From Actinomycetota bacterium (GTDB taxonomy: Bacteria; Actinomycetota; Rubrobacteria; Rubrobacterales; Rubrobacteraceae): a stretch of DNA of 54,067 nt. Each line of letters opens with the position of its first letter. The stretch's first letter is position 1. The stretch lies in NCBI GenBank assembly GCA_004563715.1, contig SIRX01000052.1, positions 1 through 54,067 of the forward strand, read 5' to 3'. Positions 1 through 54,067 of the stretch are shown here, piece by piece. A program made the position numbers and the translations under genes. The notes under the pieces are model-generated. The model searched no databases. It had not been told where the DNA came from and worked only from the letters and a program-made list of their open reading frames with translations.

Positions 1-162
1 GGGGAACAATGCCACAGGCGCAGGTCTGGAGCCAGTCCAGCCGCGCGGGTCGAATCGTCAGCGGATGCTCGCGAACTCCTGCCAGCCTCGCGGCACACCC
101 GTGTCACAGGGTTAATGTCTTAGTTTGTTCTCTTCTGCTCGCGGGTTCTCTAGCTGCAGCCT

Positions 163-456
163 CTACCGGTCTCTCGGCAGGTGCTTTATCTGCTTGACCC
201 TTTGCTCGAATTCTTCGGCAGAACCAGAGTTCTTGAAGGCCCAGGCCAGGTCCTTTATGTTCTGTTCGTTGGTGCGCAGGAAGACGAGGGCCTGCTTGAG
301 CGGCATGTCCTCGAAAGCCGCCACCGCCAACCCCGTGACGTCCAGGGGGTTCTCTACCTCGGCCTTCTGACACATAGCGTACATTCGCGCTGCCTTTACT
401 AGCTGCTTCTTCTGCTCCTGTACTGCGTTTTTTCCACTGCGCGCGTTGCTGTTCAT
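163..456 (-). CDS. small conserved helical protein, function unknown
   Basis: A 97-residue soluble protein, mainly helical and charged, with no signal peptide or membrane segment. The central segment (about residues 35-85) looks like a compact helical domain. I do not recognise a family. ATG at 456 has a strong Shine-Dalgarno (GGAGG, 7 nt upstream), which makes the start secure. It lies downstream of the LEA/E3-binding protein operon on the same strand but is separated from it by a strong hairpin at 506-538, so it may be expressed only partly with that operon. A role in the same stress island is inference from position alone. Nothing recognisable lies between it and the left edge of the window (1-162). 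Confidence 0.65.
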   Translation of the reverse strand: MNSNARSGKNAVQEQKKQLVKAARMYAMCQKAEVENPLDVTGLAVAAFEDMPLKQALVFLRTNEQNIKDLAWAFKNSGSAEEFEQRVKQIKHLPRDR

Positions 457-505
457 TTGCTTACCTCCGGTCTAGACGCGTGCCGGCGTCTTCTCTCGGA
501 CACCT

Positions 506-538
506 TGCCGGCGCCGAACACAACGTTCGGCGCCGGCA
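506..538 (-). terminator. strong hairpin, probable terminator or attenuator
   Basis: A perfect 14-bp inverted repeat (506-519 with 525-538) around a 5-nt loop, placed 33 nt after the stop of the E3-binding protein gene. There is no U-tract, as is common for GC-rich actinobacterial terminators. It could also limit read-through into the 97-residue gene. Confidence 0.6.
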
Positions 539-570
539 GGCAACGCGTTGGCCTTCAGACCGCTATATTG

Positions 571-1635
571 CTACTGCTGCGCGCCCATTACGTCCTTGAC
601 GATGATCCGGCCGTCGGCGCCCGAGCCTTCAACCTGGGAGAGGTCTACGCCCAGCTCCTCGGCCTTCTGCTTGGCGGCCTCCGTGGCGTTCGGCTCCTGA
701 GACTCCTCTTCTTCTCCGTCCCCTTCCTCGCCGGACTCTCCGCCCACGGCCTGCTGTGCCTGCTCGGTGGTCTCTTCGACCTCCTCGGTGACCTCCTCCG
801 TGCTGGGGGGAATCTCCAGGTCGAGGAGGCTGCCGTCCTCGCCGAGCTTCAGCTCGAGAAGGCTGCCGGACTCGTCCTGCACGGTGCGGACCGTCTGTCC
901 CTCCTCGTTGGTGTACTCCTCGTAGCCCTCGGCGGCCGGCAGGTCGGTGATCTTGCCGGTAATGTCCTCGTCGAGGAGGTTGCCAGACTCGTCCAGGGTG
1001 GTCTCGATGATGTCACCGGACTCGTCCACGGCCCGCTGCACGGTCTGGCCCGCGTCGTTGGTGACCTCGCTGAGTAGCTGGGAGCCGGGAGCGAGGTTCT
1101 CGGCGGTCTCGCCCACCTCTTCTACGGCGCCTTCAGCGGTCTCCTGGGCGCCCTCCACGGCTTCTCCGGCCTGCTCCGCCACCTGCCCGACCGCGCCCTG
1201 AGCCTGGTCAGCGACCTCTCCGGCCTGCTCCGTGGCTTCTCCGGCGGCCTCCTGGGCCTGCTCGGTGGCTTGCTCGGCAGTGTCCTGAGCCTGTTCGGTA
1301 GCTTGCCCGGCGGTCTCCTGGGCCTGGTCGACGGCGCCTTCGGCTGTTTCCTGGGCCTGCTGGACCGCTTCGTCTACCGTGTCCTCCAGGCCCTGGTTCT
1401 GGGCCGCTTCGTCGATAGAGTCCGTGATGGACTGGTAGGAGTCGATCATCTCCTGGATCTGGGAACGGGCTTCTTCCTGGTCCTCCGGAAGCTGCTCCAG
1501 CACCTTCTCCAGTTCGGAGCGGCTGCTCTCGAGCTGCCCCTTTGCCTGCCCCAGCGCGTCACCGTAGAAGTCCTTTGCGCTGTTGACGGCCTGCTCCTGG
1601 ATCTTCTGTGCCAGGTTCTGTGCTTCTTCAGTCAT
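571..1635 (-). CDS. LEA-like repeat protein with C-terminal E3-binding domain
   Basis: A 354-residue acidic protein built of modules. Residues 1-85 are a helical, phasin-like segment resembling the N-terminus of the neighbouring 278-residue protein. Residues about 85-190 are Ala/Gln/Glu/Thr repeats of the TEQAQDTAEQA type, like group 3 LEA proteins. Residues about 195-280 are a module of DExG turns that also forms the tail of the 850-residue protein. A Glu-rich linker follows. The last 38 residues form a peripheral subunit-binding (E3-binding) domain, containing AEELGVDLSQVEGSG. A longer reading from 1665 is possible, but ATG 1635 has AAAGGA 7 nt upstream and overlaps the preceding stop by 8 nt, suggesting translational coupling. 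There is no lipoyl or acyltransferase domain, so it is not an E2 enzyme. A desiccation or scaffold role is inference. Confidence 0.75.
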   Translation of the reverse strand: MTEEAQNLAQKIQEQAVNSAKDFYGDALGQAKGQLESSRSELEKVLEQLPEDQEEARSQIQEMIDSYQSITDSIDEAAQNQGLEDTVDEAVQQAQETAEGAVDQAQETAGQATEQAQDTAEQATEQAQEAAGEATEQAGEVADQAQGAVGQVAEQAGEAVEGAQETAEGAVEEVGETAENLAPGSQLLSEVTNDAGQTVQRAVDESGDIIETTLDESGNLLDEDITGKITDLPAAEGYEEYTNEEGQTVRTVQDESGSLLELKLGEDGSLLDLEIPPSTEEVTEEVEETTEQAQQAVGGESGEEGDGEEEESQEPNATEAAKQKAEELGVDLSQVEGSGADGRIIVKDVMGAQQ

Positions 1636-1951
1636 CTCCGCGTCCTTTCTCCTGTTTCTTGTCAACGTCGCTTTCGTCGTGTTGATCCGGACCCTCCGGA
1701 TCGAGCTGTTCTTCCGCCAACTCGCTGGCTATCCTCAAACGAACCCTGATGTCCCGGTAGACGACGTTCCGTTCGACCTCGTCCGGCAGGTTCTCGCGCT
1801 CGGTGCCCGAAACCGACCGGCGTTCGGGGTGACCCCGGAAACGCACCTCCGTGTCCGGCACCTCCTCAAAGCGCAACCGCTCGGCTCTCACATCGGCCAG
1901 GATCTCTATATCGGGGCTATCTGATACCTTCGGTTGTTTTCCGCTCACCAC
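1628..1951 (-). CDS. small acidic conserved protein, function unknown
   Basis: A 107-residue protein. Its central segment (residues about 17-80) is predicted to be a mixed beta domain with the motifs FEEVPDTEVRFRG and ENLPDEVERNVVYRD; the C-terminal 25 residues are charged and probably disordered. I recognise no named family. The GTG start lies 1 nt after the stop of the 278-residue gene, and its stop overlaps the next gene by 8 nt, so it is an internal cistron of the LEA/E3-binding operon. Its position between two modular stress proteins suggests a shared role, but function is not deducible. Confidence 0.65.
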   Translation of the reverse strand: MVSGKQPKVSDSPDIEILADVRAERLRFEEVPDTEVRFRGHPERRSVSGTERENLPDEVERNVVYRDIRVRLRIASELAEEQLDPEGPDQHDESDVDKKQEKGRGDD

Positions 1952-1952
1952 T

Positions 1953-2789
1953 TCAAGACTTCATGACGTCCCGGACGGTGATCAACCCGCCAGCTCCGGA
2001 GCCTTGTATCTGGGAGAGGTCCAGCCCAAGCTCTTCGGCTTTACGCCGGGCGGCGTTGGTGGCTTTCGGACCCTCGTCGCCGTTCTTTTCCCCGGCGACC
2101 TGTCCGGCTTCGTCGGTGGCCTGCTCTACGACCCCGTCGGCCTCGGCGGCGGCCTGTTCGACTTTCTCGGTCGCCTTTCCCGCTACCTGCTCGGCGGCGC
2201 CGGTCGCATCCTGCACCGCGTCCCCGGCCCGGCTCGTCACGTCCTCAAGGGTTATGAGGCCGTTGGTGCCGGACCCTTCGATCTGGGAGAGGTCTACGCC
2301 CAGTTCCTCGGCCTTGCGCCGCACCGAGTCCGAGGCCCCCCCTGACTCTTCTACGGCCTCCAGAACGTCGCTGATGATTATGCGCCCGCCGGTACCGGTG
2401 CCCTCTACCCGCGTGAGGTCTACGCCCAGCTCCCGCGCCTCGCGGCGGGCCGCGTCCGTGGCGTCTATCTCGCCCTGCTCCCTGAGGTTCTCGATGTCCA
2501 GGTTGGAGACGTTGTTCTGCGCTTCGTCGAGACAGCTCTCGACGGCCGCGTAGTTGTCCATCAACTCCTGGAACAGAGCCTGGAAAGGCTCTTCCTGTCC
2601 GCCGGGAATCTGGTCCGGCAGTTTCTCCAGGGTCTCGCGGTTTTCCTGTATCTGCTGCTTCAGCGACTCGACCGAATCGCTGAAGAACTCCTGGGCGAGC
2701 TTCATCGTCTGCTGCTGAACCATCTGCTTGGATTCTTCGATCCCCTGGTTCAGCTTCTCCAACGCCCCGCCGGCCCGATCTTCGGCCAC
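1953..2789 (-). CDS. protein with three E3-binding domains and helical N-terminus
   Basis: A 278-residue protein. Residues 1-95 are a coiled, phasin-like segment paralogous to that of the 354-residue protein. Three peripheral subunit-binding domains follow: at about 108-145 (RELGVDLTRVEGTGTGGRI), 152-185 (AEELGVDLSQIEGSGTNG) and 245-278 (AEELGLDLSQIQGSGAGG). An Ala/Glu/Gln LEA-like linker separates copies two and three. In 2-oxoacid dehydrogenase complexes this domain tethers E1 or E3 to the E2 core; here the lipoyl and catalytic domains are absent. The GTG start at 2789 has GGAGG 4 nt upstream. It is translated between the 850-residue repeat protein (56 nt gap) and the 107-residue protein (1 nt gap). 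Binding to PDH components, to DNA, or to its own neighbours are all possible. Confidence 0.78.
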   Translation of the reverse strand: MAEDRAGGALEKLNQGIEESKQMVQQQTMKLAQEFFSDSVESLKQQIQENRETLEKLPDQIPGGQEEPFQALFQELMDNYAAVESCLDEAQNNVSNLDIENLREQGEIDATDAARREARELGVDLTRVEGTGTGGRIIISDVLEAVEESGGASDSVRRKAEELGVDLSQIEGSGTNGLITLEDVTSRAGDAVQDATGAAEQVAGKATEKVEQAAAEADGVVEQATDEAGQVAGEKNGDEGPKATNAARRKAEELGLDLSQIQGSGAGGLITVRDVMKS

Positions 2790-2845
2790 CGCTCCTCCTT
2801 TCGGGTGTTTACCCGCTCTTCGAATCCGACTCTGTCAGGCCGTTG

Positions 2846-5398
2846 TCAGGCGGCCCGTACCTCGACCACGTTTCCTTCGTCGTCGAGCACCTGCTCGTAG
2901 ACGTTGCCGGCATCGTCTGTCGCCCGGCTCACTACCCGTCCCTGGTCGTCTATGTACTCGTCCTCTACCGGCAGTTCGCTGACGTTGCCGACGTAGTCCT
3001 CGCCGATGACCTCCCCGCTCTCGTTGACCTTGGTCTCCAGGATGTTGCCTTCCTCGTCCACCGTGCGCTCTACGGGCTGCTCCGCGGCGTCCTGGGCCTC
3101 TCCAGCCGCCTGCTCCGCTGTCTGTTCGGCCTCTTCAACGGTGCCCTCGACGGCGTCTTGGGCCTGTCCGGCTTGCTGGGCGGCCTCACCGGCGGTCTCC
3201 TGTGCTTGTTGGGTGGCTTGGCCGGCGGTGTCCTGAGCCTGTTCGGTAGCCTGCTCGGCGGTTTCTCCGGCCTGGTCGGCGGCTCCCTCGGCTGTTTCCT
3301 GAGCCTGTTGACCGACCTCACCAACGGTGTCTGTTGCCTGTTCGGTAGCTTGCCCGGCGGTCTCCTGCGCTTGTTGGACCGCTTCTCCGGCAGTGTCAGT
3401 GGCCTGCTCGGTGGCTTGCTGCGCCGTGTCCGTGACCCCTTCCGCGGCCTGTCCGGCCTGTTCGGTGGCTTGCTCGGCGGTGTCGCTCACGCCCTCGGCG
3501 GCCTCTCCTGCGGCGTCGCCCGCTTCCTGGGCCGCCTGTCCGGCGCCTTCTCCAACCTCACCGGCGGCCTCTCCGGCTTGCTGGGCGGCCTCACCAGCGC
3601 CCTCGCCAACTTCTTGTGCCGCCTGACCGGCGCCTTCGCCGACCTCCTGGGCAGCCTGTCCGGTTTGCTGGGCGGCCTGTCCTGCGCCTTCACCTGCCTC
3701 TTGCGCGGCTTGCCTGGCCCCTTCGCCGACTTCTCCGGCGGCTTGTCCAGCGCCCTCTCCGACTTCCTGAGCAGCCTGACCGGCCCCTTCGCCGACTTCC
3801 TGGGCGGCCTGACCAGCGCCCTCTCCGACGTCTTCGACAGCTTCGCCCGCACTCTGGGCGGCTTCGCCCGCTCCTTCGCCTACGTCTTCCACCGCCTCGC
3901 CGGCGCTCTGGGCGGCTTGCCCGGCGCCTTCTCCCACATCTTCCACAGCTTCGCCGGTGCTTTCGACCGCTTCACCGGCGCCTTCTCCCACGTCTTCTAC
4001 GGCCTCGCCGGTGCTCTCGACAGCCTCGCCAGCGCCCTCACCGACATCCTCGACGGCCGAACCAGCGCCTTCGCCAACGTCCTCGACAGCTTCGCCCGCG
4101 CCCTCACCGACGTCCTCGACAGCTTCACCGGTACTCTCAACGGCCTCACCGGCGCCCTCGCCTACGTCTTCCACCGCCGAGCCGGCGCCTTCACCAACAT
4201 CTTCTACCGCTGAGCCAGCGCCTTCGCCCACGTCTTCGACGGCAGATCCTGCACCTTCACCAACGCTCTCGACGGCTTCGCCGGTGCTCTCGACGGCTTC
4301 GCCCGCCCCTTCGCCTATATCCTCGACAGCGGATCCGGCACCCTCGCCCACGTCTTCGACGGCAGATCCGGCCCCCTCACCGATGTCCTCCACGGCAGAT
4401 CCGGCGCCCTCACCGATGTCCTCGACAGCCGAACCAGCGCCTTCGCCGATATCTTCGACAGCGGACCCAGCCCCTTCGCCGATATCTTCGACGGCAGAGC
4501 CGGCACCTTCGCCTATATCCTCGACAGCGGAGCCGGCGCCTTCACCGATGTCTTCTACCGCAGATCCGGCACCCTCACCGATGTCCTCGACGGCGGAGTT
4601 GAGGCCTTCGCCGACCAGGTCTCCCGCGCCTTCGCCGATATCTTCAACGGCAGAGTTGAGACCTTCGCCAACCAGGTCGCCAGCGCCTTCGCCGATATCT
4701 TCAACGGCGGAGTTGAGGCCTTCGCCGACCAGCTGGCCGGCGCCCTCGCCCACGTCCTCTACCGCGGATCCGGCGCCCTCACCGATGTCTTCGACGGCGG
4801 AGCTGACGCCTTCGACGAGCTTCTCGATTATCTGGGGGTTGCGGTCTATGGTGGTGAGCACCCGGTCGAGGATGGCGGTTACGTTGTCGAGCCTCACCTT
4901 GAGGAGCGCCTGGGCTTCGACGCCCCGGATGACGAGCTTTACCCGGCCGAGGTAGGCGTCGACCCCGACCGAGAGCTCCACCAGGTCGAGCACCTTGGCG
5001 AAGAGGTTGACCTTCGCCCGCAGGTCGTTGAGCTCGAAGTTGATCTCGTCTACCTTCACGACCGGCACGTCCAGCAGTACGTCGGGGATTTTGCCGTCCA
5101 TGGCGGCATCGTCTTCGTCGTACTCCAGCGTGTAGTCCGCGTAGACCTTCTCCGGGATGGTCTGGTCGTCGGGGATGTTGTTCGCGAACCGGTACTCTTC
5201 GGTCTTCTCTACCGAGGTGCGGGGATCGTTTTTCCGGACCGGGGCGTTGTCTTCGATCTCGTCGTAGTCGTGTTGCTCCTGCTGTTCTTCTTGCTGGTTG
5301 CTTTGCTGCTGGTCGTCTTGTTGTCCCTGGGCGTCTTGTTGCCCTTGCTGGCTTTGCTGCTGTTCTTCGGTCGCCTGGTTCGAGTCTTTGGCTGCCAC
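2846..5398 (-). CDS. giant LEA-like 11-residue repeat protein
   Basis: An 850-residue, very acidic, hydrophilic protein. Residues 1-45 are Gln-rich and disordered. Residues about 105-196 form a conserved folded domain (motifs KVLDLVELSVGVDAYLGRV and RGVEAQALLKVRLDNV) that I cannot name; its spacing faintly recalls the GvpA/GvpJ gas vesicle fold, which is only a guess. Residues about 201-775 are tandem 11-mers, at first VEDIGEGAGSA and later AQEVGEGAGQA and TEQAQDTA types, matching the 11-residue periodicity of group 3 LEA proteins, which protect against drying. The last 75 residues are a DExG-turn module shared with the 354-residue neighbour. The GTG start at 5398 is preceded by GGGAG. It is the first gene of the operon and has a candidate stress promoter at 5513-5537. 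There is no signal peptide, so it is probably cytoplasmic. Confidence 0.75.
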   Translation of the reverse strand: MAAKDSNQATEEQQQSQQGQQDAQGQQDDQQQSNQQEEQQEQHDYDEIEDNAPVRKNDPRTSVEKTEEYRFANNIPDDQTIPEKVYADYTLEYDEDDAAMDGKIPDVLLDVPVVKVDEINFELNDLRAKVNLFAKVLDLVELSVGVDAYLGRVKLVIRGVEAQALLKVRLDNVTAILDRVLTTIDRNPQIIEKLVEGVSSAVEDIGEGAGSAVEDVGEGAGQLVGEGLNSAVEDIGEGAGDLVGEGLNSAVEDIGEGAGDLVGEGLNSAVEDIGEGAGSAVEDIGEGAGSAVEDIGEGAGSAVEDIGEGAGSAVEDIGEGAGSAVEDIGEGAGSAVEDIGEGAGSAVEDVGEGAGSAVEDIGEGAGEAVESTGEAVESVGEGAGSAVEDVGEGAGSAVEDVGEGAGSAVEDVGEGAGEAVESTGEAVEDVGEGAGEAVEDVGEGAGSAVEDVGEGAGEAVESTGEAVEDVGEGAGEAVESTGEAVEDVGEGAGQAAQSAGEAVEDVGEGAGEAAQSAGEAVEDVGEGAGQAAQEVGEGAGQAAQEVGEGAGQAAGEVGEGARQAAQEAGEGAGQAAQQTGQAAQEVGEGAGQAAQEVGEGAGEAAQQAGEAAGEVGEGAGQAAQEAGDAAGEAAEGVSDTAEQATEQAGQAAEGVTDTAQQATEQATDTAGEAVQQAQETAGQATEQATDTVGEVGQQAQETAEGAADQAGETAEQATEQAQDTAGQATQQAQETAGEAAQQAGQAQDAVEGTVEEAEQTAEQAAGEAQDAAEQPVERTVDEEGNILETKVNESGEVIGEDYVGNVSELPVEDEYIDDQGRVVSRATDDAGNVYEQVLDDEGNVVEVRAA
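3073..4798 (-). repeat. 33-bp tandem coding repeats
   Basis: Degenerate tandem repeats of 33 bp, each encoding an 11-residue unit. The units at about 3850-4790 are nearly identical to one another (VEDIGEGAGSA, with insertions of GEAVEST or LVGEGLNS type), while those at 3073-3850 have diverged to Ala/Gln-rich forms. The gradient suggests recent unit expansion in the N-terminal half of the protein. Confidence 0.85.
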
Positions 5399-5512
5399 CT
5401 GAATCTCCCTGTTGCCGTTAGCGCAAGCGTTGCTGTCTAGTAACCGTTATTCCGTTTTCCGAAGGCCTGCAAACCTTCGTGACGCTCCTGTTCATAGCTT
5501 TTTCTCAGCGGA

Positions 5513-5537
5513 TTACCCCACTTCTAACCTTGTAGAC
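5513..5537 (-). promoter_or_regulatory. candidate SigB-type promoter
   Basis: On the minus strand, GTCTAC (5537-5532) is followed after 13 nt by GGGTAA (5518-5513). This fits the general-stress sigma factor pattern known from Bacillus (GTTTAA, 12-14 nt, GGGTAT) and lies about 110 nt upstream of the 850-residue LEA-like gene. It is pattern matching only. Confidence 0.35.
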
Positions 5538-5579
5538 CCTGGATGCCGGATCTGGGTTACACCTGTTTCCCGGCGGACC

Positions 5580-6134
5580 TCATTCTTCGTGCAGCCGGTC
5601 GCCCATGTCGTCTACCTTGCGCTCGGCGTGCCGGTGCATGTCACCGTGCCCGCCGGTCTCTTCGGTCATGGCCTGAGATATCTCGTCCGACTTGCGCTCG
5701 TTGTGCAGGTGCGGGTCTCCCTGGGCGCCGGTTTCCTCGGTAACCCGCTGCGCCAGGTCTTCTTCGGCCGCCGCCGGGTCTATGGGCATCTTCCCTTCCA
5801 GCGGCATGTCCTCCATCATGTTCCCGTCGGCGCTCGCTTCTTCTTCGGAGAGCCCGCTGGCGTAATCCGCCGACTCCATCGACTTCATGGACTCCATCGA
5901 ACCCATAGACTCCATAGACTCCATGGACTCCATCGAGTCCTCCCGCAGGCCGGGCAGGGGGCGCGGGTCGACTCCGCCCTCTTCGATCCTCTTCTTGACC
6001 TGCTCCTTGCGGTTGTCGGCCGCCCGCGCCCGCTGCTCCATTCTCTTGCGGACCTCTTCGTCCGCCCGGCGCATCCTTTTTTCTATCCGGCGCTCGACCG
6101 CCCGCTGGCGTTGCTCCTGCTCGCGTATGCTCAT
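5580..6134 (-). CDS. charged coiled protein with Ser-Met-Glu repeat, unknown function
   Basis: A 184-residue soluble protein. Residues 1-55 are a strongly basic and acidic helix, probably coiled coil. Residues 67-88 are seven SM-containing triplets (SMESMESMESMGSMESMKSM). Residues about 130-184 contain two diverged copies of a segment ending in HxxHAERK/HLHNERK (VTEETGAQGDPHLHNERK and AMTEETGGHGDMHRHAERK). The His-rich copies could bind metal, and the Met run could act as an oxidant sink; both ideas are inference. ATG 6134 has AGGAGGG just upstream. It lies immediately upstream of the LEA-like operon on the same strand, with its own candidate stress promoter. No family recognised. Confidence 0.65.
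   Translation of the reverse strand: MSIREQEQRQRAVERRIEKRMRRADEEVRKRMEQRARAADNRKEQVKKRIEEGGVDPRPLPGLREDSMESMESMESMGSMESMKSMESADYASGLSEEEASADGNMMEDMPLEGKMPIDPAAAEEDLAQRVTEETGAQGDPHLHNERKSDEISQAMTEETGGHGDMHRHAERKVDDMGDRLHEE
5871..5936 (-). repeat. 9-bp tandem repeat coding Ser-Met-Glu
   Basis: About seven copies of a 9-bp unit, reading as SME or a variant on the coding strand. Such a short in-frame repeat can change copy number by slippage without breaking the reading frame. Confidence 0.75.
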
Positions 6135-6175
6135 AGACCCTCCTGGCTACGGATGGTTTTGCCTGGGGTCTTCCC

Positions 6176-6200
6176 TTACCCACTCTCGGGCGAATCTTAC
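6176..6200 (-). promoter_or_regulatory. weak candidate SigB-type promoter
   Basis: On the minus strand, GTAAGA (6200-6195), a 13-nt spacer and GGGTAA (6181-6176) lie about 42 nt upstream of the 184-residue gene. The -10 hexamer and spacing equal those of the candidate at 5513-5537; the -35 match is poor. Confidence 0.25.
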
Positions 6201-6237
6201 TCCCAGGGGCAGCCAGGAGCTACATCCGAAGCGGAGG

Positions 6238-7071
6238 TTAAACGAACTTCTTGTACACGCCGATGTTGGTGGTGTCGCGCACGCCGAGGGCCTCTTTGAG
6301 CTCGTTTAGCGTGGCGCCGCGGCGTAGGAGCCGGATGGCGAAGGTGTGCCGCAGGTTCATCGGGGAGACGCGCCACAGGCCGACCTGCTCGCAGCGCTTC
6401 CAGAGGGCGTTCTGGAGCGACTTGGAGGTGGCGACGGGCCGGGCGGCGCGGCCCACGATCAGCTCCGGAGTCTGGTCTTTGCGCAGGTCGAGGTACCGGC
6501 GGACGGCCTCTACCGTCTCCGCGGAGAGCCGGTGGCTCCGGGGGGCGAGGTGCGAGCCGGGGCCGCCCAGGTGAACCTGAGCGGCTTTGAGGTCCACGTC
6601 GGAGCGGAGAAGGCCCCGGACCTCGCTGACCGTTACCCCGGTCTCTAGCATGAGCCGGATGACGACCGCGTCGCGGGCGTCCTCGGGCCGGTTTACCGGA
6701 AAGGCGAGGAGCTGCTTTGCCTCCTCTTCTTCGAGAAAGACTATCTGCTGGTCGAGGGGCTGGTGCATGGGCTCTATCGGGTCGAAGTCCAGCTCCGCAT
6801 CCGAGCTGGCCCTCACCCAGTCCAGAAACCGCCGGACGGCGGCGTCCTTGCGGTAGACGGTGAAACGCTTGCGGTTCTCGGAGAGCAGGTGGTTGCGGAA
6901 GTCCATCACGTGCCCGACGCCCACCTCCTCGACGCCCGTTACGCCGCGCCCCGCCAGGAAACCGGCGAACTCCCGCAGGTCGGCCTCGTAGAACTCGGCG
7001 GTCCGGGGGCTGGTATGCTCGTCGTCGTCGAGGTGGGCGGTAAAGTCCTCTATCAGGGCCCTTATCTCCAT
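6238..7071 (-). CDS. tyrosine recombinase-like protein lacking most catalytic residues
   Basis: A 277-residue protein with the two-domain plan of XerC/XerD-type integrases: an N-terminal SAM-like core-binding domain (residues about 1-100) and a C-terminal catalytic fold (about 110-277). The fold is clear from LETGVTVSEVRGL, MNLRHTFAIRLLRRGA and ALGVRDTTNIGVYKKF. The nucleophile Tyr273 and the second Arg (Arg241) remain. The first Arg of the family (TGLRxSEL) is Thr147, the beta-hairpin Lys position appears to be His174, the HxxR His is Met238 and the LGH His is Val264. Such a protein is unlikely to recombine DNA by the normal chemistry and may act as a DNA-binding protein. It is transcribed divergently from the sortase gene, 46 bp away. 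There are no integrase-type attachment sites or cargo visible nearby. Confidence 0.75.
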   Translation of the reverse strand: MEIRALIEDFTAHLDDDEHTSPRTAEFYEADLREFAGFLAGRGVTGVEEVGVGHVMDFRNHLLSENRKRFTVYRKDAAVRRFLDWVRASSDAELDFDPIEPMHQPLDQQIVFLEEEEAKQLLAFPVNRPEDARDAVVIRLMLETGVTVSEVRGLLRSDVDLKAAQVHLGGPGSHLAPRSHRLSAETVEAVRRYLDLRKDQTPELIVGRAARPVATSKSLQNALWKRCEQVGLWRVSPMNLRHTFAIRLLRRGATLNELKEALGVRDTTNIGVYKKFV

Positions 7072-7105
7072 GCGCCCATTTTACCGGCAAACGCCCGGCT
7101 CCTGT

Positions 7106-7111
7106 TAGAAT
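7106..7111 (+). promoter_or_regulatory. -10 element, probable leaderless start of sortase gene
   Basis: TAGAAT ends 6 nt before the ATG at 7118, so transcription would begin at or next to the start codon. No Shine-Dalgarno is present. A convincing -35 is not seen (TTTACC at 7080 is 20 nt away). Confidence 0.45.
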
Positions 7112-7117
7112 CCAGGT

Positions 7118-7717
7118 ATGTCCAGGCTTCTCGGATTGCCGCTCTTACTAACCTTGCTGGCAACGCTCGGCCTGGGCGTCCTTCTGGTTTTTCCTCGTCA
7201 GGAGGCGGTCCCGGATGAGCCGCGACCACCGACAACGGTGGAGAGCAACACCCCGGCCGAAACCCGGGAGGGATCGCAAAGCGCCCCGCCGCCCGCCGGA
7301 GACCCGGGCGACATCCGGCTCACCGTCCCGCGTCTGGACATCAGGAACCTGCCGGTGCCAGCCGCCTCGACCCAGGAAGAGCTCGACCGGGAGGGCATCG
7401 TACGCCTCGGGGAGACCGGCCTGCCGTGGGTGGCCGGCTCGAACACGTTTATCGTAGGCCACGCTCTGGGTTACCCCGAGACGGAGATCCGGTACGTTTT
7501 CGAGGACCTGGAAAAGCTGCGGCCGGGGGACCGGATAGTCGTGAAAAGCGCCGGGAAAGAGTATGTTTTCCGGGTCTACGACCGGCTCACCGTGCGGCCC
7601 GCAGACTACTGGGTAACGCACCCCGTCGTCGGCAAGACGGTGGTCTCGCTCCAGAGTTGCACGCCGTACCCGACGTTCGAGAACCGGATCGTGGTCCGCG
7701 GCGAGCTGATCTCCTGA
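7118..7717 (+). CDS. class E-like sortase
   Basis: A 199-residue membrane-anchored transpeptidase. Residues 5-25 form an N-terminal membrane anchor; a Pro/Ser/Glu-rich stalk covers about 26-62. The sortase beta-barrel follows with the catalytic triad visible: His115 in FIVGHALGY, Cys181 in SLQSCTPYP and Arg190 in FENRIVVRG. Sortases cleave LPxTG-type (class E: LAxTG) signals of secreted proteins and join them to the cell wall or pilin subunits. The Cys-Thr-Pro after the catalytic Cys and the single N-terminal anchor fit actinobacterial class E or the related class D. No substrate with a sorting signal is encoded beside it, so it probably acts on proteins encoded elsewhere. It converges with the HNH gene, with stops 28 nt apart. 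Confidence 0.85.
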   Translation: MSRLLGLPLLLTLLATLGLGVLLVFPRQEAVPDEPRPPTTVESNTPAETREGSQSAPPPAGDPGDIRLTVPRLDIRNLPVPAASTQEELDREGIVRLGETGLPWVAGSNTFIVGHALGYPETEIRYVFEDLEKLRPGDRIVVKSAGKEYVFRVYDRLTVRPADYWVTHPVVGKTVVSLQSCTPYPTFENRIVVRGELIS

Positions 7718-7745
7718 GCGAAGCCCGACCGCTGGGCAGTGTCTC

Positions 7746-8093
7746 CTACTGGCTTTCGCGGTACGGGCTCTTTTTTCTTCCCCTGCCGGGGTTCTGCAAG
7801 CCGTGCGGCTTGTCTTCTATCCACCGGACGAACTTCTCTATATCCGGCTGGGTTCGGAGCGCCGCCACGGAGTTGAACTCGCGCTCGAGTTCTTTCTCTG
7901 TGAGGGTCTTGTGTATCTGCCGGTGGCAGGCCGGGCAGAGCAGGGCGACGCTCTGCATCTGTTCCCGGGTAAAGGTGCGGCGGGCGCGCTTTTTCCTGTG
8001 CCGGCTGCGCGGGATCAGGTGATGCCGGGTACGCCGTTCTACCAGCCGTCCGCAGAGCTCGCACTCGCCGCCGGAACCGTAGCCCGGAGCCAC
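7746..8093 (-). CDS. HNH endonuclease family protein
   Basis: A 115-residue protein with the HNH layout: a first Cys pair (CELCGR, residues 11-14), then RHHLIPRSRH with the catalytic-type His pair, then LLCPACHRQIHKTL with the second Cys pair and final His, which together form a zinc-supported beta-beta-alpha nuclease site. The C-terminal 45 residues are a helical tail ending in a basic stretch. Such small HNH proteins cut DNA non-specifically or at defined sites; many genomic copies have no known role. GTG 8093 is the likely start. It lies downstream of the PspA/J-protein operon on the same strand after a 60-nt gap. Confidence 0.75.
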   Translation of the reverse strand: MAPGYGSGGECELCGRLVERRTRHHLIPRSRHRKKRARRTFTREQMQSVALLCPACHRQIHKTLTEKELEREFNSVAALRTQPDIEKFVRWIEDKPHGLQNPGRGRKKSPYRESQ

Positions 8094-8153
8094 CGTTAGA
8101 AGTCCCGGATGCGGTTCCGGGTGTGTTCCACCGCCATCGAGTACATCAGAAGC

Positions 8154-8690
8154 CTACGGCCTCCGGGAGCCGGAGAAGTGCCGGGCAATGGTGTCGTGGG
8201 CGGCGTTGATCTCGGCGGTCAGCCGCTCGGCGCGGACGCGTTTCTCGGGGTCGGAAAAACGGTCGGGGTGGTAGCGCTTGATCAGCTCGCGCCGCTTGCG
8301 GCTGGTCTCTTCGAGACCGGTTCCGGTGTCGAGGCCGAGCTTCTGGTAGGCGGCGATGACCGGGGCGGGGAACTGTCGCGGCGCGAAGGTGGTCGAAGAG
8401 TAGCTCCACCGGCGGGAAGAGTTATGGCCGGAGGAACGCCCGTCTTCCCCGGGGCCGTCTCCGGCGTGTGCCTCCGGCCCTTCACGCTCTTCCCGCAGCC
8501 GTTCCTCCTCGCCGGTGCGCCACTCCTCGGCCGCACCGCGCCAGGCGGCGCTGAAGGCCTCACCGAAGGTCTCTTTGAGGGTCTCACCCCTCTCGCGGCC
8601 CACCCGGAGGGTCTCGCGGAAGCGGTCGTCTTCCTGAAGGTTCAGGACGAACCCCCGGGCGAGACGCCCCAGGCGGCGCGGGATGCTCAC
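8154..8690 (-). CDS. J-domain protein with C-terminal J domain
   Basis: A 178-residue protein. The N-terminal 100 residues are charged and largely helical or disordered. The C-terminal 65 residues form a DnaJ-type domain (KLGLDTGTG, then YHPDRFSDPEKR) with the HPD signature at residues 141-143, which activates the Hsp70 (DnaK) ATPase. There is no zinc-finger or substrate-binding domain of classical DnaJ, so it is a class C J-protein that would recruit DnaK to a particular client. It ends an operon begun by pspA; its GTG overlaps the previous stop by 1 nt. A role in remodelling PspA assemblies at stressed membranes is a reasonable inference. Confidence 0.8.
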   Translation of the reverse strand: MSIPRRLGRLARGFVLNLQEDDRFRETLRVGRERGETLKETFGEAFSAAWRGAAEEWRTGEEERLREEREGPEAHAGDGPGEDGRSSGHNSSRRWSYSSTTFAPRQFPAPVIAAYQKLGLDTGTGLEETSRKRRELIKRYHPDRFSDPEKRVRAERLTAEINAAHDTIARHFSGSRRP

Positions 8691-9418
8691 TACTCCCGGC
8701 GCTCCCGGGTGTTCCAGTTTTCGGAGAGCGGGCCGGGACGGCGCAAGACCTGCGTGTCGTCCATGTCGGGGCGTTCTATCACCTGGGTCTCATCCCCGGT
8801 AGAGTCCTGGGGTTCTTCCTGCGGCAGGTCCTCCGGGGCCGTGTCCTCGGCGGACGCTTCGTCCGGGGGCGGCTCCTCCTCGGGCAGCTCTTCCTCCTCG
8901 GGAAGGTCGAAAAAGCGGCGCACCAGCTCCACCTCTTCGAGGCCGTCCTGTGCCTGGTGGATGCGGCGCTCCTCCTGGGAGATGCCGTTGTCCCGTGCCT
9001 CCCGGAACTTCTTTATGTCGTCTTCGAGGGCCCGGATCTCCTGCTCCTTGTAACGCACGGCCTTCTCGGTGTCTTCCCGGAGCTTGCGGATGCGGGTCTG
9101 GCGTTGTTCTATCACCGAGTTGAGCTTGGACTCCCGCGCCCGGGTCGAGGTGCCGAGCTCCTGCATGCTGATGCCGGCGGCTTCCAGGGTGAGGCGCACG
9201 ATGGGCACGGCGCTCCCGGGCGGGACCTCCGCCGGGATCTTGCGGATCACCTCCGCCGCCCGCTCGACGGTTAGCCCCTGGGGCTTGTCCATCGGCTGCT
9301 CCGGTCCTTCGTCCAGACCGGCCTCTTCGTGCGAGAAGATCGTGGTCTCATCGCCTTCTTCTTCCGGGCCGAACATGCGGGTGAAAAAGCTCCGGCGGGT
9401 GGGACGTTCTTCGCTCAT
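8690..9418 (-). CDS. acidic coiled-coil protein of PspA operon, unknown function
   Basis: A 242-residue protein with no membrane segment. Residues 55-85 form a small helical domain (PQGLTVERAAEVIRKIPAEV), residues about 95-165 a long coiled coil (RIRKLREDTEKAVRYKEQEI), and residues 175-242 a disordered Glu/Pro-rich tail. Three Thr lie in acidic contexts: DETTIF near the N-terminus, and DETQVI and DDTQVL in the tail. This resembles pThr-x-x-Ile/Leu ligands of FHA domains made by Ser/Thr kinases. The gene overlaps its upstream neighbour by 4 nt and its downstream neighbour by 1 nt. The family name is not known to me; an adaptor role between PspA and the J-protein is inference. Confidence 0.65.
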   Translation of the reverse strand: MSEERPTRRSFFTRMFGPEEEGDETTIFSHEEAGLDEGPEQPMDKPQGLTVERAAEVIRKIPAEVPPGSAVPIVRLTLEAAGISMQELGTSTRARESKLNSVIEQRQTRIRKLREDTEKAVRYKEQEIRALEDDIKKFREARDNGISQEERRIHQAQDGLEEVELVRRFFDLPEEEELPEEEPPPDEASAEDTAPEDLPQEEPQDSTGDETQVIERPDMDDTQVLRRPGPLSENWNTRERRE

Positions 9419-10218
9419 TTGGTAGACAGCTCCTCCGTTACCGAGTTGGGCAGTTGGTCTACGGTGCGCGTAACCTCGTCGAGGCTACTGCGAAAGTAGG
9501 CGATCCGCTCTTTGAGCCGCACCAGGCCCGGGTCCACGGAGCGCGGCGCGAGGCTGGTGTCTATGGAGAGTAGCTCGCCGCGCAGGTTGCCGAGCAGGCT
9601 TTCGACCCCTTCGAGTTGAGCGTTTATGACGCTTATGCCACCGAGCACCTCGCTGTAGCCGGCAAGCTCCTCGCGGCGGCTGGCGATGGCGCTCTCGAAG
9701 GGGGCGCGTAACTCCGAGCCCGGTTCCAGCTCCGCCAGGTCTTTCTCCAGCTCTTTTATGCGGCGCGCGATGTTCCGCCGGTCGATGCTCTCCAGGTGGT
9801 TTCTCAGCGCGGCCCGCCGCCGCGCTAGCCGCGCGGCGTCCTCGACCTCCCCGACGATGGTAAAGATGTCGTCCTCCAGCAGCGGCCCGTACTCCTCGGG
9901 CAGCAGCTCCCAGCTCTCCAGAAGCCCGTCCTGGAGCGCCACGAGCCGCTTCATCTGGGAGGCGGACACCCGGTCCGTCCGCGCCACCCGGCCCAACTCC
10001 CGGGCGTTCTCTTTCGCCCGGCTCTTCAGCTCCCGGCGCTTGTTGCCCTTGCGGTCGGCCAGACGCTTGCCCGTGTAGGCGGCCCCGGCCCCGAGCAGGC
10101 CGGCCAGGAGGTATGCCCCGTCCAGGGCGGCCATCGTCCCGAAGCCCGCGAACGCGCCGAACGGCGCCAGCCGCACCAGCGTCGCCGAGAAGCCCCGCCG
10201 TCTGGTGTGCCTAGCCAC
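9415..10218 (-). CDS. membrane-anchored coiled-coil protein of PspA operon
   Basis: A 267-residue protein. An N-terminal hydrophobic region (about residues 12-48, enough for one or two membrane helices) is followed by a basic stretch and then mostly helical, coiled-coil segments (residues about 50-260). The first half contains a compact segment (LLESWELLPEEYGPLLEDDIF), and the second half carries long heptad-like helices. I recognise no named family. The GTG start overlaps the pspA stop by 8 nt, indicating tight coupling. It probably provides the membrane partner for PspA in this operon, as PspB/C-type proteins do in other bacteria, but it has no sequence likeness to those that I can see. Confidence 0.65.
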   Translation of the reverse strand: MARHTRRRGFSATLVRLAPFGAFAGFGTMAALDGAYLLAGLLGAGAAYTGKRLADRKGNKRRELKSRAKENARELGRVARTDRVSASQMKRLVALQDGLLESWELLPEEYGPLLEDDIFTIVGEVEDAARLARRRAALRNHLESIDRRNIARRIKELEKDLAELEPGSELRAPFESAIASRREELAGYSEVLGGISVINAQLEGVESLLGNLRGELLSIDTSLAPRSVDPGLVRLKERIAYFRSSLDEVTRTVDQLPNSVTEELSTK

Positions 10219-10981
10219 GGGGTTGTTCTCCCTCTTCTTCGTCCGCCGCGTCCCGGTCTTCCGGGACCTCGTCCGCCGGTATCCCGTCGGTCTCCGCTTC
10301 CAGGGACGCTGCGGGCCGGAGGCCCATCTGGATCTCCATCTCCTCCAACTCCTTCTCGGCGTCGAGGCGCTTTATGTCTATCTCGGTGGCGGCGATCTGG
10401 CGGTCGGTCTCGCTCATGCCCAGCTCGCCGACGGCTTCGGCCTCGTAAGACGCCTGCCGGATGGCCTGCCGGGCTTTGTCCAGGTCGCGGGAAGAGTCCG
10501 AGAGGGAGATGTTGGCGCGGGCCTCGTTGGCGGCGCGCATGGCGCGGGCCCGCTGGTGCTCCTCCATGAGAGAAGCCCGCTCGCGGACCAGGTCGTTGTA
10601 GCGACGCTCCTGCTCGCGGAAGGCCTCCTCCATCTGTTGGGAGTTATTGCGGGCCTCTTCGAGGCGGCCCTCGATCTCGGCCAGGCCGCTCTGGGCCTCC
10701 TGCTTCTGCTGGACCACCTGCACGGCGGCCTCCCGCTGGCCCCGGGCGGCGAGCTCGCGCGCCTGGCGCTCCTTGATGGTTATGGTTTTCTGCTTGGAGG
10801 CCGCGTCGCTGGCGAGCATCTTCTCGTAGGCCATCGTGCGGGCCGCGGCGACCTGTAGCTTTTTGAGGTTGTCCAGCTCATCCTGGACGGCGTTCTCCAG
10901 AAGTATCTCCGGGTTGCGCTGCTCGACTCCCGAGAGAAACCTCCCGAAGAAACCGCGAATGGCCCTGGTAAAACGTCCCAT
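10211..10981 (-). CDS. pspA: PspA/IM30 family phage shock protein
   Basis: A 256-residue ESCRT-III-related protein. The N-terminal amphipathic helix (MGRFTRAIRGFFGRFLSGVE) and the conserved NPEILLENAVQDE segment identify PspA/IM30/Vipp1. Long helices follow to about residue 215, then an acidic disordered tail. PspA oligomers bind anionic membranes, limit proton leakage and support repair under envelope stress. It starts a four-gene operon with a membrane coiled-coil protein, an acidic adaptor-like protein and a J-domain protein, linked by overlaps of 8, 4 and 1 nt. The promoter has TATAAT at 11032-11027. No PspF or classical PspB/C is present, as expected outside proteobacteria. Confidence 0.9.
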   Translation of the reverse strand: MGRFTRAIRGFFGRFLSGVEQRNPEILLENAVQDELDNLKKLQVAAARTMAYEKMLASDAASKQKTITIKERQARELAARGQREAAVQVVQQKQEAQSGLAEIEGRLEEARNNSQQMEEAFREQERRYNDLVRERASLMEEHQRARAMRAANEARANISLSDSSRDLDKARQAIRQASYEAEAVGELGMSETDRQIAATEIDIKRLDAEKELEEMEIQMGLRPAASLEAETDGIPADEVPEDRDAADEEEGEQPRG

Positions 10982-11026
10982 GTATCCGGCTACCCCCGGC
11001 GGTAGAACTTTTCAAGGTACCAACCG

Positions 11027-11032
11027 ATTATA
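11027..11032 (-). promoter_or_regulatory. pspA -10 element
   Basis: TATAAT on the minus strand, with transcription predicted near 11020 and a leader of about 39 nt before the pspA ATG. TTGAAC lies upstream at 11058-11053, but with a long 20-nt spacer, so an activator or another sigma factor may be needed. Confidence 0.5.
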
Positions 11033-11060
11033 GCATCGGTGTTTGGTAGTCCGTTCAAGG

Positions 11061-12029
11061 TTAACGGGCGGCCCGGTACTGGTTCTCGGGGAGGTGTCCG
11101 GCGAGGACCACGTTGGGGGTGTCGTGCTCGAACGCCGCCTCCAGCGCCTGTCCGGCGGCGGCCAGGAGGTCACCCGCCGTCCGGGCGTCGCGGGGGTAGA
11201 TGGCGGCGCCCGCCCGGCTCGTCCGCGCCCCCAGCGAGTTCGCCACGGCCAGCGCCCGCCCGGCGGCGCTCTCCACCGAACGTTCGTCCACGCCGCTGAG
11301 GACCATTCCGAACACGGCCCCCTCGCCGAGCAGTATGGGCTCCGCGATCCGGTCGCGCACCCTGTCGAGCAGCAGGTCCACGTTTCCGACGCCCCGGCCG
11401 GGGTCTACCAGGACCACCGAGATCTGCTCCCGCCTCCCCGTGGAGATCTCGCCCGATACCAGATCCAGGAGCATGGTGCCGTCCTCGTCGGTGGCGTACT
11501 CTTCGACGCGCCCGCCGCCCGCGGAACCGCGCGCCGCCGCCAGTACAAACCCTCCCGCGAGCCCGAGAACGGCCAGCCGGAAAAAGGCGCCCGCCGCCCC
11601 GTTGGGCCCGCCGGCCAGAAGGCCCGGCGCGAGCGCGAGCAGGTACACGAGCAACACAGAGCCCAGCGCCGCCGTTCCTACCCGCCACGACCCGTGCAGC
11701 GCCGAGGACAGGAGCAGGGGGAAGTACAGCACGTAAAGCTCGCTGGAGCCCCCGCCGCTGAAAAAGACCACCAGCCCGAGGACCACCGCGTAGAAGGCGT
11801 AAGCCCCGGCGCTGAACCCGCCGGTAAAAAGCTCCGCGGGAAGCAGGATCAGGACCCCCGCGCCCGTCACGCCCGCCGCGACCACGAGGTACAGCAGGAT
11901 AAAGGAGACGGCGGGCTCGTAGGATGGGGCGTGCACGAGCAGCAGCGAGGCGATCATCAGGCCCACAAACAGCAGGGAGAAGACCCTCAAGGTCCGGGCA
12001 TTGCGCCAGTAGCTGATCCTATCCTCCAT
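11061..12029 (-). CDS. membrane protein with degenerate GGDEF domain
   Basis: A 322-residue protein. Residues about 15-165 hold five to six membrane helices, including SSELYVLYFPLLLSSALHGS, a pattern common in sensor membrane domains. Residues about 200-300 align with the diguanylate cyclase fold: SVVLVDPGRGVGNVDLLL matches the N-terminal beta strand, and GAAIYPRDARTAGDLLAAAGQA matches the usual xAxYPxDGxxxxxLLxxADxAL end. The GGDEF signature is replaced by GEGAV (residues 235-239), and the metal-binding Asp is not conserved, so cyclic-di-GMP synthesis is unlikely. Such domains can bind GTP or act as signal relays, as GdpP does. The ATG at 12029 lies close to a GATAAT box and may be leaderless. 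It is divergent from the PRC-barrel gene. Confidence 0.7.
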   Translation of the reverse strand: MEDRISYWRNARTLRVFSLLFVGLMIASLLLVHAPSYEPAVSFILLYLVVAAGVTGAGVLILLPAELFTGGFSAGAYAFYAVVLGLVVFFSGGGSSELYVLYFPLLLSSALHGSWRVGTAALGSVLLVYLLALAPGLLAGGPNGAAGAFFRLAVLGLAGGFVLAAARGSAGGGRVEEYATDEDGTMLLDLVSGEISTGRREQISVVLVDPGRGVGNVDLLLDRVRDRIAEPILLGEGAVFGMVLSGVDERSVESAAGRALAVANSLGARTSRAGAAIYPRDARTAGDLLAAAGQALEAAFEHDTPNVVLAGHLPENQYRAAR

Positions 12030-12082
12030 CCTGCGATTATCATATGGGTATCCAGGTCATCCCGCCACCCGGAGGTGAGAGT

Positions 12083-12379
12083 TTGGAAACGGACAACCCA
12101 TATACTTTTCTGGAAGGTTACGAGGTCTACGGCGTGGACCGACGCAAGGCCGGCCGTATACAGCGGACGGTCTACGACGCGCCGGGCGACGTGCTCAAGT
12201 ACGTGGTGGTCGACGGGCGCGCCATACCCGCCGAAGACCTGGACGTGCACGCCGACACGCAGAGCGTCTCCGTGCCTTACGACCGGGAGACCATAGAAAC
12301 AGCCCCGAAGCTGGAAGACTTCTCCGGCGAGTTCGACGATAAGCTCCACGCCCACTACGGGAAACCCGGCCGGCCGTGA
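12083..12379 (+). CDS. PRC-barrel-like protein
   Basis: A 98-residue protein. The core (LEGYEVYGVDRRKAGRIQRTVYDAPGDVLKYVVVDGRAIP in outline, residues 8-50) has the strand pattern of PRC-barrel domains, which occur in RimM, the photosynthetic reaction centre H subunit and small stress proteins. An ATG exists at 12044, but TTG 12083 has an excellent Shine-Dalgarno (GGAGGTGA at 12071-12078, 7 nt spacing), so I choose it. Its TGA overlaps the GTG of the lipoprotein gene (GTGA). The cellular role is unknown; coupling to a secreted lipoprotein suggests the two are co-regulated. Confidence 0.7.
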   Translation: METDNPYTFLEGYEVYGVDRRKAGRIQRTVYDAPGDVLKYVVVDGRAIPAEDLDVHADTQSVSVPYDRETIETAPKLEDFSGEFDDKLHAHYGKPGRP

Positions 12380-12891
12380 GGTTGCTGGCGGCCTTGCTGC
12401 TCTTGCTGCTCGCCGCCGGTTGCTCTGATGGTGAAGGCGTCCCCGATACGGGAGAAGAGACCGGAGCCGGACCTGCTCAGGAAACGACGGAGGCTACAGA
12501 GGGAGCCCGTGAGCTGCGGGTGGAGCAGCTCACTTCCGGCTCTGACGGTCTCTACCAGCCGCAGGTGGTGGTAGCCCCTTCCGCCGCCGCGCTCTCGGAG
12601 GCCGCCGGGGTAGAGGTCCCAGACGTCGGAGAGGGGACGTACCTGGCGGTCTTCTGGGGCGAGCGGCCGACCGGCGGGTACACGGTGGACGTACTGTCCG
12701 CCAACCTGGCGGCAGACCGGGTGTCGGTCGAAGTCGCGCTGGAGCCCCCGCCGGAGGACGCCATGGTGTCTCAGGCGCTCACCTACCCCTACGCCGCAGC
12801 GCTGGTGCGGGCCGTAGAGCCCTCTGGCAAGGACTTCGTCCTCGTGACGCGGGAAGGCCGCGAGATCGGCTGGCCGGTCCAGCGCACCTGA
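12376..12891 (+). CDS. PrcB-like C-terminal domain lipoprotein
   Basis: A 171-residue secreted lipoprotein. The signal peptide ends in a lipobox (LLAAGC, lipidated Cys16), followed by a Thr/Glu/Gly-rich linker to about residue 50. The folded domain at about residues 85-165 contains TYLAVFWGERPTGGYTVDV, the signature of the PrcB C-terminal domain first described in a Treponema protease complex, where it stabilises the catalytic subunit. Many bacteria have stand-alone versions of unknown function. The GTG start overlaps the preceding stop. It would sit on the outer face of the cytoplasmic membrane. Confidence 0.75.
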   Translation: MRLLAALLLLLLAAGCSDGEGVPDTGEETGAGPAQETTEATEGARELRVEQLTSGSDGLYQPQVVVAPSAAALSEAAGVEVPDVGEGTYLAVFWGERPTGGYTVDVLSANLAADRVSVEVALEPPPEDAMVSQALTYPYAAALVRAVEPSGKDFVLVTREGREIGWPVQRT

Positions 12892-15022
<2,131 letters not shown>

Positions 15023-15305
15023 AGCCGCTCGGAGACGAACTCCTTCAGAAGGGTCTGGTAGCCCTTATGCTTGTGCTCGGCAAGTTGCTTGAGGCGCCTC
15101 AGCACATCCTCGTCGAAGCGAACGGCTATCGGGGTCGTGCGGCCCGTTCTCGGACGGGCGGGCGGCATGTCTTTCTCGGCCACCGGGCCGGAGCTCCCCA
15201 GGTACTCCTCGGTGACCTCGTGGGTGTCCCAGAACTCTCGCGCCTCTTTCTCGGTCGCGAGGTTCGGCACCTCAGACGGGTCTCTAATGGGGATCTTTTT
15301 GTCGC

Positions 15306-15563
15306 TCATCGCTGTCGCCTCCTGTACGATTTCTTCTCGTTCGGGCCCGCGTCCCGGGCCGTTACCACGCGCCACAGGTTTTTCTTCCGGTCCAGGATGA
15401 CCACCAGCACCCTGCCGACTTCAGTCATACCGATGTAACCCACGCGTCCGCGCCTGGCCGGGAAAGTGACTCGGCCAGGATCCAGGACAGCGTCCTCGGC
15501 TTCGTCGGGATCGATCCCGTGCCGGGCGATGTGGTCGAGGTCGTATTCATCCCAATCGAACAC
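15306..15563 (-). CDS. brnT: BrnT-like ribonuclease toxin
   Basis: An 85-residue protein of the BrnT (DUF497) family, a RelE-fold RNase that stops translation. The family pattern is complete: FDWDEYDLDHIARHGID at the start, EAEDAVLDP in the middle, RVGYIGMTEVGRVLVVIL as the central strands and RVVTARDAGPNEKKSYRRR at the end, with the usual catalytic Arg/His/Tyr positions. The GTG at 15563 is the best start. It is transcribed from an AT-rich promoter region unlike the GC-rich surroundings, and sits between direct repeats, consistent with horizontal arrival. Confidence 0.9.
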   Translation of the reverse strand: MFDWDEYDLDHIARHGIDPDEAEDAVLDPGRVTFPARRGRVGYIGMTEVGRVLVVILDRKKNLWRVVTARDAGPNEKKSYRRRQR

Positions 15564-15582
15564 GCGGTTCCATTACAATTAC

Positions 15583-15600
15583 AGTATATCCCATAGTATA
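15583..15600 (-). promoter_or_regulatory. brnTA promoter/operator region
   Basis: An AT-rich stretch with two TATACT boxes on the minus strand (15588-15583 and 15600-15595), forming an AGTATAT direct repeat spaced 12 nt. This is suitable as a -10 element plus an operator for the ribbon-helix-helix antitoxin. The -35 is not clear. Confidence 0.45.
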
Positions 15601-15681
15601 TACACAGAGCGTAACCTTGATGATCGCCCTCAAGTTCGGGAAATAGAACTTCCTTGCCGCGCCTGTATAGTGTGGACCGGT

Positions 15682-16638
15682 ATGTTGAGTGGTCTTGGCG
15701 AGAGGTGGCGCCGGATCTCGTGGCGCGCGGGGTTCGCGAGCGGGCTGCGGACGACGTGGGAGCTGGGCAAGATCATCTTTCCCGTGACGCTCGCGGTCTC
15801 GATTCTCCAGTACACGGCGCTCTACGACGCGCTGCTCGCCGGGCTCACGCCGGTGATGGCCCTGATCGGGCTCCCCGACGAGGCCGCGATTCCGCTGGTT
15901 TTGGGCAACTTGCTGAACCTCTACGCCGCCATCGGGGCGATCCTGACGATGGAGCTGACGGTAAAGCAGGTGTTTATCCTGGCCCTGATGCTGAGCTTCT
16001 CCCACTCGCTGCCGGTCGAATCGGCGGTGTGCCGGCGTGTCGGGGTGAGCGTCACGCTCGTGATCGGGTTCCGCGTGATGCTCGCGGTGGCTTCGGCGGT
16101 AGCCGTGAAAACCCTCTGGGACGGCGGGGGAGAAACGGCCCGCTACGGTATCGTACCCGCGCCCGAGGCGGAGCCTTCGGGGTGGGCGGAGATCTCCTTC
16201 TCGGCGTTGCAGTCGGCCACCGCCGGGGTAATCCAGCTTGCGCTCATAGTCGTTCCGGTGATGGTGGTTATACAGGCTCTCAAGGACCTCGGCGCGCTGG
16301 GACGGTTCGCGGGGTGGATGCGCCCGCTGATGAGCCCGCTGGGCATCGCGCCGCGCGGGGCGGTGACGATGACGGGCGGCCTCGTCTTCGGCCTCGCCTT
16401 CGGGGCGGGCGTGATCCTGGAGCAGGCCCGCGAGCAGAAGTTCACCCGGCGGGAGATCACGCTGATAATCCTCTTCCTGTGCGCCTGCCACGCCGTGATC
16501 GAGGACACGCTCATCTTTATCCCATTGGGCATCAACGTCTTGCCGCTACTGCTGATCCGGCTCGCCGTCGCCGTCTTGCTTACGGTCCTCGTCGCGTATC
16601 TGTGGCGGGAGAACCGGGCGCAAAACGAGTTCTCCTGA
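15682..16638 (+). CDS. nucleoside recognition (gate) domain membrane protein
   Basis: A 318-residue polytopic membrane protein with eight or more hydrophobic helices. It carries two gate-type halves: PVTLAVSILQYTALYDALLA with GLPDEAAIPLVLGNLLNLYA near residues 30-85, and a second half near 180-290 with LGIAPRGAVTMTGGLVFGLA and CHAVIEDTLIF. This fits the nucleoside recognition domain family that includes spore maturation proteins SpmA/SpmB and YjiH-like transporters. The substrate is unknown. A TATAGT box at 15666-15671 suggests a short or absent leader before ATG 15682. A copy of its 5' end survives after ligA. The start of the coding region carries the right 35-bp repeat. Confidence 0.8.
   Translation: MLSGLGERWRRISWRAGFASGLRTTWELGKIIFPVTLAVSILQYTALYDALLAGLTPVMALIGLPDEAAIPLVLGNLLNLYAAIGAILTMELTVKQVFILALMLSFSHSLPVESAVCRRVGVSVTLVIGFRVMLAVASAVAVKTLWDGGGETARYGIVPAPEAEPSGWAEISFSALQSATAGVIQLALIVVPVMVVIQALKDLGALGRFAGWMRPLMSPLGIAPRGAVTMTGGLVFGLAFGAGVILEQAREQKFTRREITLIILFLCACHAVIEDTLIFIPLGINVLPLLLIRLAVAVLLTVLVAYLWRENRAQNEFS
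15709..15743 (+). repeat. 35-bp direct repeat, right copy
   Basis: Matches 14951-14985 with one mismatch (C for A at the twentieth position). It lies in codons 10-21 of the nucleoside-recognition gene, in the same reading frame as the left copy relative to the remnant. Confidence 0.85.
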
Positions 16639-16678
16639 AAGTTTTCTCGCTCCGATTTTGAAACCAACCTGCAGTACT

Positions 16679-16705
16679 GTATTAAGAAGCCGCTGTTTCG
16701 GGTAC
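16679..16705 (+). promoter_or_regulatory. weak candidate SigB-type promoter
   Basis: GTATTA (16679-16684) and GGGTAC (16700-16705) with a 15-nt spacer, about 36 nt before the Asp23 gene. The -10 is a good general-stress match; the -35 and spacing are marginal. Confidence 0.25.
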
Positions 16706-16740
16706 GCTAGACTCGTCTAGAGTCGAAAGGAGAGCAGGCC

Positions 16741-17205
16741 TTGAGCGAGAGAAAAGGACAGCAGAGCCCGCTGCAGACCGAACGTGGTGGCACCGTTATA
16801 CAAGACTCCGTCGTCTCCCAGGTCGCGGGCATCGCGGCCCAGGAAGTCGAGGGCGTGCAGATGGGCGGAAGCACTTCCCAGATGGTCGGTGGCTTTCTCG
16901 GCAGCGTAACCGGCGGGCCCGGTGGAGCCGGAGGAGGCCAGGCTACCCGGGGAGTGAGCGTGGAGGTCGGCCAGGAGGAGGCCGCCGTAGACCTCACCAT
17001 GGTGGTGGAGTACGGCAAGTCCATACCCCAACTCTCGGAGGCCGTCCGCCGCAACGTCATAAACCGGGTGGAGAACCTCGTAGGCCTCCGCGTAACCGAG
17101 GTCAACATATCGGTAGACGACGTACAGTTCCCTGAAGAACGGCCCCGGCTCGGACAACAGCAGCAGGTAGAGCAGGAAGCCCGGCAGCAGGTGCAGAAGG
17201 GCTAG
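16741..17205 (+). CDS. Asp23/Gls24 family envelope stress protein
   Basis: A 154-residue protein. The Asp23 domain covers residues about 15-130, with VIQDSVVSQVAGIAAQEVEG at the start, SVEVGQEEAAVDLTMVVEYG in the middle and NRVENLVGLRVTEVNISVDD at the end. In Staphylococcus the family founder sits at the membrane and is induced by alkaline and envelope stress through SigB. Here residues about 42-62 are a Gly-rich insertion and the tail is Gln-rich. The TTG start has AAAGGAG upstream. It is a single gene followed by a perfect palindrome. Confidence 0.9.
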   Translation: MSERKGQQSPLQTERGGTVIQDSVVSQVAGIAAQEVEGVQMGGSTSQMVGGFLGSVTGGPGGAGGGQATRGVSVEVGQEEAAVDLTMVVEYGKSIPQLSEAVRRNVINRVENLVGLRVTEVNISVDDVQFPEERPRLGQQQQVEQEARQQVQKG

Positions 17206-17516
17206 ACCGCCAGAGGAGCCCGCCGAAAACCCTACGCAACCCCAAACCCACCAGGGGCCGAAACCAGATCTGGTTTCGGCCCCGTCTTCGTTGCCCGTAA
17301 AGACCAACCAGGCGCGCCTTGAACCCCGCCCGAAAAAAACTTGTCCGGGAACCTCTTGACCACAATAGAACCATATGGTACATGTTTCTTTATAAGAGAC
17401 ATGTTCGTAATACGCAACACGCGGAAGTGCTTCGACGGTGTGTTGCGGACGGGATAGCCGTGGTTGCCACTAGCTAGTTGGGCGCTGGTTCCGCGGCTAC
17501 GAGCGGGAGGTTGGTG
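17206..17516 (+). other. intergenic leader before the C1 operon
   Basis: No gene is seen in these 311 nt. They hold the palindrome above, a TTGACC at 17356, a repeated ACATGT (17380-17385 and 17399-17404) enclosing TTTATAAGAGAC, and a stem pairing CGCAACAC with GTGTTGCG near 17415-17445. The arrangement suggests an operator or a structured leader for the demethylation operon. I could not match it to a known riboswitch. Confidence 0.4.
17254..17283. terminator. perfect 30-bp palindrome, probable terminator
   Basis: A perfect inverted repeat centred on AGATCT, 49 nt after the Asp23 stop. It can form a 13-bp stem with a 4-nt loop on either strand. No U-tract follows. A protein-binding palindrome is an alternative. 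Confidence 0.5.
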
Positions 17517-19982
17517 GTGGAAGACAGGGCCGATATAGTGGTCATCGGGGCGGGAATCGTCGGCTGCAACGTTGCGGACCATCTGACGCAGATGGGCTGG
17601 CGGGACGTGGTGGTCCTGGATCAGGGGCCGCTCTTCGAGGCCGGAGGGTCCACCTCCCACGCGCCGGGCCTGGTTTTCCAGACGAACCCCTCCAGGATGA
17701 TGACCGAGCTGGCGAAGTACGGGGTCCGGCGCTATTCGGAGCTGGATCTCGACGGCCAGCCGTGCTTCTATCCGGTAGGAGGCATAGAGGTCGCGGCCAC
17801 GCCCGCGCGCTGGAAGGACCTCAAACGCAAGCACGGGCTCGCCGTCTCGTGGGGTCTAGAGCCCGAGCTAATGTCGCCGGAAGAATGCGCGGAGCAGATG
17901 CCGCTGCTGGACCCGGAAAAGGTCTACGGCGGCCTTTTCGTGCCGGACGACGGCATCGCCAAGGGCGTCCGGGTCTCCGAGGCCGCGGCCCGGCAGGCAA
18001 CCGAGCGCGGCGCGAGGTTCTACGGTGAGACGGAGGTTACGGGGATCGAGGTAAAGGGCGGCCGGGTGCGGGCCGTGGAGACCTCGCGCGGCAGGATAGA
18101 AACGGAGCTGGTCGTGAGCTGCGCCGGGATGTGGGGACCCAGGATCGGGCGCATGGTCGGGATGAGCGTCCCCCTGCTGCCGATGCAGCACCAGTACGCC
18201 TGGACGACGCCGCTCGAGGAGCTGGCGGGCGAGACGCGGGAGGTAGTCCACCCCATCCTGCGCCACCAGGACTACGCCATGTACTTCCGGCATCAGGGGG
18301 AGCGCTACGGTATCGGGGCGTACCGGCACCGCCCGATGCCCATTTCCGCCGACGACATACCGAAATACGAGGACGCGGAGGTCATGCCATCCATAATGGA
18401 GTTCACCCCGGAGGACTTCCAGCCCTCGCTCGACGAGGCGCGCCGGATGCTGCCGCCGCTGCGCAACGCGGGGCTGGAGGCCCCGATCAACGGTCTGTTC
18501 TCGTTCACGCCGGACGGCGGGCCGCTGCTCGGGGAGTCGCGCGAGGCGCGGGGCTTCTGGGTGGCGGAGGCCGTGTGGGTGACGCACGCCGCCGGGGTCG
18601 GCCGGGCGGTGGCCGAGTGGATCACGACCGGCGCCCCGGGCATCGACCTGGCCGGGGCCGACGTCCACCGCTTCGAGCCGTGGGCCCTGAGCCCCGCCTA
18701 CGTCCGGGAGCGCAGCATGCAGTCGTTCCGGGAGGTCTACGACATCATCCACCCCCAGCAGCCGATGGAGGAGCCACGCCCGCTGCGCACGAGCCCCTTC
18801 TACCCCCGGCAGAAGGAACTGGGGGCGTACTTCCTGGAGGCGACGGGCTGGGAGCGGTCCCACTGGTTCGAGGCCAACGCCCCGCTGGTGGCGGGCCGGG
18901 ACATCCCCGGGCGCGACGCGTGGTCCGGGCGCTACTGGTCGCCCATCGTCGGCGCGGAGCACCAGGTAACCCGCGAGCGGGTCGCCCTCTACGACATGAC
19001 CCCGCTCAAGCGGGCCGAGGTCGGCGGGCCGGGGGCGCTGGAGTTCCTGCAACGCCTGAACACCAACCAGCTCGGCAAGCCCCCCGGTAAGGTCACCTAC
19101 AGCCTGATGCTCGACCCGGCGGGCGGCGTAAAGAGCGACATAACGGTCGCCCGGGTGGGCGAGGAGCTGTTCCAGGTCGGGCTCAACGGCCCCCGCGACG
19201 TCAACTGGATGGAGCGAAACCTGCCGGGCGACGGCTCGGCGTGGCTGAGGGACATCACCGCCGGCACCTGCTGCATCGGTGTGTGGGGACCGGCGGCTCG
19301 GGAGCTGGTGCAGTCCCTGAGCGAGGACGACTTCTCGGGCGCGGCGTTCGGCTTTTTCAACGTCCGGGAGGTTTACCTGAGGGAGGTGCCGGTGCGGGCG
19401 CTGCGGCTCTCGTACGTCGGGGAGCTGGGGTGGGAGCTCTACACCTCCGCCGACCTGGGCCTGCGGCTCTGGGACCTGCTGTGGGAGGCCGGCCAGGAGT
19501 ACGGCGTCATCGCCGGTGGGCGCGGGGCCTTCAACGGCCTCCGGCTGGAGAAAGGCTACCGGGCCTGGGGCACGGACATGACCACCGAGCACGACCCCTA
19601 CGAGGCGGGCCTCGGCTTCGCCGTGAAGCCCGGCAAGGGAGACTTTGTCGGCCGGGAGGCGCTCCTGCGCCGTCTGGAGGAAGGCCCGCGTCGGAGGCTC
19701 GTCTGCCTGACGCTGGACGACCCGGAGGTCGTGGTCGTGGGGAACGAGCCCGTCTACTCGGACGGCGCGGCGGTCGGGTACGTGACCAGCGCGGCCTACG
19801 GCTACTCGGTCGGGCAGAGCGTCGCCTACGCCTGGGTGGCGCCGTCCCTCGCGGAGCCCGGGACGGCGTTGGAGGTGGAGTACTTCGCGGAGTGCTACCC
19901 GGCCACGGTGGCCGAGGAGCCGCTCTTCGACCCGGAGATGCGGCGGATGCGCGACGCTTCGCTGGTGGCAAAGAGCGTGTAG
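17517..19982 (+). CDS. dimethylglycine/sarcosine dehydrogenase-like flavoprotein
   Basis: An 821-residue two-part enzyme. Residues about 1-370 are a DAO-type FAD domain: Rossmann motif VVIGAGIVGCNVADHL, then GGSTSHAPGLVFQ, whose His is the covalent FAD site in dimethylglycine and sarcosine dehydrogenases. Residues about 430-815 are a GcvT-like folate domain (VTYSLMLDPAGGVKSD, LSYVGELGWELYT) that takes the released methyl as 5,10-methylene-THF. The reaction expected is oxidative N-demethylation of dimethylglycine or sarcosine. GTG 17517 is preferred because GGGAGG lies 6 nt upstream, whereas TTG 17478 has no ribosome site. It heads the one-carbon operon. Which methylamine is used cannot be told from sequence alone. 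Confidence 0.85.
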   Translation: MEDRADIVVIGAGIVGCNVADHLTQMGWRDVVVLDQGPLFEAGGSTSHAPGLVFQTNPSRMMTELAKYGVRRYSELDLDGQPCFYPVGGIEVAATPARWKDLKRKHGLAVSWGLEPELMSPEECAEQMPLLDPEKVYGGLFVPDDGIAKGVRVSEAAARQATERGARFYGETEVTGIEVKGGRVRAVETSRGRIETELVVSCAGMWGPRIGRMVGMSVPLLPMQHQYAWTTPLEELAGETREVVHPILRHQDYAMYFRHQGERYGIGAYRHRPMPISADDIPKYEDAEVMPSIMEFTPEDFQPSLDEARRMLPPLRNAGLEAPINGLFSFTPDGGPLLGESREARGFWVAEAVWVTHAAGVGRAVAEWITTGAPGIDLAGADVHRFEPWALSPAYVRERSMQSFREVYDIIHPQQPMEEPRPLRTSPFYPRQKELGAYFLEATGWERSHWFEANAPLVAGRDIPGRDAWSGRYWSPIVGAEHQVTRERVALYDMTPLKRAEVGGPGALEFLQRLNTNQLGKPPGKVTYSLMLDPAGGVKSDITVARVGEELFQVGLNGPRDVNWMERNLPGDGSAWLRDITAGTCCIGVWGPAARELVQSLSEDDFSGAAFGFFNVREVYLREVPVRALRLSYVGELGWELYTSADLGLRLWDLLWEAGQEYGVIAGGRGAFNGLRLEKGYRAWGTDMTTEHDPYEAGLGFAVKPGKGDFVGREALLRRLEEGPRRRLVCLTLDDPEVVVVGNEPVYSDGAAVGYVTSAAYGYSVGQSVAYAWVAPSLAEPGTALEVEYFAECYPATVAEEPLFDPEMRRMRDASLVAKSV

Positions 19983-20266
19983 AGAGGAGAGTACGCCAAA
20001 AGTAAAGCCGGCGCGGCCTGAAAGAGGTTTGGCGACCACGGACCGCCCGGCCCGGTGACACAAGGAAGTGAATCCCTTGCGAAGTCCACATTCTAGCGCA
20101 CCCGCGTCCGAACACCCGCACCTCCACGGAGGTGCGGGGGACCCGGCGAGGCCACGAAACCCCTACGAGAGCGGTTGCGGGGGGCGCTGATGCGACGAAG
20201 TACCTAGACGATAACCGCGTTGAGTGTTCCCCGGCCCCGGCGAGGCCGCAGACAAGGAGAAAGCCC
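19983..20266 (+). other. structured leader between first and second C1 genes
   Basis: No gene is seen in 284 nt. There is an 11-bp GC hairpin (20115-20125 with 20128-20138), a second possible stem (GCGGTT at 20171 with AACCGC at 20213), and a 12-nt direct repeat CCCGGCGAGGCC (20142-20153 and 20236-20247). This could terminate the first transcript or regulate the second gene. It does not match a riboswitch I can identify. Confidence 0.4.
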
Positions 20267-21496
20267 ATGACCGACGTGCAGACGAACGGAAACCGGCTCG
20301 ACAAGACGGTGCCCAACCCGGAGATACTGCTGTACACCCGGATAAAGAAGTCCCCGTACTTCTACGGTTCGCGCCGCCACGGGGTGGCCATGTACAGCGT
20401 CTACAACCACCACTACCACCCGCGCCACTACGGCGACCCGGTCGAGGAGTACTGGCGGCTCCTCGAAGGCGTGACGTTGTGGGACGTGGGCGGCGCCGAG
20501 CGGCAGGTGGAGATCACCGGCCCCGACGCCTTTGAGTTCACCAACATGCTTACGCCGCGCAACCTGCACAAGTGCAACGTTGGCCAGTGCAAGTACGCCT
20601 TCATAACCGACGAGAACGGCGGCATTATCAACGACCCCGTCTTGCTCCGGCTGGATGAGAACCACTTCTGGCTCTCGCTGGCCGACAGCGACGTGCTGCT
20701 CTGGGCGAAGGCGCTCGCCTACAACTCGAAGTTCGACGTGGAGATAAGGGAGCCCGACGTGGGCCCGATGCAGATTCAGGGTCCCAGGTCCAGGGAGGTC
20801 ATGACGGACCTCTTCGGCGAGGGCATCCTGGAGGTCCCCTACTACTACATGGTCCACCGGGATCTGGACGGGATGGAGCTAGTCATCTCCCGCACCGGCT
20901 ACTCGGGCGAGCTGGGGTACGAGCTGTACTTGAAGAACGCGAGCCGCGACGGGCTGAAGCTCTGGGACGCGGTGATGGAGGCGGGCCGCCCCTACGACCT
21001 GGCTCCCATCGGTCCCTGCCACATCCGGCGCATCGAGGGCGGCATCCTGGCCCACGGCTGCGACATGACGATCGAGGAGAACCCCTACGAGGTCGGTTAC
21101 GGCTACAAGTGGATGGTCGAGCTGGAGCAGGATCAGGACTTTATAGGCAAAGAAGCCCTGCGGAAGGTCGCCGAAGAGGGCGTCACCCGCAAGCTGGTGG
21201 GCGTGGAGATCGGGGGCTCGAAGCTCGGCTCGTACAACGACGGGTCCATGATCGACTTCTTCCCCGTCCTCGCTGCCGGCGAGCGGATCGGCAAGGTCAC
21301 CTCGGCTTGCTACTCGCCGCGCCTGGACAAGAACATCGGCTTCGCCATGCTGCCGGTCGAGTACGGCGCCACCGGGGTCGAAGTGGAGGTCGTGCGTCCC
21401 GGCGAGACGGTACCCGCCACCGTGGCCGACCGGCTCTTCTTCAAGCCGGAGCACGCCGAGCAGGTCCTCTCGGCCGCCGGCTCCCGGAACGTGTAG
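20267..21496 (+). CDS. DmdA-like folate-dependent demethylase (GcvT family)
   Basis: A 409-residue GcvT-family protein. Conserved blocks include LLEGVTLWDVGGAERQVEI, LTPRNLHKCNVGQCKYAF, WLSLADSDVLLWAKALAYNS, EIREPDVGPMQIQGPRSREV and SRTGYSGELGYELYL. The SLADSDVLLWAK and EPDVGPMQIQGP blocks are closest in memory to dimethylsulfoniopropionate demethylase DmdA, which transfers a methyl to THF to give 5-methyl-THF. LigM/DesA O-demethylases are more distant and longer. ATG 20267 has AAGGAGA 6 nt upstream. A MetF-like gene follows directly, which fits oxidation of 5-methyl-THF. The substrate could be DMSP, a betaine or another methylated compound. Confidence 0.75.
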   Translation: MTDVQTNGNRLDKTVPNPEILLYTRIKKSPYFYGSRRHGVAMYSVYNHHYHPRHYGDPVEEYWRLLEGVTLWDVGGAERQVEITGPDAFEFTNMLTPRNLHKCNVGQCKYAFITDENGGIINDPVLLRLDENHFWLSLADSDVLLWAKALAYNSKFDVEIREPDVGPMQIQGPRSREVMTDLFGEGILEVPYYYMVHRDLDGMELVISRTGYSGELGYELYLKNASRDGLKLWDAVMEAGRPYDLAPIGPCHIRRIEGGILAHGCDMTIEENPYEVGYGYKWMVELEQDQDFIGKEALRKVAEEGVTRKLVGVEIGGSKLGSYNDGSMIDFFPVLAAGERIGKVTSACYSPRLDKNIGFAMLPVEYGATGVEVEVVRPGETVPATVADRLFFKPEHAEQVLSAAGSRNV

Positions 21497-21514
21497 GAAC
21501 GTGGCATAGAAGCA

Positions 21515-22372
21515 ATGAGCCAAGAAATCGACACAATGTGTCGCTTGACGGAGGTCTTGAAGGATCCCCGGTACGAGGTTATCCCGCTGGAAGGTATCGA
21601 GGAGCAGGTCTTCGAGTACGTGCCGCCGGGGTTCAGGCTCACGGTCACGGCTTCGCCGAGCCGGGGGCTCGGCCCGACGCTGGAGGTGGCCGGGCGGCTG
21701 TCGGAGGCGGGTTACCGGGTGGTCCCGCACCTCTCGGCCCGGCTGGTAGCTGATGAGGCGCACCTGAAGGAGATCCTGCACCGGATGCGCGAGGCCGGCA
21801 TCCGGGAGGCGTTCGTGGTCGCGGGCGACCGGGACCAGCCCGTTGGCGAGTTCACCGGCGCGCGGGAGCTGCTGGAGGCTATGGCGGCCCTGGATCACGG
21901 GCTCGAAAAGGTCGGGATCACCGGCTACCCCGAGAGCCACCCGTTTATCAGCGACGAGGCGACCATAAAGGCCATGTACGAGAAAGCGCCCTACGCAGAC
22001 TACATCGTCAGCCAGATGTGCTTCGACCCGGGGGTTATCTTGGGCTGGATCCGGCGCATCCGCCAGCGCGGCGTGACGTTGCCGGTCGAGGTCGGGATGC
22101 CGGGCCCGGTGGACCGGTTGAAGCTCTTGCGGATCTCCGCGAGCATCGGCCTCGGCGAGTCGGCCCGGTTTCTCAGGAAACACCACAACCGGCTCCTGCG
22201 GCTGTTCGTGCCCGGCGGGTACGAACCCGGACGCCTGGTCGAAGGAATCGCCCCGTACCTGGGAGACCCCTGGAGCGATATACGGGGCTTCCACATTTAC
22301 ACCTTCAACGAGGTGTACAAGACCGAGGTCTGGCGGCGGAGCGAGCTGGAGCGTCTCGGCGCGGCGGCGTAG
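21515..22372 (+). CDS. methylenetetrahydrofolate reductase-like protein
   Basis: A 285-residue TIM-barrel flavoprotein of the MetF family. Motifs seen: LTVTASPSRGLGPTLEVAGRL at the N-terminus, GYRVVPHLSARLV (second strand and substrate loop), AFVVAGDRDQPVGEF (flavin-binding loop) and VGITGYPESHP, which matches the family GxxGYPExH. MetF interconverts 5,10-methylene-THF and 5-methyl-THF. In a catabolic operon beside a DmdA-like enzyme, the oxidative direction is likely. The shortened N-terminus relative to housekeeping MetF and the divergence of the Glu region suggest a specialised paralogue. It is separated from the preceding gene by only 18 nt. Confidence 0.82.
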   Translation: MSQEIDTMCRLTEVLKDPRYEVIPLEGIEEQVFEYVPPGFRLTVTASPSRGLGPTLEVAGRLSEAGYRVVPHLSARLVADEAHLKEILHRMREAGIREAFVVAGDRDQPVGEFTGARELLEAMAALDHGLEKVGITGYPESHPFISDEATIKAMYEKAPYADYIVSQMCFDPGVILGWIRRIRQRGVTLPVEVGMPGPVDRLKLLRISASIGLGESARFLRKHHNRLLRLFVPGGYEPGRLVEGIAPYLGDPWSDIRGFHIYTFNEVYKTEVWRRSELERLGAAA

Positions 22373-22386
22373 AAGGAGGGTTTGAC

Positions 22387-24099
22387 GTGATCCAACCAAC
22401 AAAACAGCCCGACGACCTGGAGATCGCCCGCCGGGCCCGGTTGAAGCCTTTGGAAGGGATCGCGGCGGAGATCGGCCTCAGGCCGCATCTGCTGGAGCAC
22501 TACGGCGACGCCGTAGCCAAGATCAAGCTAGAAGCCATAGACGAACTCGCGGGCCGGCCCCGGGCTAAGTACGTGGTGGTCTCGGCCATCACCCCCACGC
22601 CTTTGGGTGAGGGCAAGACCACGACCACCGTCGGGCTCGGGCAGGCTTTCAAGCACCTCGGCAAGACCGCTACGGTCGCCATCAGGCAGCCCTCGATGGG
22701 CCCCACGTTCGGCATCAAGGGCGGCGCGGCGGGCGGCGGCTACAGCCAGGTCGTGCCGATGGAGATGCTCAACCTCCACCTCACCGGCGACACCCACGCG
22801 GTCACGGCGGCCCACAACCTCCTCTCGGCCATGATCGACAACCACGTCCACCACCACGACGACTTCTTCAACGTGGACCGCCACTCCATCACCTGGCGGC
22901 GGGTCCTGGACGTGAACGACCGCTCCCTCCGGCACATCGTCACCGGCCTGGGTCCCCGGGAGGACGGCGTTCCCCGCGAGTCGGGCTTCGACATCACCGC
23001 CGCCTCGGAGGTCATGGCGATACTCGCCCTGGCGACCTCGCTGCGGGACCTGCGGGAGCGGCTCGGCCGGATCGTCATCGGCTCCAGCACGAGCGGGGAG
23101 CCGATCACCGCCGAGGACCTCCGCGCCGCCGGTGCTATGGCGGTAATCCTCAAGGAGGCCATAAAGCCGAACCTGATGCAGACGCTGGAGAACACTCCGG
23201 TACTGGTCCACGCTGGCCCCTTCGGCAACATCGCCCACGGCAACTCCTCCATCGTGGCCGACCGGGTCGGCATCCGCGGCGGGGACTTCCTTGTCACCGA
23301 GGCGGGCTTCGGGGCCGACATGGGCGCCGAGCGCTTCTTCAACATCAAGTGCCGCGCCTCGGGATTCGAACCCGACGCCGCGGTGCTGGTCGCCACCGTG
23401 CGCGCCCTCAAGGTCCACTCCGGCCACCACAGGGTAAAGGCCGGGAGGCCCCTGCCGGACGGGCTCCTCCAGGAGAACCCGGACGACGTGCACGCCGGGG
23501 CGGAGAACCTGCGCAAGCAGGTAGAGAACATCCGACTGCACGGCGTCTCGCCGGTCGTGGCGATAAACGCCTTCCCCACCGACCATCCCTCCGAGCACGC
23601 GGCGATAAGGGAGATAGCAGAGGCCCTGGGTGCCCGGGTCGCCGTCTGCAACCACTTCGCCGAGGGTGGCCGGGGCGCCACGGATCTCGCTGAGGCCGTC
23701 GCCGAAGCCGCCGAGGAACCCACCAGCTTCCGCTTTCTCTACCCTGAAGAAGCAACCCTGCGGGAGAAGATAGAGACCGTGGCGAAAAAGGTCTACGGGG
23801 CCTCGGGCGTCGAGTACGACATGGCCGCGGCCCGCCAGATCGAATCCTACGAGAATCACGGCTTCGGCCGCCTGCCGGTTTGCATCGCCAAGACGCACCT
23901 CTCCATCTCCTCGAACCCGGCGCTCGTGGGCGCGCCTACGGGCTGGACGCTGCCGGTGCGGGAGGTGCGGGCGTCGGTGGGGGCGGGCTTTATCTACCCC
24001 ATCTGCGGCGAGATGCGCACGATGCCGGGCTTGAGCGCCCACCCCGCCGCCGAGCGCATAGACATCGACGAGAACGGCGAGATAGTGGGCCTTTCGTGA
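22387..24099 (+). CDS. fhs: formate-tetrahydrofolate ligase
   Basis: A 570-residue enzyme of normal length. It contains the P-loop TPLGEGKTTTTVGLGQA, the family signature GGAAGGGYSQVVPMEMLNLH, and the folate and formate motifs FFNVDRHSITWRRVLDVNDR and VTEAGFGADMGAERFFNIKC. It interconverts 10-formyl-THF and formate with ATP. In demethylation pathways it can run toward formate and ATP, draining C1 units from THF. GTG 22387 has AAGGAGG 7 nt upstream; longer readings from 22018 lie within the MetF gene. Its stop overlaps the cyclodeaminase gene start (GTGA). Confidence 0.95.
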   Translation: MIQPTKQPDDLEIARRARLKPLEGIAAEIGLRPHLLEHYGDAVAKIKLEAIDELAGRPRAKYVVVSAITPTPLGEGKTTTTVGLGQAFKHLGKTATVAIRQPSMGPTFGIKGGAAGGGYSQVVPMEMLNLHLTGDTHAVTAAHNLLSAMIDNHVHHHDDFFNVDRHSITWRRVLDVNDRSLRHIVTGLGPREDGVPRESGFDITAASEVMAILALATSLRDLRERLGRIVIGSSTSGEPITAEDLRAAGAMAVILKEAIKPNLMQTLENTPVLVHAGPFGNIAHGNSSIVADRVGIRGGDFLVTEAGFGADMGAERFFNIKCRASGFEPDAAVLVATVRALKVHSGHHRVKAGRPLPDGLLQENPDDVHAGAENLRKQVENIRLHGVSPVVAINAFPTDHPSEHAAIREIAEALGARVAVCNHFAEGGRGATDLAEAVAEAAEEPTSFRFLYPEEATLREKIETVAKKVYGASGVEYDMAAARQIESYENHGFGRLPVCIAKTHLSISSNPALVGAPTGWTLPVREVRASVGAGFIYPICGEMRTMPGLSAHPAAERIDIDENGEIVGLS

Positions 24100-24662
24100 G
24101 CGAGGCGTTCCCGGACTACCCCAAGCTTCCGCTCAGCCGGTTTCTGGAGCTTCTCTCCTCCGGCGAGCCGGCCCCCGGCGGCGGGGCGGCGGCGGCCGTA
24201 ACCGTGACCCTCGCCGCTGCCCTCGCGGGTATGGCCGCCCGGCTCTCGGAGAACCACCTCCCTGACGCCGCTGAGCTGGCCCAAAAGGCCGAGGAGCTGA
24301 GAACCGCAGCGACACCGCTAACGGAGGCCGACGCCGCGGCCTACGCGGAGGTCATCGCGGCGCAGCGCGAAGGCGCGAACATCCGGAAAGCGCTCTCGGG
24401 GGCGGCGGACGTCCCCCTGGCCGTCGCCGAAGCCGGGTCCGGGGTGGCCGGCATCGCCGCCCGGCTCGTGGAGGACGGCAACCCGAACCTGAAAGGGGAC
24501 GCCGTCGCGGCGGTCCTGCTGGCCGAGGCCGCCACGCGCGCCGCCGCGACGCTCGTGGAGATAAACCTCTCCGGCGGCGACGCGCAGGACGAGCGGCTCG
24601 CGCGCGCCCGGGAGCTGGTCGAGGCTGCGACGGAAGCCCGCCACGCCGTGGGGACCACGTAA
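24096..24662 (+). CDS. methenyl-THF cyclohydrolase / formiminotransferase-cyclodeaminase
   Basis: A 188-residue helical protein of the FTCD_C (FchA) family. Recognisable blocks are LSRFLELLSSGEPAPGGGAA with the PGGGA signature, then VTVTLAAALAGMAARLSE and LTEADAAAYAEVIAA. It acts as methenyl-THF cyclohydrolase or formimino-THF cyclodeaminase. Between a MetF-like enzyme and formate-THF ligase, the cyclohydrolase role (5,10-methenyl-THF to 10-formyl-THF) fits best, as in Clostridium FchA. GTG 24096 overlaps the stop of fhs by 4 nt. No methylene-THF dehydrogenase (FolD) is in the window, so that step must be supplied elsewhere. Confidence 0.85.
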   Translation: MSEAFPDYPKLPLSRFLELLSSGEPAPGGGAAAAVTVTLAAALAGMAARLSENHLPDAAELAQKAEELRTAATPLTEADAAAYAEVIAAQREGANIRKALSGAADVPLAVAEAGSGVAGIAARLVEDGNPNLKGDAVAAVLLAEAATRAAATLVEINLSGGDAQDERLARARELVEAATEARHAVGTT

Positions 24663-24682
24663 AACGAGGACAGGAGGCAGTG

Positions 24683-25957
24683 ATGCCCGAGAGAAGGACC
24701 CCGCTGTACGACTACCATCTGCGCTCCGCCCGGGAGCTGGTAAAGGGCGGCGGGGACTACATGTTCCCCACCTCCTACACCTCGCCGGTCGAGGAGCATT
24801 TGAACGTCCGGCGCAACGTCGGGATGCAGGACCTGTCCACGATGGGCGAGATCGACATCAAGGGACCGGGGGCCGAGCGGCTCGTGCGGCGGCTGCTCGT
24901 CAACGAGGTGCTCGACCTGGAGCCGGGACAGCTCCGCTACTCGACCATGTGCAACGAGCGGGGCGGCATCGTGGACGACGTCACCGTCTACAAGTTCACC
25001 GACGAGCACTTCATGATCGTCGCCAGCTCCGGGCCGCGCCTCAAGAGCTACCGCTGGGTCGCCGAGCACGCCGAAGGCCGGAGCGCCTACGTCACCGACG
25101 TGACCGCCGCGGTAGCCCTGCCGGTGGTGCAGGGGCCGCGCTCGCGCAAGCTCCTCAAGACCGTGGTCGAGGACGTGGACCTCGACGCCCTGCGTTTCTT
25201 CCGGTTCGCGCCGGGTAGGATCGGGGAGATAGAGCTGATCATCTCCCGCTCCGGCTACACCGGGGAGCTGGGCTACGAGCTGTACACGCCCGCCGACCAG
25301 GCCCAGGTCCTCTGGGAGCACCTGCTGCGGGCGGGCCGGGAGTTCAACCTCATGCCCTACGGCGTGGCCGCGATGCAGTCCCTGCGCATCGAGAAGAGCC
25401 TGCCGCTCTACGGCTCGGACATTAACGAGGACTACACCCCGTTCCACGCGGGGCTCGGACGCTGGGTGCGCTTCGACAAACCGGACTTTGTCGGGCGTGA
25501 GGCGCTCCTGCGGGTGCAGGGGGAGGGCCTGGAGAAGCGGTGGACCGGCCTCGTCCTGGAGAGCGAGGTCCCGGCCGCCGTGGGCGACGCCGTCTACAGC
25601 ATCGCCGACGTGGCGAGCTTCCGAGAGAAGATGTACAGCGGCAGCGAGGCCGGGGAGTACAAGGACGACCTGCTGCCCGGCGAGCGGCGGGTAGGGCACG
25701 TGACCTGCAGCGCCCAGGGGCCCTCGGTCGGAGCGGTGGTCGCGATGGCCTACGTGGAGACCGCCCACTCCTGGCCGGGCAACAACCTCCTGGTGGAGAT
25801 AAACGGCCGGCCCATACCGGCCCGCGTTGCCCAGCCGCCCTTCTTCGACCCGGAGATGGCCCGGGTGCGGGCCAAGCCCCAGGACGACGACCGGCGGCTG
25901 GAGCCCAGTCCCGAGCCGGCGCCCTACGCCAACGCCTCGGTGAACGGCAGCGCCTGA
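24683..25957 (+). CDS. second GcvT-family aminomethyltransferase-like protein
   Basis: A 424-residue folate-binding protein. Motifs are MQDLSTMGEIDIKGPGAERL, LRYSTMCNERGGIVDDVTVY, SRSGYTGELGYELYTPAD and YGVAAMQSLRIEKSLPLYGS. These define the glycine cleavage T fold and its C-terminal barrel (from about residue 290). An insertion near residues 310-340 (YSGSEAGEYKDDLLPGERR) and a disordered tail set it apart from GcvT itself, and no gcvP or gcvH lies nearby. It probably transfers methyl groups from a methylated amine to THF. ATG 24683 has AGGAGG 5 nt upstream. The stop overlaps the next start by 1 nt. Confidence 0.8.
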   Translation: MPERRTPLYDYHLRSARELVKGGGDYMFPTSYTSPVEEHLNVRRNVGMQDLSTMGEIDIKGPGAERLVRRLLVNEVLDLEPGQLRYSTMCNERGGIVDDVTVYKFTDEHFMIVASSGPRLKSYRWVAEHAEGRSAYVTDVTAAVALPVVQGPRSRKLLKTVVEDVDLDALRFFRFAPGRIGEIELIISRSGYTGELGYELYTPADQAQVLWEHLLRAGREFNLMPYGVAAMQSLRIEKSLPLYGSDINEDYTPFHAGLGRWVRFDKPDFVGREALLRVQGEGLEKRWTGLVLESEVPAAVGDAVYSIADVASFREKMYSGSEAGEYKDDLLPGERRVGHVTCSAQGPSVGAVVAMAYVETAHSWPGNNLLVEINGRPIPARVAQPPFFDPEMARVRAKPQDDDRRLEPSPEPAPYANASVNGSA

Positions 25958-27195
25958 TGGCCAGCACCTATCAGCCGAAGCGCTACGACGCGATCGTCGT
26001 GGGCGCGGGCGCGATGGGGAGCGCGGCGGCCTACTACCTGGCCCGGCGCGGCAAGCGGGTGCTGGCCCTGGAGCGCTTCGGCATCCCGCACACGATGGGC
26101 TCCTCCCACGGCTACACGCGCATCATCCGGCTCGCCTACTACGAGGACCCCTCCTACGTGCTGCTGCTGAGGCGGGCGTACGAGCTGTGGCGGGAGATTC
26201 AAGACATCGCCGGCGAGAAGCTCCTCTACACCACCGGCTCCATAGACGCTGGCCCGGAGGACTCCTGGGTCTTTAAGGGCTCCTGGGAGTCCTGCAGGCT
26301 CCACGACCTCCCCCACGAGGTGCTCACCGGCGCGGAGCTGCACCGCCGTTACCCCGGCTACCACCTGCCCCCGGACCACCTCGCCCTCCTCCAACCCGAC
26401 GGCGGCTTTCTCACCCCCGAACGCTGTATCGTCGCCTACGTGATGGCTGCCCAGGCCCGGGGGGCCGAGGTCCACGGCCACGAGCCGGTGCTGGGGTGGG
26501 AACCGCTGGAAGGCGGCGTCCGGGTGAGGACCGGCCGCGACACCTACGAGGCCGACCGGCTCGTCTTCACCGCCGGCGCCTGGAACGGGAACCTGCTCGG
26601 CGTCCTGGACGGGCTCGCCGTGCCCGAGCGGCAGGTGCTCGCCTGGCTCCAGCCTACCCGGCCCGAGAACTTCCGGCCCGCCAGCTTCCCGGTCTTCAAC
26701 CTGCTCGTGGACGAGGGCCGCTTCTACGGCTTCCCGGTCTTCGGCGTGCCGGGCTTCAAGTTCGGCAAGTACTTCCACCTGAACGAGACCGGCGACGCCG
26801 ACGAGCTTGACCGCGAGGTCCGCGACCGCGACGAGCAGGTCCTGCGGGCGTTCGCCGAAAGGTACTTCCCGGAGGGTTGCGGCCCCACGATGAGCCTGCA
26901 CACCTGCATGTTCACCAACACCCCGGATCACCACTTCCTCATAGACCGGCACCCGGAGCACGAGCAGGTATCGTTCGCCTCGGCGTGCTCCGGGCACGGG
27001 TTCAAGTTCGCCAGCGTGATCGGGGAGGTCCTGGCCGACCTCGCCACCACGGGCGTCACCCGCCACGACATAAACCTCTTCCGCCTGGACCGTTTCCGAT
27101 CGGACCGTCCTGGCCGGACCGCCGCCGGGGACCACAGGCCCGATAGCAAGCCCCGGTTTCCTGCCCGGGTTACGGAGGTAAGAACGTTCTGGTAG
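25957..27195 (+). CDS. monomeric sarcosine oxidase / N-methyl amino acid oxidase
   Basis: A 412-residue flavoprotein of the MSOX/MTOX family. The FAD motif is IVVGAGAMGSAAAYYLARRG, followed by the family block MGSSHGYTRIIRLAYYEDPS. The covalent flavin Cys lies in LHTCMFTNTPDHHFLIDRHP, and SACSGHGFKFASVIGEVLAD closes the site. These enzymes oxidise sarcosine, N-methyltryptophan or similar N-methyl amino acids, making formaldehyde and hydrogen peroxide. In this operon sarcosine is the likely substrate, as the last demethylation to glycine. The ATG overlaps the preceding stop by 1 nt. A 35-residue C-terminal extension rich in Arg and Pro is unusual. Confidence 0.88.
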   Translation: MASTYQPKRYDAIVVGAGAMGSAAAYYLARRGKRVLALERFGIPHTMGSSHGYTRIIRLAYYEDPSYVLLLRRAYELWREIQDIAGEKLLYTTGSIDAGPEDSWVFKGSWESCRLHDLPHEVLTGAELHRRYPGYHLPPDHLALLQPDGGFLTPERCIVAYVMAAQARGAEVHGHEPVLGWEPLEGGVRVRTGRDTYEADRLVFTAGAWNGNLLGVLDGLAVPERQVLAWLQPTRPENFRPASFPVFNLLVDEGRFYGFPVFGVPGFKFGKYFHLNETGDADELDREVRDRDEQVLRAFAERYFPEGCGPTMSLHTCMFTNTPDHHFLIDRHPEHEQVSFASACSGHGFKFASVIGEVLADLATTGVTRHDINLFRLDRFRSDRPGRTAAGDHRPDSKPRFPARVTEVRTFW

Positions 27196-27236
27196 AGTAA
27201 GGCGATCCTGCCTCCCCAGAATAGGATGTGTATGCC

Positions 27237-28040
27237 GTGAGCCCCGTCGAAGGCAAGAGTTCTTCCGTACAGTCGGTGGACCGAGCCGTGACCGTCATGG
27301 AGCTTCTCTCCCGTCAGGGTTGGTCGGGCGTCACCGAGGTGGCCAACGAGCTGGAAATCCACAAGTCCACGGCCTACCGGTTGCTCGCAACGCTCCGGGA
27401 CCGGGGCCTGGTGGAGCAGGACAGCAAGACCGAGAAGTACCGGCTGGGCTTCGGGGTCGTGCTGCTGGCGAGCACGGTCACGGCGGACCTGGACATCGTG
27501 CGCCACGCCCGCCCGGTCTGTGAACGCCTGAGCGAGGAGACGGAGGAGACGGTCACCGTTACGGCCCTGGAAGGCGACGAGGCGGTCATCATCCACCAGA
27601 GCATCTCCACGTCGTCCATGATGTCCGTAGACTGGTCCGGCTGGCACACGCCGCTGCACGCCACGGCCGCCGGGAAGGTGCTTCTGGCCTTTATGCCGGA
27701 CGCGCAGCGGCGGCGCATCCTCCAGAAGCCTCTGGAACGCCTCACCGAGCACACGGTGGTAGACCTCTCGGCTCTGAACGGGCAGCTTCAGGAGGTTCGG
27801 GAGACGGGCTACGGGTACATCGTCGAGGAGCTGGAGGTCGGGATGAACGCCGTGGGCGCCCCGATACGCTTCTCCGACGGGAAGGTTCTGGCCGCCGTCT
27901 CCGTCTCGGGGCCCGCTTTCCGGCTCCCGGAGCAGGCGGTGCCCGAGACGGGAGAGCTGGTGAAACAGGCGGGCGCGGAGATCTCTCACAGCCTCGGCTT
28001 CTACGGCGGGCCCGGCGCGGACGGCAACAACGGCGGATAA
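27237..28040 (+). CDS. IclR family transcriptional regulator
   Basis: A 267-residue regulator. The N-terminal winged helix-turn-helix (residues about 10-70) has VQSVDRAVTVMELLSRQGWS and VANELEIHKSTAYRLLATLR; the C-terminal ligand domain (about 85-255) has the usual LHATAAGKVLLAFMP and GYGYIVEELEVGMNAVGAPI blocks. IclR proteins bind small carbon compounds and control adjacent catabolic operons, so this one likely senses a methylated glycine or breakdown product and controls the C1 operon. Both GTG 27228 and GTG 27237 are possible starts. A TAGGAT box just upstream (27222-27227) suggests a near-leaderless promoter. Its stop overlaps the glycosyltransferase start by 1 nt. Confidence 0.88.
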   Translation: MSPVEGKSSSVQSVDRAVTVMELLSRQGWSGVTEVANELEIHKSTAYRLLATLRDRGLVEQDSKTEKYRLGFGVVLLASTVTADLDIVRHARPVCERLSEETEETVTVTALEGDEAVIIHQSISTSSMMSVDWSGWHTPLHATAAGKVLLAFMPDAQRRRILQKPLERLTEHTVVDLSALNGQLQEVRETGYGYIVEELEVGMNAVGAPIRFSDGKVLAAVSVSGPAFRLPEQAVPETGELVKQAGAEISHSLGFYGGPGADGNNGG

Positions 28041-29227
28041 TGCCGGGCCCGGAGCCCGCACCCGGCCGAATACGCAACCTCTCTTTCGGCCTCACCGTCT
28101 TCGTCTTCGTCGTGGGCCTCGTGAAGCTGCTCGAAGCCGTCTACGCCGCCTGGAAAGTGCCCGCCTTCTCGAGAGACGAGCCCCGCGGAACCGAACCGCA
28201 CACCCCCCGGCTCTCGGTCGTGGTTCCCGCCCGCGACGAGGAGGCCGCGCTCGAGAAGGCGCTGCCGACGCTGCTGGGCCAGGACTACCCGGACCTGGAG
28301 ATCGTCCTGGTCAACGACCGCTCCGCGGACGGGACCGGGGAGGTTTTCGACCGCTTTGCCGGGGCGCGCGAAGGCACGCGTGTAATCCACGTCGAGCACC
28401 TGCCGGAGGGCTGGCTCGGCAAGAACCACGCCGCCTATGCGGGGGCCCGCAGCTCCACCGGGGAATGGCTCCTCTTCACCGACGCTGACGCCCGCTTCCG
28501 GCCCGGCACGCTCCGCCGGGCTGTTGCCCGTGCCGAAGCGGACGGCCTAGACCACCTGACCCTGGTGCCTCGCTGGGACCTCTCCGGCTACTGGCTCCGG
28601 GGGGTCGTGGCGTTCTTCTACACGGTCTTCCTGCTCTACGGCGGCTACTACCGGGCGAACCTGCCCCGCTACAAGAAAGGCGCCGGCGTGGGGGCGTTCA
28701 ACCTCATCCGGCGCGGGGCCTACGAGGAGATCGGCACCTACAAGGCTTTCGCGCGGCGTCCGGACGACGACCTGGCCCTGGGCGGCCGGGTAAAGAGACT
28801 CGGGCTGCGCCAGCGGATGCTCGGGGGGCACCACCTCGTCTCCGTGCCGTGGTACGGTTCTCTCCGGGATCTGGTCCGGGGCTTCGAGAAGAACGCCTTC
28901 GCCAACCTGGGCTACAGCCTTCCCCGGGCCGCCTTGTACTCCGGGTGCCTGCTGCTCGTCACCGTCGGCCCGTTCGCCGCCGTACCCTTCTCGACGGGGC
29001 TCACCCGCCGGCTCCACCTCGCGGCGGCGTCGGCGCAACTGGGGGTGTTCGCGATCACCAACCGCTCCATGGGAGGGCGGGTGCTGCCGCTGGCGGTGGG
29101 CTATCCGGTCTTTGGCCTTATCTTCACCGGCGCCCTTCTCCGGGCAACCCTGCTCGCGCTCCGGCGCGGGGGCATCTACTGGCGGGGAACCTTCTATCCC
29201 ACCTCACTCCTGCGCCGCGGCGAATAG
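28040..29227 (+). CDS. family 2 membrane glycosyltransferase
   Basis: A 395-residue protein. An N-terminal membrane helix (about 15-35) precedes a GT-A domain (about 55-265) with LSVVVPARDEEAALEKALPT, the nucleotide-binding VLVNDRSADGTGEVFDRF, HLPEGWLGKNHAAYAGARSS, the metal-binding FTDADARF and a catalytic-type RRPDDDLALGGRVK. Three or four C-terminal helices follow. The PxGWxGKxxA motif is characteristic of carotenoid (CrtQ-like) and hopanoid (HpnB) glycosyltransferases, so a lipid or carotenoid acceptor is plausible. It is coupled to the iclR stop but need not share its function. Confidence 0.82.
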   Translation: MPGPEPAPGRIRNLSFGLTVFVFVVGLVKLLEAVYAAWKVPAFSRDEPRGTEPHTPRLSVVVPARDEEAALEKALPTLLGQDYPDLEIVLVNDRSADGTGEVFDRFAGAREGTRVIHVEHLPEGWLGKNHAAYAGARSSTGEWLLFTDADARFRPGTLRRAVARAEADGLDHLTLVPRWDLSGYWLRGVVAFFYTVFLLYGGYYRANLPRYKKGAGVGAFNLIRRGAYEEIGTYKAFARRPDDDLALGGRVKRLGLRQRMLGGHHLVSVPWYGSLRDLVRGFEKNAFANLGYSLPRAALYSGCLLLVTVGPFAAVPFSTGLTRRLHLAAASAQLGVFAITNRSMGGRVLPLAVGYPVFGLIFTGALLRATLLALRRGGIYWRGTFYPTSLLRRGE

Positions 29228-29432
29228 CTCTACCCTGTAGGGAGTGCTTTTTTGTAAGAGACGCACTCGAAAGGACCGATACGGCTGCGCCGGACATCCC
29301 GGTGGCCGTTGCGACAGCAGGGATAGAGGTAGCCCAGGCAGGCGGAGAAGCGAACCGGTTCGTTCACAGCGTGCCTCTTCGGTATAGATTAACCTCGCTT
29401 CGTTACCTCGATACTACTGTCAGGGGGAGACG
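29228..29432 (+). other. intergenic region with hairpin
   Basis: No gene recognised. GAGTGC (29242-29247) pairs with GCACTC (29263-29268) around a loop containing TTTGTAAGAGAC, which resembles the element at 17389-17400. A T-run follows the first arm, so part may act as terminator for the glycosyltransferase. The remainder (29270-29420) has GC-rich stems of unknown meaning. Confidence 0.35.
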
Positions 29433-29774
29433 ATCGTAGACCTGTCGGCCTACAAAGGAAAAAAGCGCCTGCTCCTGGTCTTTGCCCCCTCACCCTCCGA
29501 CGGGCGCTTCCGGGAGCAGGAGCGCCGGTTCGCGGGCAGCGAGCCCGGCTTCGAGGACCGCGACCTGCTGGTGCTACGCCTCTTCGAGGACGCGGACGCC
29601 GCGGGTTTGCGAGACGCCTCCGGTATAGAAGCCGGCCGGTTCGCCGTGGTGCTGGTCGGCAAGGACGGTGGCGAGAAAGCCCGCTGGTCCGGACCGGTAT
29701 CCGAGCGGGAGGTCTTTGCCCGCGTAGACGCCATGCCCATGCGCCGGCGCGAGATGCGGGAGAAGAAACGGTAG
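29433..29774 (+). CDS. DUF4174-like small protein, non-canonical start
   Basis: An open frame of 113 codons reading IVDLSAYKGKKRLLLVFAPS, then QERRFAGSEPGFEDRDLLVL, and AGRFAVVLVGKDGGEKARWS to the end. This matches the DUF4174 family, a thioredoxin-like fold of unknown function. The frame has no ATG, GTG or TTG between its upstream stop (29385) and GTG 29571, which would remove half the domain. A Shine-Dalgarno-like AGGGGGAG (29422-29429) precedes an ATC at 29433, which I take as the start. Homologues with signal peptides exist, but here the N-terminus is absent. A sequencing error or a decayed 5' end are alternatives. Confidence 0.5.
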   Translation: MVDLSAYKGKKRLLLVFAPSPSDGRFREQERRFAGSEPGFEDRDLLVLRLFEDADAAGLRDASGIEAGRFAVVLVGKDGGEKARWSGPVSEREVFARVDAMPMRRREMREKKR

Positions 29775-29817
29775 CATCTACCGGGCACTGCCAATCCTTA
29801 CCGGACGGAGGGTCTGC

Positions 29818-30846
29818 TTGGAAATGTTTCAGGAGAGCGGAAGCGGGGTGAGACGGCCCCGCGCCCTGTGGCGGCTCGTCATCCAGTTCGCCGGGTTTGT
29901 TATCTTGCTCACGCTCGTGGCGAACGTTCTGGTGGCGGCGTGGGTCTCGTTCTCCCCGGCGGCGGTCTCCGGCCCCGGACAGGAGCTTGCCGGCTCCGCG
30001 GAGGTGCTCGTAATCAACGGGTTCGCCTCGCTCGTAGCGGTCTTCGTCAGCGTGGGGCTGGCGGCGCGTTTTCTGGACCGGCGGCCGCTCGCGGACTTCG
30101 GCCTGCGAATAGACGCCGGGTGGTGGCTGGACCTGTTCCTCGGCCTGTTCCTCGGGGCGCTGCTCATGACCGCGATCTTCGTGGTCCAGCTGGCGTTCGG
30201 CTGGGTCTCCGTCACCGGAACCTTCGAGACCGCCGCCCCGGACGCTCCCTTTTTTCTGGCCGTGCTGGTACCCCTGACGGCCTTCGTGTTCGTGGGGATA
30301 TACGAAGAGCTGCTCTCCCGGGGCTACCAGCTCCGGAACATCGCCGAGGGCCTCAACTACCCGTCCGTCGGGCCGCGGGGCGCGATCGTCATCGCCTGGG
30401 TCCTGACCTCCGTCTTTTTCGGCTTTCTGCACCTGGGCAACCCGAACGCGACCCTGCTCACCTCCTTCAACATCGCCCTGGCGGGCCTGCTTCTCGGCGC
30501 CGGCTACGTGCTGACGGGAGAGCTGGCCATCCCGATAGGGCTGCACATAACCTGGAACTTCTTCCAGGGCACCGTCTTCGGCTTCCCGGTGAGCGGCATA
30601 GAGCCGATCGGGGCGAGCTTTATCTCCATCGAGCAGTCGGGGCCCGAGATCTGGACCGGCGGCGCCTTCGGCCCCGAAGGCGGTCTGCTGGACCCGATAG
30701 CCGTGCTCGCCGGCAGCCTCCTGATCGTCCTCTGGGTGCGGCTGCGTCACGGCCGGGTTCGCCTCCACCTTCCTCTGGTCGAACCGCCGAAGACCAGGTC
30801 CGAAAGCCCCGGAGCCGAAGACCCTCTCTCCGGCCGGGATGCCTGA
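29818..30846 (+). CDS. CPBP family intramembrane metalloprotease
   Basis: A 342-residue membrane protein with about eight helices. The three CPBP/Abi motifs are present: EE-type GIYEELLSRGYQLRNIAEGL (EExxxR), FFGFLHLGNPNATLL (FxxxH) and GLHITWNFFQG (HxxxN/B). These Glu/His residues bind the catalytic metal in Rce1-like CAAX proteases; bacterial members serve in bacteriocin self-immunity, peptide processing or unknown roles. TTG 29818 has GGAGGG 5 nt upstream and is preferred to ATG 29824. A long acidic and basic C-terminal tail (about 40 residues) is cytoplasmic. There is no bacteriocin gene nearby. Confidence 0.9.
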   Translation: MEMFQESGSGVRRPRALWRLVIQFAGFVILLTLVANVLVAAWVSFSPAAVSGPGQELAGSAEVLVINGFASLVAVFVSVGLAARFLDRRPLADFGLRIDAGWWLDLFLGLFLGALLMTAIFVVQLAFGWVSVTGTFETAAPDAPFFLAVLVPLTAFVFVGIYEELLSRGYQLRNIAEGLNYPSVGPRGAIVIAWVLTSVFFGFLHLGNPNATLLTSFNIALAGLLLGAGYVLTGELAIPIGLHITWNFFQGTVFGFPVSGIEPIGASFISIEQSGPEIWTGGAFGPEGGLLDPIAVLAGSLLIVLWVRLRHGRVRLHLPLVEPPKTRSESPGAEDPLSGRDA

Positions 30847-30908
30847 CACATATTCCGCGTGGCCTTTCCCGTAGACTCGCTAAAGACTACGAGCAGGAGA
30901 GGGGCAGC

Positions 30909-31826
30909 ATGGACGTATTGGTAACGGGAGCGACCGGGTACGTGGGCTCGGCGGTGGCCGGCGCGCTGGCGGCCGCCGGCCACCGGGTCACCGGTCTGGC
31001 ACGCTCGGAGAAAGCCGCGGAACGCTTGCGGGAGCGCGGCCTGGAGGCCCGGCGGGGCGACCTGGAAGACCCGGCCAGCGTCGCGGCGGCGGCCCGAAAC
31101 GCCGGGGCCGTGGTCCACGCGGCGGTCTCTGACGGACCGGCCCCCGGGGAGACCGAGCGGGCTGTGGTCGAAGCGGTCTTCGAGGAGCTTCGCGGCCCCG
31201 GCAAGACCTTTATCTACACCAGCGGCGGCTGGGTGATGGGCGACACGGGCGGGGAAGTGGCCGACGAGGAGAGCCCGGTGGACCCGCCGCCGGGCATGGA
31301 GTGGCGCCCGGGCGTCGAGGAGCTGGTGCTGGAGACCGCGGCCTCCTACGGGGTGCGCGCCGTGGTGGTGCGTCCAGCGCTGGTGTACGGCGGTGGCGGT
31401 GGGGTGATCGCCGAGCTGGTCGAGTGGGCCCGGGAGCGCGGGGTCGCCCGCTACGTGCGGCCGCCGGAGGGAGAGTGCTACTGGACCCTGGTCCACCAGG
31501 ACGACCTCGGCGGCTTCTACGCCCGCATCCTGGGGAAGGAGGACGGACCGGGCGGGACGCTCGTGGTGGCCGCGGGGAGCGAGCCGCAAAGGGTGCGCGA
31601 GATCGCCGCCGCCGCGGGCCGGGCGGCGGGCGCGGGCCCAACGGTAGAGGCGTGGCCGCTGGCGGAGGCCCGCGAAGAGCTGGGTTTCTACGCCGACTCC
31701 CTCGCCCTGAGCCAGAAGCTCTCCGGCGGGCGGGCGAGAAGCCTCTTCGGCTTCGAGCCGGCCGCCCCCACCGTTTTCGAGGAGCTAGACGCCGGCACTT
31801 ACAGCCGGGGCTACAGCGGGAGCTGA
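30909..31826 (+). CDS. NAD-dependent epimerase/dehydratase family protein
   Basis: A 305-residue atypical SDR. The Rossmann motif is MDVLVTGATGYVGSAVAGAL, followed by HAAVSDG. The catalytic-type region is weak: SGGWVMGDTGG corresponds to the Ser/Thr stretch, but a clear YxxxK is absent (EELVLE), as in other atypical members. RPALVYGGGGG follows. It resembles proteins annotated as nucleoside-diphosphate-sugar epimerases or NAD(P)H-binding reductases. The ATG has a ribosome site AGGAGAGG. Its 3' end overlaps the convergent deacetylase gene by 16 nt. Confidence 0.8.
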   Translation: MDVLVTGATGYVGSAVAGALAAAGHRVTGLARSEKAAERLRERGLEARRGDLEDPASVAAAARNAGAVVHAAVSDGPAPGETERAVVEAVFEELRGPGKTFIYTSGGWVMGDTGGEVADEESPVDPPPGMEWRPGVEELVLETAASYGVRAVVVRPALVYGGGGGVIAELVEWARERGVARYVRPPEGECYWTLVHQDDLGGFYARILGKEDGPGGTLVVAAGSEPQRVREIAAAAGRAAGAGPTVEAWPLAEAREELGFYADSLALSQKLSGGRARSLFGFEPAAPTVFEELDAGTYSRGYSGS

Positions 31827-32572
31827 GCGGGCCCCAGAAAGACCTCGGCGGAACCGGTCCGGCCCGTCCGGCGGGCTTCGTCACCGGCGAAACGAGCCAG
31901 GGTCCTCCGCATCGCGGCTTCGCCGCCGAACTGGAAGCCGAGCTGGCTCCCGTAAGCGGCCGCGGCGTCGAGCTTGGCCGGCAACGCTCCGGTAATGTCC
32001 AGGGCCACCTCGCCGAGCCCGGCGGGCAACAAACCCGCCGGAAGCGTTTCGGAGGCCCGGATCGCGTACGGTGCGTCCCGGTACCAGAGCGCCCGTCCCG
32101 TCGGCACGGCTTCCCGGGCGGCCAGTATTACCTGCCGGTGGTCCACGTGCCCCCCGAGGCCCTGCGGGAGAAAGACGGCTTCCGGCTCGTAACGCGAGAG
32201 CAGCGCCTCCAGGTCCGCCGCGATCGTGGTCCACGCCTCGTCTCCGGGAATCAACCCGCCGAAGAGGGCGGGGGCGCTGTGGTATCCACGGTGTGGGGCC
32301 TCCGGGTGGTCGAGCCAGAGGTGCTCCCGCGCACCGGCCCCGCGGGCGAAAAGACGGTCTTCCTGCCGCCGGAGGGCCATGTAGTCGGTATCGGCCGGGA
32401 GGCCTTTGTCGAGCTGGCACTCCAGGGCAAAGCCCGCCGGGCCCGGGACGCTCTGGGTAAAGACCGTCGCCAGCACCGTCCGCCAGCCCTCGGCGGAGAG
32501 CCGAGCCAGGGCGCCGCCGCAGGAGAAAGCCACGTCGTCGAGGTGGGGTGAGATAAAGAGGACGGTTCTCAT
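31811..32572 (-). CDS. PIG-L/LmbE family deacetylase
   Basis: A 253-residue zinc-dependent N-deacetylase-like protein. The metal motif SPHLDDVAFSCGG (His10, Asp12, Asp13) and the second site GGHVDHRQVILAA are intact. MshB (mycothiol) and BshB (bacillithiol) of this family remove an acetyl from GlcNAc linked to inositol or malate. It is the last gene of the nine-gene cyclitol operon and follows the GT4 gene by 15 nt, the only true gap in the operon. Deacetylation of an N-acetylaminosugar conjugate made by the adjacent glycosyltransferase is the natural inference. The product cannot be mycothiol itself on this evidence, because mshC and mshD are not nearby. Confidence 0.9.
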   Translation of the reverse strand: MRTVLFISPHLDDVAFSCGGALARLSAEGWRTVLATVFTQSVPGPAGFALECQLDKGLPADTDYMALRRQEDRLFARGAGAREHLWLDHPEAPHRGYHSAPALFGGLIPGDEAWTTIAADLEALLSRYEPEAVFLPQGLGGHVDHRQVILAAREAVPTGRALWYRDAPYAIRASETLPAGLLPAGLGEVALDITGALPAKLDAAAAYGSQLGFQFGGEAAMRRTLARFAGDEARRTGRTGSAEVFLGPAQLPL

Positions 32573-32587
32573 GCCTCCAGCACCTTT

Positions 32588-33808
32588 CTAGAGCAGGTGC
32601 GGCTCGCGCCGGAAGCGGCACGGATCGACGGGGCCGGGGTCCGTCCAGCCGTCATCCGGGCTGGTTCCGGCCAGGCCCTCGTAGACGGCCAGGATCTGCC
32701 GGGCCACGGCGGGCCAGGCGTAGAGGTTCCGCGCCTCTTCCAGCGCTTGGCCGGCGAGGCGGCGGCGCAGGTCGGCGTCGTCCAGCAGGCGGTTTACCGC
32801 CCCGGCGAGGGCCTGCGGGTCTCCCGGCGGGACGAGCAGGGCGTTCTCCTCGTGGCGCAGGCAGTCCACCACCCCGACGGCGCGGGTCGAGACGATGGGG
32901 AGCCCGGTGGCCATGGCTTCCAGGACGGTATTGGAGAACCCTTCGGCGTAGGTGGGGGAGACGAAGAGGTCCGCCCGCCGGTACACCTCCGGGGCAGCGT
33001 CGTAGTCGGCGTAGCCGGAGAACGCGACCCGGCCGCTCAGGCCGAGCATCCGGGCGCGGCTGGCGGCGGCCTGCGAGTCCGGCCCGATGCCAGAGACCTG
33101 CAAGCGCGCGGGACGGCCGTTCAGCAGGGCGAAGGCGTCGAGCAGGTCCAGCACGCCCTTGCGGGCGTCCACCCGACCGTGGTAGAGCAGGCGCGGCTCG
33201 CGGCTGGCCTCCCCGAGTAGCCCTTTCGCGGGGTAGAAGCGTCCGGTGTCGACCGCGCCGGGGACTATGGTAAAGCGTTCGGGAGGTGTGCCGTGGTTGG
33301 CGGTGACCTCCGCGGCGAAGGAGCGGGAGCCGATCAAGACCGCCCCGGCGTGGCCGAGGACGGCGAGCATGGCCCTCTTGTGGGTGGCGCAGCAGGTGCC
33401 GACCCAGTGGCCGTCGCCACCCTGGATGGAGACGAGGTTCGGGACCCCCGTGCGGCGGCTCGCCAAGAGCGCGGCCAGGCCCGTCGGATAGCCGTACTGG
33501 GCGTGGATCACGTCGAACGGCGCCCGCGCGTGCTCCTCGACCACGGTACGGGCCATCACCTCGACGTCCTTCTCGAAGTCCCCGCCGGCCTGCTCGCCGC
33601 GGGCTTCGAGCCCGATAACGCGCACCCCCGGCACCGGCGGCGGCGGGCCGCCCCCGTAGACCCGCGTGCCGGCCGCATCCCCCCGGTACTGCGAGACCAG
33701 GGTTACGTCGTGGCCCATCCGCACCAGCTCCCGCAGCAGGTTGGCGGCGTAGACGCTCATCCCGGAGATGGCGGGGAAAAACCGGCGGGAGATAAAGCAG
33801 ACCCTCAC
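32588..33808 (-). CDS. family 4 glycosyltransferase
   Basis: A 406-residue GT-B enzyme. The N-terminal Rossmann half has MRVCFISRRFFPAISGMSVY and HVPYG-type acceptor residues (DVIHAQYGYPTGLAALLAS). The C-terminal half has LLYHGRVDARKGVLDLLDAF and the retaining-enzyme motif SPTYAEGFSNTVLEAMATGL, with the two Glu eight residues apart. MshA and BshA belong to this family. In this operon, after an inositol-phosphate synthase-like gene and before a PIG-L deacetylase, transfer of an N-acetylhexosamine onto a cyclitol is plausible but not proven. Residues FFPAISGM match the sugar-donor loop region. The GTG overlaps the preceding stop (GTGA). Confidence 0.88.
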   Translation of the reverse strand: MRVCFISRRFFPAISGMSVYAANLLRELVRMGHDVTLVSQYRGDAAGTRVYGGGPPPPVPGVRVIGLEARGEQAGGDFEKDVEVMARTVVEEHARAPFDVIHAQYGYPTGLAALLASRRTGVPNLVSIQGGDGHWVGTCCATHKRAMLAVLGHAGAVLIGSRSFAAEVTANHGTPPERFTIVPGAVDTGRFYPAKGLLGEASREPRLLYHGRVDARKGVLDLLDAFALLNGRPARLQVSGIGPDSQAAASRARMLGLSGRVAFSGYADYDAAPEVYRRADLFVSPTYAEGFSNTVLEAMATGLPIVSTRAVGVVDCLRHEENALLVPPGDPQALAGAVNRLLDDADLRRRLAGQALEEARNLYAWPAVARQILAVYEGLAGTSPDDGWTDPGPVDPCRFRREPHLL

Positions 33809-34647
33809 GCGGCGACCCCCTCAAGAGTTCTTTTCAAGTAACTTATGGCTTCGGGCACAGCTTCGTGCGCCCGGTGCGACTCGCGCGAGAGCTCGACGCA
33901 CACCAGGCCCCCGAACCGCGCCCGCCGCAGCGCGCCGAGCACGCCGGGCACGTCCATCTCGCCCTCCCCGAACGGCAGGTGCTCGTGGACCCCGCGTCGC
34001 ATGTCCTCGATCGCGACCGTCCCCAGGCGGCCGGCGAACTCCCCGACCGCCGCCGCCGGCTCCCGCTCCCCGGTGACCAGGCAGTGCCCGGTGTCTAAGG
34101 CCAGCCGGAGCCCCGGTAGCCCGGCGGCCAGGCCGGTAAAGTCGTCGAGCGTCTCCACGAGCATCCCCGGCTCGGGCTCGAGCGCGGCCACAACGTCCAG
34201 CTCCTCCGTTCGCTCCAGGTAGGCGGCGACGCCTTCGAGCAGCCAGCGCCGGGCCTCGCCGCGGTCCACGCCTGGCCGCGGCACCCCGGACCAGAACGAG
34301 ACCGCCTCGGCGCCGGTCGCGGCCGCCACCTCGGCGGCCCGGACGAGGAAGTCCAGGCGGCGGGCACGGCCCTCCGGCTCGGGGCTGACGAGGGTCGGCT
34401 CGTGCTTGGAGCGCGGGTCTAGCAGAAAGCGGGCACCGGTCTCTATAACGATGCCCAGGCCCAGCTCCTCCAGGCGACGGGCGAGGCGTCCGGCCCGGCC
34501 GGCCAGGTCCGGGGCAAAGGGGTCCAGGTGGTGGTGGTCGAGCGTGAGAGCCACGCCGTCGTAGCCGGCCTCGGAGATAAGCGTCAGGGCGTCGTCGAGC
34601 CGGTGGTTGGCCGCCCCGTTGGTGTTGTACGCAAAGCGGAGGCTCAC
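33805..34647 (-). CDS. sugar phosphate isomerase/epimerase (TIM barrel)
   Basis: A 280-residue xylose isomerase-like barrel. Features are RFAYNTNGAANHRLDDALTL at strand one, GVALTLDHHHLDPFAPDL, VVAALEPEPGML (metal Glu), LALDTGHCLVTGE (metal Asp and His) and GGLVCVELSRESHRAHE (metal Glu). The four metal ligands typical of the family are therefore present. Relatives include inosose isomerase/dehydratase (IolE, IolI) and EboE of the ebo clusters. Since the operon encodes an inositol dehydrogenase-like enzyme, an inosose or keto-sugar substrate is attractive. The GTG overlaps the YcaO gene stop (GTGA). Confidence 0.85.
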   Translation of the reverse strand: MSLRFAYNTNGAANHRLDDALTLISEAGYDGVALTLDHHHLDPFAPDLAGRAGRLARRLEELGLGIVIETGARFLLDPRSKHEPTLVSPEPEGRARRLDFLVRAAEVAAATGAEAVSFWSGVPRPGVDRGEARRWLLEGVAAYLERTEELDVVAALEPEPGMLVETLDDFTGLAAGLPGLRLALDTGHCLVTGEREPAAAVGEFAGRLGTVAIEDMRRGVHEHLPFGEGEMDVPGVLGALRRARFGGLVCVELSRESHRAHEAVPEAISYLKRTLEGVAA

Positions 34648-36131
34648 GGCAGCCTCCCCCGGAGCTCGGCTTCGAGGGCCGCCACGTGCCGCCCCGGCTC
34701 GCGGTAGAGCGGGTAGAGCGGCCCGACGATGCGCTCCGCCACCTCGTAATCGAACCAGGCGGGGCTGCCGATCCGCACCTCCTGGTCTTCGGTGAGCCGG
34801 ACCGGGCGGGCGCCGGGCCGGGAGGCCGGGGGCCTCCCCAGCCCGACGAGCCCCAGGTCGCGCTGCAGCAGGCGGCACGCGTTGCGGGCCCCGATCCGGC
34901 CGTAGCTCAGCGTCTCGACCTCCAGGCCGGGTACGAGCGCCTTGACCGCCCGCACCTCCCCGACGCGTTCCCCGGACGGGTCCCGTGGCGAGACGTCCAC
35001 GTGGAGGACCTCGAAGCCCTCTCCTGAGAGCCGCCGGGTCAACTCCTCCAGCAGCGCCACGGGCTCTTCGAGCCCGTCCGCGGCCGGGAGGGCGCCGAAC
35101 GGGACCCGCTCGCGCTCGGAGAAGGTTACGGAGAGCATGTCTCGCAACTCTCCGGCGGAGAGGGCGAGCCAGCCCAGCATGGCCTCCAGCGAGCGGTCCT
35201 CCTCGCTACCCAGAGGCCGCCCCCGGAAGCGCTCCACGTAGCCGGGCGCAGCCAGCTCTTCTATCGGGGCGAGCGGCCCGTGGTTAAAGGGTTTGCGCGC
35301 CCGGGCGGCGCAGAACTCCAGGAGGGCTTTCCCGAGAGCCCGCTCCCGGTCCGGGTGGCACGCCTCGCCGCAGGCCGAGACCGCTAGCGGGTGACGCGTC
35401 TTCTCCGGGTCGCGGTTCTCGCCCACCACGTACAGGTTCGCGGCCCCGAAGTCCGTGGCGGCGAGCTTGGCTCTTACCTCCACCCCCGCGGCGTCGAGCC
35501 TCTCCAGGAGCGCCCGGGTCTCCGCGTCCGCGACCCCGGCGAGGTCCACGACGACGCCGCGGTCCAGGGCCCGGAACGCGACGCCGTTGCCGTCCCGCTG
35601 CATCAGCTCCAGGACGGCGTGGGCGAGCGCCCGCTCCAGGCTCTCCCCGGCCCCGAGGCCGTTGGTGATCGGGGTGAAGAGCCTGCCCTCTTGTCCGCCG
35701 AGGTCCGCGCTGCGGGTGGCCACGAACTCCACCGGCACGAGCACCGGGGCGCCGTCCGGGTGGCGGCGGGCCTCGACCCACTCAAGATCCGTCTCCGGCG
35801 AATACGGGCTGCCGGCGGGCAGGCACCCGGCGACGGGGTCCATGACGGAGGACTCGCCGTACTGGCCCACAAGCTCTTTGTGGGAGGCGCGGGTGCGCGG
35901 GAGACGCCGCAGGGCCTGCCAGGCCCCGGCGGACTCCACGCACTCGCCGAGGGCGCTGGTGCGGGCCGCCTCCTCCGTGGGGCCGTAGCCGACGCCGTTG
36001 CAAAACGGGCCGCCCTCCGGCCAGAGCGCGGCGGCCCACACCGGGACGCCGAGGTGGTCGAGCGGAGAAATGCCGAACTCCATAACCTCCCCCGGCGGGA
36101 GCGACGCCCGGTACGCCTCGGCGGCGCTCAC
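34644..36131 (-). CDS. YcaO family ATP-dependent protein
   Basis: A 495-residue protein. Two YcaO signatures are seen: ARTSALGECVESAGAWQAL in the N-terminal half, and TNGLGAGESLERALAHAVLE with LMQRDGNGVAFRAL near the centre. Glu residues in these segments bind Mg-ATP. Other blocks are HPLAVSACGEACHPDRERAL and the C-terminal LRRRLP-like end without the PxPxP of azoline cyclodehydratases. Known YcaO enzymes activate backbone amides to form azolines, amidines or thioamides. No TfuA, E1-like partner, dehydrogenase or precursor peptide is seen here, so it may act on a small molecule or a precursor coded elsewhere. GTG 36131 overlaps the preceding stop by 4 nt; the longer frame to 36215 has no support. 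Confidence 0.88.
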   Translation of the reverse strand: MSAAEAYRASLPPGEVMEFGISPLDHLGVPVWAAALWPEGGPFCNGVGYGPTEEAARTSALGECVESAGAWQALRRLPRTRASHKELVGQYGESSVMDPVAGCLPAGSPYSPETDLEWVEARRHPDGAPVLVPVEFVATRSADLGGQEGRLFTPITNGLGAGESLERALAHAVLELMQRDGNGVAFRALDRGVVVDLAGVADAETRALLERLDAAGVEVRAKLAATDFGAANLYVVGENRDPEKTRHPLAVSACGEACHPDRERALGKALLEFCAARARKPFNHGPLAPIEELAAPGYVERFRGRPLGSEEDRSLEAMLGWLALSAGELRDMLSVTFSERERVPFGALPAADGLEEPVALLEELTRRLSGEGFEVLHVDVSPRDPSGERVGEVRAVKALVPGLEVETLSYGRIGARNACRLLQRDLGLVGLGRPPASRPGARPVRLTEDQEVRIGSPAWFDYEVAERIVGPLYPLYREPGRHVAALEAELRGRLP

Positions 36132-37003
36132 AGCGGCATCGCCTCCACGAACGGCCGGCCCGAGAGCTGGGCGTCCAGCAGCCGCAGGATCTCCGCGCGC
36201 CCGACGTTGCGGCACTGCTCGAAGGGCGTGAAGGTCTGGTCGAAGTCCAGGGCGGCGAAGACCTCCCGGTAGCGGCGCACCTCGCCGGGGGAGAGCGGGA
36301 TCCGGCGTACAAAAGCCTTGTGGGTCGAGATGCCGTCGGCGGTCCGCTCGTCGGCCAGCTCCAGCTTCACGGCGTCCCCGGAAAAGAGGATGCCCCGCTC
36401 CCGATGGTACAGGACGGCGTGCCCGGCAAAGTGGCCGCCGGTCCGGATCAGGGCCAGGCCACCACCCAGCTCAGCTTCCGCGTCGAAGGTCCACGTCACC
36501 CCGAAGGCCTTGGCCCAGAACAGGTCGTCCCGGTGCAGCAACACCTCGGGATCAAAGCGCTCCACCAGTTGCCAGAGCGCCCCGTAGGTGTGCGGATGCG
36601 AGGCCGAGAGGTAGGCTACGCCGCCGAGCGACTCGATGTGGTCGAGGGCGTCCCCGTCGTAGAACGGCGCGCACTCGAAGGCGACGTTACCCTCCGGCCG
36701 CACGATGAGGTACCCGGAGGACGAGATGCCCAGGGGCGGCTCCGTGGTGTAGCGCCAGATCCCCGGCTCGATCTCCTTCCAGCGGCATCGCCGCTCCACT
36801 TTCTTCGGGGAGAGGAACTCCCAGCCGCCGGCGGGCAATACGTGCCGCGGGTCGAGGCAGACCGGGCACGAGGGTGGCGTCTCGAAGTACCGCTGCCAGA
36901 AGCCGCAGTTCGTGCAGACGCAGGCCGGCAGGGCCGCTTCCCGCGGCCACTCCTCCGGGATGCGCGAGCCGTGCGGCGTGCCGCGCCGCATTCCAGGGTT
37001 CAT
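36128..37003 (-). CDS. zinc-ribbon metallo-beta-lactamase fold protein
   Basis: A 291-residue protein. The N-terminal 35-60 residues form a rubredoxin-like zinc ribbon (CVCTNCGFW, then CPVCLDPRHVL). The MBL fold follows: PLGISSSGYLIV strand, YLSASHPHTYGALWQL in the place of HxHxDH, TGGHFAGHAVLYHRERGILF with the third His, and FSGDAVKL with the bridging Asp. The Asp-His pair of the first motif is replaced (HPHTYG), a pattern I recall as normal in this fungal-like subfamily, so a single-metal hydrolase is likely. Substrate unknown. It sits between a Gfo/Idh/MocA dehydrogenase and YcaO, overlapping each by 4 nt. Confidence 0.78.
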   Translation of the reverse strand: MNPGMRRGTPHGSRIPEEWPREAALPACVCTNCGFWQRYFETPPSCPVCLDPRHVLPAGGWEFLSPKKVERRCRWKEIEPGIWRYTTEPPLGISSSGYLIVRPEGNVAFECAPFYDGDALDHIESLGGVAYLSASHPHTYGALWQLVERFDPEVLLHRDDLFWAKAFGVTWTFDAEAELGGGLALIRTGGHFAGHAVLYHRERGILFSGDAVKLELADERTADGISTHKAFVRRIPLSPGEVRRYREVFAALDFDQTFTPFEQCRNVGRAEILRLLDAQLSGRPFVEAMPL

Positions 37004-38043
37004 GTGACGCTCCTCTCCAGAAAGTCGTGGGCGTCTTTCATGGCCGTCGCGAGGAGGCCCATGGTGTGCAAGTCTCTCTCCGCCGGGAAAGGAAAGGCTT
37101 CGGGGTCCCCGCGCAGGGCGGCGCTGAAGGCCTCGACCTGGGCCAGAAAGGGCGGGCGATCTTCCTCCGGCGGGATATCGACCCGCTCCCGGTGGCCGTC
37201 CGCGGCCCGGATCACGTCCAGCCTCCCGCCTGCGGTCTGGCCCAGCGTGTCGGACGCCAACGCCAGCGCCTCCGTTCCGGAGACCTCCAGCGTCCGGCGC
37301 GGGTAGTGCTCGGGTGTGTTGTACGAGACGTGCTGCGAGACGAGCACGCCCCCTTCGGTCAGCCCGACGAGCGCGGCCCCGTCCTCCACCGGGTAGTCGA
37401 AGACGCGCCGCTGCGCGAGGCAGCGGACCATCCGGAGCTCCTCCCCCAGCAGGTACTGAACCAGGTCCAGGCCGTGCGGCGCGAGGTCCATGAACGCCCC
37501 GCCCCCGGCCCGTTGGGGGTCGGCGCGCCAGTTGTCCTCCGCCCAACCCGGCGGAAGCCAGCAGGCGTAGTGGACCCGCGCCGAGCAGACGACGCCGAGC
37601 GCGCCCGACGAGATCAGGGCCCGGAGCCGCTGGTGGGCGGCGTGGAAGCGCTGGTCGAAGGCCGTCCCGTAGGTTACGCCCGCCGAGCGGCAGGCATCCA
37701 CCATCTCCTCCGCGTCGGCGAGCGTCGCGGCCATCGGCTTCTCGCACATGACGTGCTTTCCGGCCCGCGCCGCCGCCTCGACGACCGCCGCGTGCCGGTG
37801 GTTAGGGGTCGCGACGTAGACGGCGTCGAGCCCCGGCGTTTCGAGAAAGGGGCCCGGCTCCGCGTGCGCGGCGGCTTCGGGAAAGCCGCTGGAAGCCGCC
37901 CGGAGCGCCGCCGGGTCCGGATCCAGCAGGGCGGCGACGGAGCAGTTCCCGGCCGCGGCGAGGGCGGGCAGGACGAAGTCGCGGGCAACCCACCCGCAGC
38001 CGGCCACGCCCCACCGCACGGCGCCGGGAGCCGCCACTACCAC
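37000..38043 (-). CDS. Gfo/Idh/MocA family oxidoreductase
   Basis: A 347-residue NAD(P)-dependent dehydrogenase. The Rossmann motif is VRWGVAGCGWVARDFVLPAL; AVYVATPNHRHAAVVEAAAR and the catalytic Lys in HVMCEKPMAATLADAEEMVD are textbook. GGGAFMDLAPHGLDLVQYLLG includes the catalytic-type Asp and His. The family oxidises hydroxyls of myo-inositol, glucose and other sugars or cyclitols. Next to an inositol-phosphate synthase-like enzyme, an inositol-type substrate is likely. GTG 38043 (overlap of 7 nt with the methyltransferase) or GTG 38037 may be the start; longer readings run into the methyltransferase gene. Confidence 0.9.
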   Translation of the reverse strand: MVVAAPGAVRWGVAGCGWVARDFVLPALAAAGNCSVAALLDPDPAALRAASSGFPEAAAHAEPGPFLETPGLDAVYVATPNHRHAAVVEAAARAGKHVMCEKPMAATLADAEEMVDACRSAGVTYGTAFDQRFHAAHQRLRALISSGALGVVCSARVHYACWLPPGWAEDNWRADPQRAGGGAFMDLAPHGLDLVQYLLGEELRMVRCLAQRRVFDYPVEDGAALVGLTEGGVLVSQHVSYNTPEHYPRRTLEVSGTEALALASDTLGQTAGGRLDVIRAADGHRERVDIPPEEDRPPFLAQVEAFSAALRGDPEAFPFPAERDLHTMGLLATAMKDAHDFLERSVT

Positions 38044-39260
38044 CGCTCCGGCAGGTCGAGGAGCAGCCGCCGGCGCGCCAGCCGGTCCACCTCCGCGTCG
38101 GACCCGGCCGCCCCCTCGGCGGCCCGCCGGAGGGTCTCGCGCGGGACCCGGAGCTCTTCGGGCAGGTAGCCGGAGGCGGGCGCGTACTCGGCCTCGTAGC
38201 GGCCCGAGGGCCACCGGCGACGCAGGACCGCCGGGTCGCCGTGCCCGTCCTCGTACAGCGGGTTCGGGCGCAGCGGTGTCCCCGGCGGCGGCAGGGCGAG
38301 GTCCGGGACCGCGTTGCCCGGTTCGCCGGTCCCGCCGGTTACGAGGCAGACCGCAGCGCTCTGCGAAAGCTCGGCGAGGTCCCGGGCCCTCGGGTCGGCC
38401 CCTTCGAGGAGATCCCTGGTAAGCTCCGCGTCGTCGTAGAGCAAGGGCTCCGCAAAGAGTCCGGCGTAGCCCGCGGCGGTTAGCGGCGACCCGGAAGAGA
38501 AGTTCCGCGCGGCGGCGTTGTGGACGTGGCCGACGAGCACGGTTCCCTCCGCCCCCGCTACCCGCATCAGCTCCGAGGCCGCGTGGGCCTTGTTCTCCAG
38601 GAAGTAGAAGGCGTCGTGGCAGAGGACAAGGTCCGCGGAGCCTTCCGCCAGCGGAAACGGGGCGGCGGCGTCGAAGCAGACCAGCCGGGTCGTAGGCGCG
38701 ACGTAGCGGCGGGCGAGCCACAGCTTGGCGAAGACCACGTCGCCAGCGGCGGTCTCCACGCCCTGCCGCGCCAGTTCCCGGCTGTAGTGCCCGACGCCGC
38801 AGGCCAGCTCGAAGGAGGCGCGGGGTCTTCGCCAGTGGGCCTGGAGTAGGGCCAGGCCCGCCAGGTAGGTAGGGTCGGAGAGCCGGTAGGCGAAGTAGTC
38901 CGCCACCGGGCCGAAGCCGAGCAGGCCCATCGCTTCCCGGAACGTGGGCTCGCCGTCGAGAAGCTGCTCGATACCCTCCCGGTCCGGCGGGGGACCTGGG
39001 GCCCAGTCGTCCTGGTCGCGCAGAAGTTCCACGAGCGCCGCCCGCTCGTCGCCCCGGTCGAGCGCCCCGAGCGCCACGTCCCGCAGCTCCTCGCGGCCCG
39101 CTCGCAGAAACGGAATGCCCTCGACGAGGGGCCACCGGGTCTCACCGTCGGTGAGCGCGTGCGGCCCGGCGGCCCGGAGCGCTAGGCCTGTCTCGGGGCT
39201 GCGGAGGGTGCCGTCCGGCCAGCGGACGGCGCTGTTCGCGATCTTGGGCTGCTCCGTCAA
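38037..39260 (-). CDS. SAM-dependent methyltransferase with Trm112-like N-terminus
   Basis: A 407-residue protein. Residues about 10-60 (LRSPETGLALRAAGPHALTD) resemble the Trm112/YcaR-type segment that precedes some class I methyltransferases. The Rossmann methyltransferase follows at about 130-260: FELACGVGHYSRELA (motif I), CFDAAAPFPLAEGSADLVLC (motifs II-IV) and FYFLENKAHAASELMRVAG. The C-terminal 150 residues are a helical extension of unknown role. The start is TTG 39260, overlapping the preceding stop (TTGA). The methyl acceptor could be a sugar or cyclitol hydroxyl or a carboxylate. Confidence 0.8.
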   Translation of the reverse strand: MTEQPKIANSAVRWPDGTLRSPETGLALRAAGPHALTDGETRWPLVEGIPFLRAGREELRDVALGALDRGDERAALVELLRDQDDWAPGPPPDREGIEQLLDGEPTFREAMGLLGFGPVADYFAYRLSDPTYLAGLALLQAHWRRPRASFELACGVGHYSRELARQGVETAAGDVVFAKLWLARRYVAPTTRLVCFDAAAPFPLAEGSADLVLCHDAFYFLENKAHAASELMRVAGAEGTVLVGHVHNAAARNFSSGSPLTAAGYAGLFAEPLLYDDAELTRDLLEGADPRARDLAELSQSAAVCLVTGGTGEPGNAVPDLALPPPGTPLRPNPLYEDGHGDPAVLRRRWPSGRYEAEYAPASGYLPEELRVPRETLRRAAEGAAGSDAEVDRLARRRLLLDLPERW

Positions 39261-40183
39261 CGCAGCCCCGCTTCCCGCAGCGCCTCTTCGTGGAAGCCCT
39301 TCAGGGGACCTTCGTGTACGAGCTCCAGCTCGTCGAGCGCCTGGTCCAGCGTAAAGGCCGCCGCGCGGGCGTGGTGGGCCATCTGGAGCACCCGGTCCAC
39401 GACGTCGGCGGCGTTGAAAGCCCGGGCCTCGGGGCTCCCCGCGTGGCCGGCGAGCCCGAGAGCCTGGCGGACGCGCCCGGCGAGGTTACCGGGCAGCTGC
39501 CGCAGGGCCTCGTCCGTAAAGCGTTTCACAAGCGGCTCCAGCTGCTCCGCGAGGAGCTCTTCCCCGGCGAAGCCGGAATCGGGCAGGAACGCGTTGTGCG
39601 CGTGGTGGGCCAGCCCGGCGAGAAACGGCTCTACCGGGTCGGCCCCGTAGCGGGCCGAGATCAGGAACCCGTAGACCGCCACGAGCGCGCAGTGGTCGGC
39701 GTGGTTCTCCGGGGGTTCCAGCACCAGCCGCGCCACCCCCGGGCGGGTGGCCCCGGCCCGCGGTTGCCGGGCGAGCGCCCCCACGAAAGGCGGCGCGTCT
39801 TCCCCCTCGGCAACGGGTGCGTCGGCCAGCGCGCGGCGCAACCCCTCCATCAGTTCCCCGCAGAGGCCGTGCGCCGCGGCGTCGAAGCCGCGCGTCAGCA
39901 CCCCGGTGGTTGCCGGGGCGCCCAGGCCGCCCCGCTCCAACACCCGGCGGTCTATGCCGCCGAGCCGGACGGCTGACACGGCGAGGGCGGTCTCGCGGCG
40001 GGCGACGGCCGCCGGGTCCTCACCGGCCACCAAGCGTGCCCATGAGCGCCGGAAAAGCCTCTCGGCCAGGGAGCCCCCGGCGTCGGCCGTCCGGGTGCGC
40101 TTGAGGTCGCCCAGCTCCGCCAGCAGGGGGCGCAGCGGGGCGAGCGTCCCCGCGGTGTTGGCGGAACCGGCGGTGGTCCCCAC
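39257..40183 (-). CDS. HD-domain-like protein
   Basis: A 308-residue helical protein without membrane segments. The segment ENHADHCALVAVYGFLISARYG, then FLAGLAHHAHNAFLPDSGF, looks like the HxxHD arrangement of HD phosphohydrolases, with HH in place of HD, and FNAADVVDRVLQMAHH carries the later Asp and His. A phosphatase or hydrolase acting on a cyclitol phosphate would suit its place directly after the inositol-phosphate synthase-like gene. It could equally be a non-enzymatic EboA-like protein; similarity is too weak to decide. The GTG overlaps the preceding stop by 1 nt. Confidence 0.55.
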   Translation of the reverse strand: MGTTAGSANTAGTLAPLRPLLAELGDLKRTRTADAGGSLAERLFRRSWARLVAGEDPAAVARRETALAVSAVRLGGIDRRVLERGGLGAPATTGVLTRGFDAAAHGLCGELMEGLRRALADAPVAEGEDAPPFVGALARQPRAGATRPGVARLVLEPPENHADHCALVAVYGFLISARYGADPVEPFLAGLAHHAHNAFLPDSGFAGEELLAEQLEPLVKRFTDEALRQLPGNLAGRVRQALGLAGHAGSPEARAFNAADVVDRVLQMAHHARAAAFTLDQALDELELVHEGPLKGFHEEALREAGLR

Positions 40184-41400
40184 TACCGGGCCGCCCCGTT
40201 CCCGTTGGAGCCGTTGGCGAGCCAGGTTTGTAGCGCCTCCTCCTGGGCGTGGAAGGCGTGCCGGGGTCGTGAGCCGGCTTTCTCCGTCATCGGGGCCTTG
40301 AAGAACAGGCCGAGCTGCTCCTGGACGCCCGACTCGCCGCGCATCAGGGCCAGGTCCGCGAGCCGGGCGAGCTCGACGACGAGCGGGGCGGCCAGCACCG
40401 AGTCCCCGCAGAGAAAGTTGACCTTCAACTGCATCCGGTGCCCGAGAAAGCCGACGAGGTCCACGTTGTCCCAGGCCTCCTTATCGTCGCCCCGGGGCCG
40501 GTAGTAGTTGATGGCCACCACGTGGTCCGGAACCTCGTAGCCCAGCATCTCGTCGAGCACCGAGCCCTTCGTGTCGATCTTGGAGGCCAGCGAGTCCGGG
40601 TCGGAGAGCACGAAGCCGTCGCCGTTACCCAGGAGGTTCGTGGAGAACCAGCCCTCGACCCGCAACGCCCGGGCCCGCAGCGCCGGGGCGAGGACCGTCT
40701 TGATCATGGTCTGCCCCGTCTTGCCGTCCTTGCCGCAGACCGGCACTCCCTCGCGCCCGGCCAGCTCTACGAGGGCGGGGATCTCGGCGGCGACGCTCGG
40801 CGTGAAGTTGACGTAGGGCGCGCCCTCGCGGATGGCGGCGTAAGCGTAGAGCATCGCCGGGCTTATGCCCGGGGCGTCCTCGTCCAGGCCGCGCTCGAAC
40901 GCCTCGGCCGTGGAGAGCACCGGAAGCGTCGGGTCCGCGAGCCGCTCGGTGGAGGCCAGGTTGACCAGCACGGTGCCGTCGAGGTCGTTCTCCTCCTGGA
41001 ACCGCCGCAGGTCTTCCCGGATGGCGTCCGAGCGCGCCCGCAAGCCCTCGACGGCGAGCGCGTTGGAGCCGGCGGCGTTGCGGCAGAAACCGGGGTCCAC
41101 GGCGGCGGACCAGGGCCGAAGCTCGACGAGCGCCGGCTTCGCCCGGCGGACCTGCTCGGGGGAGAGGATGCCGTGGGTAGCGGCGGCGCTCGCCAGGTCG
41201 TCTCCGCAGAGGTCCCAGCCGCCGAACACCAGGTTCTCGTAGGGGACGAGGCCGTCGAAGCCGGCGAGCGGCAGACCGTCCGGGCCGGCCACGCCCTGCC
41301 GGATCAACTCCATCCCCGCAACAGCGGTGGTCGCGACCGCGCCCCCCAGGCCCACGACGGCCACCCCGACCCGGCGGCCCTCTAGCTCAGAACTCTGCAC
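40183..41400 (-). CDS. myo-inositol-1-phosphate synthase family protein
   Basis: A 405-residue NAD-dependent cyclase. Features are the Rossmann motif VGVAVVGLGGAVATTAVAG, NLASTERL, NFTPSVAAEIPALVELAGRE, CGKDGKTGQTMIKTVLAPAL, WFSTNLLGNGDGFVLSDPDS and SKIDTKGSVLDEMLG, all characteristic of inositol-3-phosphate synthases of the bacterial type. The expected reaction is glucose 6-phosphate to inositol phosphate; related enzymes build other carbocycles such as that of aristeromycin. It is the first gene of the nine-gene operon. GTG 41400 has AGGAGG 4 nt upstream, while the frame extends upstream without support. This gene makes a cyclitol the most likely skeleton of the pathway product. Confidence 0.88.
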   Translation of the reverse strand: MQSSELEGRRVGVAVVGLGGAVATTAVAGMELIRQGVAGPDGLPLAGFDGLVPYENLVFGGWDLCGDDLASAAATHGILSPEQVRRAKPALVELRPWSAAVDPGFCRNAAGSNALAVEGLRARSDAIREDLRRFQEENDLDGTVLVNLASTERLADPTLPVLSTAEAFERGLDEDAPGISPAMLYAYAAIREGAPYVNFTPSVAAEIPALVELAGREGVPVCGKDGKTGQTMIKTVLAPALRARALRVEGWFSTNLLGNGDGFVLSDPDSLASKIDTKGSVLDEMLGYEVPDHVVAINYYRPRGDDKEAWDNVDLVGFLGHRMQLKVNFLCGDSVLAAPLVVELARLADLALMRGESGVQEQLGLFFKAPMTEKAGSRPRHAFHAQEEALQTWLANGSNGNGAAR

Positions 41401-41852
41401 GTGCCCTCCTAGCTCCGGCCCCAGAGCCCGATGCCGGGCCTCCCGGGGGTCCCTCCAGTTTGTCGCCCGCGCCGCCGGGAGCGCCGCGGGCCGGCTACGA
41501 GCAGAGACTCTAAGGGGTCGCCCGACGCGAAACTGTGCGCACAAACCCATCTGCAAAAGCTTTCACACCGGTCTTCAGTCTCACGGTCTGGCTTTGAACC
41601 CCGTGATAGCTAACACCTCTGAGAAAGCCCGTGGTGGTACTTTTACGCTGGAGCAAGCACCTGGGCAGAGGAGTTGGAAGTGGCCTACAGCGTAATGGCA
41701 TGGCTGGCGAACCCGGGCCGGCCGCGGAGACACCGTACCATGAGGCTGCTGGTGCTGGGCGAGCCCGAAACTCGCTGCCGGCCTCGACCCGAACCTGGAG
41801 AGGGAGCTGATCCCGGGTTGGCGGACCTCCGGCGGACGGGTATAGAATCCCG
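41401..41852. other. divergent intergenic region, cyclitol operon control
   Basis: No convincing gene in 452 nt. The part at about 41525-41665 is less GC-rich than its surroundings and probably carries the operon promoter on the minus strand; TAGAGT at 41512-41507 is a possible -10. The right end carries the promoter of the oxidoreductase gene. No riboswitch recognised. Confidence 0.4.
41818..41848 (+). promoter_or_regulatory. promoter of oxidoreductase gene, leaderless
   Basis: TTGGCG (41818-41823), 17 nt, TATAGA (41841-41846), overlapping TAGAAT (41843-41848). Transcription would begin near 41853-41855, at GTG 41853 or ATG 41856, without a leader. Confidence 0.55.
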
Positions 41853-41855
41853 GTG

Positions 41856-43412
41856 ATGAATGGATCCTACGACGCGGTGGTGGTCGGCGCGGGCCCCAAC
41901 GGCCTCTCGGCGGCCATCCGGCTCGCGGAGGCCGGGCTCTCCGTTTTGCTCGTCGAGGCCGAGGACCGGGTCGGCGGCGCGGTAAAGACCGACGAGCTCA
42001 CCCTCCCCGGCTTTCGGCACGACACGTTCTCCGCCGTCTACCCGGCGACCGCGGCCTCCCCGGTCTTCGCCCGGATGCCGCTGGAGAGGCACGGTCTCCG
42101 GCTCGTCCACCCGCCGGTCGCGATGGCCCACGTACTCGATGGTGGCCGGGGCGCGGCGCTCTACAGGGACCTCGACCGCACCGCGGGTTCCCTGAACGAC
42201 CTGCACCGGGGCGACGGCGAGGGCTGGCGGGAGTTCATCTCGCCCTACCTGCGGAACTGGGAGGCCCTGCGGGGGGCGATGCTCGGCGGCTTCCCGCCGG
42301 TGTGGGGGGGACTGCGGGCGGCGGCGGGGCTCGGATACTCCGGGTCCCTGGAGGCGGCGCGCATGGTCCTGCAGCCCGCGGCGGGGCTTGCCAGAGATGT
42401 CTTCGCGGGCGACGGGGCGCGGGCCTGGCTCTACGGCTCGGCGCTGCACGGGGACGTGGCCCCCGGCGCCGCCGGGAGCGCCGTCTTCGGCTTCTACCTC
42501 AACCTGCTCGGCCACGCCGTCGGCTGGCCCGTCGTCGAGGGCGGCTCCGGCCGGCTCTCGGAGGCTCTGGCCGGCTACTTCGGGGAGCTGGGGGGCGAGG
42601 TTCTCACCTCGAGCCCGGTCGAGCGGGTTCTCACGCGGAACGGCCGCGTCCGGGGCGTGGTGGCCGGCGGGGCTGAGGTCCGGGCCGGCCTCGTGGTCTG
42701 CGACGTGACCCCGAAGGGGTTGCTGGCGATAGCGAGCGAAGCCCTGCCCGGGAACTACAAGAAGAAGATGGCCCGGTTCCGCTACGGACCCGGCAACCTG
42801 AAGGTAGACTGGGCGCTCTCGGGACCGGTGCCCTGGGAGTACGACGAGGCCCGGCGGGCGGGCACGCTCCACGTGGGCGGCGGAACTAACGAGCTGGAGG
42901 AGAGCATCTCGCTGGAGAAGCTCGGGCGCCTGCCAGAGAGGCCGTTCGTGCTCGCCGCCCAGCAGACGGTCGCGGACCCGTCCCGCGCCCCCGAAGGCCG
43001 TCACACCCTGTGGGGTTACACCCACGTGCCGTCCGGCATCGACTGGGAGCAGGAAGCCGAGAAACACGTCGGGCGCATCGAGGCCCAGATCGAGCGTTTC
43101 GCGCCGGGCTTCCGGGAGCTGGTTCTGGCCCGGCACGTGATGACGCCCGCCGACCTCGAAGGCCGCAACCGCAACCTGGTCGGCGGGGACGTGAACGCCG
43201 GCAGCCAGGCCCCGGACCAGCTCTTTTTCCGGCCGCTGCCGTCTCTCTCGCCCTACCGCACTCCCCTGCGGGGCCTGTACGTCGGGAGCGCCTCGACCTT
43301 CCCCGGCGGGGCCGTCCACGGCGTCCCCGGCGACGCCGCCGCCAAAGCCGCCCTCACTGACCTCCGGCTGCGCCGCGTAAAGCCCGAACAAGCCCGTAGT
43401 GTAGACACATAG
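41856..43412 (+). CDS. phytoene dehydrogenase-related FAD oxidoreductase
   Basis: A 518-residue flavoprotein. The FAD motif is AVVVGAGPNGLSAAIRLAEAGLS, then VEAEDRVGGAVKTDELTLPG; the C-terminal flavin motif GLYVGSASTFPGGAVHGVPG is intact. This is the CrtI/PYROXD2-like group, which act on polyenes or other unsaturated substrates; many members have no known substrate. It has no membrane segment. ATG 41856 is chosen; GTG 41853 is equally possible, as the promoter puts the transcript start at this point. It is divergent from the cyclitol operon and may be unrelated to it. Confidence 0.85.
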   Translation: MNGSYDAVVVGAGPNGLSAAIRLAEAGLSVLLVEAEDRVGGAVKTDELTLPGFRHDTFSAVYPATAASPVFARMPLERHGLRLVHPPVAMAHVLDGGRGAALYRDLDRTAGSLNDLHRGDGEGWREFISPYLRNWEALRGAMLGGFPPVWGGLRAAAGLGYSGSLEAARMVLQPAAGLARDVFAGDGARAWLYGSALHGDVAPGAAGSAVFGFYLNLLGHAVGWPVVEGGSGRLSEALAGYFGELGGEVLTSSPVERVLTRNGRVRGVVAGGAEVRAGLVVCDVTPKGLLAIASEALPGNYKKKMARFRYGPGNLKVDWALSGPVPWEYDEARRAGTLHVGGGTNELEESISLEKLGRLPERPFVLAAQQTVADPSRAPEGRHTLWGYTHVPSGIDWEQEAEKHVGRIEAQIERFAPGFRELVLARHVMTPADLEGRNRNLVGGDVNAGSQAPDQLFFRPLPSLSPYRTPLRGLYVGSASTFPGGAVHGVPGDAAAKAALTDLRLRRVKPEQARSVDT

Positions 43413-43426
43413 ACGGGCAAAGCGTG

Positions 43427-43452
43427 GTTTGCGGTCCCGGACAAACGGGCAA
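43427..43452 (+). promoter_or_regulatory. candidate SigB-type promoter
   Basis: GTTTGC (43427-43432), 14 nt, GGGCAA (43447-43452), about 55 nt before the SDR gene whose relatives are general-stress proteins. The match to GTTTAA/GGGTAT is partial. Confidence 0.3.
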
Positions 43453-43506
43453 AGGAGAGCGCAGATTACCGAGAATCGGCTCTTCACAGAAACGGAGGAC
43501 GGCCCC

Positions 43507-44406
43507 ATGAGCGAGGACCAGACCCGCCAGCAGGACCCCAAGGAGCAGTACCCGCAGCCGGAGTACCCCGAGCAGACCCAGATGGACCAGCACCCCGGCT
43601 ACGAGTCGGAGATGGCCCCCGAGCCCGACTACGGCTACGAGACCTACAAGGGCTTCGGACGGCTGGAAGGCAAGGCGGCGGTCATAACCGGTGGTGACTC
43701 GGGCATCGGGCGGGCGGTGGCGCTGGCCTTCGCCCGTGAGGGGGCTGACGTCCTGCTCTCCTACCTCGAAGAAGAAGAATCCGATGCCCAGGAGACGGCC
43801 CAGGTAGTGGAAGAAGCCGGTAAGAGAGCCGTCAAGGTTCCCGGAGACATCAGCGAGGAGGCCCACTGCGAGCGCGTCATCCAGACGGCGGTCGACGAGT
43901 TTGGAAAGGTAGACGTGCTCGTAAACAACGCCGCCTACCAGATGACCTTCAGCAGCCTGACCGAGACGCCTTCGGAGCTAATAGAGCACGCTTTCAAGAC
44001 GAACATCATCGCCATGTTCTACCTGTGCAAGGCGGCCATACCGCACATGCCGGAGGGCGGATCCATAATCAACGTCAGCTCTATACAGGCTTACCAGCCT
44101 TCGCCACCGCTGCTCCCGTACTCGACGACCAAGGGGGCGATCGTCACGTTCACCAAGGGACTCGCCCAGGAGGTGATCGAGCAGGGCATAAGGGTCAACT
44201 CCGTGGCGCCCGGCCCGGTGTGGACCCCGATCATCCCCGCCTCCATGCCGGCCGAGACGACCGCGCAGTTCGGCGGCACGAACCCGGTGGGCCGTCCCGC
44301 CCAGCCGGCGGAGCTGGCGCCGGCGTTCGTGTTCCTCGCCTCCCAGGAGTCGAGCTTCGTCAACGGCGAGATCCTCGGCGTCACCGGCGGCCAGCCGCTG
44401 CCGTAG
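43507..44406 (+). CDS. SDR family oxidoreductase, general stress type
   Basis: A 299-residue classical SDR with a 50-residue Gln/Pro/Glu-rich leader (PEYPEQTQMDQHPGYESEM), as in the YdaD/YhdF/YghA group. The NAD motif is ITGGDSGIGRAVALAFAREG, then VNNAAYQ, catalytic Ser in NVSSIQAYQPS, and Tyr/Lys in YSTTKGAIVTFTKG. Bacillus homologues are induced by SigB; substrates are unknown. ATG 43507 has GGAGG 8 nt upstream and fits the family's N-terminal extension. The gene is monocistronic between the oxidoreductase and lysC. Confidence 0.9.
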   Translation: MSEDQTRQQDPKEQYPQPEYPEQTQMDQHPGYESEMAPEPDYGYETYKGFGRLEGKAAVITGGDSGIGRAVALAFAREGADVLLSYLEEEESDAQETAQVVEEAGKRAVKVPGDISEEAHCERVIQTAVDEFGKVDVLVNNAAYQMTFSSLTETPSELIEHAFKTNIIAMFYLCKAAIPHMPEGGSIINVSSIQAYQPSPPLLPYSTTKGAIVTFTKGLAQEVIEQGIRVNSVAPGPVWTPIIPASMPAETTAQFGGTNPVGRPAQPAELAPAFVFLASQESSFVNGEILGVTGGQPLP

Positions 44407-44497
44407 CGGGCGCCCGCCCGGATGGCTCCCTCGCGCTGTGAGCCCGCTTTAGATAAGCTAGGCTTTCAGGACGGACGGTACGCCAGAGGGAGCGTGT

Positions 44498-45727
44498 TTG
44501 GCGGTAGTAGTACAGAAGTACGGTGGAAGCTCGGTCGCCACGCCGGAGCACATAAAGGCGGTGGCGGACCGGGTCCGCCGGGCCCGGGAGTCGGGCCAGG
44601 ACCTCGTTGTGGTCGCCTCGGCGATGGGAAAGACGACCGACCGGCTACTGCGCCAGGCTTCGGAGGTCAGCCGGGACCCGTCGCCGCGCGAGATCGACCA
44701 GCTCCTGGCGACCGGCGAGGAGCAGTCGGTGGCGCTGCTGGCGATGGCGCTCCACGACCGGGGGGTCCCGGCGGTCTCGCTCACGGGGCCGCAGGCGGGG
44801 TTCAAGATCACCGGCCGCTACGGCTCCGGCGTTATCTCCGAGATACGACCCGGGCGCATACAGAAGCTCCTCGCCGAGGAGCAGGTCGTCATCGTCGCTG
44901 GCTTCCAGGGGATGAACGCGATGGGGGACGTGATGACCCTCGGGCGCGGTGGCTCGGACACGACCGCCGTGGCCCTCGCGGCGGCCCTCGGGGCGGAGCG
45001 GTGCGAAGTCTACACCGACGTGGACGGCGTCTACACCGCCGACCCCCGGATAGTCCCCGAAGCCCGGCCGATCTCTTTTATAACGCCGGAGGAGATGGCC
45101 GAGATGGCGTGGCGCGGGGCGAAGGTCATGCACCCGCGGGCCGTCGAGCTGGGGGCCCTCTACGGCGTTGAGATACACGTCCGCTGCTCCTTCAACGAGG
45201 AGCCGGGCACGGTTATAGCGGGAGGTAGGAAGTTGGAGCAGCTGGAGACCCGCGAGACCCTGGCGGGCATAGTCCACGACCTGGACGTGGCCCGGGTGGC
45301 CCTGGGCGGCATCCGCACCGGGCCGGGGACCCTGAGCCGGATCTTTACGCCCCTCGCCGAGCACGGCATCTCGGTGGACGTGATCGTCGAGAGCGGTACC
45401 CGTGAGGGGACCGCGGACGTGGCGTTTACCGTGAGCCGCGCGAACTTCACCGAGGCGCGGCGGCTCGCGGGGGAGGTGGCAGCCTCTCTGGGTGGCGAGG
45501 TCGAGGGGGAGGAGGGGTTGGGCAAGGTCTCCGTCGTCGGGACCGGCATGCTCAACCGTCCGGGCTACGCGGCCAAGACGTTCGCGACGCTCGGCGAAGC
45601 CGGCATCCCCATACGGATGGTTTCGACCTCGGAGATTCAGGTAACATGCGTGGTACAGGCGGAAAGGGTGGAGGAGGCGGTCCGGCGCCTCCACGAGAGC
45701 TTCGAGTTGGAGGAGAGAGATGTTTAG
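44498..45727 (+). CDS. lysC: aspartate kinase
   Basis: A 409-residue enzyme that phosphorylates aspartate, the first step to lysine, threonine and methionine. The start TTG 44498 gives the family N-terminus VVVQKYGGSSVATPEHIK. MTLGRGGSDTTAVALAAALG and DVDGVYTADPRI mark the kinase domain. Two ACT domains (about 265-340 and 345-409) mediate feedback control. AGGGAG lies 5 nt upstream. Its stop overlaps dapA by 8 nt, so it heads a lysine/diaminopimelate operon. Confidence 0.95.
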   Translation: MAVVVQKYGGSSVATPEHIKAVADRVRRARESGQDLVVVASAMGKTTDRLLRQASEVSRDPSPREIDQLLATGEEQSVALLAMALHDRGVPAVSLTGPQAGFKITGRYGSGVISEIRPGRIQKLLAEEQVVIVAGFQGMNAMGDVMTLGRGGSDTTAVALAAALGAERCEVYTDVDGVYTADPRIVPEARPISFITPEEMAEMAWRGAKVMHPRAVELGALYGVEIHVRCSFNEEPGTVIAGGRKLEQLETRETLAGIVHDLDVARVALGGIRTGPGTLSRIFTPLAEHGISVDVIVESGTREGTADVAFTVSRANFTEARRLAGEVAASLGGEVEGEEGLGKVSVVGTGMLNRPGYAAKTFATLGEAGIPIRMVSTSEIQVTCVVQAERVEEAVRRLHESFELEERDV

Positions 45728-46613
45728 CGGCGCGTTCACGGCCCTTATAACACCGTTCAGAAACGGCGAGGTAGACGTCGAGGCCCTGGAGGGCCTGGTC
45801 GAGCTCCAGATACAGCAGGGCGTCCACGGCCTGGTCCCCTGCGGCACCACCGGCGAGACCCCGGCCATGAGCGAAGAGGAGGACCGGCTGGTGATCTCCA
45901 CCGTCGTGCGGGTCGCCGACGGGCGGGTCCCCGTGGTGGCGGGCAGCGGCTCCAACAGCACGCAGATGGCGATCAAGTACACGAAGATGGCCCAGGAGGC
46001 CGGGGCCGACGGCTCCCTGCAGGTCTCCCCCTACTACAACAAGCCTACCCAGGAGGGCCTGTTCCGGCACTTCGCCGCCATCGCCGAGAGCACGGACCTG
46101 CCCATTATCCTCTACAACATCCCCGGCCGGACGGCGGTCAACATCGCGACCGAGACGATGGCGCGGCTGGCCGAGGTGCCGAACATCGTCGGGGTGAAGG
46201 AGTCCACGCTCTCGATGAACGTGGTGAGCGACATCCGGCGCCTGTGCGGCCCGGATTTCGACATCCTCTCCGGCGACGACCCCATGACGCTGCCCCTCAT
46301 GTCCCTGGGCGGGACGGGCGTTATCTCCGTCGCCTCCAACGTTGCCCCGGGCGCCGTCTCCGACATGGTGGACGCCCTGCTCGCCGGCGACTGGGAGCGG
46401 GGCCGCGAGCTGCACTACGAGCTGCTCCCGCTCTTCCGGGCGCTCTTCGTCGAGACGAACCCCATCCCGGTAAAGACCGCCGCCTCCCTGCTCGGGCTCT
46501 GCTCCGACGAGATGCGCCTCCCGCTCATCCCGATGGAGGGCGCGAACCTGGACCTCCTGCGCGAGACCCTCGAAGCCGCGAACCACCTTCTCCCCACGCC
46601 CGAGGAAGTTTGA
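45720..46613 (+). CDS. dapA: 4-hydroxy-tetrahydrodipicolinate synthase
   Basis: A 297-residue TIM-barrel lyase that condenses pyruvate with aspartate semialdehyde. Markers are FTALITPFRNGEVDVEALEG, GTTGETPAMSEEE, the Tyr of PIILYNIPGRTAVN and the Schiff-base Lys in IVGVKESTLSM. GGAGG precedes the ATG at 45720. It overlaps lysC by 8 nt and dapB by 4 nt, so the three enzymes are translated together. The product feeds diaminopimelate for peptidoglycan and lysine. Confidence 0.95.
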   Translation: MFSGAFTALITPFRNGEVDVEALEGLVELQIQQGVHGLVPCGTTGETPAMSEEEDRLVISTVVRVADGRVPVVAGSGSNSTQMAIKYTKMAQEAGADGSLQVSPYYNKPTQEGLFRHFAAIAESTDLPIILYNIPGRTAVNIATETMARLAEVPNIVGVKESTLSMNVVSDIRRLCGPDFDILSGDDPMTLPLMSLGGTGVISVASNVAPGAVSDMVDALLAGDWERGRELHYELLPLFRALFVETNPIPVKTAASLLGLCSDEMRLPLIPMEGANLDLLRETLEAANHLLPTPEEV

Positions 46614-47407
46614 ACAGCGAAGCTACCCGCGTAGCCATAATCGGGGCGGCGGGCCGCATGGGCCGCGAGCTCTGCCGCGCCGCCCTGGAGACGGAGGGTT
46701 ACGAGCTCGCCGGCGGCACTGTCGAGCCCGGGGCCGCGGATCTCGGCGCGGACCTCGGCGAGCTGTGCGGGTGGGGAACGGCGGACGTGACCGCCACGCA
46801 AGACCCTCCCGCGGAAGCCGAAGCCCTGATCGAGTTCACCACCCCCGAGGCCACCGTCGGGCACCTCGCCTACGGCAAGCCGCACGTCATCGGGACCACG
46901 GGTCTCTCCGAAGAGCAGCGCGCGGAGGTCGAAGAAGCGGCGCGGAGCGTACCCGTCGTGCTCGCGCCGAACATGAGCGTCGGGGTGAACTTGCTGCGGG
47001 AGGTGGTGCGGGAGCTCTCCGCGAAGCTCGGGGGCGGCTACGACGTCGAGGTCGTCGAGGCCCACCACCGCAACAAGGTGGACGCACCCTCCGGCACGGC
47101 CCTCTTTCTAGCCCGCGCCGCCGCCGAGGGGCGGGACCAGCGCCTCGAAGACGTGGCGGTCTACGGGCGGGAGGGCAAGCAGCCGCGGGAGGAGGGTGAG
47201 ATCGGCATCCACGCCCTGCGCGGCGGGTCGGTCGTGGGCGAGCATCGCCTGGTCTTCTACTCCGCGGGCGAGGAGGTCGAGGTCGTCCACCGCGCCCTCT
47301 CCCGCCGCACCTTCGCCGACGGAGCCCTCCGGGCCGCGCGGTTCGTATCGGGGGCGGAACCGGGGCTGTACACGATGGCCGACGTGCTGGAGGTAGACCG
47401 TGGCTGA
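46610..47407 (+). CDS. dapB: 4-hydroxy-tetrahydrodipicolinate reductase
   Basis: A 265-residue NAD(P)H-dependent reductase. The Rossmann motif is VAIIGAAGRMGRELCRAALE, and the family signature VEVVEAHHRNKVDAPSGTAL carries the catalytic His-His-Arg and Lys. HALRGGSVVGEHRLVF follows. Start TTG 46610 overlaps the dapA stop; longer frames lie inside dapA. It completes the lysC-dapA-dapB unit. Aspartate-semialdehyde dehydrogenase is not in the window. Confidence 0.95.
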   Translation: MNSEATRVAIIGAAGRMGRELCRAALETEGYELAGGTVEPGAADLGADLGELCGWGTADVTATQDPPAEAEALIEFTTPEATVGHLAYGKPHVIGTTGLSEEQRAEVEEAARSVPVVLAPNMSVGVNLLREVVRELSAKLGGGYDVEVVEAHHRNKVDAPSGTALFLARAAAEGRDQRLEDVAVYGREGKQPREEGEIGIHALRGGSVVGEHRLVFYSAGEEVEVVHRALSRRTFADGALRAARFVSGAEPGLYTMADVLEVDRG

Positions 47408-49250
47408 GAAAACCCCGAAGCTCATCCCGCGCGAGGTCCTTTTCGGAAACCCGGAGCGCGTCCAGCCCCGCCTCTCTCCGGACGGCACAAGGCTCTCCTA
47501 CCTCGCCCCCAAGGACGGCGTGCTGAACGTCTGGGTCGGCCCGGTAGGTGGCGGAAACGAGGAGTTTCAGCCGGTGACCGACGATCGCAAACGCGGCATC
47601 CAGGCCCACTTCTGGGCCGAGGACAATCGGCACGTCGTCTACGTCCAGGACGAGGCCGGCGACGAGAACTGGCGCGTCCACGCCGTGGACCCCGCGACGC
47701 GGGAGGACCGGGACCTCACGCCCTACGCCGAGGTGCAGGCCCAGCTCGTCGCCAAGAGCCGCCGCTTTCCGGACGAGCTGCTCGTCGGGCTGAACAAGGA
47801 GAACCCCGAGCTGCACGACGCCTACCGGCTCACCCTCTCGACCGGCGGCCTGGAACTGGTCGCCAAGAACCCCGGCAACGTCGTCGGCTGGGTCGCCGAC
47901 CGGGACTTCCGGGTGCGGGGCGCCCTCGCGGCCACCGCCGAGGGCGGCTTCGACCTGCTGGTGCGCGAGGGCGAGGAGGCGGCCTTTCGCCAGCCCGCCT
48001 CCTGGGACAAGGAGGACGCCCTCTCCAGCGGCCCCGTCGGCTTTACCGGCGACGGGGAGAAGATGTACCTCCTGGACTCGCGCGGGGCCAACGCGGCCCG
48101 TCTCACCGTCTTCGACCCGGCGGGCGGCGAATCCGAGGTGCTGGTCGAAGACCCGCGCTACGACGTGGGGCAGGTAATGACCCACCCCGACACCCACGAG
48201 GCCCAGGCTGCGGCCATCGAACGCGCCCGGACCGAGTGGGTCGTGCTCGACGGAGGTATTCGGGAAGACTTCGAGACCATAGGCAAGCTCGGCCGCGGGG
48301 ACTTCGACGTGGTGAGCCGGGACCACGCCGACGAAAACTGGCTCGTCGCGTTTATCGCCGACGACAACGGCCCCTCCTACTACTCCTACGACCGCCGGGA
48401 GAAGAAGGGGATGCACCTCTTCGACGCCCGCCCGGACCTGGGAGACTACGAGCTGTCACGCATGCGCCCGATCTCCTTTACCGCCCGCGACGGCCTCCGG
48501 ATAGAGGGCTACCTGACGCTGCCGCCGGGAGTGGAGGATGGTCCGGTACCGATGGTGCTCAACGTGCATGGCGGGCCGTGGGCGCGGGACGGCTGGGGCT
48601 ACGACCCGGAGGCGCAGTGGCTCGCCAACCGGGGCTACGCCTGCCTCCAGGTAAACTACCGGGGCTCGACCGGCTACGGCAAGGACTTCCTCAACGCCGG
48701 CAACCGGGAGTGGGGCGCGAAGATGCACGACGACCTCGTAGACGCCGTGGAGTGGGCGATCTCGGAGGGGATAGCCGACCCGGAGCGCGTCGCCATCTAC
48801 GGCGGCTCCTACGGCGGGTACGCCGCGCTCGTGGGGGCGACGTTCACCCCGGAACTGTTCCGGTGCGCGGTGGACATCGTGGGGCCGTCGAGCCTCGTCA
48901 CGCTCATAGAAAGCATCCCGCCGTACTGGAAGCCCCTGATCTCCACCTTCCACGAGCGCGTGGGCAACCCGGAGACCGAGAGGGAGTTTCTGGAGAGCCG
49001 CTCGCCGCTGTTTTTCGTAGACCGCATCCGGGTCCCCATGCTCATCGCCCAGGGGGCGAACGACCCTCGGGTCAAACAGGCTGAGAGCGAGCAAATAGTG
49101 GCCGCCATGAAAGAGAGGGGCATAGATCACGAGTACCTGCTCTTCGAGGACGAGGGCCACGGCTTCGCCCGGCCCGAGAACCGGCTGGAGTTCTACGCCG
49201 CCGCCGAGAAGTTCCTGGCCCGGCACCTCGGGGGCCGGTCGGAGGAGTAG
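47400..49250 (+). CDS. S9 family prolyl oligopeptidase-like serine peptidase
   Basis: A 616-residue peptidase. An N-terminal beta-propeller (about 1-345; RVQPRLSPDGTRLSYLAPKD) guards an alpha/beta hydrolase domain (about 350-616). The nucleophile is in YGGSYGGYAALVGAT, the Asp in QGANDPRVKQAES and the His in EDEGHGFARPENR. No signal peptide, so cytosolic. It degrades or processes short peptides. GTG 47400 overlaps the dapB stop by 8 nt, putting it in the lysine operon, perhaps for amino acid recycling. Confidence 0.93.
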   Translation: MAEKTPKLIPREVLFGNPERVQPRLSPDGTRLSYLAPKDGVLNVWVGPVGGGNEEFQPVTDDRKRGIQAHFWAEDNRHVVYVQDEAGDENWRVHAVDPATREDRDLTPYAEVQAQLVAKSRRFPDELLVGLNKENPELHDAYRLTLSTGGLELVAKNPGNVVGWVADRDFRVRGALAATAEGGFDLLVREGEEAAFRQPASWDKEDALSSGPVGFTGDGEKMYLLDSRGANAARLTVFDPAGGESEVLVEDPRYDVGQVMTHPDTHEAQAAAIERARTEWVVLDGGIREDFETIGKLGRGDFDVVSRDHADENWLVAFIADDNGPSYYSYDRREKKGMHLFDARPDLGDYELSRMRPISFTARDGLRIEGYLTLPPGVEDGPVPMVLNVHGGPWARDGWGYDPEAQWLANRGYACLQVNYRGSTGYGKDFLNAGNREWGAKMHDDLVDAVEWAISEGIADPERVAIYGGSYGGYAALVGATFTPELFRCAVDIVGPSSLVTLIESIPPYWKPLISTFHERVGNPETEREFLESRSPLFFVDRIRVPMLIAQGANDPRVKQAESEQIVAAMKERGIDHEYLLFEDEGHGFARPENRLEFYAAAEKFLARHLGGRSEE

Positions 49251-49270
49251 TAGTAGGGGAGTAGGGGCGG

Positions 49271-49438
49271 CTACACCGTTCCCGGCGTGGCGTCCGGCCC
49301 TTCTTCCTGCGCAGCAAGGATATCTTCCACCCAGCCCACGTCCACGCCCATTGCCCGCGCTATCTCTTCGGGCTCCATCCCCGAGCGCCACCGTTTCTCG
49401 ACCTCGGCCTCCAGGCAAACCTCTCCGGGTCCGTCCAC
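49271..49438 (-). CDS. 55-residue protein with HTH-like segment
   Basis: A short acidic open frame. Its middle (EKRWRSGMEPEEIARAMGVD, then VGWVEDILAA) has the helix-turn-helix rhythm of sigma-factor region 4 or resolvase-type motifs. GAGGAG lies 4 nt before GTG 49438. No known family, and small frames in GC-rich DNA can arise by chance; the ribosome site and HTH pattern are the support. It faces the S9 peptidase gene and is 52 nt downstream of the LysM gene on the same strand. Confidence 0.45.
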   Translation of the reverse strand: MDGPGEVCLEAEVEKRWRSGMEPEEIARAMGVDVGWVEDILAAQEEGPDATPGTV

Positions 49439-49490
49439 TCCGCTCCTCAACGCTCTCTCGGCTCCAGGTTGGAGTCTACCGCAGCAGGTG

Positions 49491-49769
49491 CTACCGTTCC
49501 GGGGGTAATTCCAGGCGCATGCCGGGGCGTATCGCGGCGTCCGGCAGGCCGTTCGCCTCGCGGATCGCCTCGACCCAGGGCCTCGGGTCTTCGGCGGGCG
49601 TGTAGTGCTCGGTCGCTATGGTCCACAGGGTGTCCCCGGCGGCCACGGTATGGTACCCGGACGGCGCCCCGGCGCTGGCACCTCCGCCAGCGTAGAGCGC
49701 GGCGCCGATGGTCGTGACGGCGAGCAGGGCTCCCAGCCGGCGGCGACGGTATCTGCGGTCTCTGCTCAC
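49491..49769 (-). CDS. small secreted LysM domain protein
   Basis: A 92-residue protein. A basic N-terminus and hydrophobic helix (LGALLAVTTIGAALYAGGGA) form a signal or anchor. One LysM domain (residues about 38-90) starts YHTVAAGDTLWTIATEHYTP and ends IRPGMRLELP; it binds peptidoglycan or chitin-like glycans. There is no catalytic domain. In actinobacteria such genes often lie by lexA/nrdR; that is not seen here. GTG 49769 follows a TTGGGA/TATCTT promoter and appears leaderless. Confidence 0.85.
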   Translation of the reverse strand: MSRDRRYRRRRLGALLAVTTIGAALYAGGGASAGAPSGYHTVAAGDTLWTIATEHYTPAEDPRPWVEAIREANGLPDAAIRPGMRLELPPER

Positions 49770-49776
49770 CCCAGAA

Positions 49777-49804
49777 AGATACGGGACGGCGGGCGTTTTC
49801 CCAA
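49777..49804 (-). promoter_or_regulatory. LysM gene promoter, leaderless
   Basis: On the minus strand, TTGGGA (49804-49799), 16 nt, TATCTT (49782-49777), then GTG 7 nt later. The -35 is identical to that of ligA. Confidence 0.55.
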
Positions 49805-49885
49805 CGGCCTTTCTACACCGTCGGGTGCCGCTGGCCGTTACGGCGGCACGGGGCTAAAGCTCCTCCGCATGCGCTATGCGATGCT

Positions 49886-53020
<3,135 letters not shown>

Positions 53021-53025
53021 GTACT

Positions 53026-53445
53026 CTACGACGCTCCGTCAGAGAAGGGATCCAGCAGCGAAACGCCGGTGCGCTCGACGTCGGCGGTGTTGCGGGTGAC
53101 GAAGGTCATGCCGCGCACCTTCGCCGTGGCCGCCATGAGGCCGTCAACTATCGGGACGGGGTCCAGCACGCTCATGCGTCCCCACTCGTCGGCGATCTCG
53201 GCGTCCACGGGAATGATACGGTCAGCGTAATCTTGGAGGACGGTATCAAGCCAGGCTTCGTACACCCCGGACTGATCCGGGTCCCTCCTCGCCAGGCGTT
53301 CTATACCGCGCCGGACCTCCCCGATCACGAGCGCGCTGAGATAGAGGTCGTCGGAGGACCGCGAGGAGATCCAGGCTTTCACGCCCTCGTTGCCCCCCGG
53401 CCTGCGCGCTTCCGAGAGCACGTTGGTGTCCAGCAGGTACCGCAC
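53026..53445 (-). CDS. VapC-like PIN domain toxin
   Basis: A 139-residue PIN RNase. The acidic residues are placed as expected: [13 protein letters not shown] (first Asp), [18 protein letters not shown] (Glu), [20 protein letters not shown] with the later Asp, and [10 protein letters not shown]. It probably cleaves tRNA or rRNA. GTG 53445 is 1 nt after the antitoxin stop. Only 5 nt separate its stop from the hsdR start, so the module is embedded in the restriction operon, a common addiction arrangement. Confidence 0.9.
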
Positions 53446-53446
53446 C

Positions 53447-53698
53447 CTACAACTCAACGTCCCGCGGCATCTCCCTGGGACGTTCCAGGTCCAGCACGCT
53501 CAGGTCCGGCGCGCTCATCAAGAACTCCTTGAAGTCCATCTTCTGTCCGCCGCCCTCACTCACCCGCCGCCACTCCTCCGCCGGCACCACCACCACGACC
53601 TCCTCGCCATGCCGCGTCACCACCTGCGGCCCCTCCCTCTCCGCCCGCCGCACCAGCTCGCTGAACCGCTGCTTCGCCTCCTGCAACTGCCACGACAT
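53447..53698 (-). CDS. Phd/YefM family antitoxin
   Basis: An 83-residue antitoxin. The N-terminal DNA-binding part MSWQLQEAKQRFSELVRRAE and VVTRHGEEVVVVVPAEEWRR are diagnostic of the Phd/YefM fold; the C-terminal MDFKEFLMSAPDLSV binds the toxin. ATG 53698 has GGAGG 7 nt upstream and is preferred over ATG 53704. A repeat TGTCCA (53718-53723 and 53727-53732, forward strand) upstream overlaps a CATAAT box and may be the autoregulatory operator. Confidence 0.88.
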   Translation of the reverse strand: MSWQLQEAKQRFSELVRRAEREGPQVVTRHGEEVVVVVPAEEWRRVSEGGGQKMDFKEFLMSAPDLSVLDLERPREMPRDVEL

Positions 53699-53713
53699 AG
53701 CCATGCCTCCGAA

Positions 53714-53732
53714 ATTATGTCCAATCTGTCCA
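53714..53732 (-). promoter_or_regulatory. antitoxin promoter/operator
   Basis: CATAAT (53719-53714 on the minus strand) with two TGGACA direct repeats 9 nt apart immediately upstream. It would direct transcription of the antitoxin, toxin and perhaps hsdR. The -35 is not evident. Confidence 0.4.
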
Positions 53733-53771
53733 GAAAGTATATGCGCCGGGAGGAGCGTGTTCAATGCGCTG

Positions 53772-53899
53772 TCAGCTCCCGATACGATCGCCCGGCGCTA
53801 TCTCTGAGCCGCGTTTGGTCGCGTACCCGAGGCTCTCCAACCACGTGAGGGCGGCTCAACCGATTCGCTGAACGGATCATCCGGCACACCGTTTCCCAT
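53772..53899 (-). pseudogene. N-terminal fragment of a second hsdR, frameshifted
   Basis: Read from 53899 the frame gives VPDDPFSESVE, then after insertion of one base AALTWLESLGYATKRGSEIA and a stop at 53772. The second part matches the start of the intact HsdR ([20 protein letters not shown]). One nucleotide is missing near 53856, and the gene ends after about 40 codons. It looks like a relic of an earlier or duplicated hsdR cut by the toxin-antitoxin arrival or the IS. The boundary at its 5' side is uncertain. Confidence 0.6.
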
Positions 53900-53983
53900 C
53901 TTTGTGCCAATGCAGAGAGTCGTTGGCTTGCCTCGTGCAAGATAGCGTCTGGTAAGTTGTGGGTTGAGTGAGGAGGGAGACAC

Positions 53984-54067
53984 TTGACCCCGAAACATGA
54001 GTTCGAGCGCGACGTGAAGCTGGATGTCGAGACCCGAGTCCGCCAGGGCGTGAAGGCTGTGCTGGAG
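53984..54067 (+). mobile_element. IS256-like transposase, 5' end only
   Basis: TTG 53984, preceded by GGAGGG 6 nt upstream, opens a frame beginning LTPKHEFERDVKLDVETRVR and QGVKAVLE, still open at the window edge. The pattern resembles the N-terminus of mutator-type (IS256 family) transposases, whose next segment is usually EEVLEEEM. Only 28 codons are visible, so the call is tentative. The left inverted repeat should lie in 53875-53980; I cannot define it without the other end. Confidence 0.55.

Follow-up and report, generated by a model that had tools for sequence, protein, structure and literature searches.

The window, i.e., the whole 54,067-nucleotide stretch of DNA analyzed here, contains nine open reading frames on the minus strand between positions 31811 and 41400, running from a myo-inositol-3-phosphate synthase (MIPS) to a PIG-L deacetylase (Table 1). 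All of them were found where the preliminary description had placed a nine-gene overlapping operon, with junctions in gene order of -1, -4, -7, -4, -4, -4, -4, and +15 nt (-7 turns into -1 if gene 4 uses an alternative GTG). As all values except +15 nt are negative, seven of the eight junctions overlap, by 1–7 nt. The start codon of gene 1 is a GTG at 41400, preceded by ctaggaggg. The gene families named earlier are backed by Pfam in eight cases and, for the HD-like gene, which is sub-threshold in Pfam, by its fold. This arrangement exceeds chance, and the identical order was found in dozens of unrelated genomes.

Table 1 Features of the operon and its upstream region, with the basis of each assignment.
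Feature	Coordinates	Strand	Basis
Gene 1, MIPS, dedicated paralogue	40183..41400	-	Pfam PF07994/PF01658, 5.7e-62
Gene 2, HD-superfamily protein specific to the cluster	39257..40183	-	Fold search, HDDC2/YfbR-like
Gene 3, class I SAM methyltransferase carrying an additional domain at its N-terminus	38037..39260	-	Pfam Methyltransf_11, 8.8e-11
Gene 4, Gfo/Idh/MocA NAD(P)-dependent oxidoreductase	37000..38043 (start 38043 or 38037)	-	Pfam GFO_IDH_MocA, 8e-25
Gene 5, metallo-beta-lactamase (MBL) fold, N-terminal rubredoxin-like CxxCG/CPxC domain	36128..37003	-	Pfam Lactamase_B, 8e-6
Gene 6, standalone YcaO ATP-dependent enzyme	34644..36131	-	Pfam YcaO PF02624, 5.8e-50
Gene 7, xylose-isomerase-like TIM barrel	33805..34647	-	Pfam AP_endonuc_2 PF01261, 4.4e-36
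Gene 8, GT4 glycosyltransferase	32588..33808	-	Pfam, 2e-35
Gene 9, PIG-L (GlcNAc) deacetylase	31811..32572	-	Pfam, 1.1e-17
Probable promoter region (predicted), between gene 1 and the divergent FAD oxidoreductase	41401..41852	none	Gene layout
Divergent FAD oxidoreductase, CrtI/amine-oxidase type	41853-43412	+	Pfam Amino_oxidase

Active sites are mostly conserved across the nine genes, with altered metal motifs in the HD and MBL proteins. Gene 1 has both the MIPS fold (nearest solved structure 7NWR, E 2.5e-80) and the catalytic lysines, as K274, K278, K306, and K367 of the A. fulgidus enzyme correspond to its K274, K278, K307, and K368, all four invariant in an alignment of 49 homologues. Since the window's own genome holds a second MIPS (C61:23531-24718, 50% identical to gene 1), gene 1 appears to be a dedicated supply for the cluster; of the other carriers tested, most have no MIPS besides that of the cluster. 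The AlphaFold model of gene 2 (pLDDT 85) has HDDC2/YfbR-like HD proteins as its nearest solved folds with a Foldseek probability of 1.0, yet an E of just 0.0075, and Pfam gives HD_3 at 0.05, under threshold. Its motif residues are H161, H164, HH193-194, D260, and D263. The HD phosphohydrolase signature H...HD...D is absent, with an invariant HH193-194 replacing HD in 51 sequences, and the position of the YfbR catalytic Glu is variable among homologues, which argues against the dephosphorylation previously assigned to this protein. Gene 2 was also considered as EboA, which was rejected (HD profile versus EboA, E 0.15), and as a myo-inositol-oxygenase-type diiron oxygenase, of which there was no structure among the fold matches listed. 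Gene 3 is missing in Hymenobacter and one relative.

In gene 4, Lys102 of the EKP motif and D186/H190 are invariant in the homologue alignment, and the nearest solved structure is 1,5-anhydrofructose reductase (2GLX, 2.9e-40). Gene 5, absent from Methylobacterium-type clusters, retains H136, H138, H191, D210, and H228 and has lost the DH of HxHxDH; its AlphaFold model is of low confidence (pLDDT 63), and its MBL fold matches therefore indicate the superfamily only. Gene 6 is the only YcaO match in its own genome and has the ATP/Mg motifs of the superfamily, with ExxE (E63/E66), H171, E175, R179, QRDGN, and other residues invariant; its nearest solved relative is MJ1094 (6PE3, 1.2e-9). Invariant residues of the remaining enzymes include E157, D185, H188, and E252 in gene 7, E289-x7-E297 in gene 8, which also has the unusual motifs QGGDGHWVGxCC and C-terminal CRFRxEPHLL (nearest solved structures Tll1590, MshA, and BshA), and PHLDD plus HxDH in gene 9 (nearest solved Dbv21/teicoplanin GlcNAc deacetylases).

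Identical gene order occurs in Sphingomonas, Erythrobacter, Methylobacterium, Roseomonas, Pseudonocardia, and Hymenobacter, i.e., in three phyla. The distribution is patchy (the HD gene is present in 34 of 298 Beijerinckiaceae and 14 of 349 Sphingomonadaceae genomes), and some clusters are plasmid-borne. Among 64 loci, 23 have all nine genes in the same order and 27 lack the MBL gene alone, while the rest are mostly interrupted by contig ends. The pairwise distances of the individual genes correlate with one another (rho 0.66–0.90). The HD gene was found in six of 39 family genomes, the same six that have the YcaO cluster, with weak matches only elsewhere among 396 genomes of the phylum; strong HD homologues occurred in cluster carriers and in none of the other sampled genomes. 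We also examined the opposite outcome, namely genes unlinked and without a common presence pattern, and found them linked with shared presence; together with the fixed order in three phyla and the co-evolution, this bears out the earlier claim of one functional unit. Standalone YcaO paralogues in three relatives (G020-G022) have no other cluster genes nearby; that of G022 lies in a sugar-transport/hydrolase region, which offered no clue to a mechanism. No transporter or resistance gene is conserved in the flanks of the 64 loci, and the flanks of Methylobacterium-type loci are conserved solely among themselves, as expected from descent. A search for a precursor peptide found no small ORF conserved between lineages save shadow frames at the Crp gene, and the viral contigs searched held no relatives of the cluster. 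The cluster is a self-contained unit passed horizontally between very different, often sun-exposed bacteria. As this conserved unit lacks a transporter, a resistance gene, and a precursor peptide, an intracellular product fits, probably a variable one, since whole lineages dispense with the methyltransferase or the MBL protein.

The operon is neither a mycothiol, bacillithiol, ebo, RiPP, nor mycosporine pathway, as the defining features of each fail, and literature on YcaO with MIPS, PIG-L, or sunscreens and on non-RiPP YcaO gave no description of the gene set, in agreement with the preliminary statement that no described pathway fits. Mycothiol synthesis employs Ino1, MshA, MshA2, MshB, MshC, and MshD. 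The operon likewise has a dedicated MIPS, a GT4 of the MshA/BshA group, and a PIG-L, by which GlcNAc-inositol would be made and then deacetylated; the GT4 and PIG-L families and active-site motifs are present, and the inositol acceptor is putative. Unlike mycothiol loci, it adds the Gfo, TIM barrel, methyltransferase, MBL, and YcaO genes and occurs in Alphaproteobacteria and Bacteroidota. Bacillithiol synthesis (BshA/BshB/BshC) shares the GT4 and PIG-L pair, whereas here the expected acceptor is a cyclitol, BshC is absent from the set, and scores against BshA/BshB models lie under cut-off. Because MIPS, an MshA-like GT4, and an MshB-like PIG-L co-occur, an inositol-aminosugar core is indicated, and the product is likely a small molecule made from these two parts. 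This part of the conjugate proposed earlier is supported, while HD dephosphorylation and the addition of an amide-derived group by YcaO are unsupported or unproven, the latter since neither a precursor peptide nor a partner protein was found.

Actinobacterial ebo/EDB clusters with MIPS also pair a cyclitol-forming enzyme with a xylose-isomerase-like TIM barrel; gene 7 is 52% identical to the TIM barrel beside MIPS in Streptomyces ebo clusters and gene 1 is 38% identical to their MIPS. Comparison of Streptomyces Ebo proteins with the operon (blastp and profiles) gave matches for MIPS and TIM only, the TIM barrel weakly to EboE. EboA, EboB (TatD), EboC (UbiA), EboE, and EboF are absent from the operon, whereas ebo clusters lack GT4, PIG-L, and YcaO. 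The ebo cluster has been proposed to produce a cyclitol compound (PMC5133447), and Nostoc requires it for the sunscreen scytonemin (PMC6282210).

A link to light comes from spore photoproduct lyase (SPL) genes, which adjoin the cluster in three lineages (Sphingomonas RIT328, relative G029, and Roseomonas). In RIT328 the SPL lies directly downstream and is the sole one found in 54 sphingomonad genomes; the Roseomonas cluster also has UvsE close by, and a photolyase-related gene lies near that of Sphingomonas solaris. The expected number of adjacencies was 0.06 versus two observed excluding the discovery locus (P 0.0018); the link was noticed post hoc and is based on three loci and on assumed genome sizes. 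SPL is absent beside Methylobacterium clusters, and no SPL match was obtained in the genome of the window itself. SPL co-occurrence in Beijerinckiaceae (27/34 versus 0/40) is confounded by descent, in the two remaining families it did not reach significance, and photosynthetic reaction-centre genes were not enriched among sphingomonad carriers (1/14 versus 7/40). According to citations in PMC9664959 and PMC10875822, UVA-absorbing methylobamine is made by Methylobacterium, a main carrier genus.

Our leading interpretation, drawn from sequence comparison and held at a probability of about 0.4, is a mobile cluster for an intracellular small molecule that combines myo-inositol with an N-acetylaminosugar and would most likely serve as a sunlight stress protectant, such as a sunscreen-like or photoprotective cyclitol glycoside; the inositol-aminosugar small molecule taken by itself is likely, whereas the photoprotective role is tentative. 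By analogy, the operon would follow mycothiol synthesis through its first half and supplement it with oxidation, isomerisation, and methylation as well as a reaction by YcaO. MIPS would convert glucose-6-phosphate to inositol-3-phosphate (well supported by sequence), from which the phosphate would be removed, perhaps, though doubtfully, by the HD protein. Judging from their superfamilies, the Gfo/Idh/MocA enzyme may oxidise the ring to an inosose, which the TIM barrel may then isomerise or dehydrate towards an enolised dione, with optional O-methylation of the ring by the methyltransferase. Speculatively, YcaO with ATP could phosphorylate a carbonyl or amide oxygen, the phosphate then being displaced by a nitrogen nucleophile. 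The GT4 would attach a GlcNAc-type sugar and PIG-L would free its amine, as MshA and MshB do. In mycosporine synthesis, an ATP-grasp enzyme activates oxygen for displacement by a nitrogen nucleophile. The operon as proposed resembles the MAA pathway in its cyclitol ring, O-methylation, ATP-dependent nitrogen attachment to an enolised carbonyl, and UV screening, whereas MIPS and YcaO would replace the DDGS/EEVS-type cyclase, ATP-grasp ligase, and NRPS, of which Pfam found no domains among the nine genes, and the chromophore is hypothetical. A rather unlikely extension is a new sunscreen class, in which inositol becomes an enolised, optionally methylated cyclohexenone, YcaO rather than ATP-grasp installs the nitrogen, and aminosugar decoration follows, giving methylobamine-type UVA absorbers and the first non-peptide YcaO.

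The same core could serve a mycothiol-like low-molecular-weight redox or osmoprotectant, with inositol-glucosamine acylated or amidated by YcaO and no UV-absorbing function. The first half of mycothiol synthesis (MIPS, MshA-like GT4, MshB-like PIG-L), the intracellular logic of a cluster lacking a transporter, and the dry, oxidising habitats of carriers all suit this explanation, which is unlikely but a serious contender: MshC cysteine ligase and MshD acetyltransferase are missing from the nine genes and the conserved flanks, the oxidoreductase, TIM barrel, and methyltransferase are left unexplained, and scores fall far under the curated equivalog cut-offs for Ino1 and MshA (TIGR03450, 32.5 versus 638; TIGR03449, 83.4 versus 462.5). 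Since GT4 and PIG-L enzymes also function in glycolipids, and an mdoH-type GT2 follows the Roseomonas cluster with MdoH-like genes near two others, a surface-glycan or glycolipid head-group pathway was weighed as well; the GT2 is not conserved, and neither a prenyl- or acyltransferase nor a flippase or polymerase belongs to the conserved set, making this highly doubtful.

A role in warfare, as an aminocyclitol or thioamide antibiotic or a nematode repellent, is decidedly unlikely: none of the nine genes is an aminotransferase and the 64 loci have no conserved transporter or self-resistance gene, although the nearest solved relatives of the PIG-L protein are glycopeptide antibiotic deacetylases, the cluster is patchy and plasmid-borne, and the related ebo cluster has been tied to predator defence (PMC6282210). 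Very improbable is a RiPP pathway, with YcaO modifying a ribosomal peptide and sugar tailoring. The operon enzyme shares with thioamide/azoline enzymes (MJ1094, SagD family) a full-length YcaO domain and conserved ATP/Mg motifs, and its nearest solved relative MJ1094 thioamidates McrA. To our knowledge, characterised YcaO enzymes all act on peptide or protein backbones. Unlike these systems, the operon places YcaO among sugar and cyclitol enzymes, without a precursor peptide (no small ORF within or next to the cluster is conserved from one lineage to another) or a partner protein (no E1-like or TfuA gene among the nine).

As unrelated bacteria of leaf, lichen, air, and similar habitats share a nine-enzyme pathway that has moved between phyla and on plasmids, a strongly selected, undescribed metabolite is suggested. 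If the product is photoprotective, it would explain UVA screening by common leaf and surface bacteria and supply genes for a new sunscreen. The operon also offers a natural test of YcaO roles outside peptides, and the MIPS product gives a sharp substrate hypothesis for the TIM barrel that it shares with the ebo clusters. The earlier reading of this locus had noted neither the association with UV-repair genes nor the MIPS/TIM pair common to Streptomyces ebo clusters.

After coordinates and start sites were checked, the nine-gene operon of the preliminary description was upheld and placed on the minus strand, with the transcription order myo-inositol-3-phosphate synthase (MIPS), HD-like protein, methyltransferase, Gfo/Idh/MocA, rubredoxin-type metallo-beta-lactamase fold protein (MBL), YcaO, TIM barrel, GT4 and PIG-L. 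Seven junctions overlap by 1–7 nt, as had been claimed, and the final one is a 15-nt gap. Pfam backs the names of eight of the nine genes, and the HD name of gene 2 is based on a weak profile match and on fold. None of the operon proteins reached a curated NCBIfam equivalog cut-off; the only NCBIfam cut-off passed was that of TIGR00702, a general YcaO domain model. Next to the operon lies a divergent gene for a CrtI/amine-oxidase-type FAD oxidoreductase, and after it one for a stress-type short-chain dehydrogenase.

Coordinates of the operon and of features in related sequences
Feature	Sequence	Position	Strand
Nine-gene operon	window	31811-41400	minus
FAD oxidoreductase	window	41853-43412	
Second MIPS	own genome (G000), contig C61	23531-24718	
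Crp/Fnr-type regulator	sphingomonad locus L003 (and equivalents)	3981-4781	
Gfo and GT4 with frame breaks	Hymenobacter plasmid locus L041	12948-13996, 17217-18448	
ebo cluster	Streptomyces plasmid locus L148 (also L149, L150)	7939-15114	
Standalone YcaO	genome G022, locus L126	9191-10693	

Using YcaO as the query in a scan of species genomes, we found nine named relatives (a Beijerinckiaceae MAG, several Sphingomonas, a lichen Caulobacter MAG, Erythrobacter, Parapontixanthobacter and Pseudonocardia), and on all contigs of sufficient length the gene set and its order were unchanged, at 41–66% identity. Plasmid records of Hymenobacter volaticus, Methylobacterium aquaticum 22A, M. bullatum and Roseomonas haemaphysalidis also hold the cluster. 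Among 64 loci compared, including regions from whole genomes, 23 have the complete set in identical order, and 27 have eight genes without MBL (the Methylobacterium type). The methyltransferase is missing from one locus, and another (in genome G490, locus L110) has no MIPS and carries MBL in the reverse orientation. Contig ends interrupt most of the remaining loci. Across the nine families, pairwise protein distances are correlated (Spearman rho 0.66–0.90), and thus the nine genes travel together. Since the window genes are as similar to those of Hymenobacter, another phylum, as to those of Pseudonocardia, from the phylum of Rubrobacteraceae, and plasmid copies exist, these comparisons indicate horizontal transfer. 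Frame breaks, due to either decay or sequencing error, occur in Gfo and GT4 of the copy on the Hymenobacter plasmid and in two relatives' genomes, G439 (HD and MIPS) and G1388 (HD). A Crp/Fnr-type regulator lies immediately upstream of nearly all sphingomonad copies.

The HD gene serves as a cluster marker. It occurs in 6 of 39 Rubrobacteraceae genomes, the same six that have the YcaO cluster, with weak matches only elsewhere in the phylum (396 genomes); it was also found in Beijerinckiaceae (34/298), Sphingomonadaceae (14/349), a class-wide sample (3/385) and a second phylum draw (6/295). The preliminary description had proposed such a co-occurrence search as a check, and the outcome supports its view.

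Active-site residues were taken from alignments of 27–51 members per family. Gene 1 aligns with solved MIPS enzymes, and all four lysines that are catalytic in the A. fulgidus enzyme are retained. A second MIPS, 50% identical to gene 1, is encoded in the window's own genome, and most of the other carriers tested have no MIPS besides that of the cluster. A genome search of G490 found no MIPS, and its cluster may depend on imported inositol. Signature residues are retained in Gfo, TIM barrel, GT4 and PIG-L, as are the ATP/Mg motifs of YcaO, whose nearest solved enzyme is MJ1094. MBL keeps H136, H138, H191, D210 and H228, has lost the DH pair and carries a rubredoxin-like CxxCG/CPxC domain. A role of the HD protein in dephosphorylation is doubtful because an invariant HH stands where phosphohydrolases have HD. 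Across the cluster loci compared, neither a precursor peptide nor a transporter or resistance gene was conserved.

Judged by sequence, the conserved unit holds a MIPS that looks functional, together with an MshA/MshB-like pair of GT4 and PIG-L. We consider it probable (roughly 75%) that the product is an inositol-aminosugar small molecule. Gfo and the TIM barrel would oxidise and then isomerise or dehydrate the inositol ring, with O-methylation as an optional step; YcaO would provide ATP-dependent activation, and glycosylation and deacetylation would close the pathway. By chemical analogy only, YcaO might take the role that an ATP-grasp enzyme has in mycosporine synthesis.

Tested one by one, the defining features of the mycothiol, ebo, mycosporine-like amino acid and RiPP pathways placed the operon in none of them. 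Its working resembles the first half of mycothiol synthesis, and we call it a biosynthetic cluster with a core resembling that of mycothiol. No description of the nine-gene set was found in a literature search that reached few subscription journals. The closest relatives of the TIM barrel outside the cluster (52%) adjoin MIPS in Streptomyces ebo clusters. The remaining Ebo proteins are not present in the operon. A cyclitol compound has been proposed as the ebo product (PMC5133447), and in Nostoc the ebo cluster is required for scytonemin monomer export (PMC6282210). On Streptomyces plasmids, MIPS takes the place of EboD and an additional TIM barrel is present, which suggests that inositol may be the cyclitol of actinobacterial ebo clusters.

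A photoprotective role is a tentative proposal; a new sunscreen class made with a non-peptide YcaO would be a stronger reading. In Roseomonas, two spore photoproduct lyase (SPL) genes adjoin the cluster, with UvsE nearby. SPL also adjoins it in the relative G029 and lies directly 3' of it in Sphingomonas RIT328, as the sole SPL among 54 sphingomonad genomes tested; in S. solaris a photolyase-related gene is near. Outside Roseomonas, two SPL-adjacent loci were observed versus 0.06 expected under random placement (P 0.0018, with genome sizes partly assumed and the idea taken post hoc from Roseomonas). SPL occurs in 27/34 Beijerinckiaceae carriers versus 0/40 non-carriers, a comparison confounded by descent, and in the other two families its co-occurrence with the cluster does not reach significance. 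Photosystem genes showed no association with the cluster among sphingomonad carriers. Methylobacterium makes methylobamine, a UVA-absorbing compound, as cited in several papers (among them PMC9664959 and PMC10875822).

Distant relatives of the rubredoxin-MBL (~29%) are common on plasmids of Pantoea, Cronobacter and Rhizobium, and the single region read (Pantoea eucrina) had no other cluster genes beside it. Standalone YcaO paralogues (~50% identical) occur in three relatives' genomes (G020, G021 and G022) with other cluster genes not nearby; the G022 copy neighbours sugar ABC transporter, deacetylase-like and glycoside hydrolase genes.
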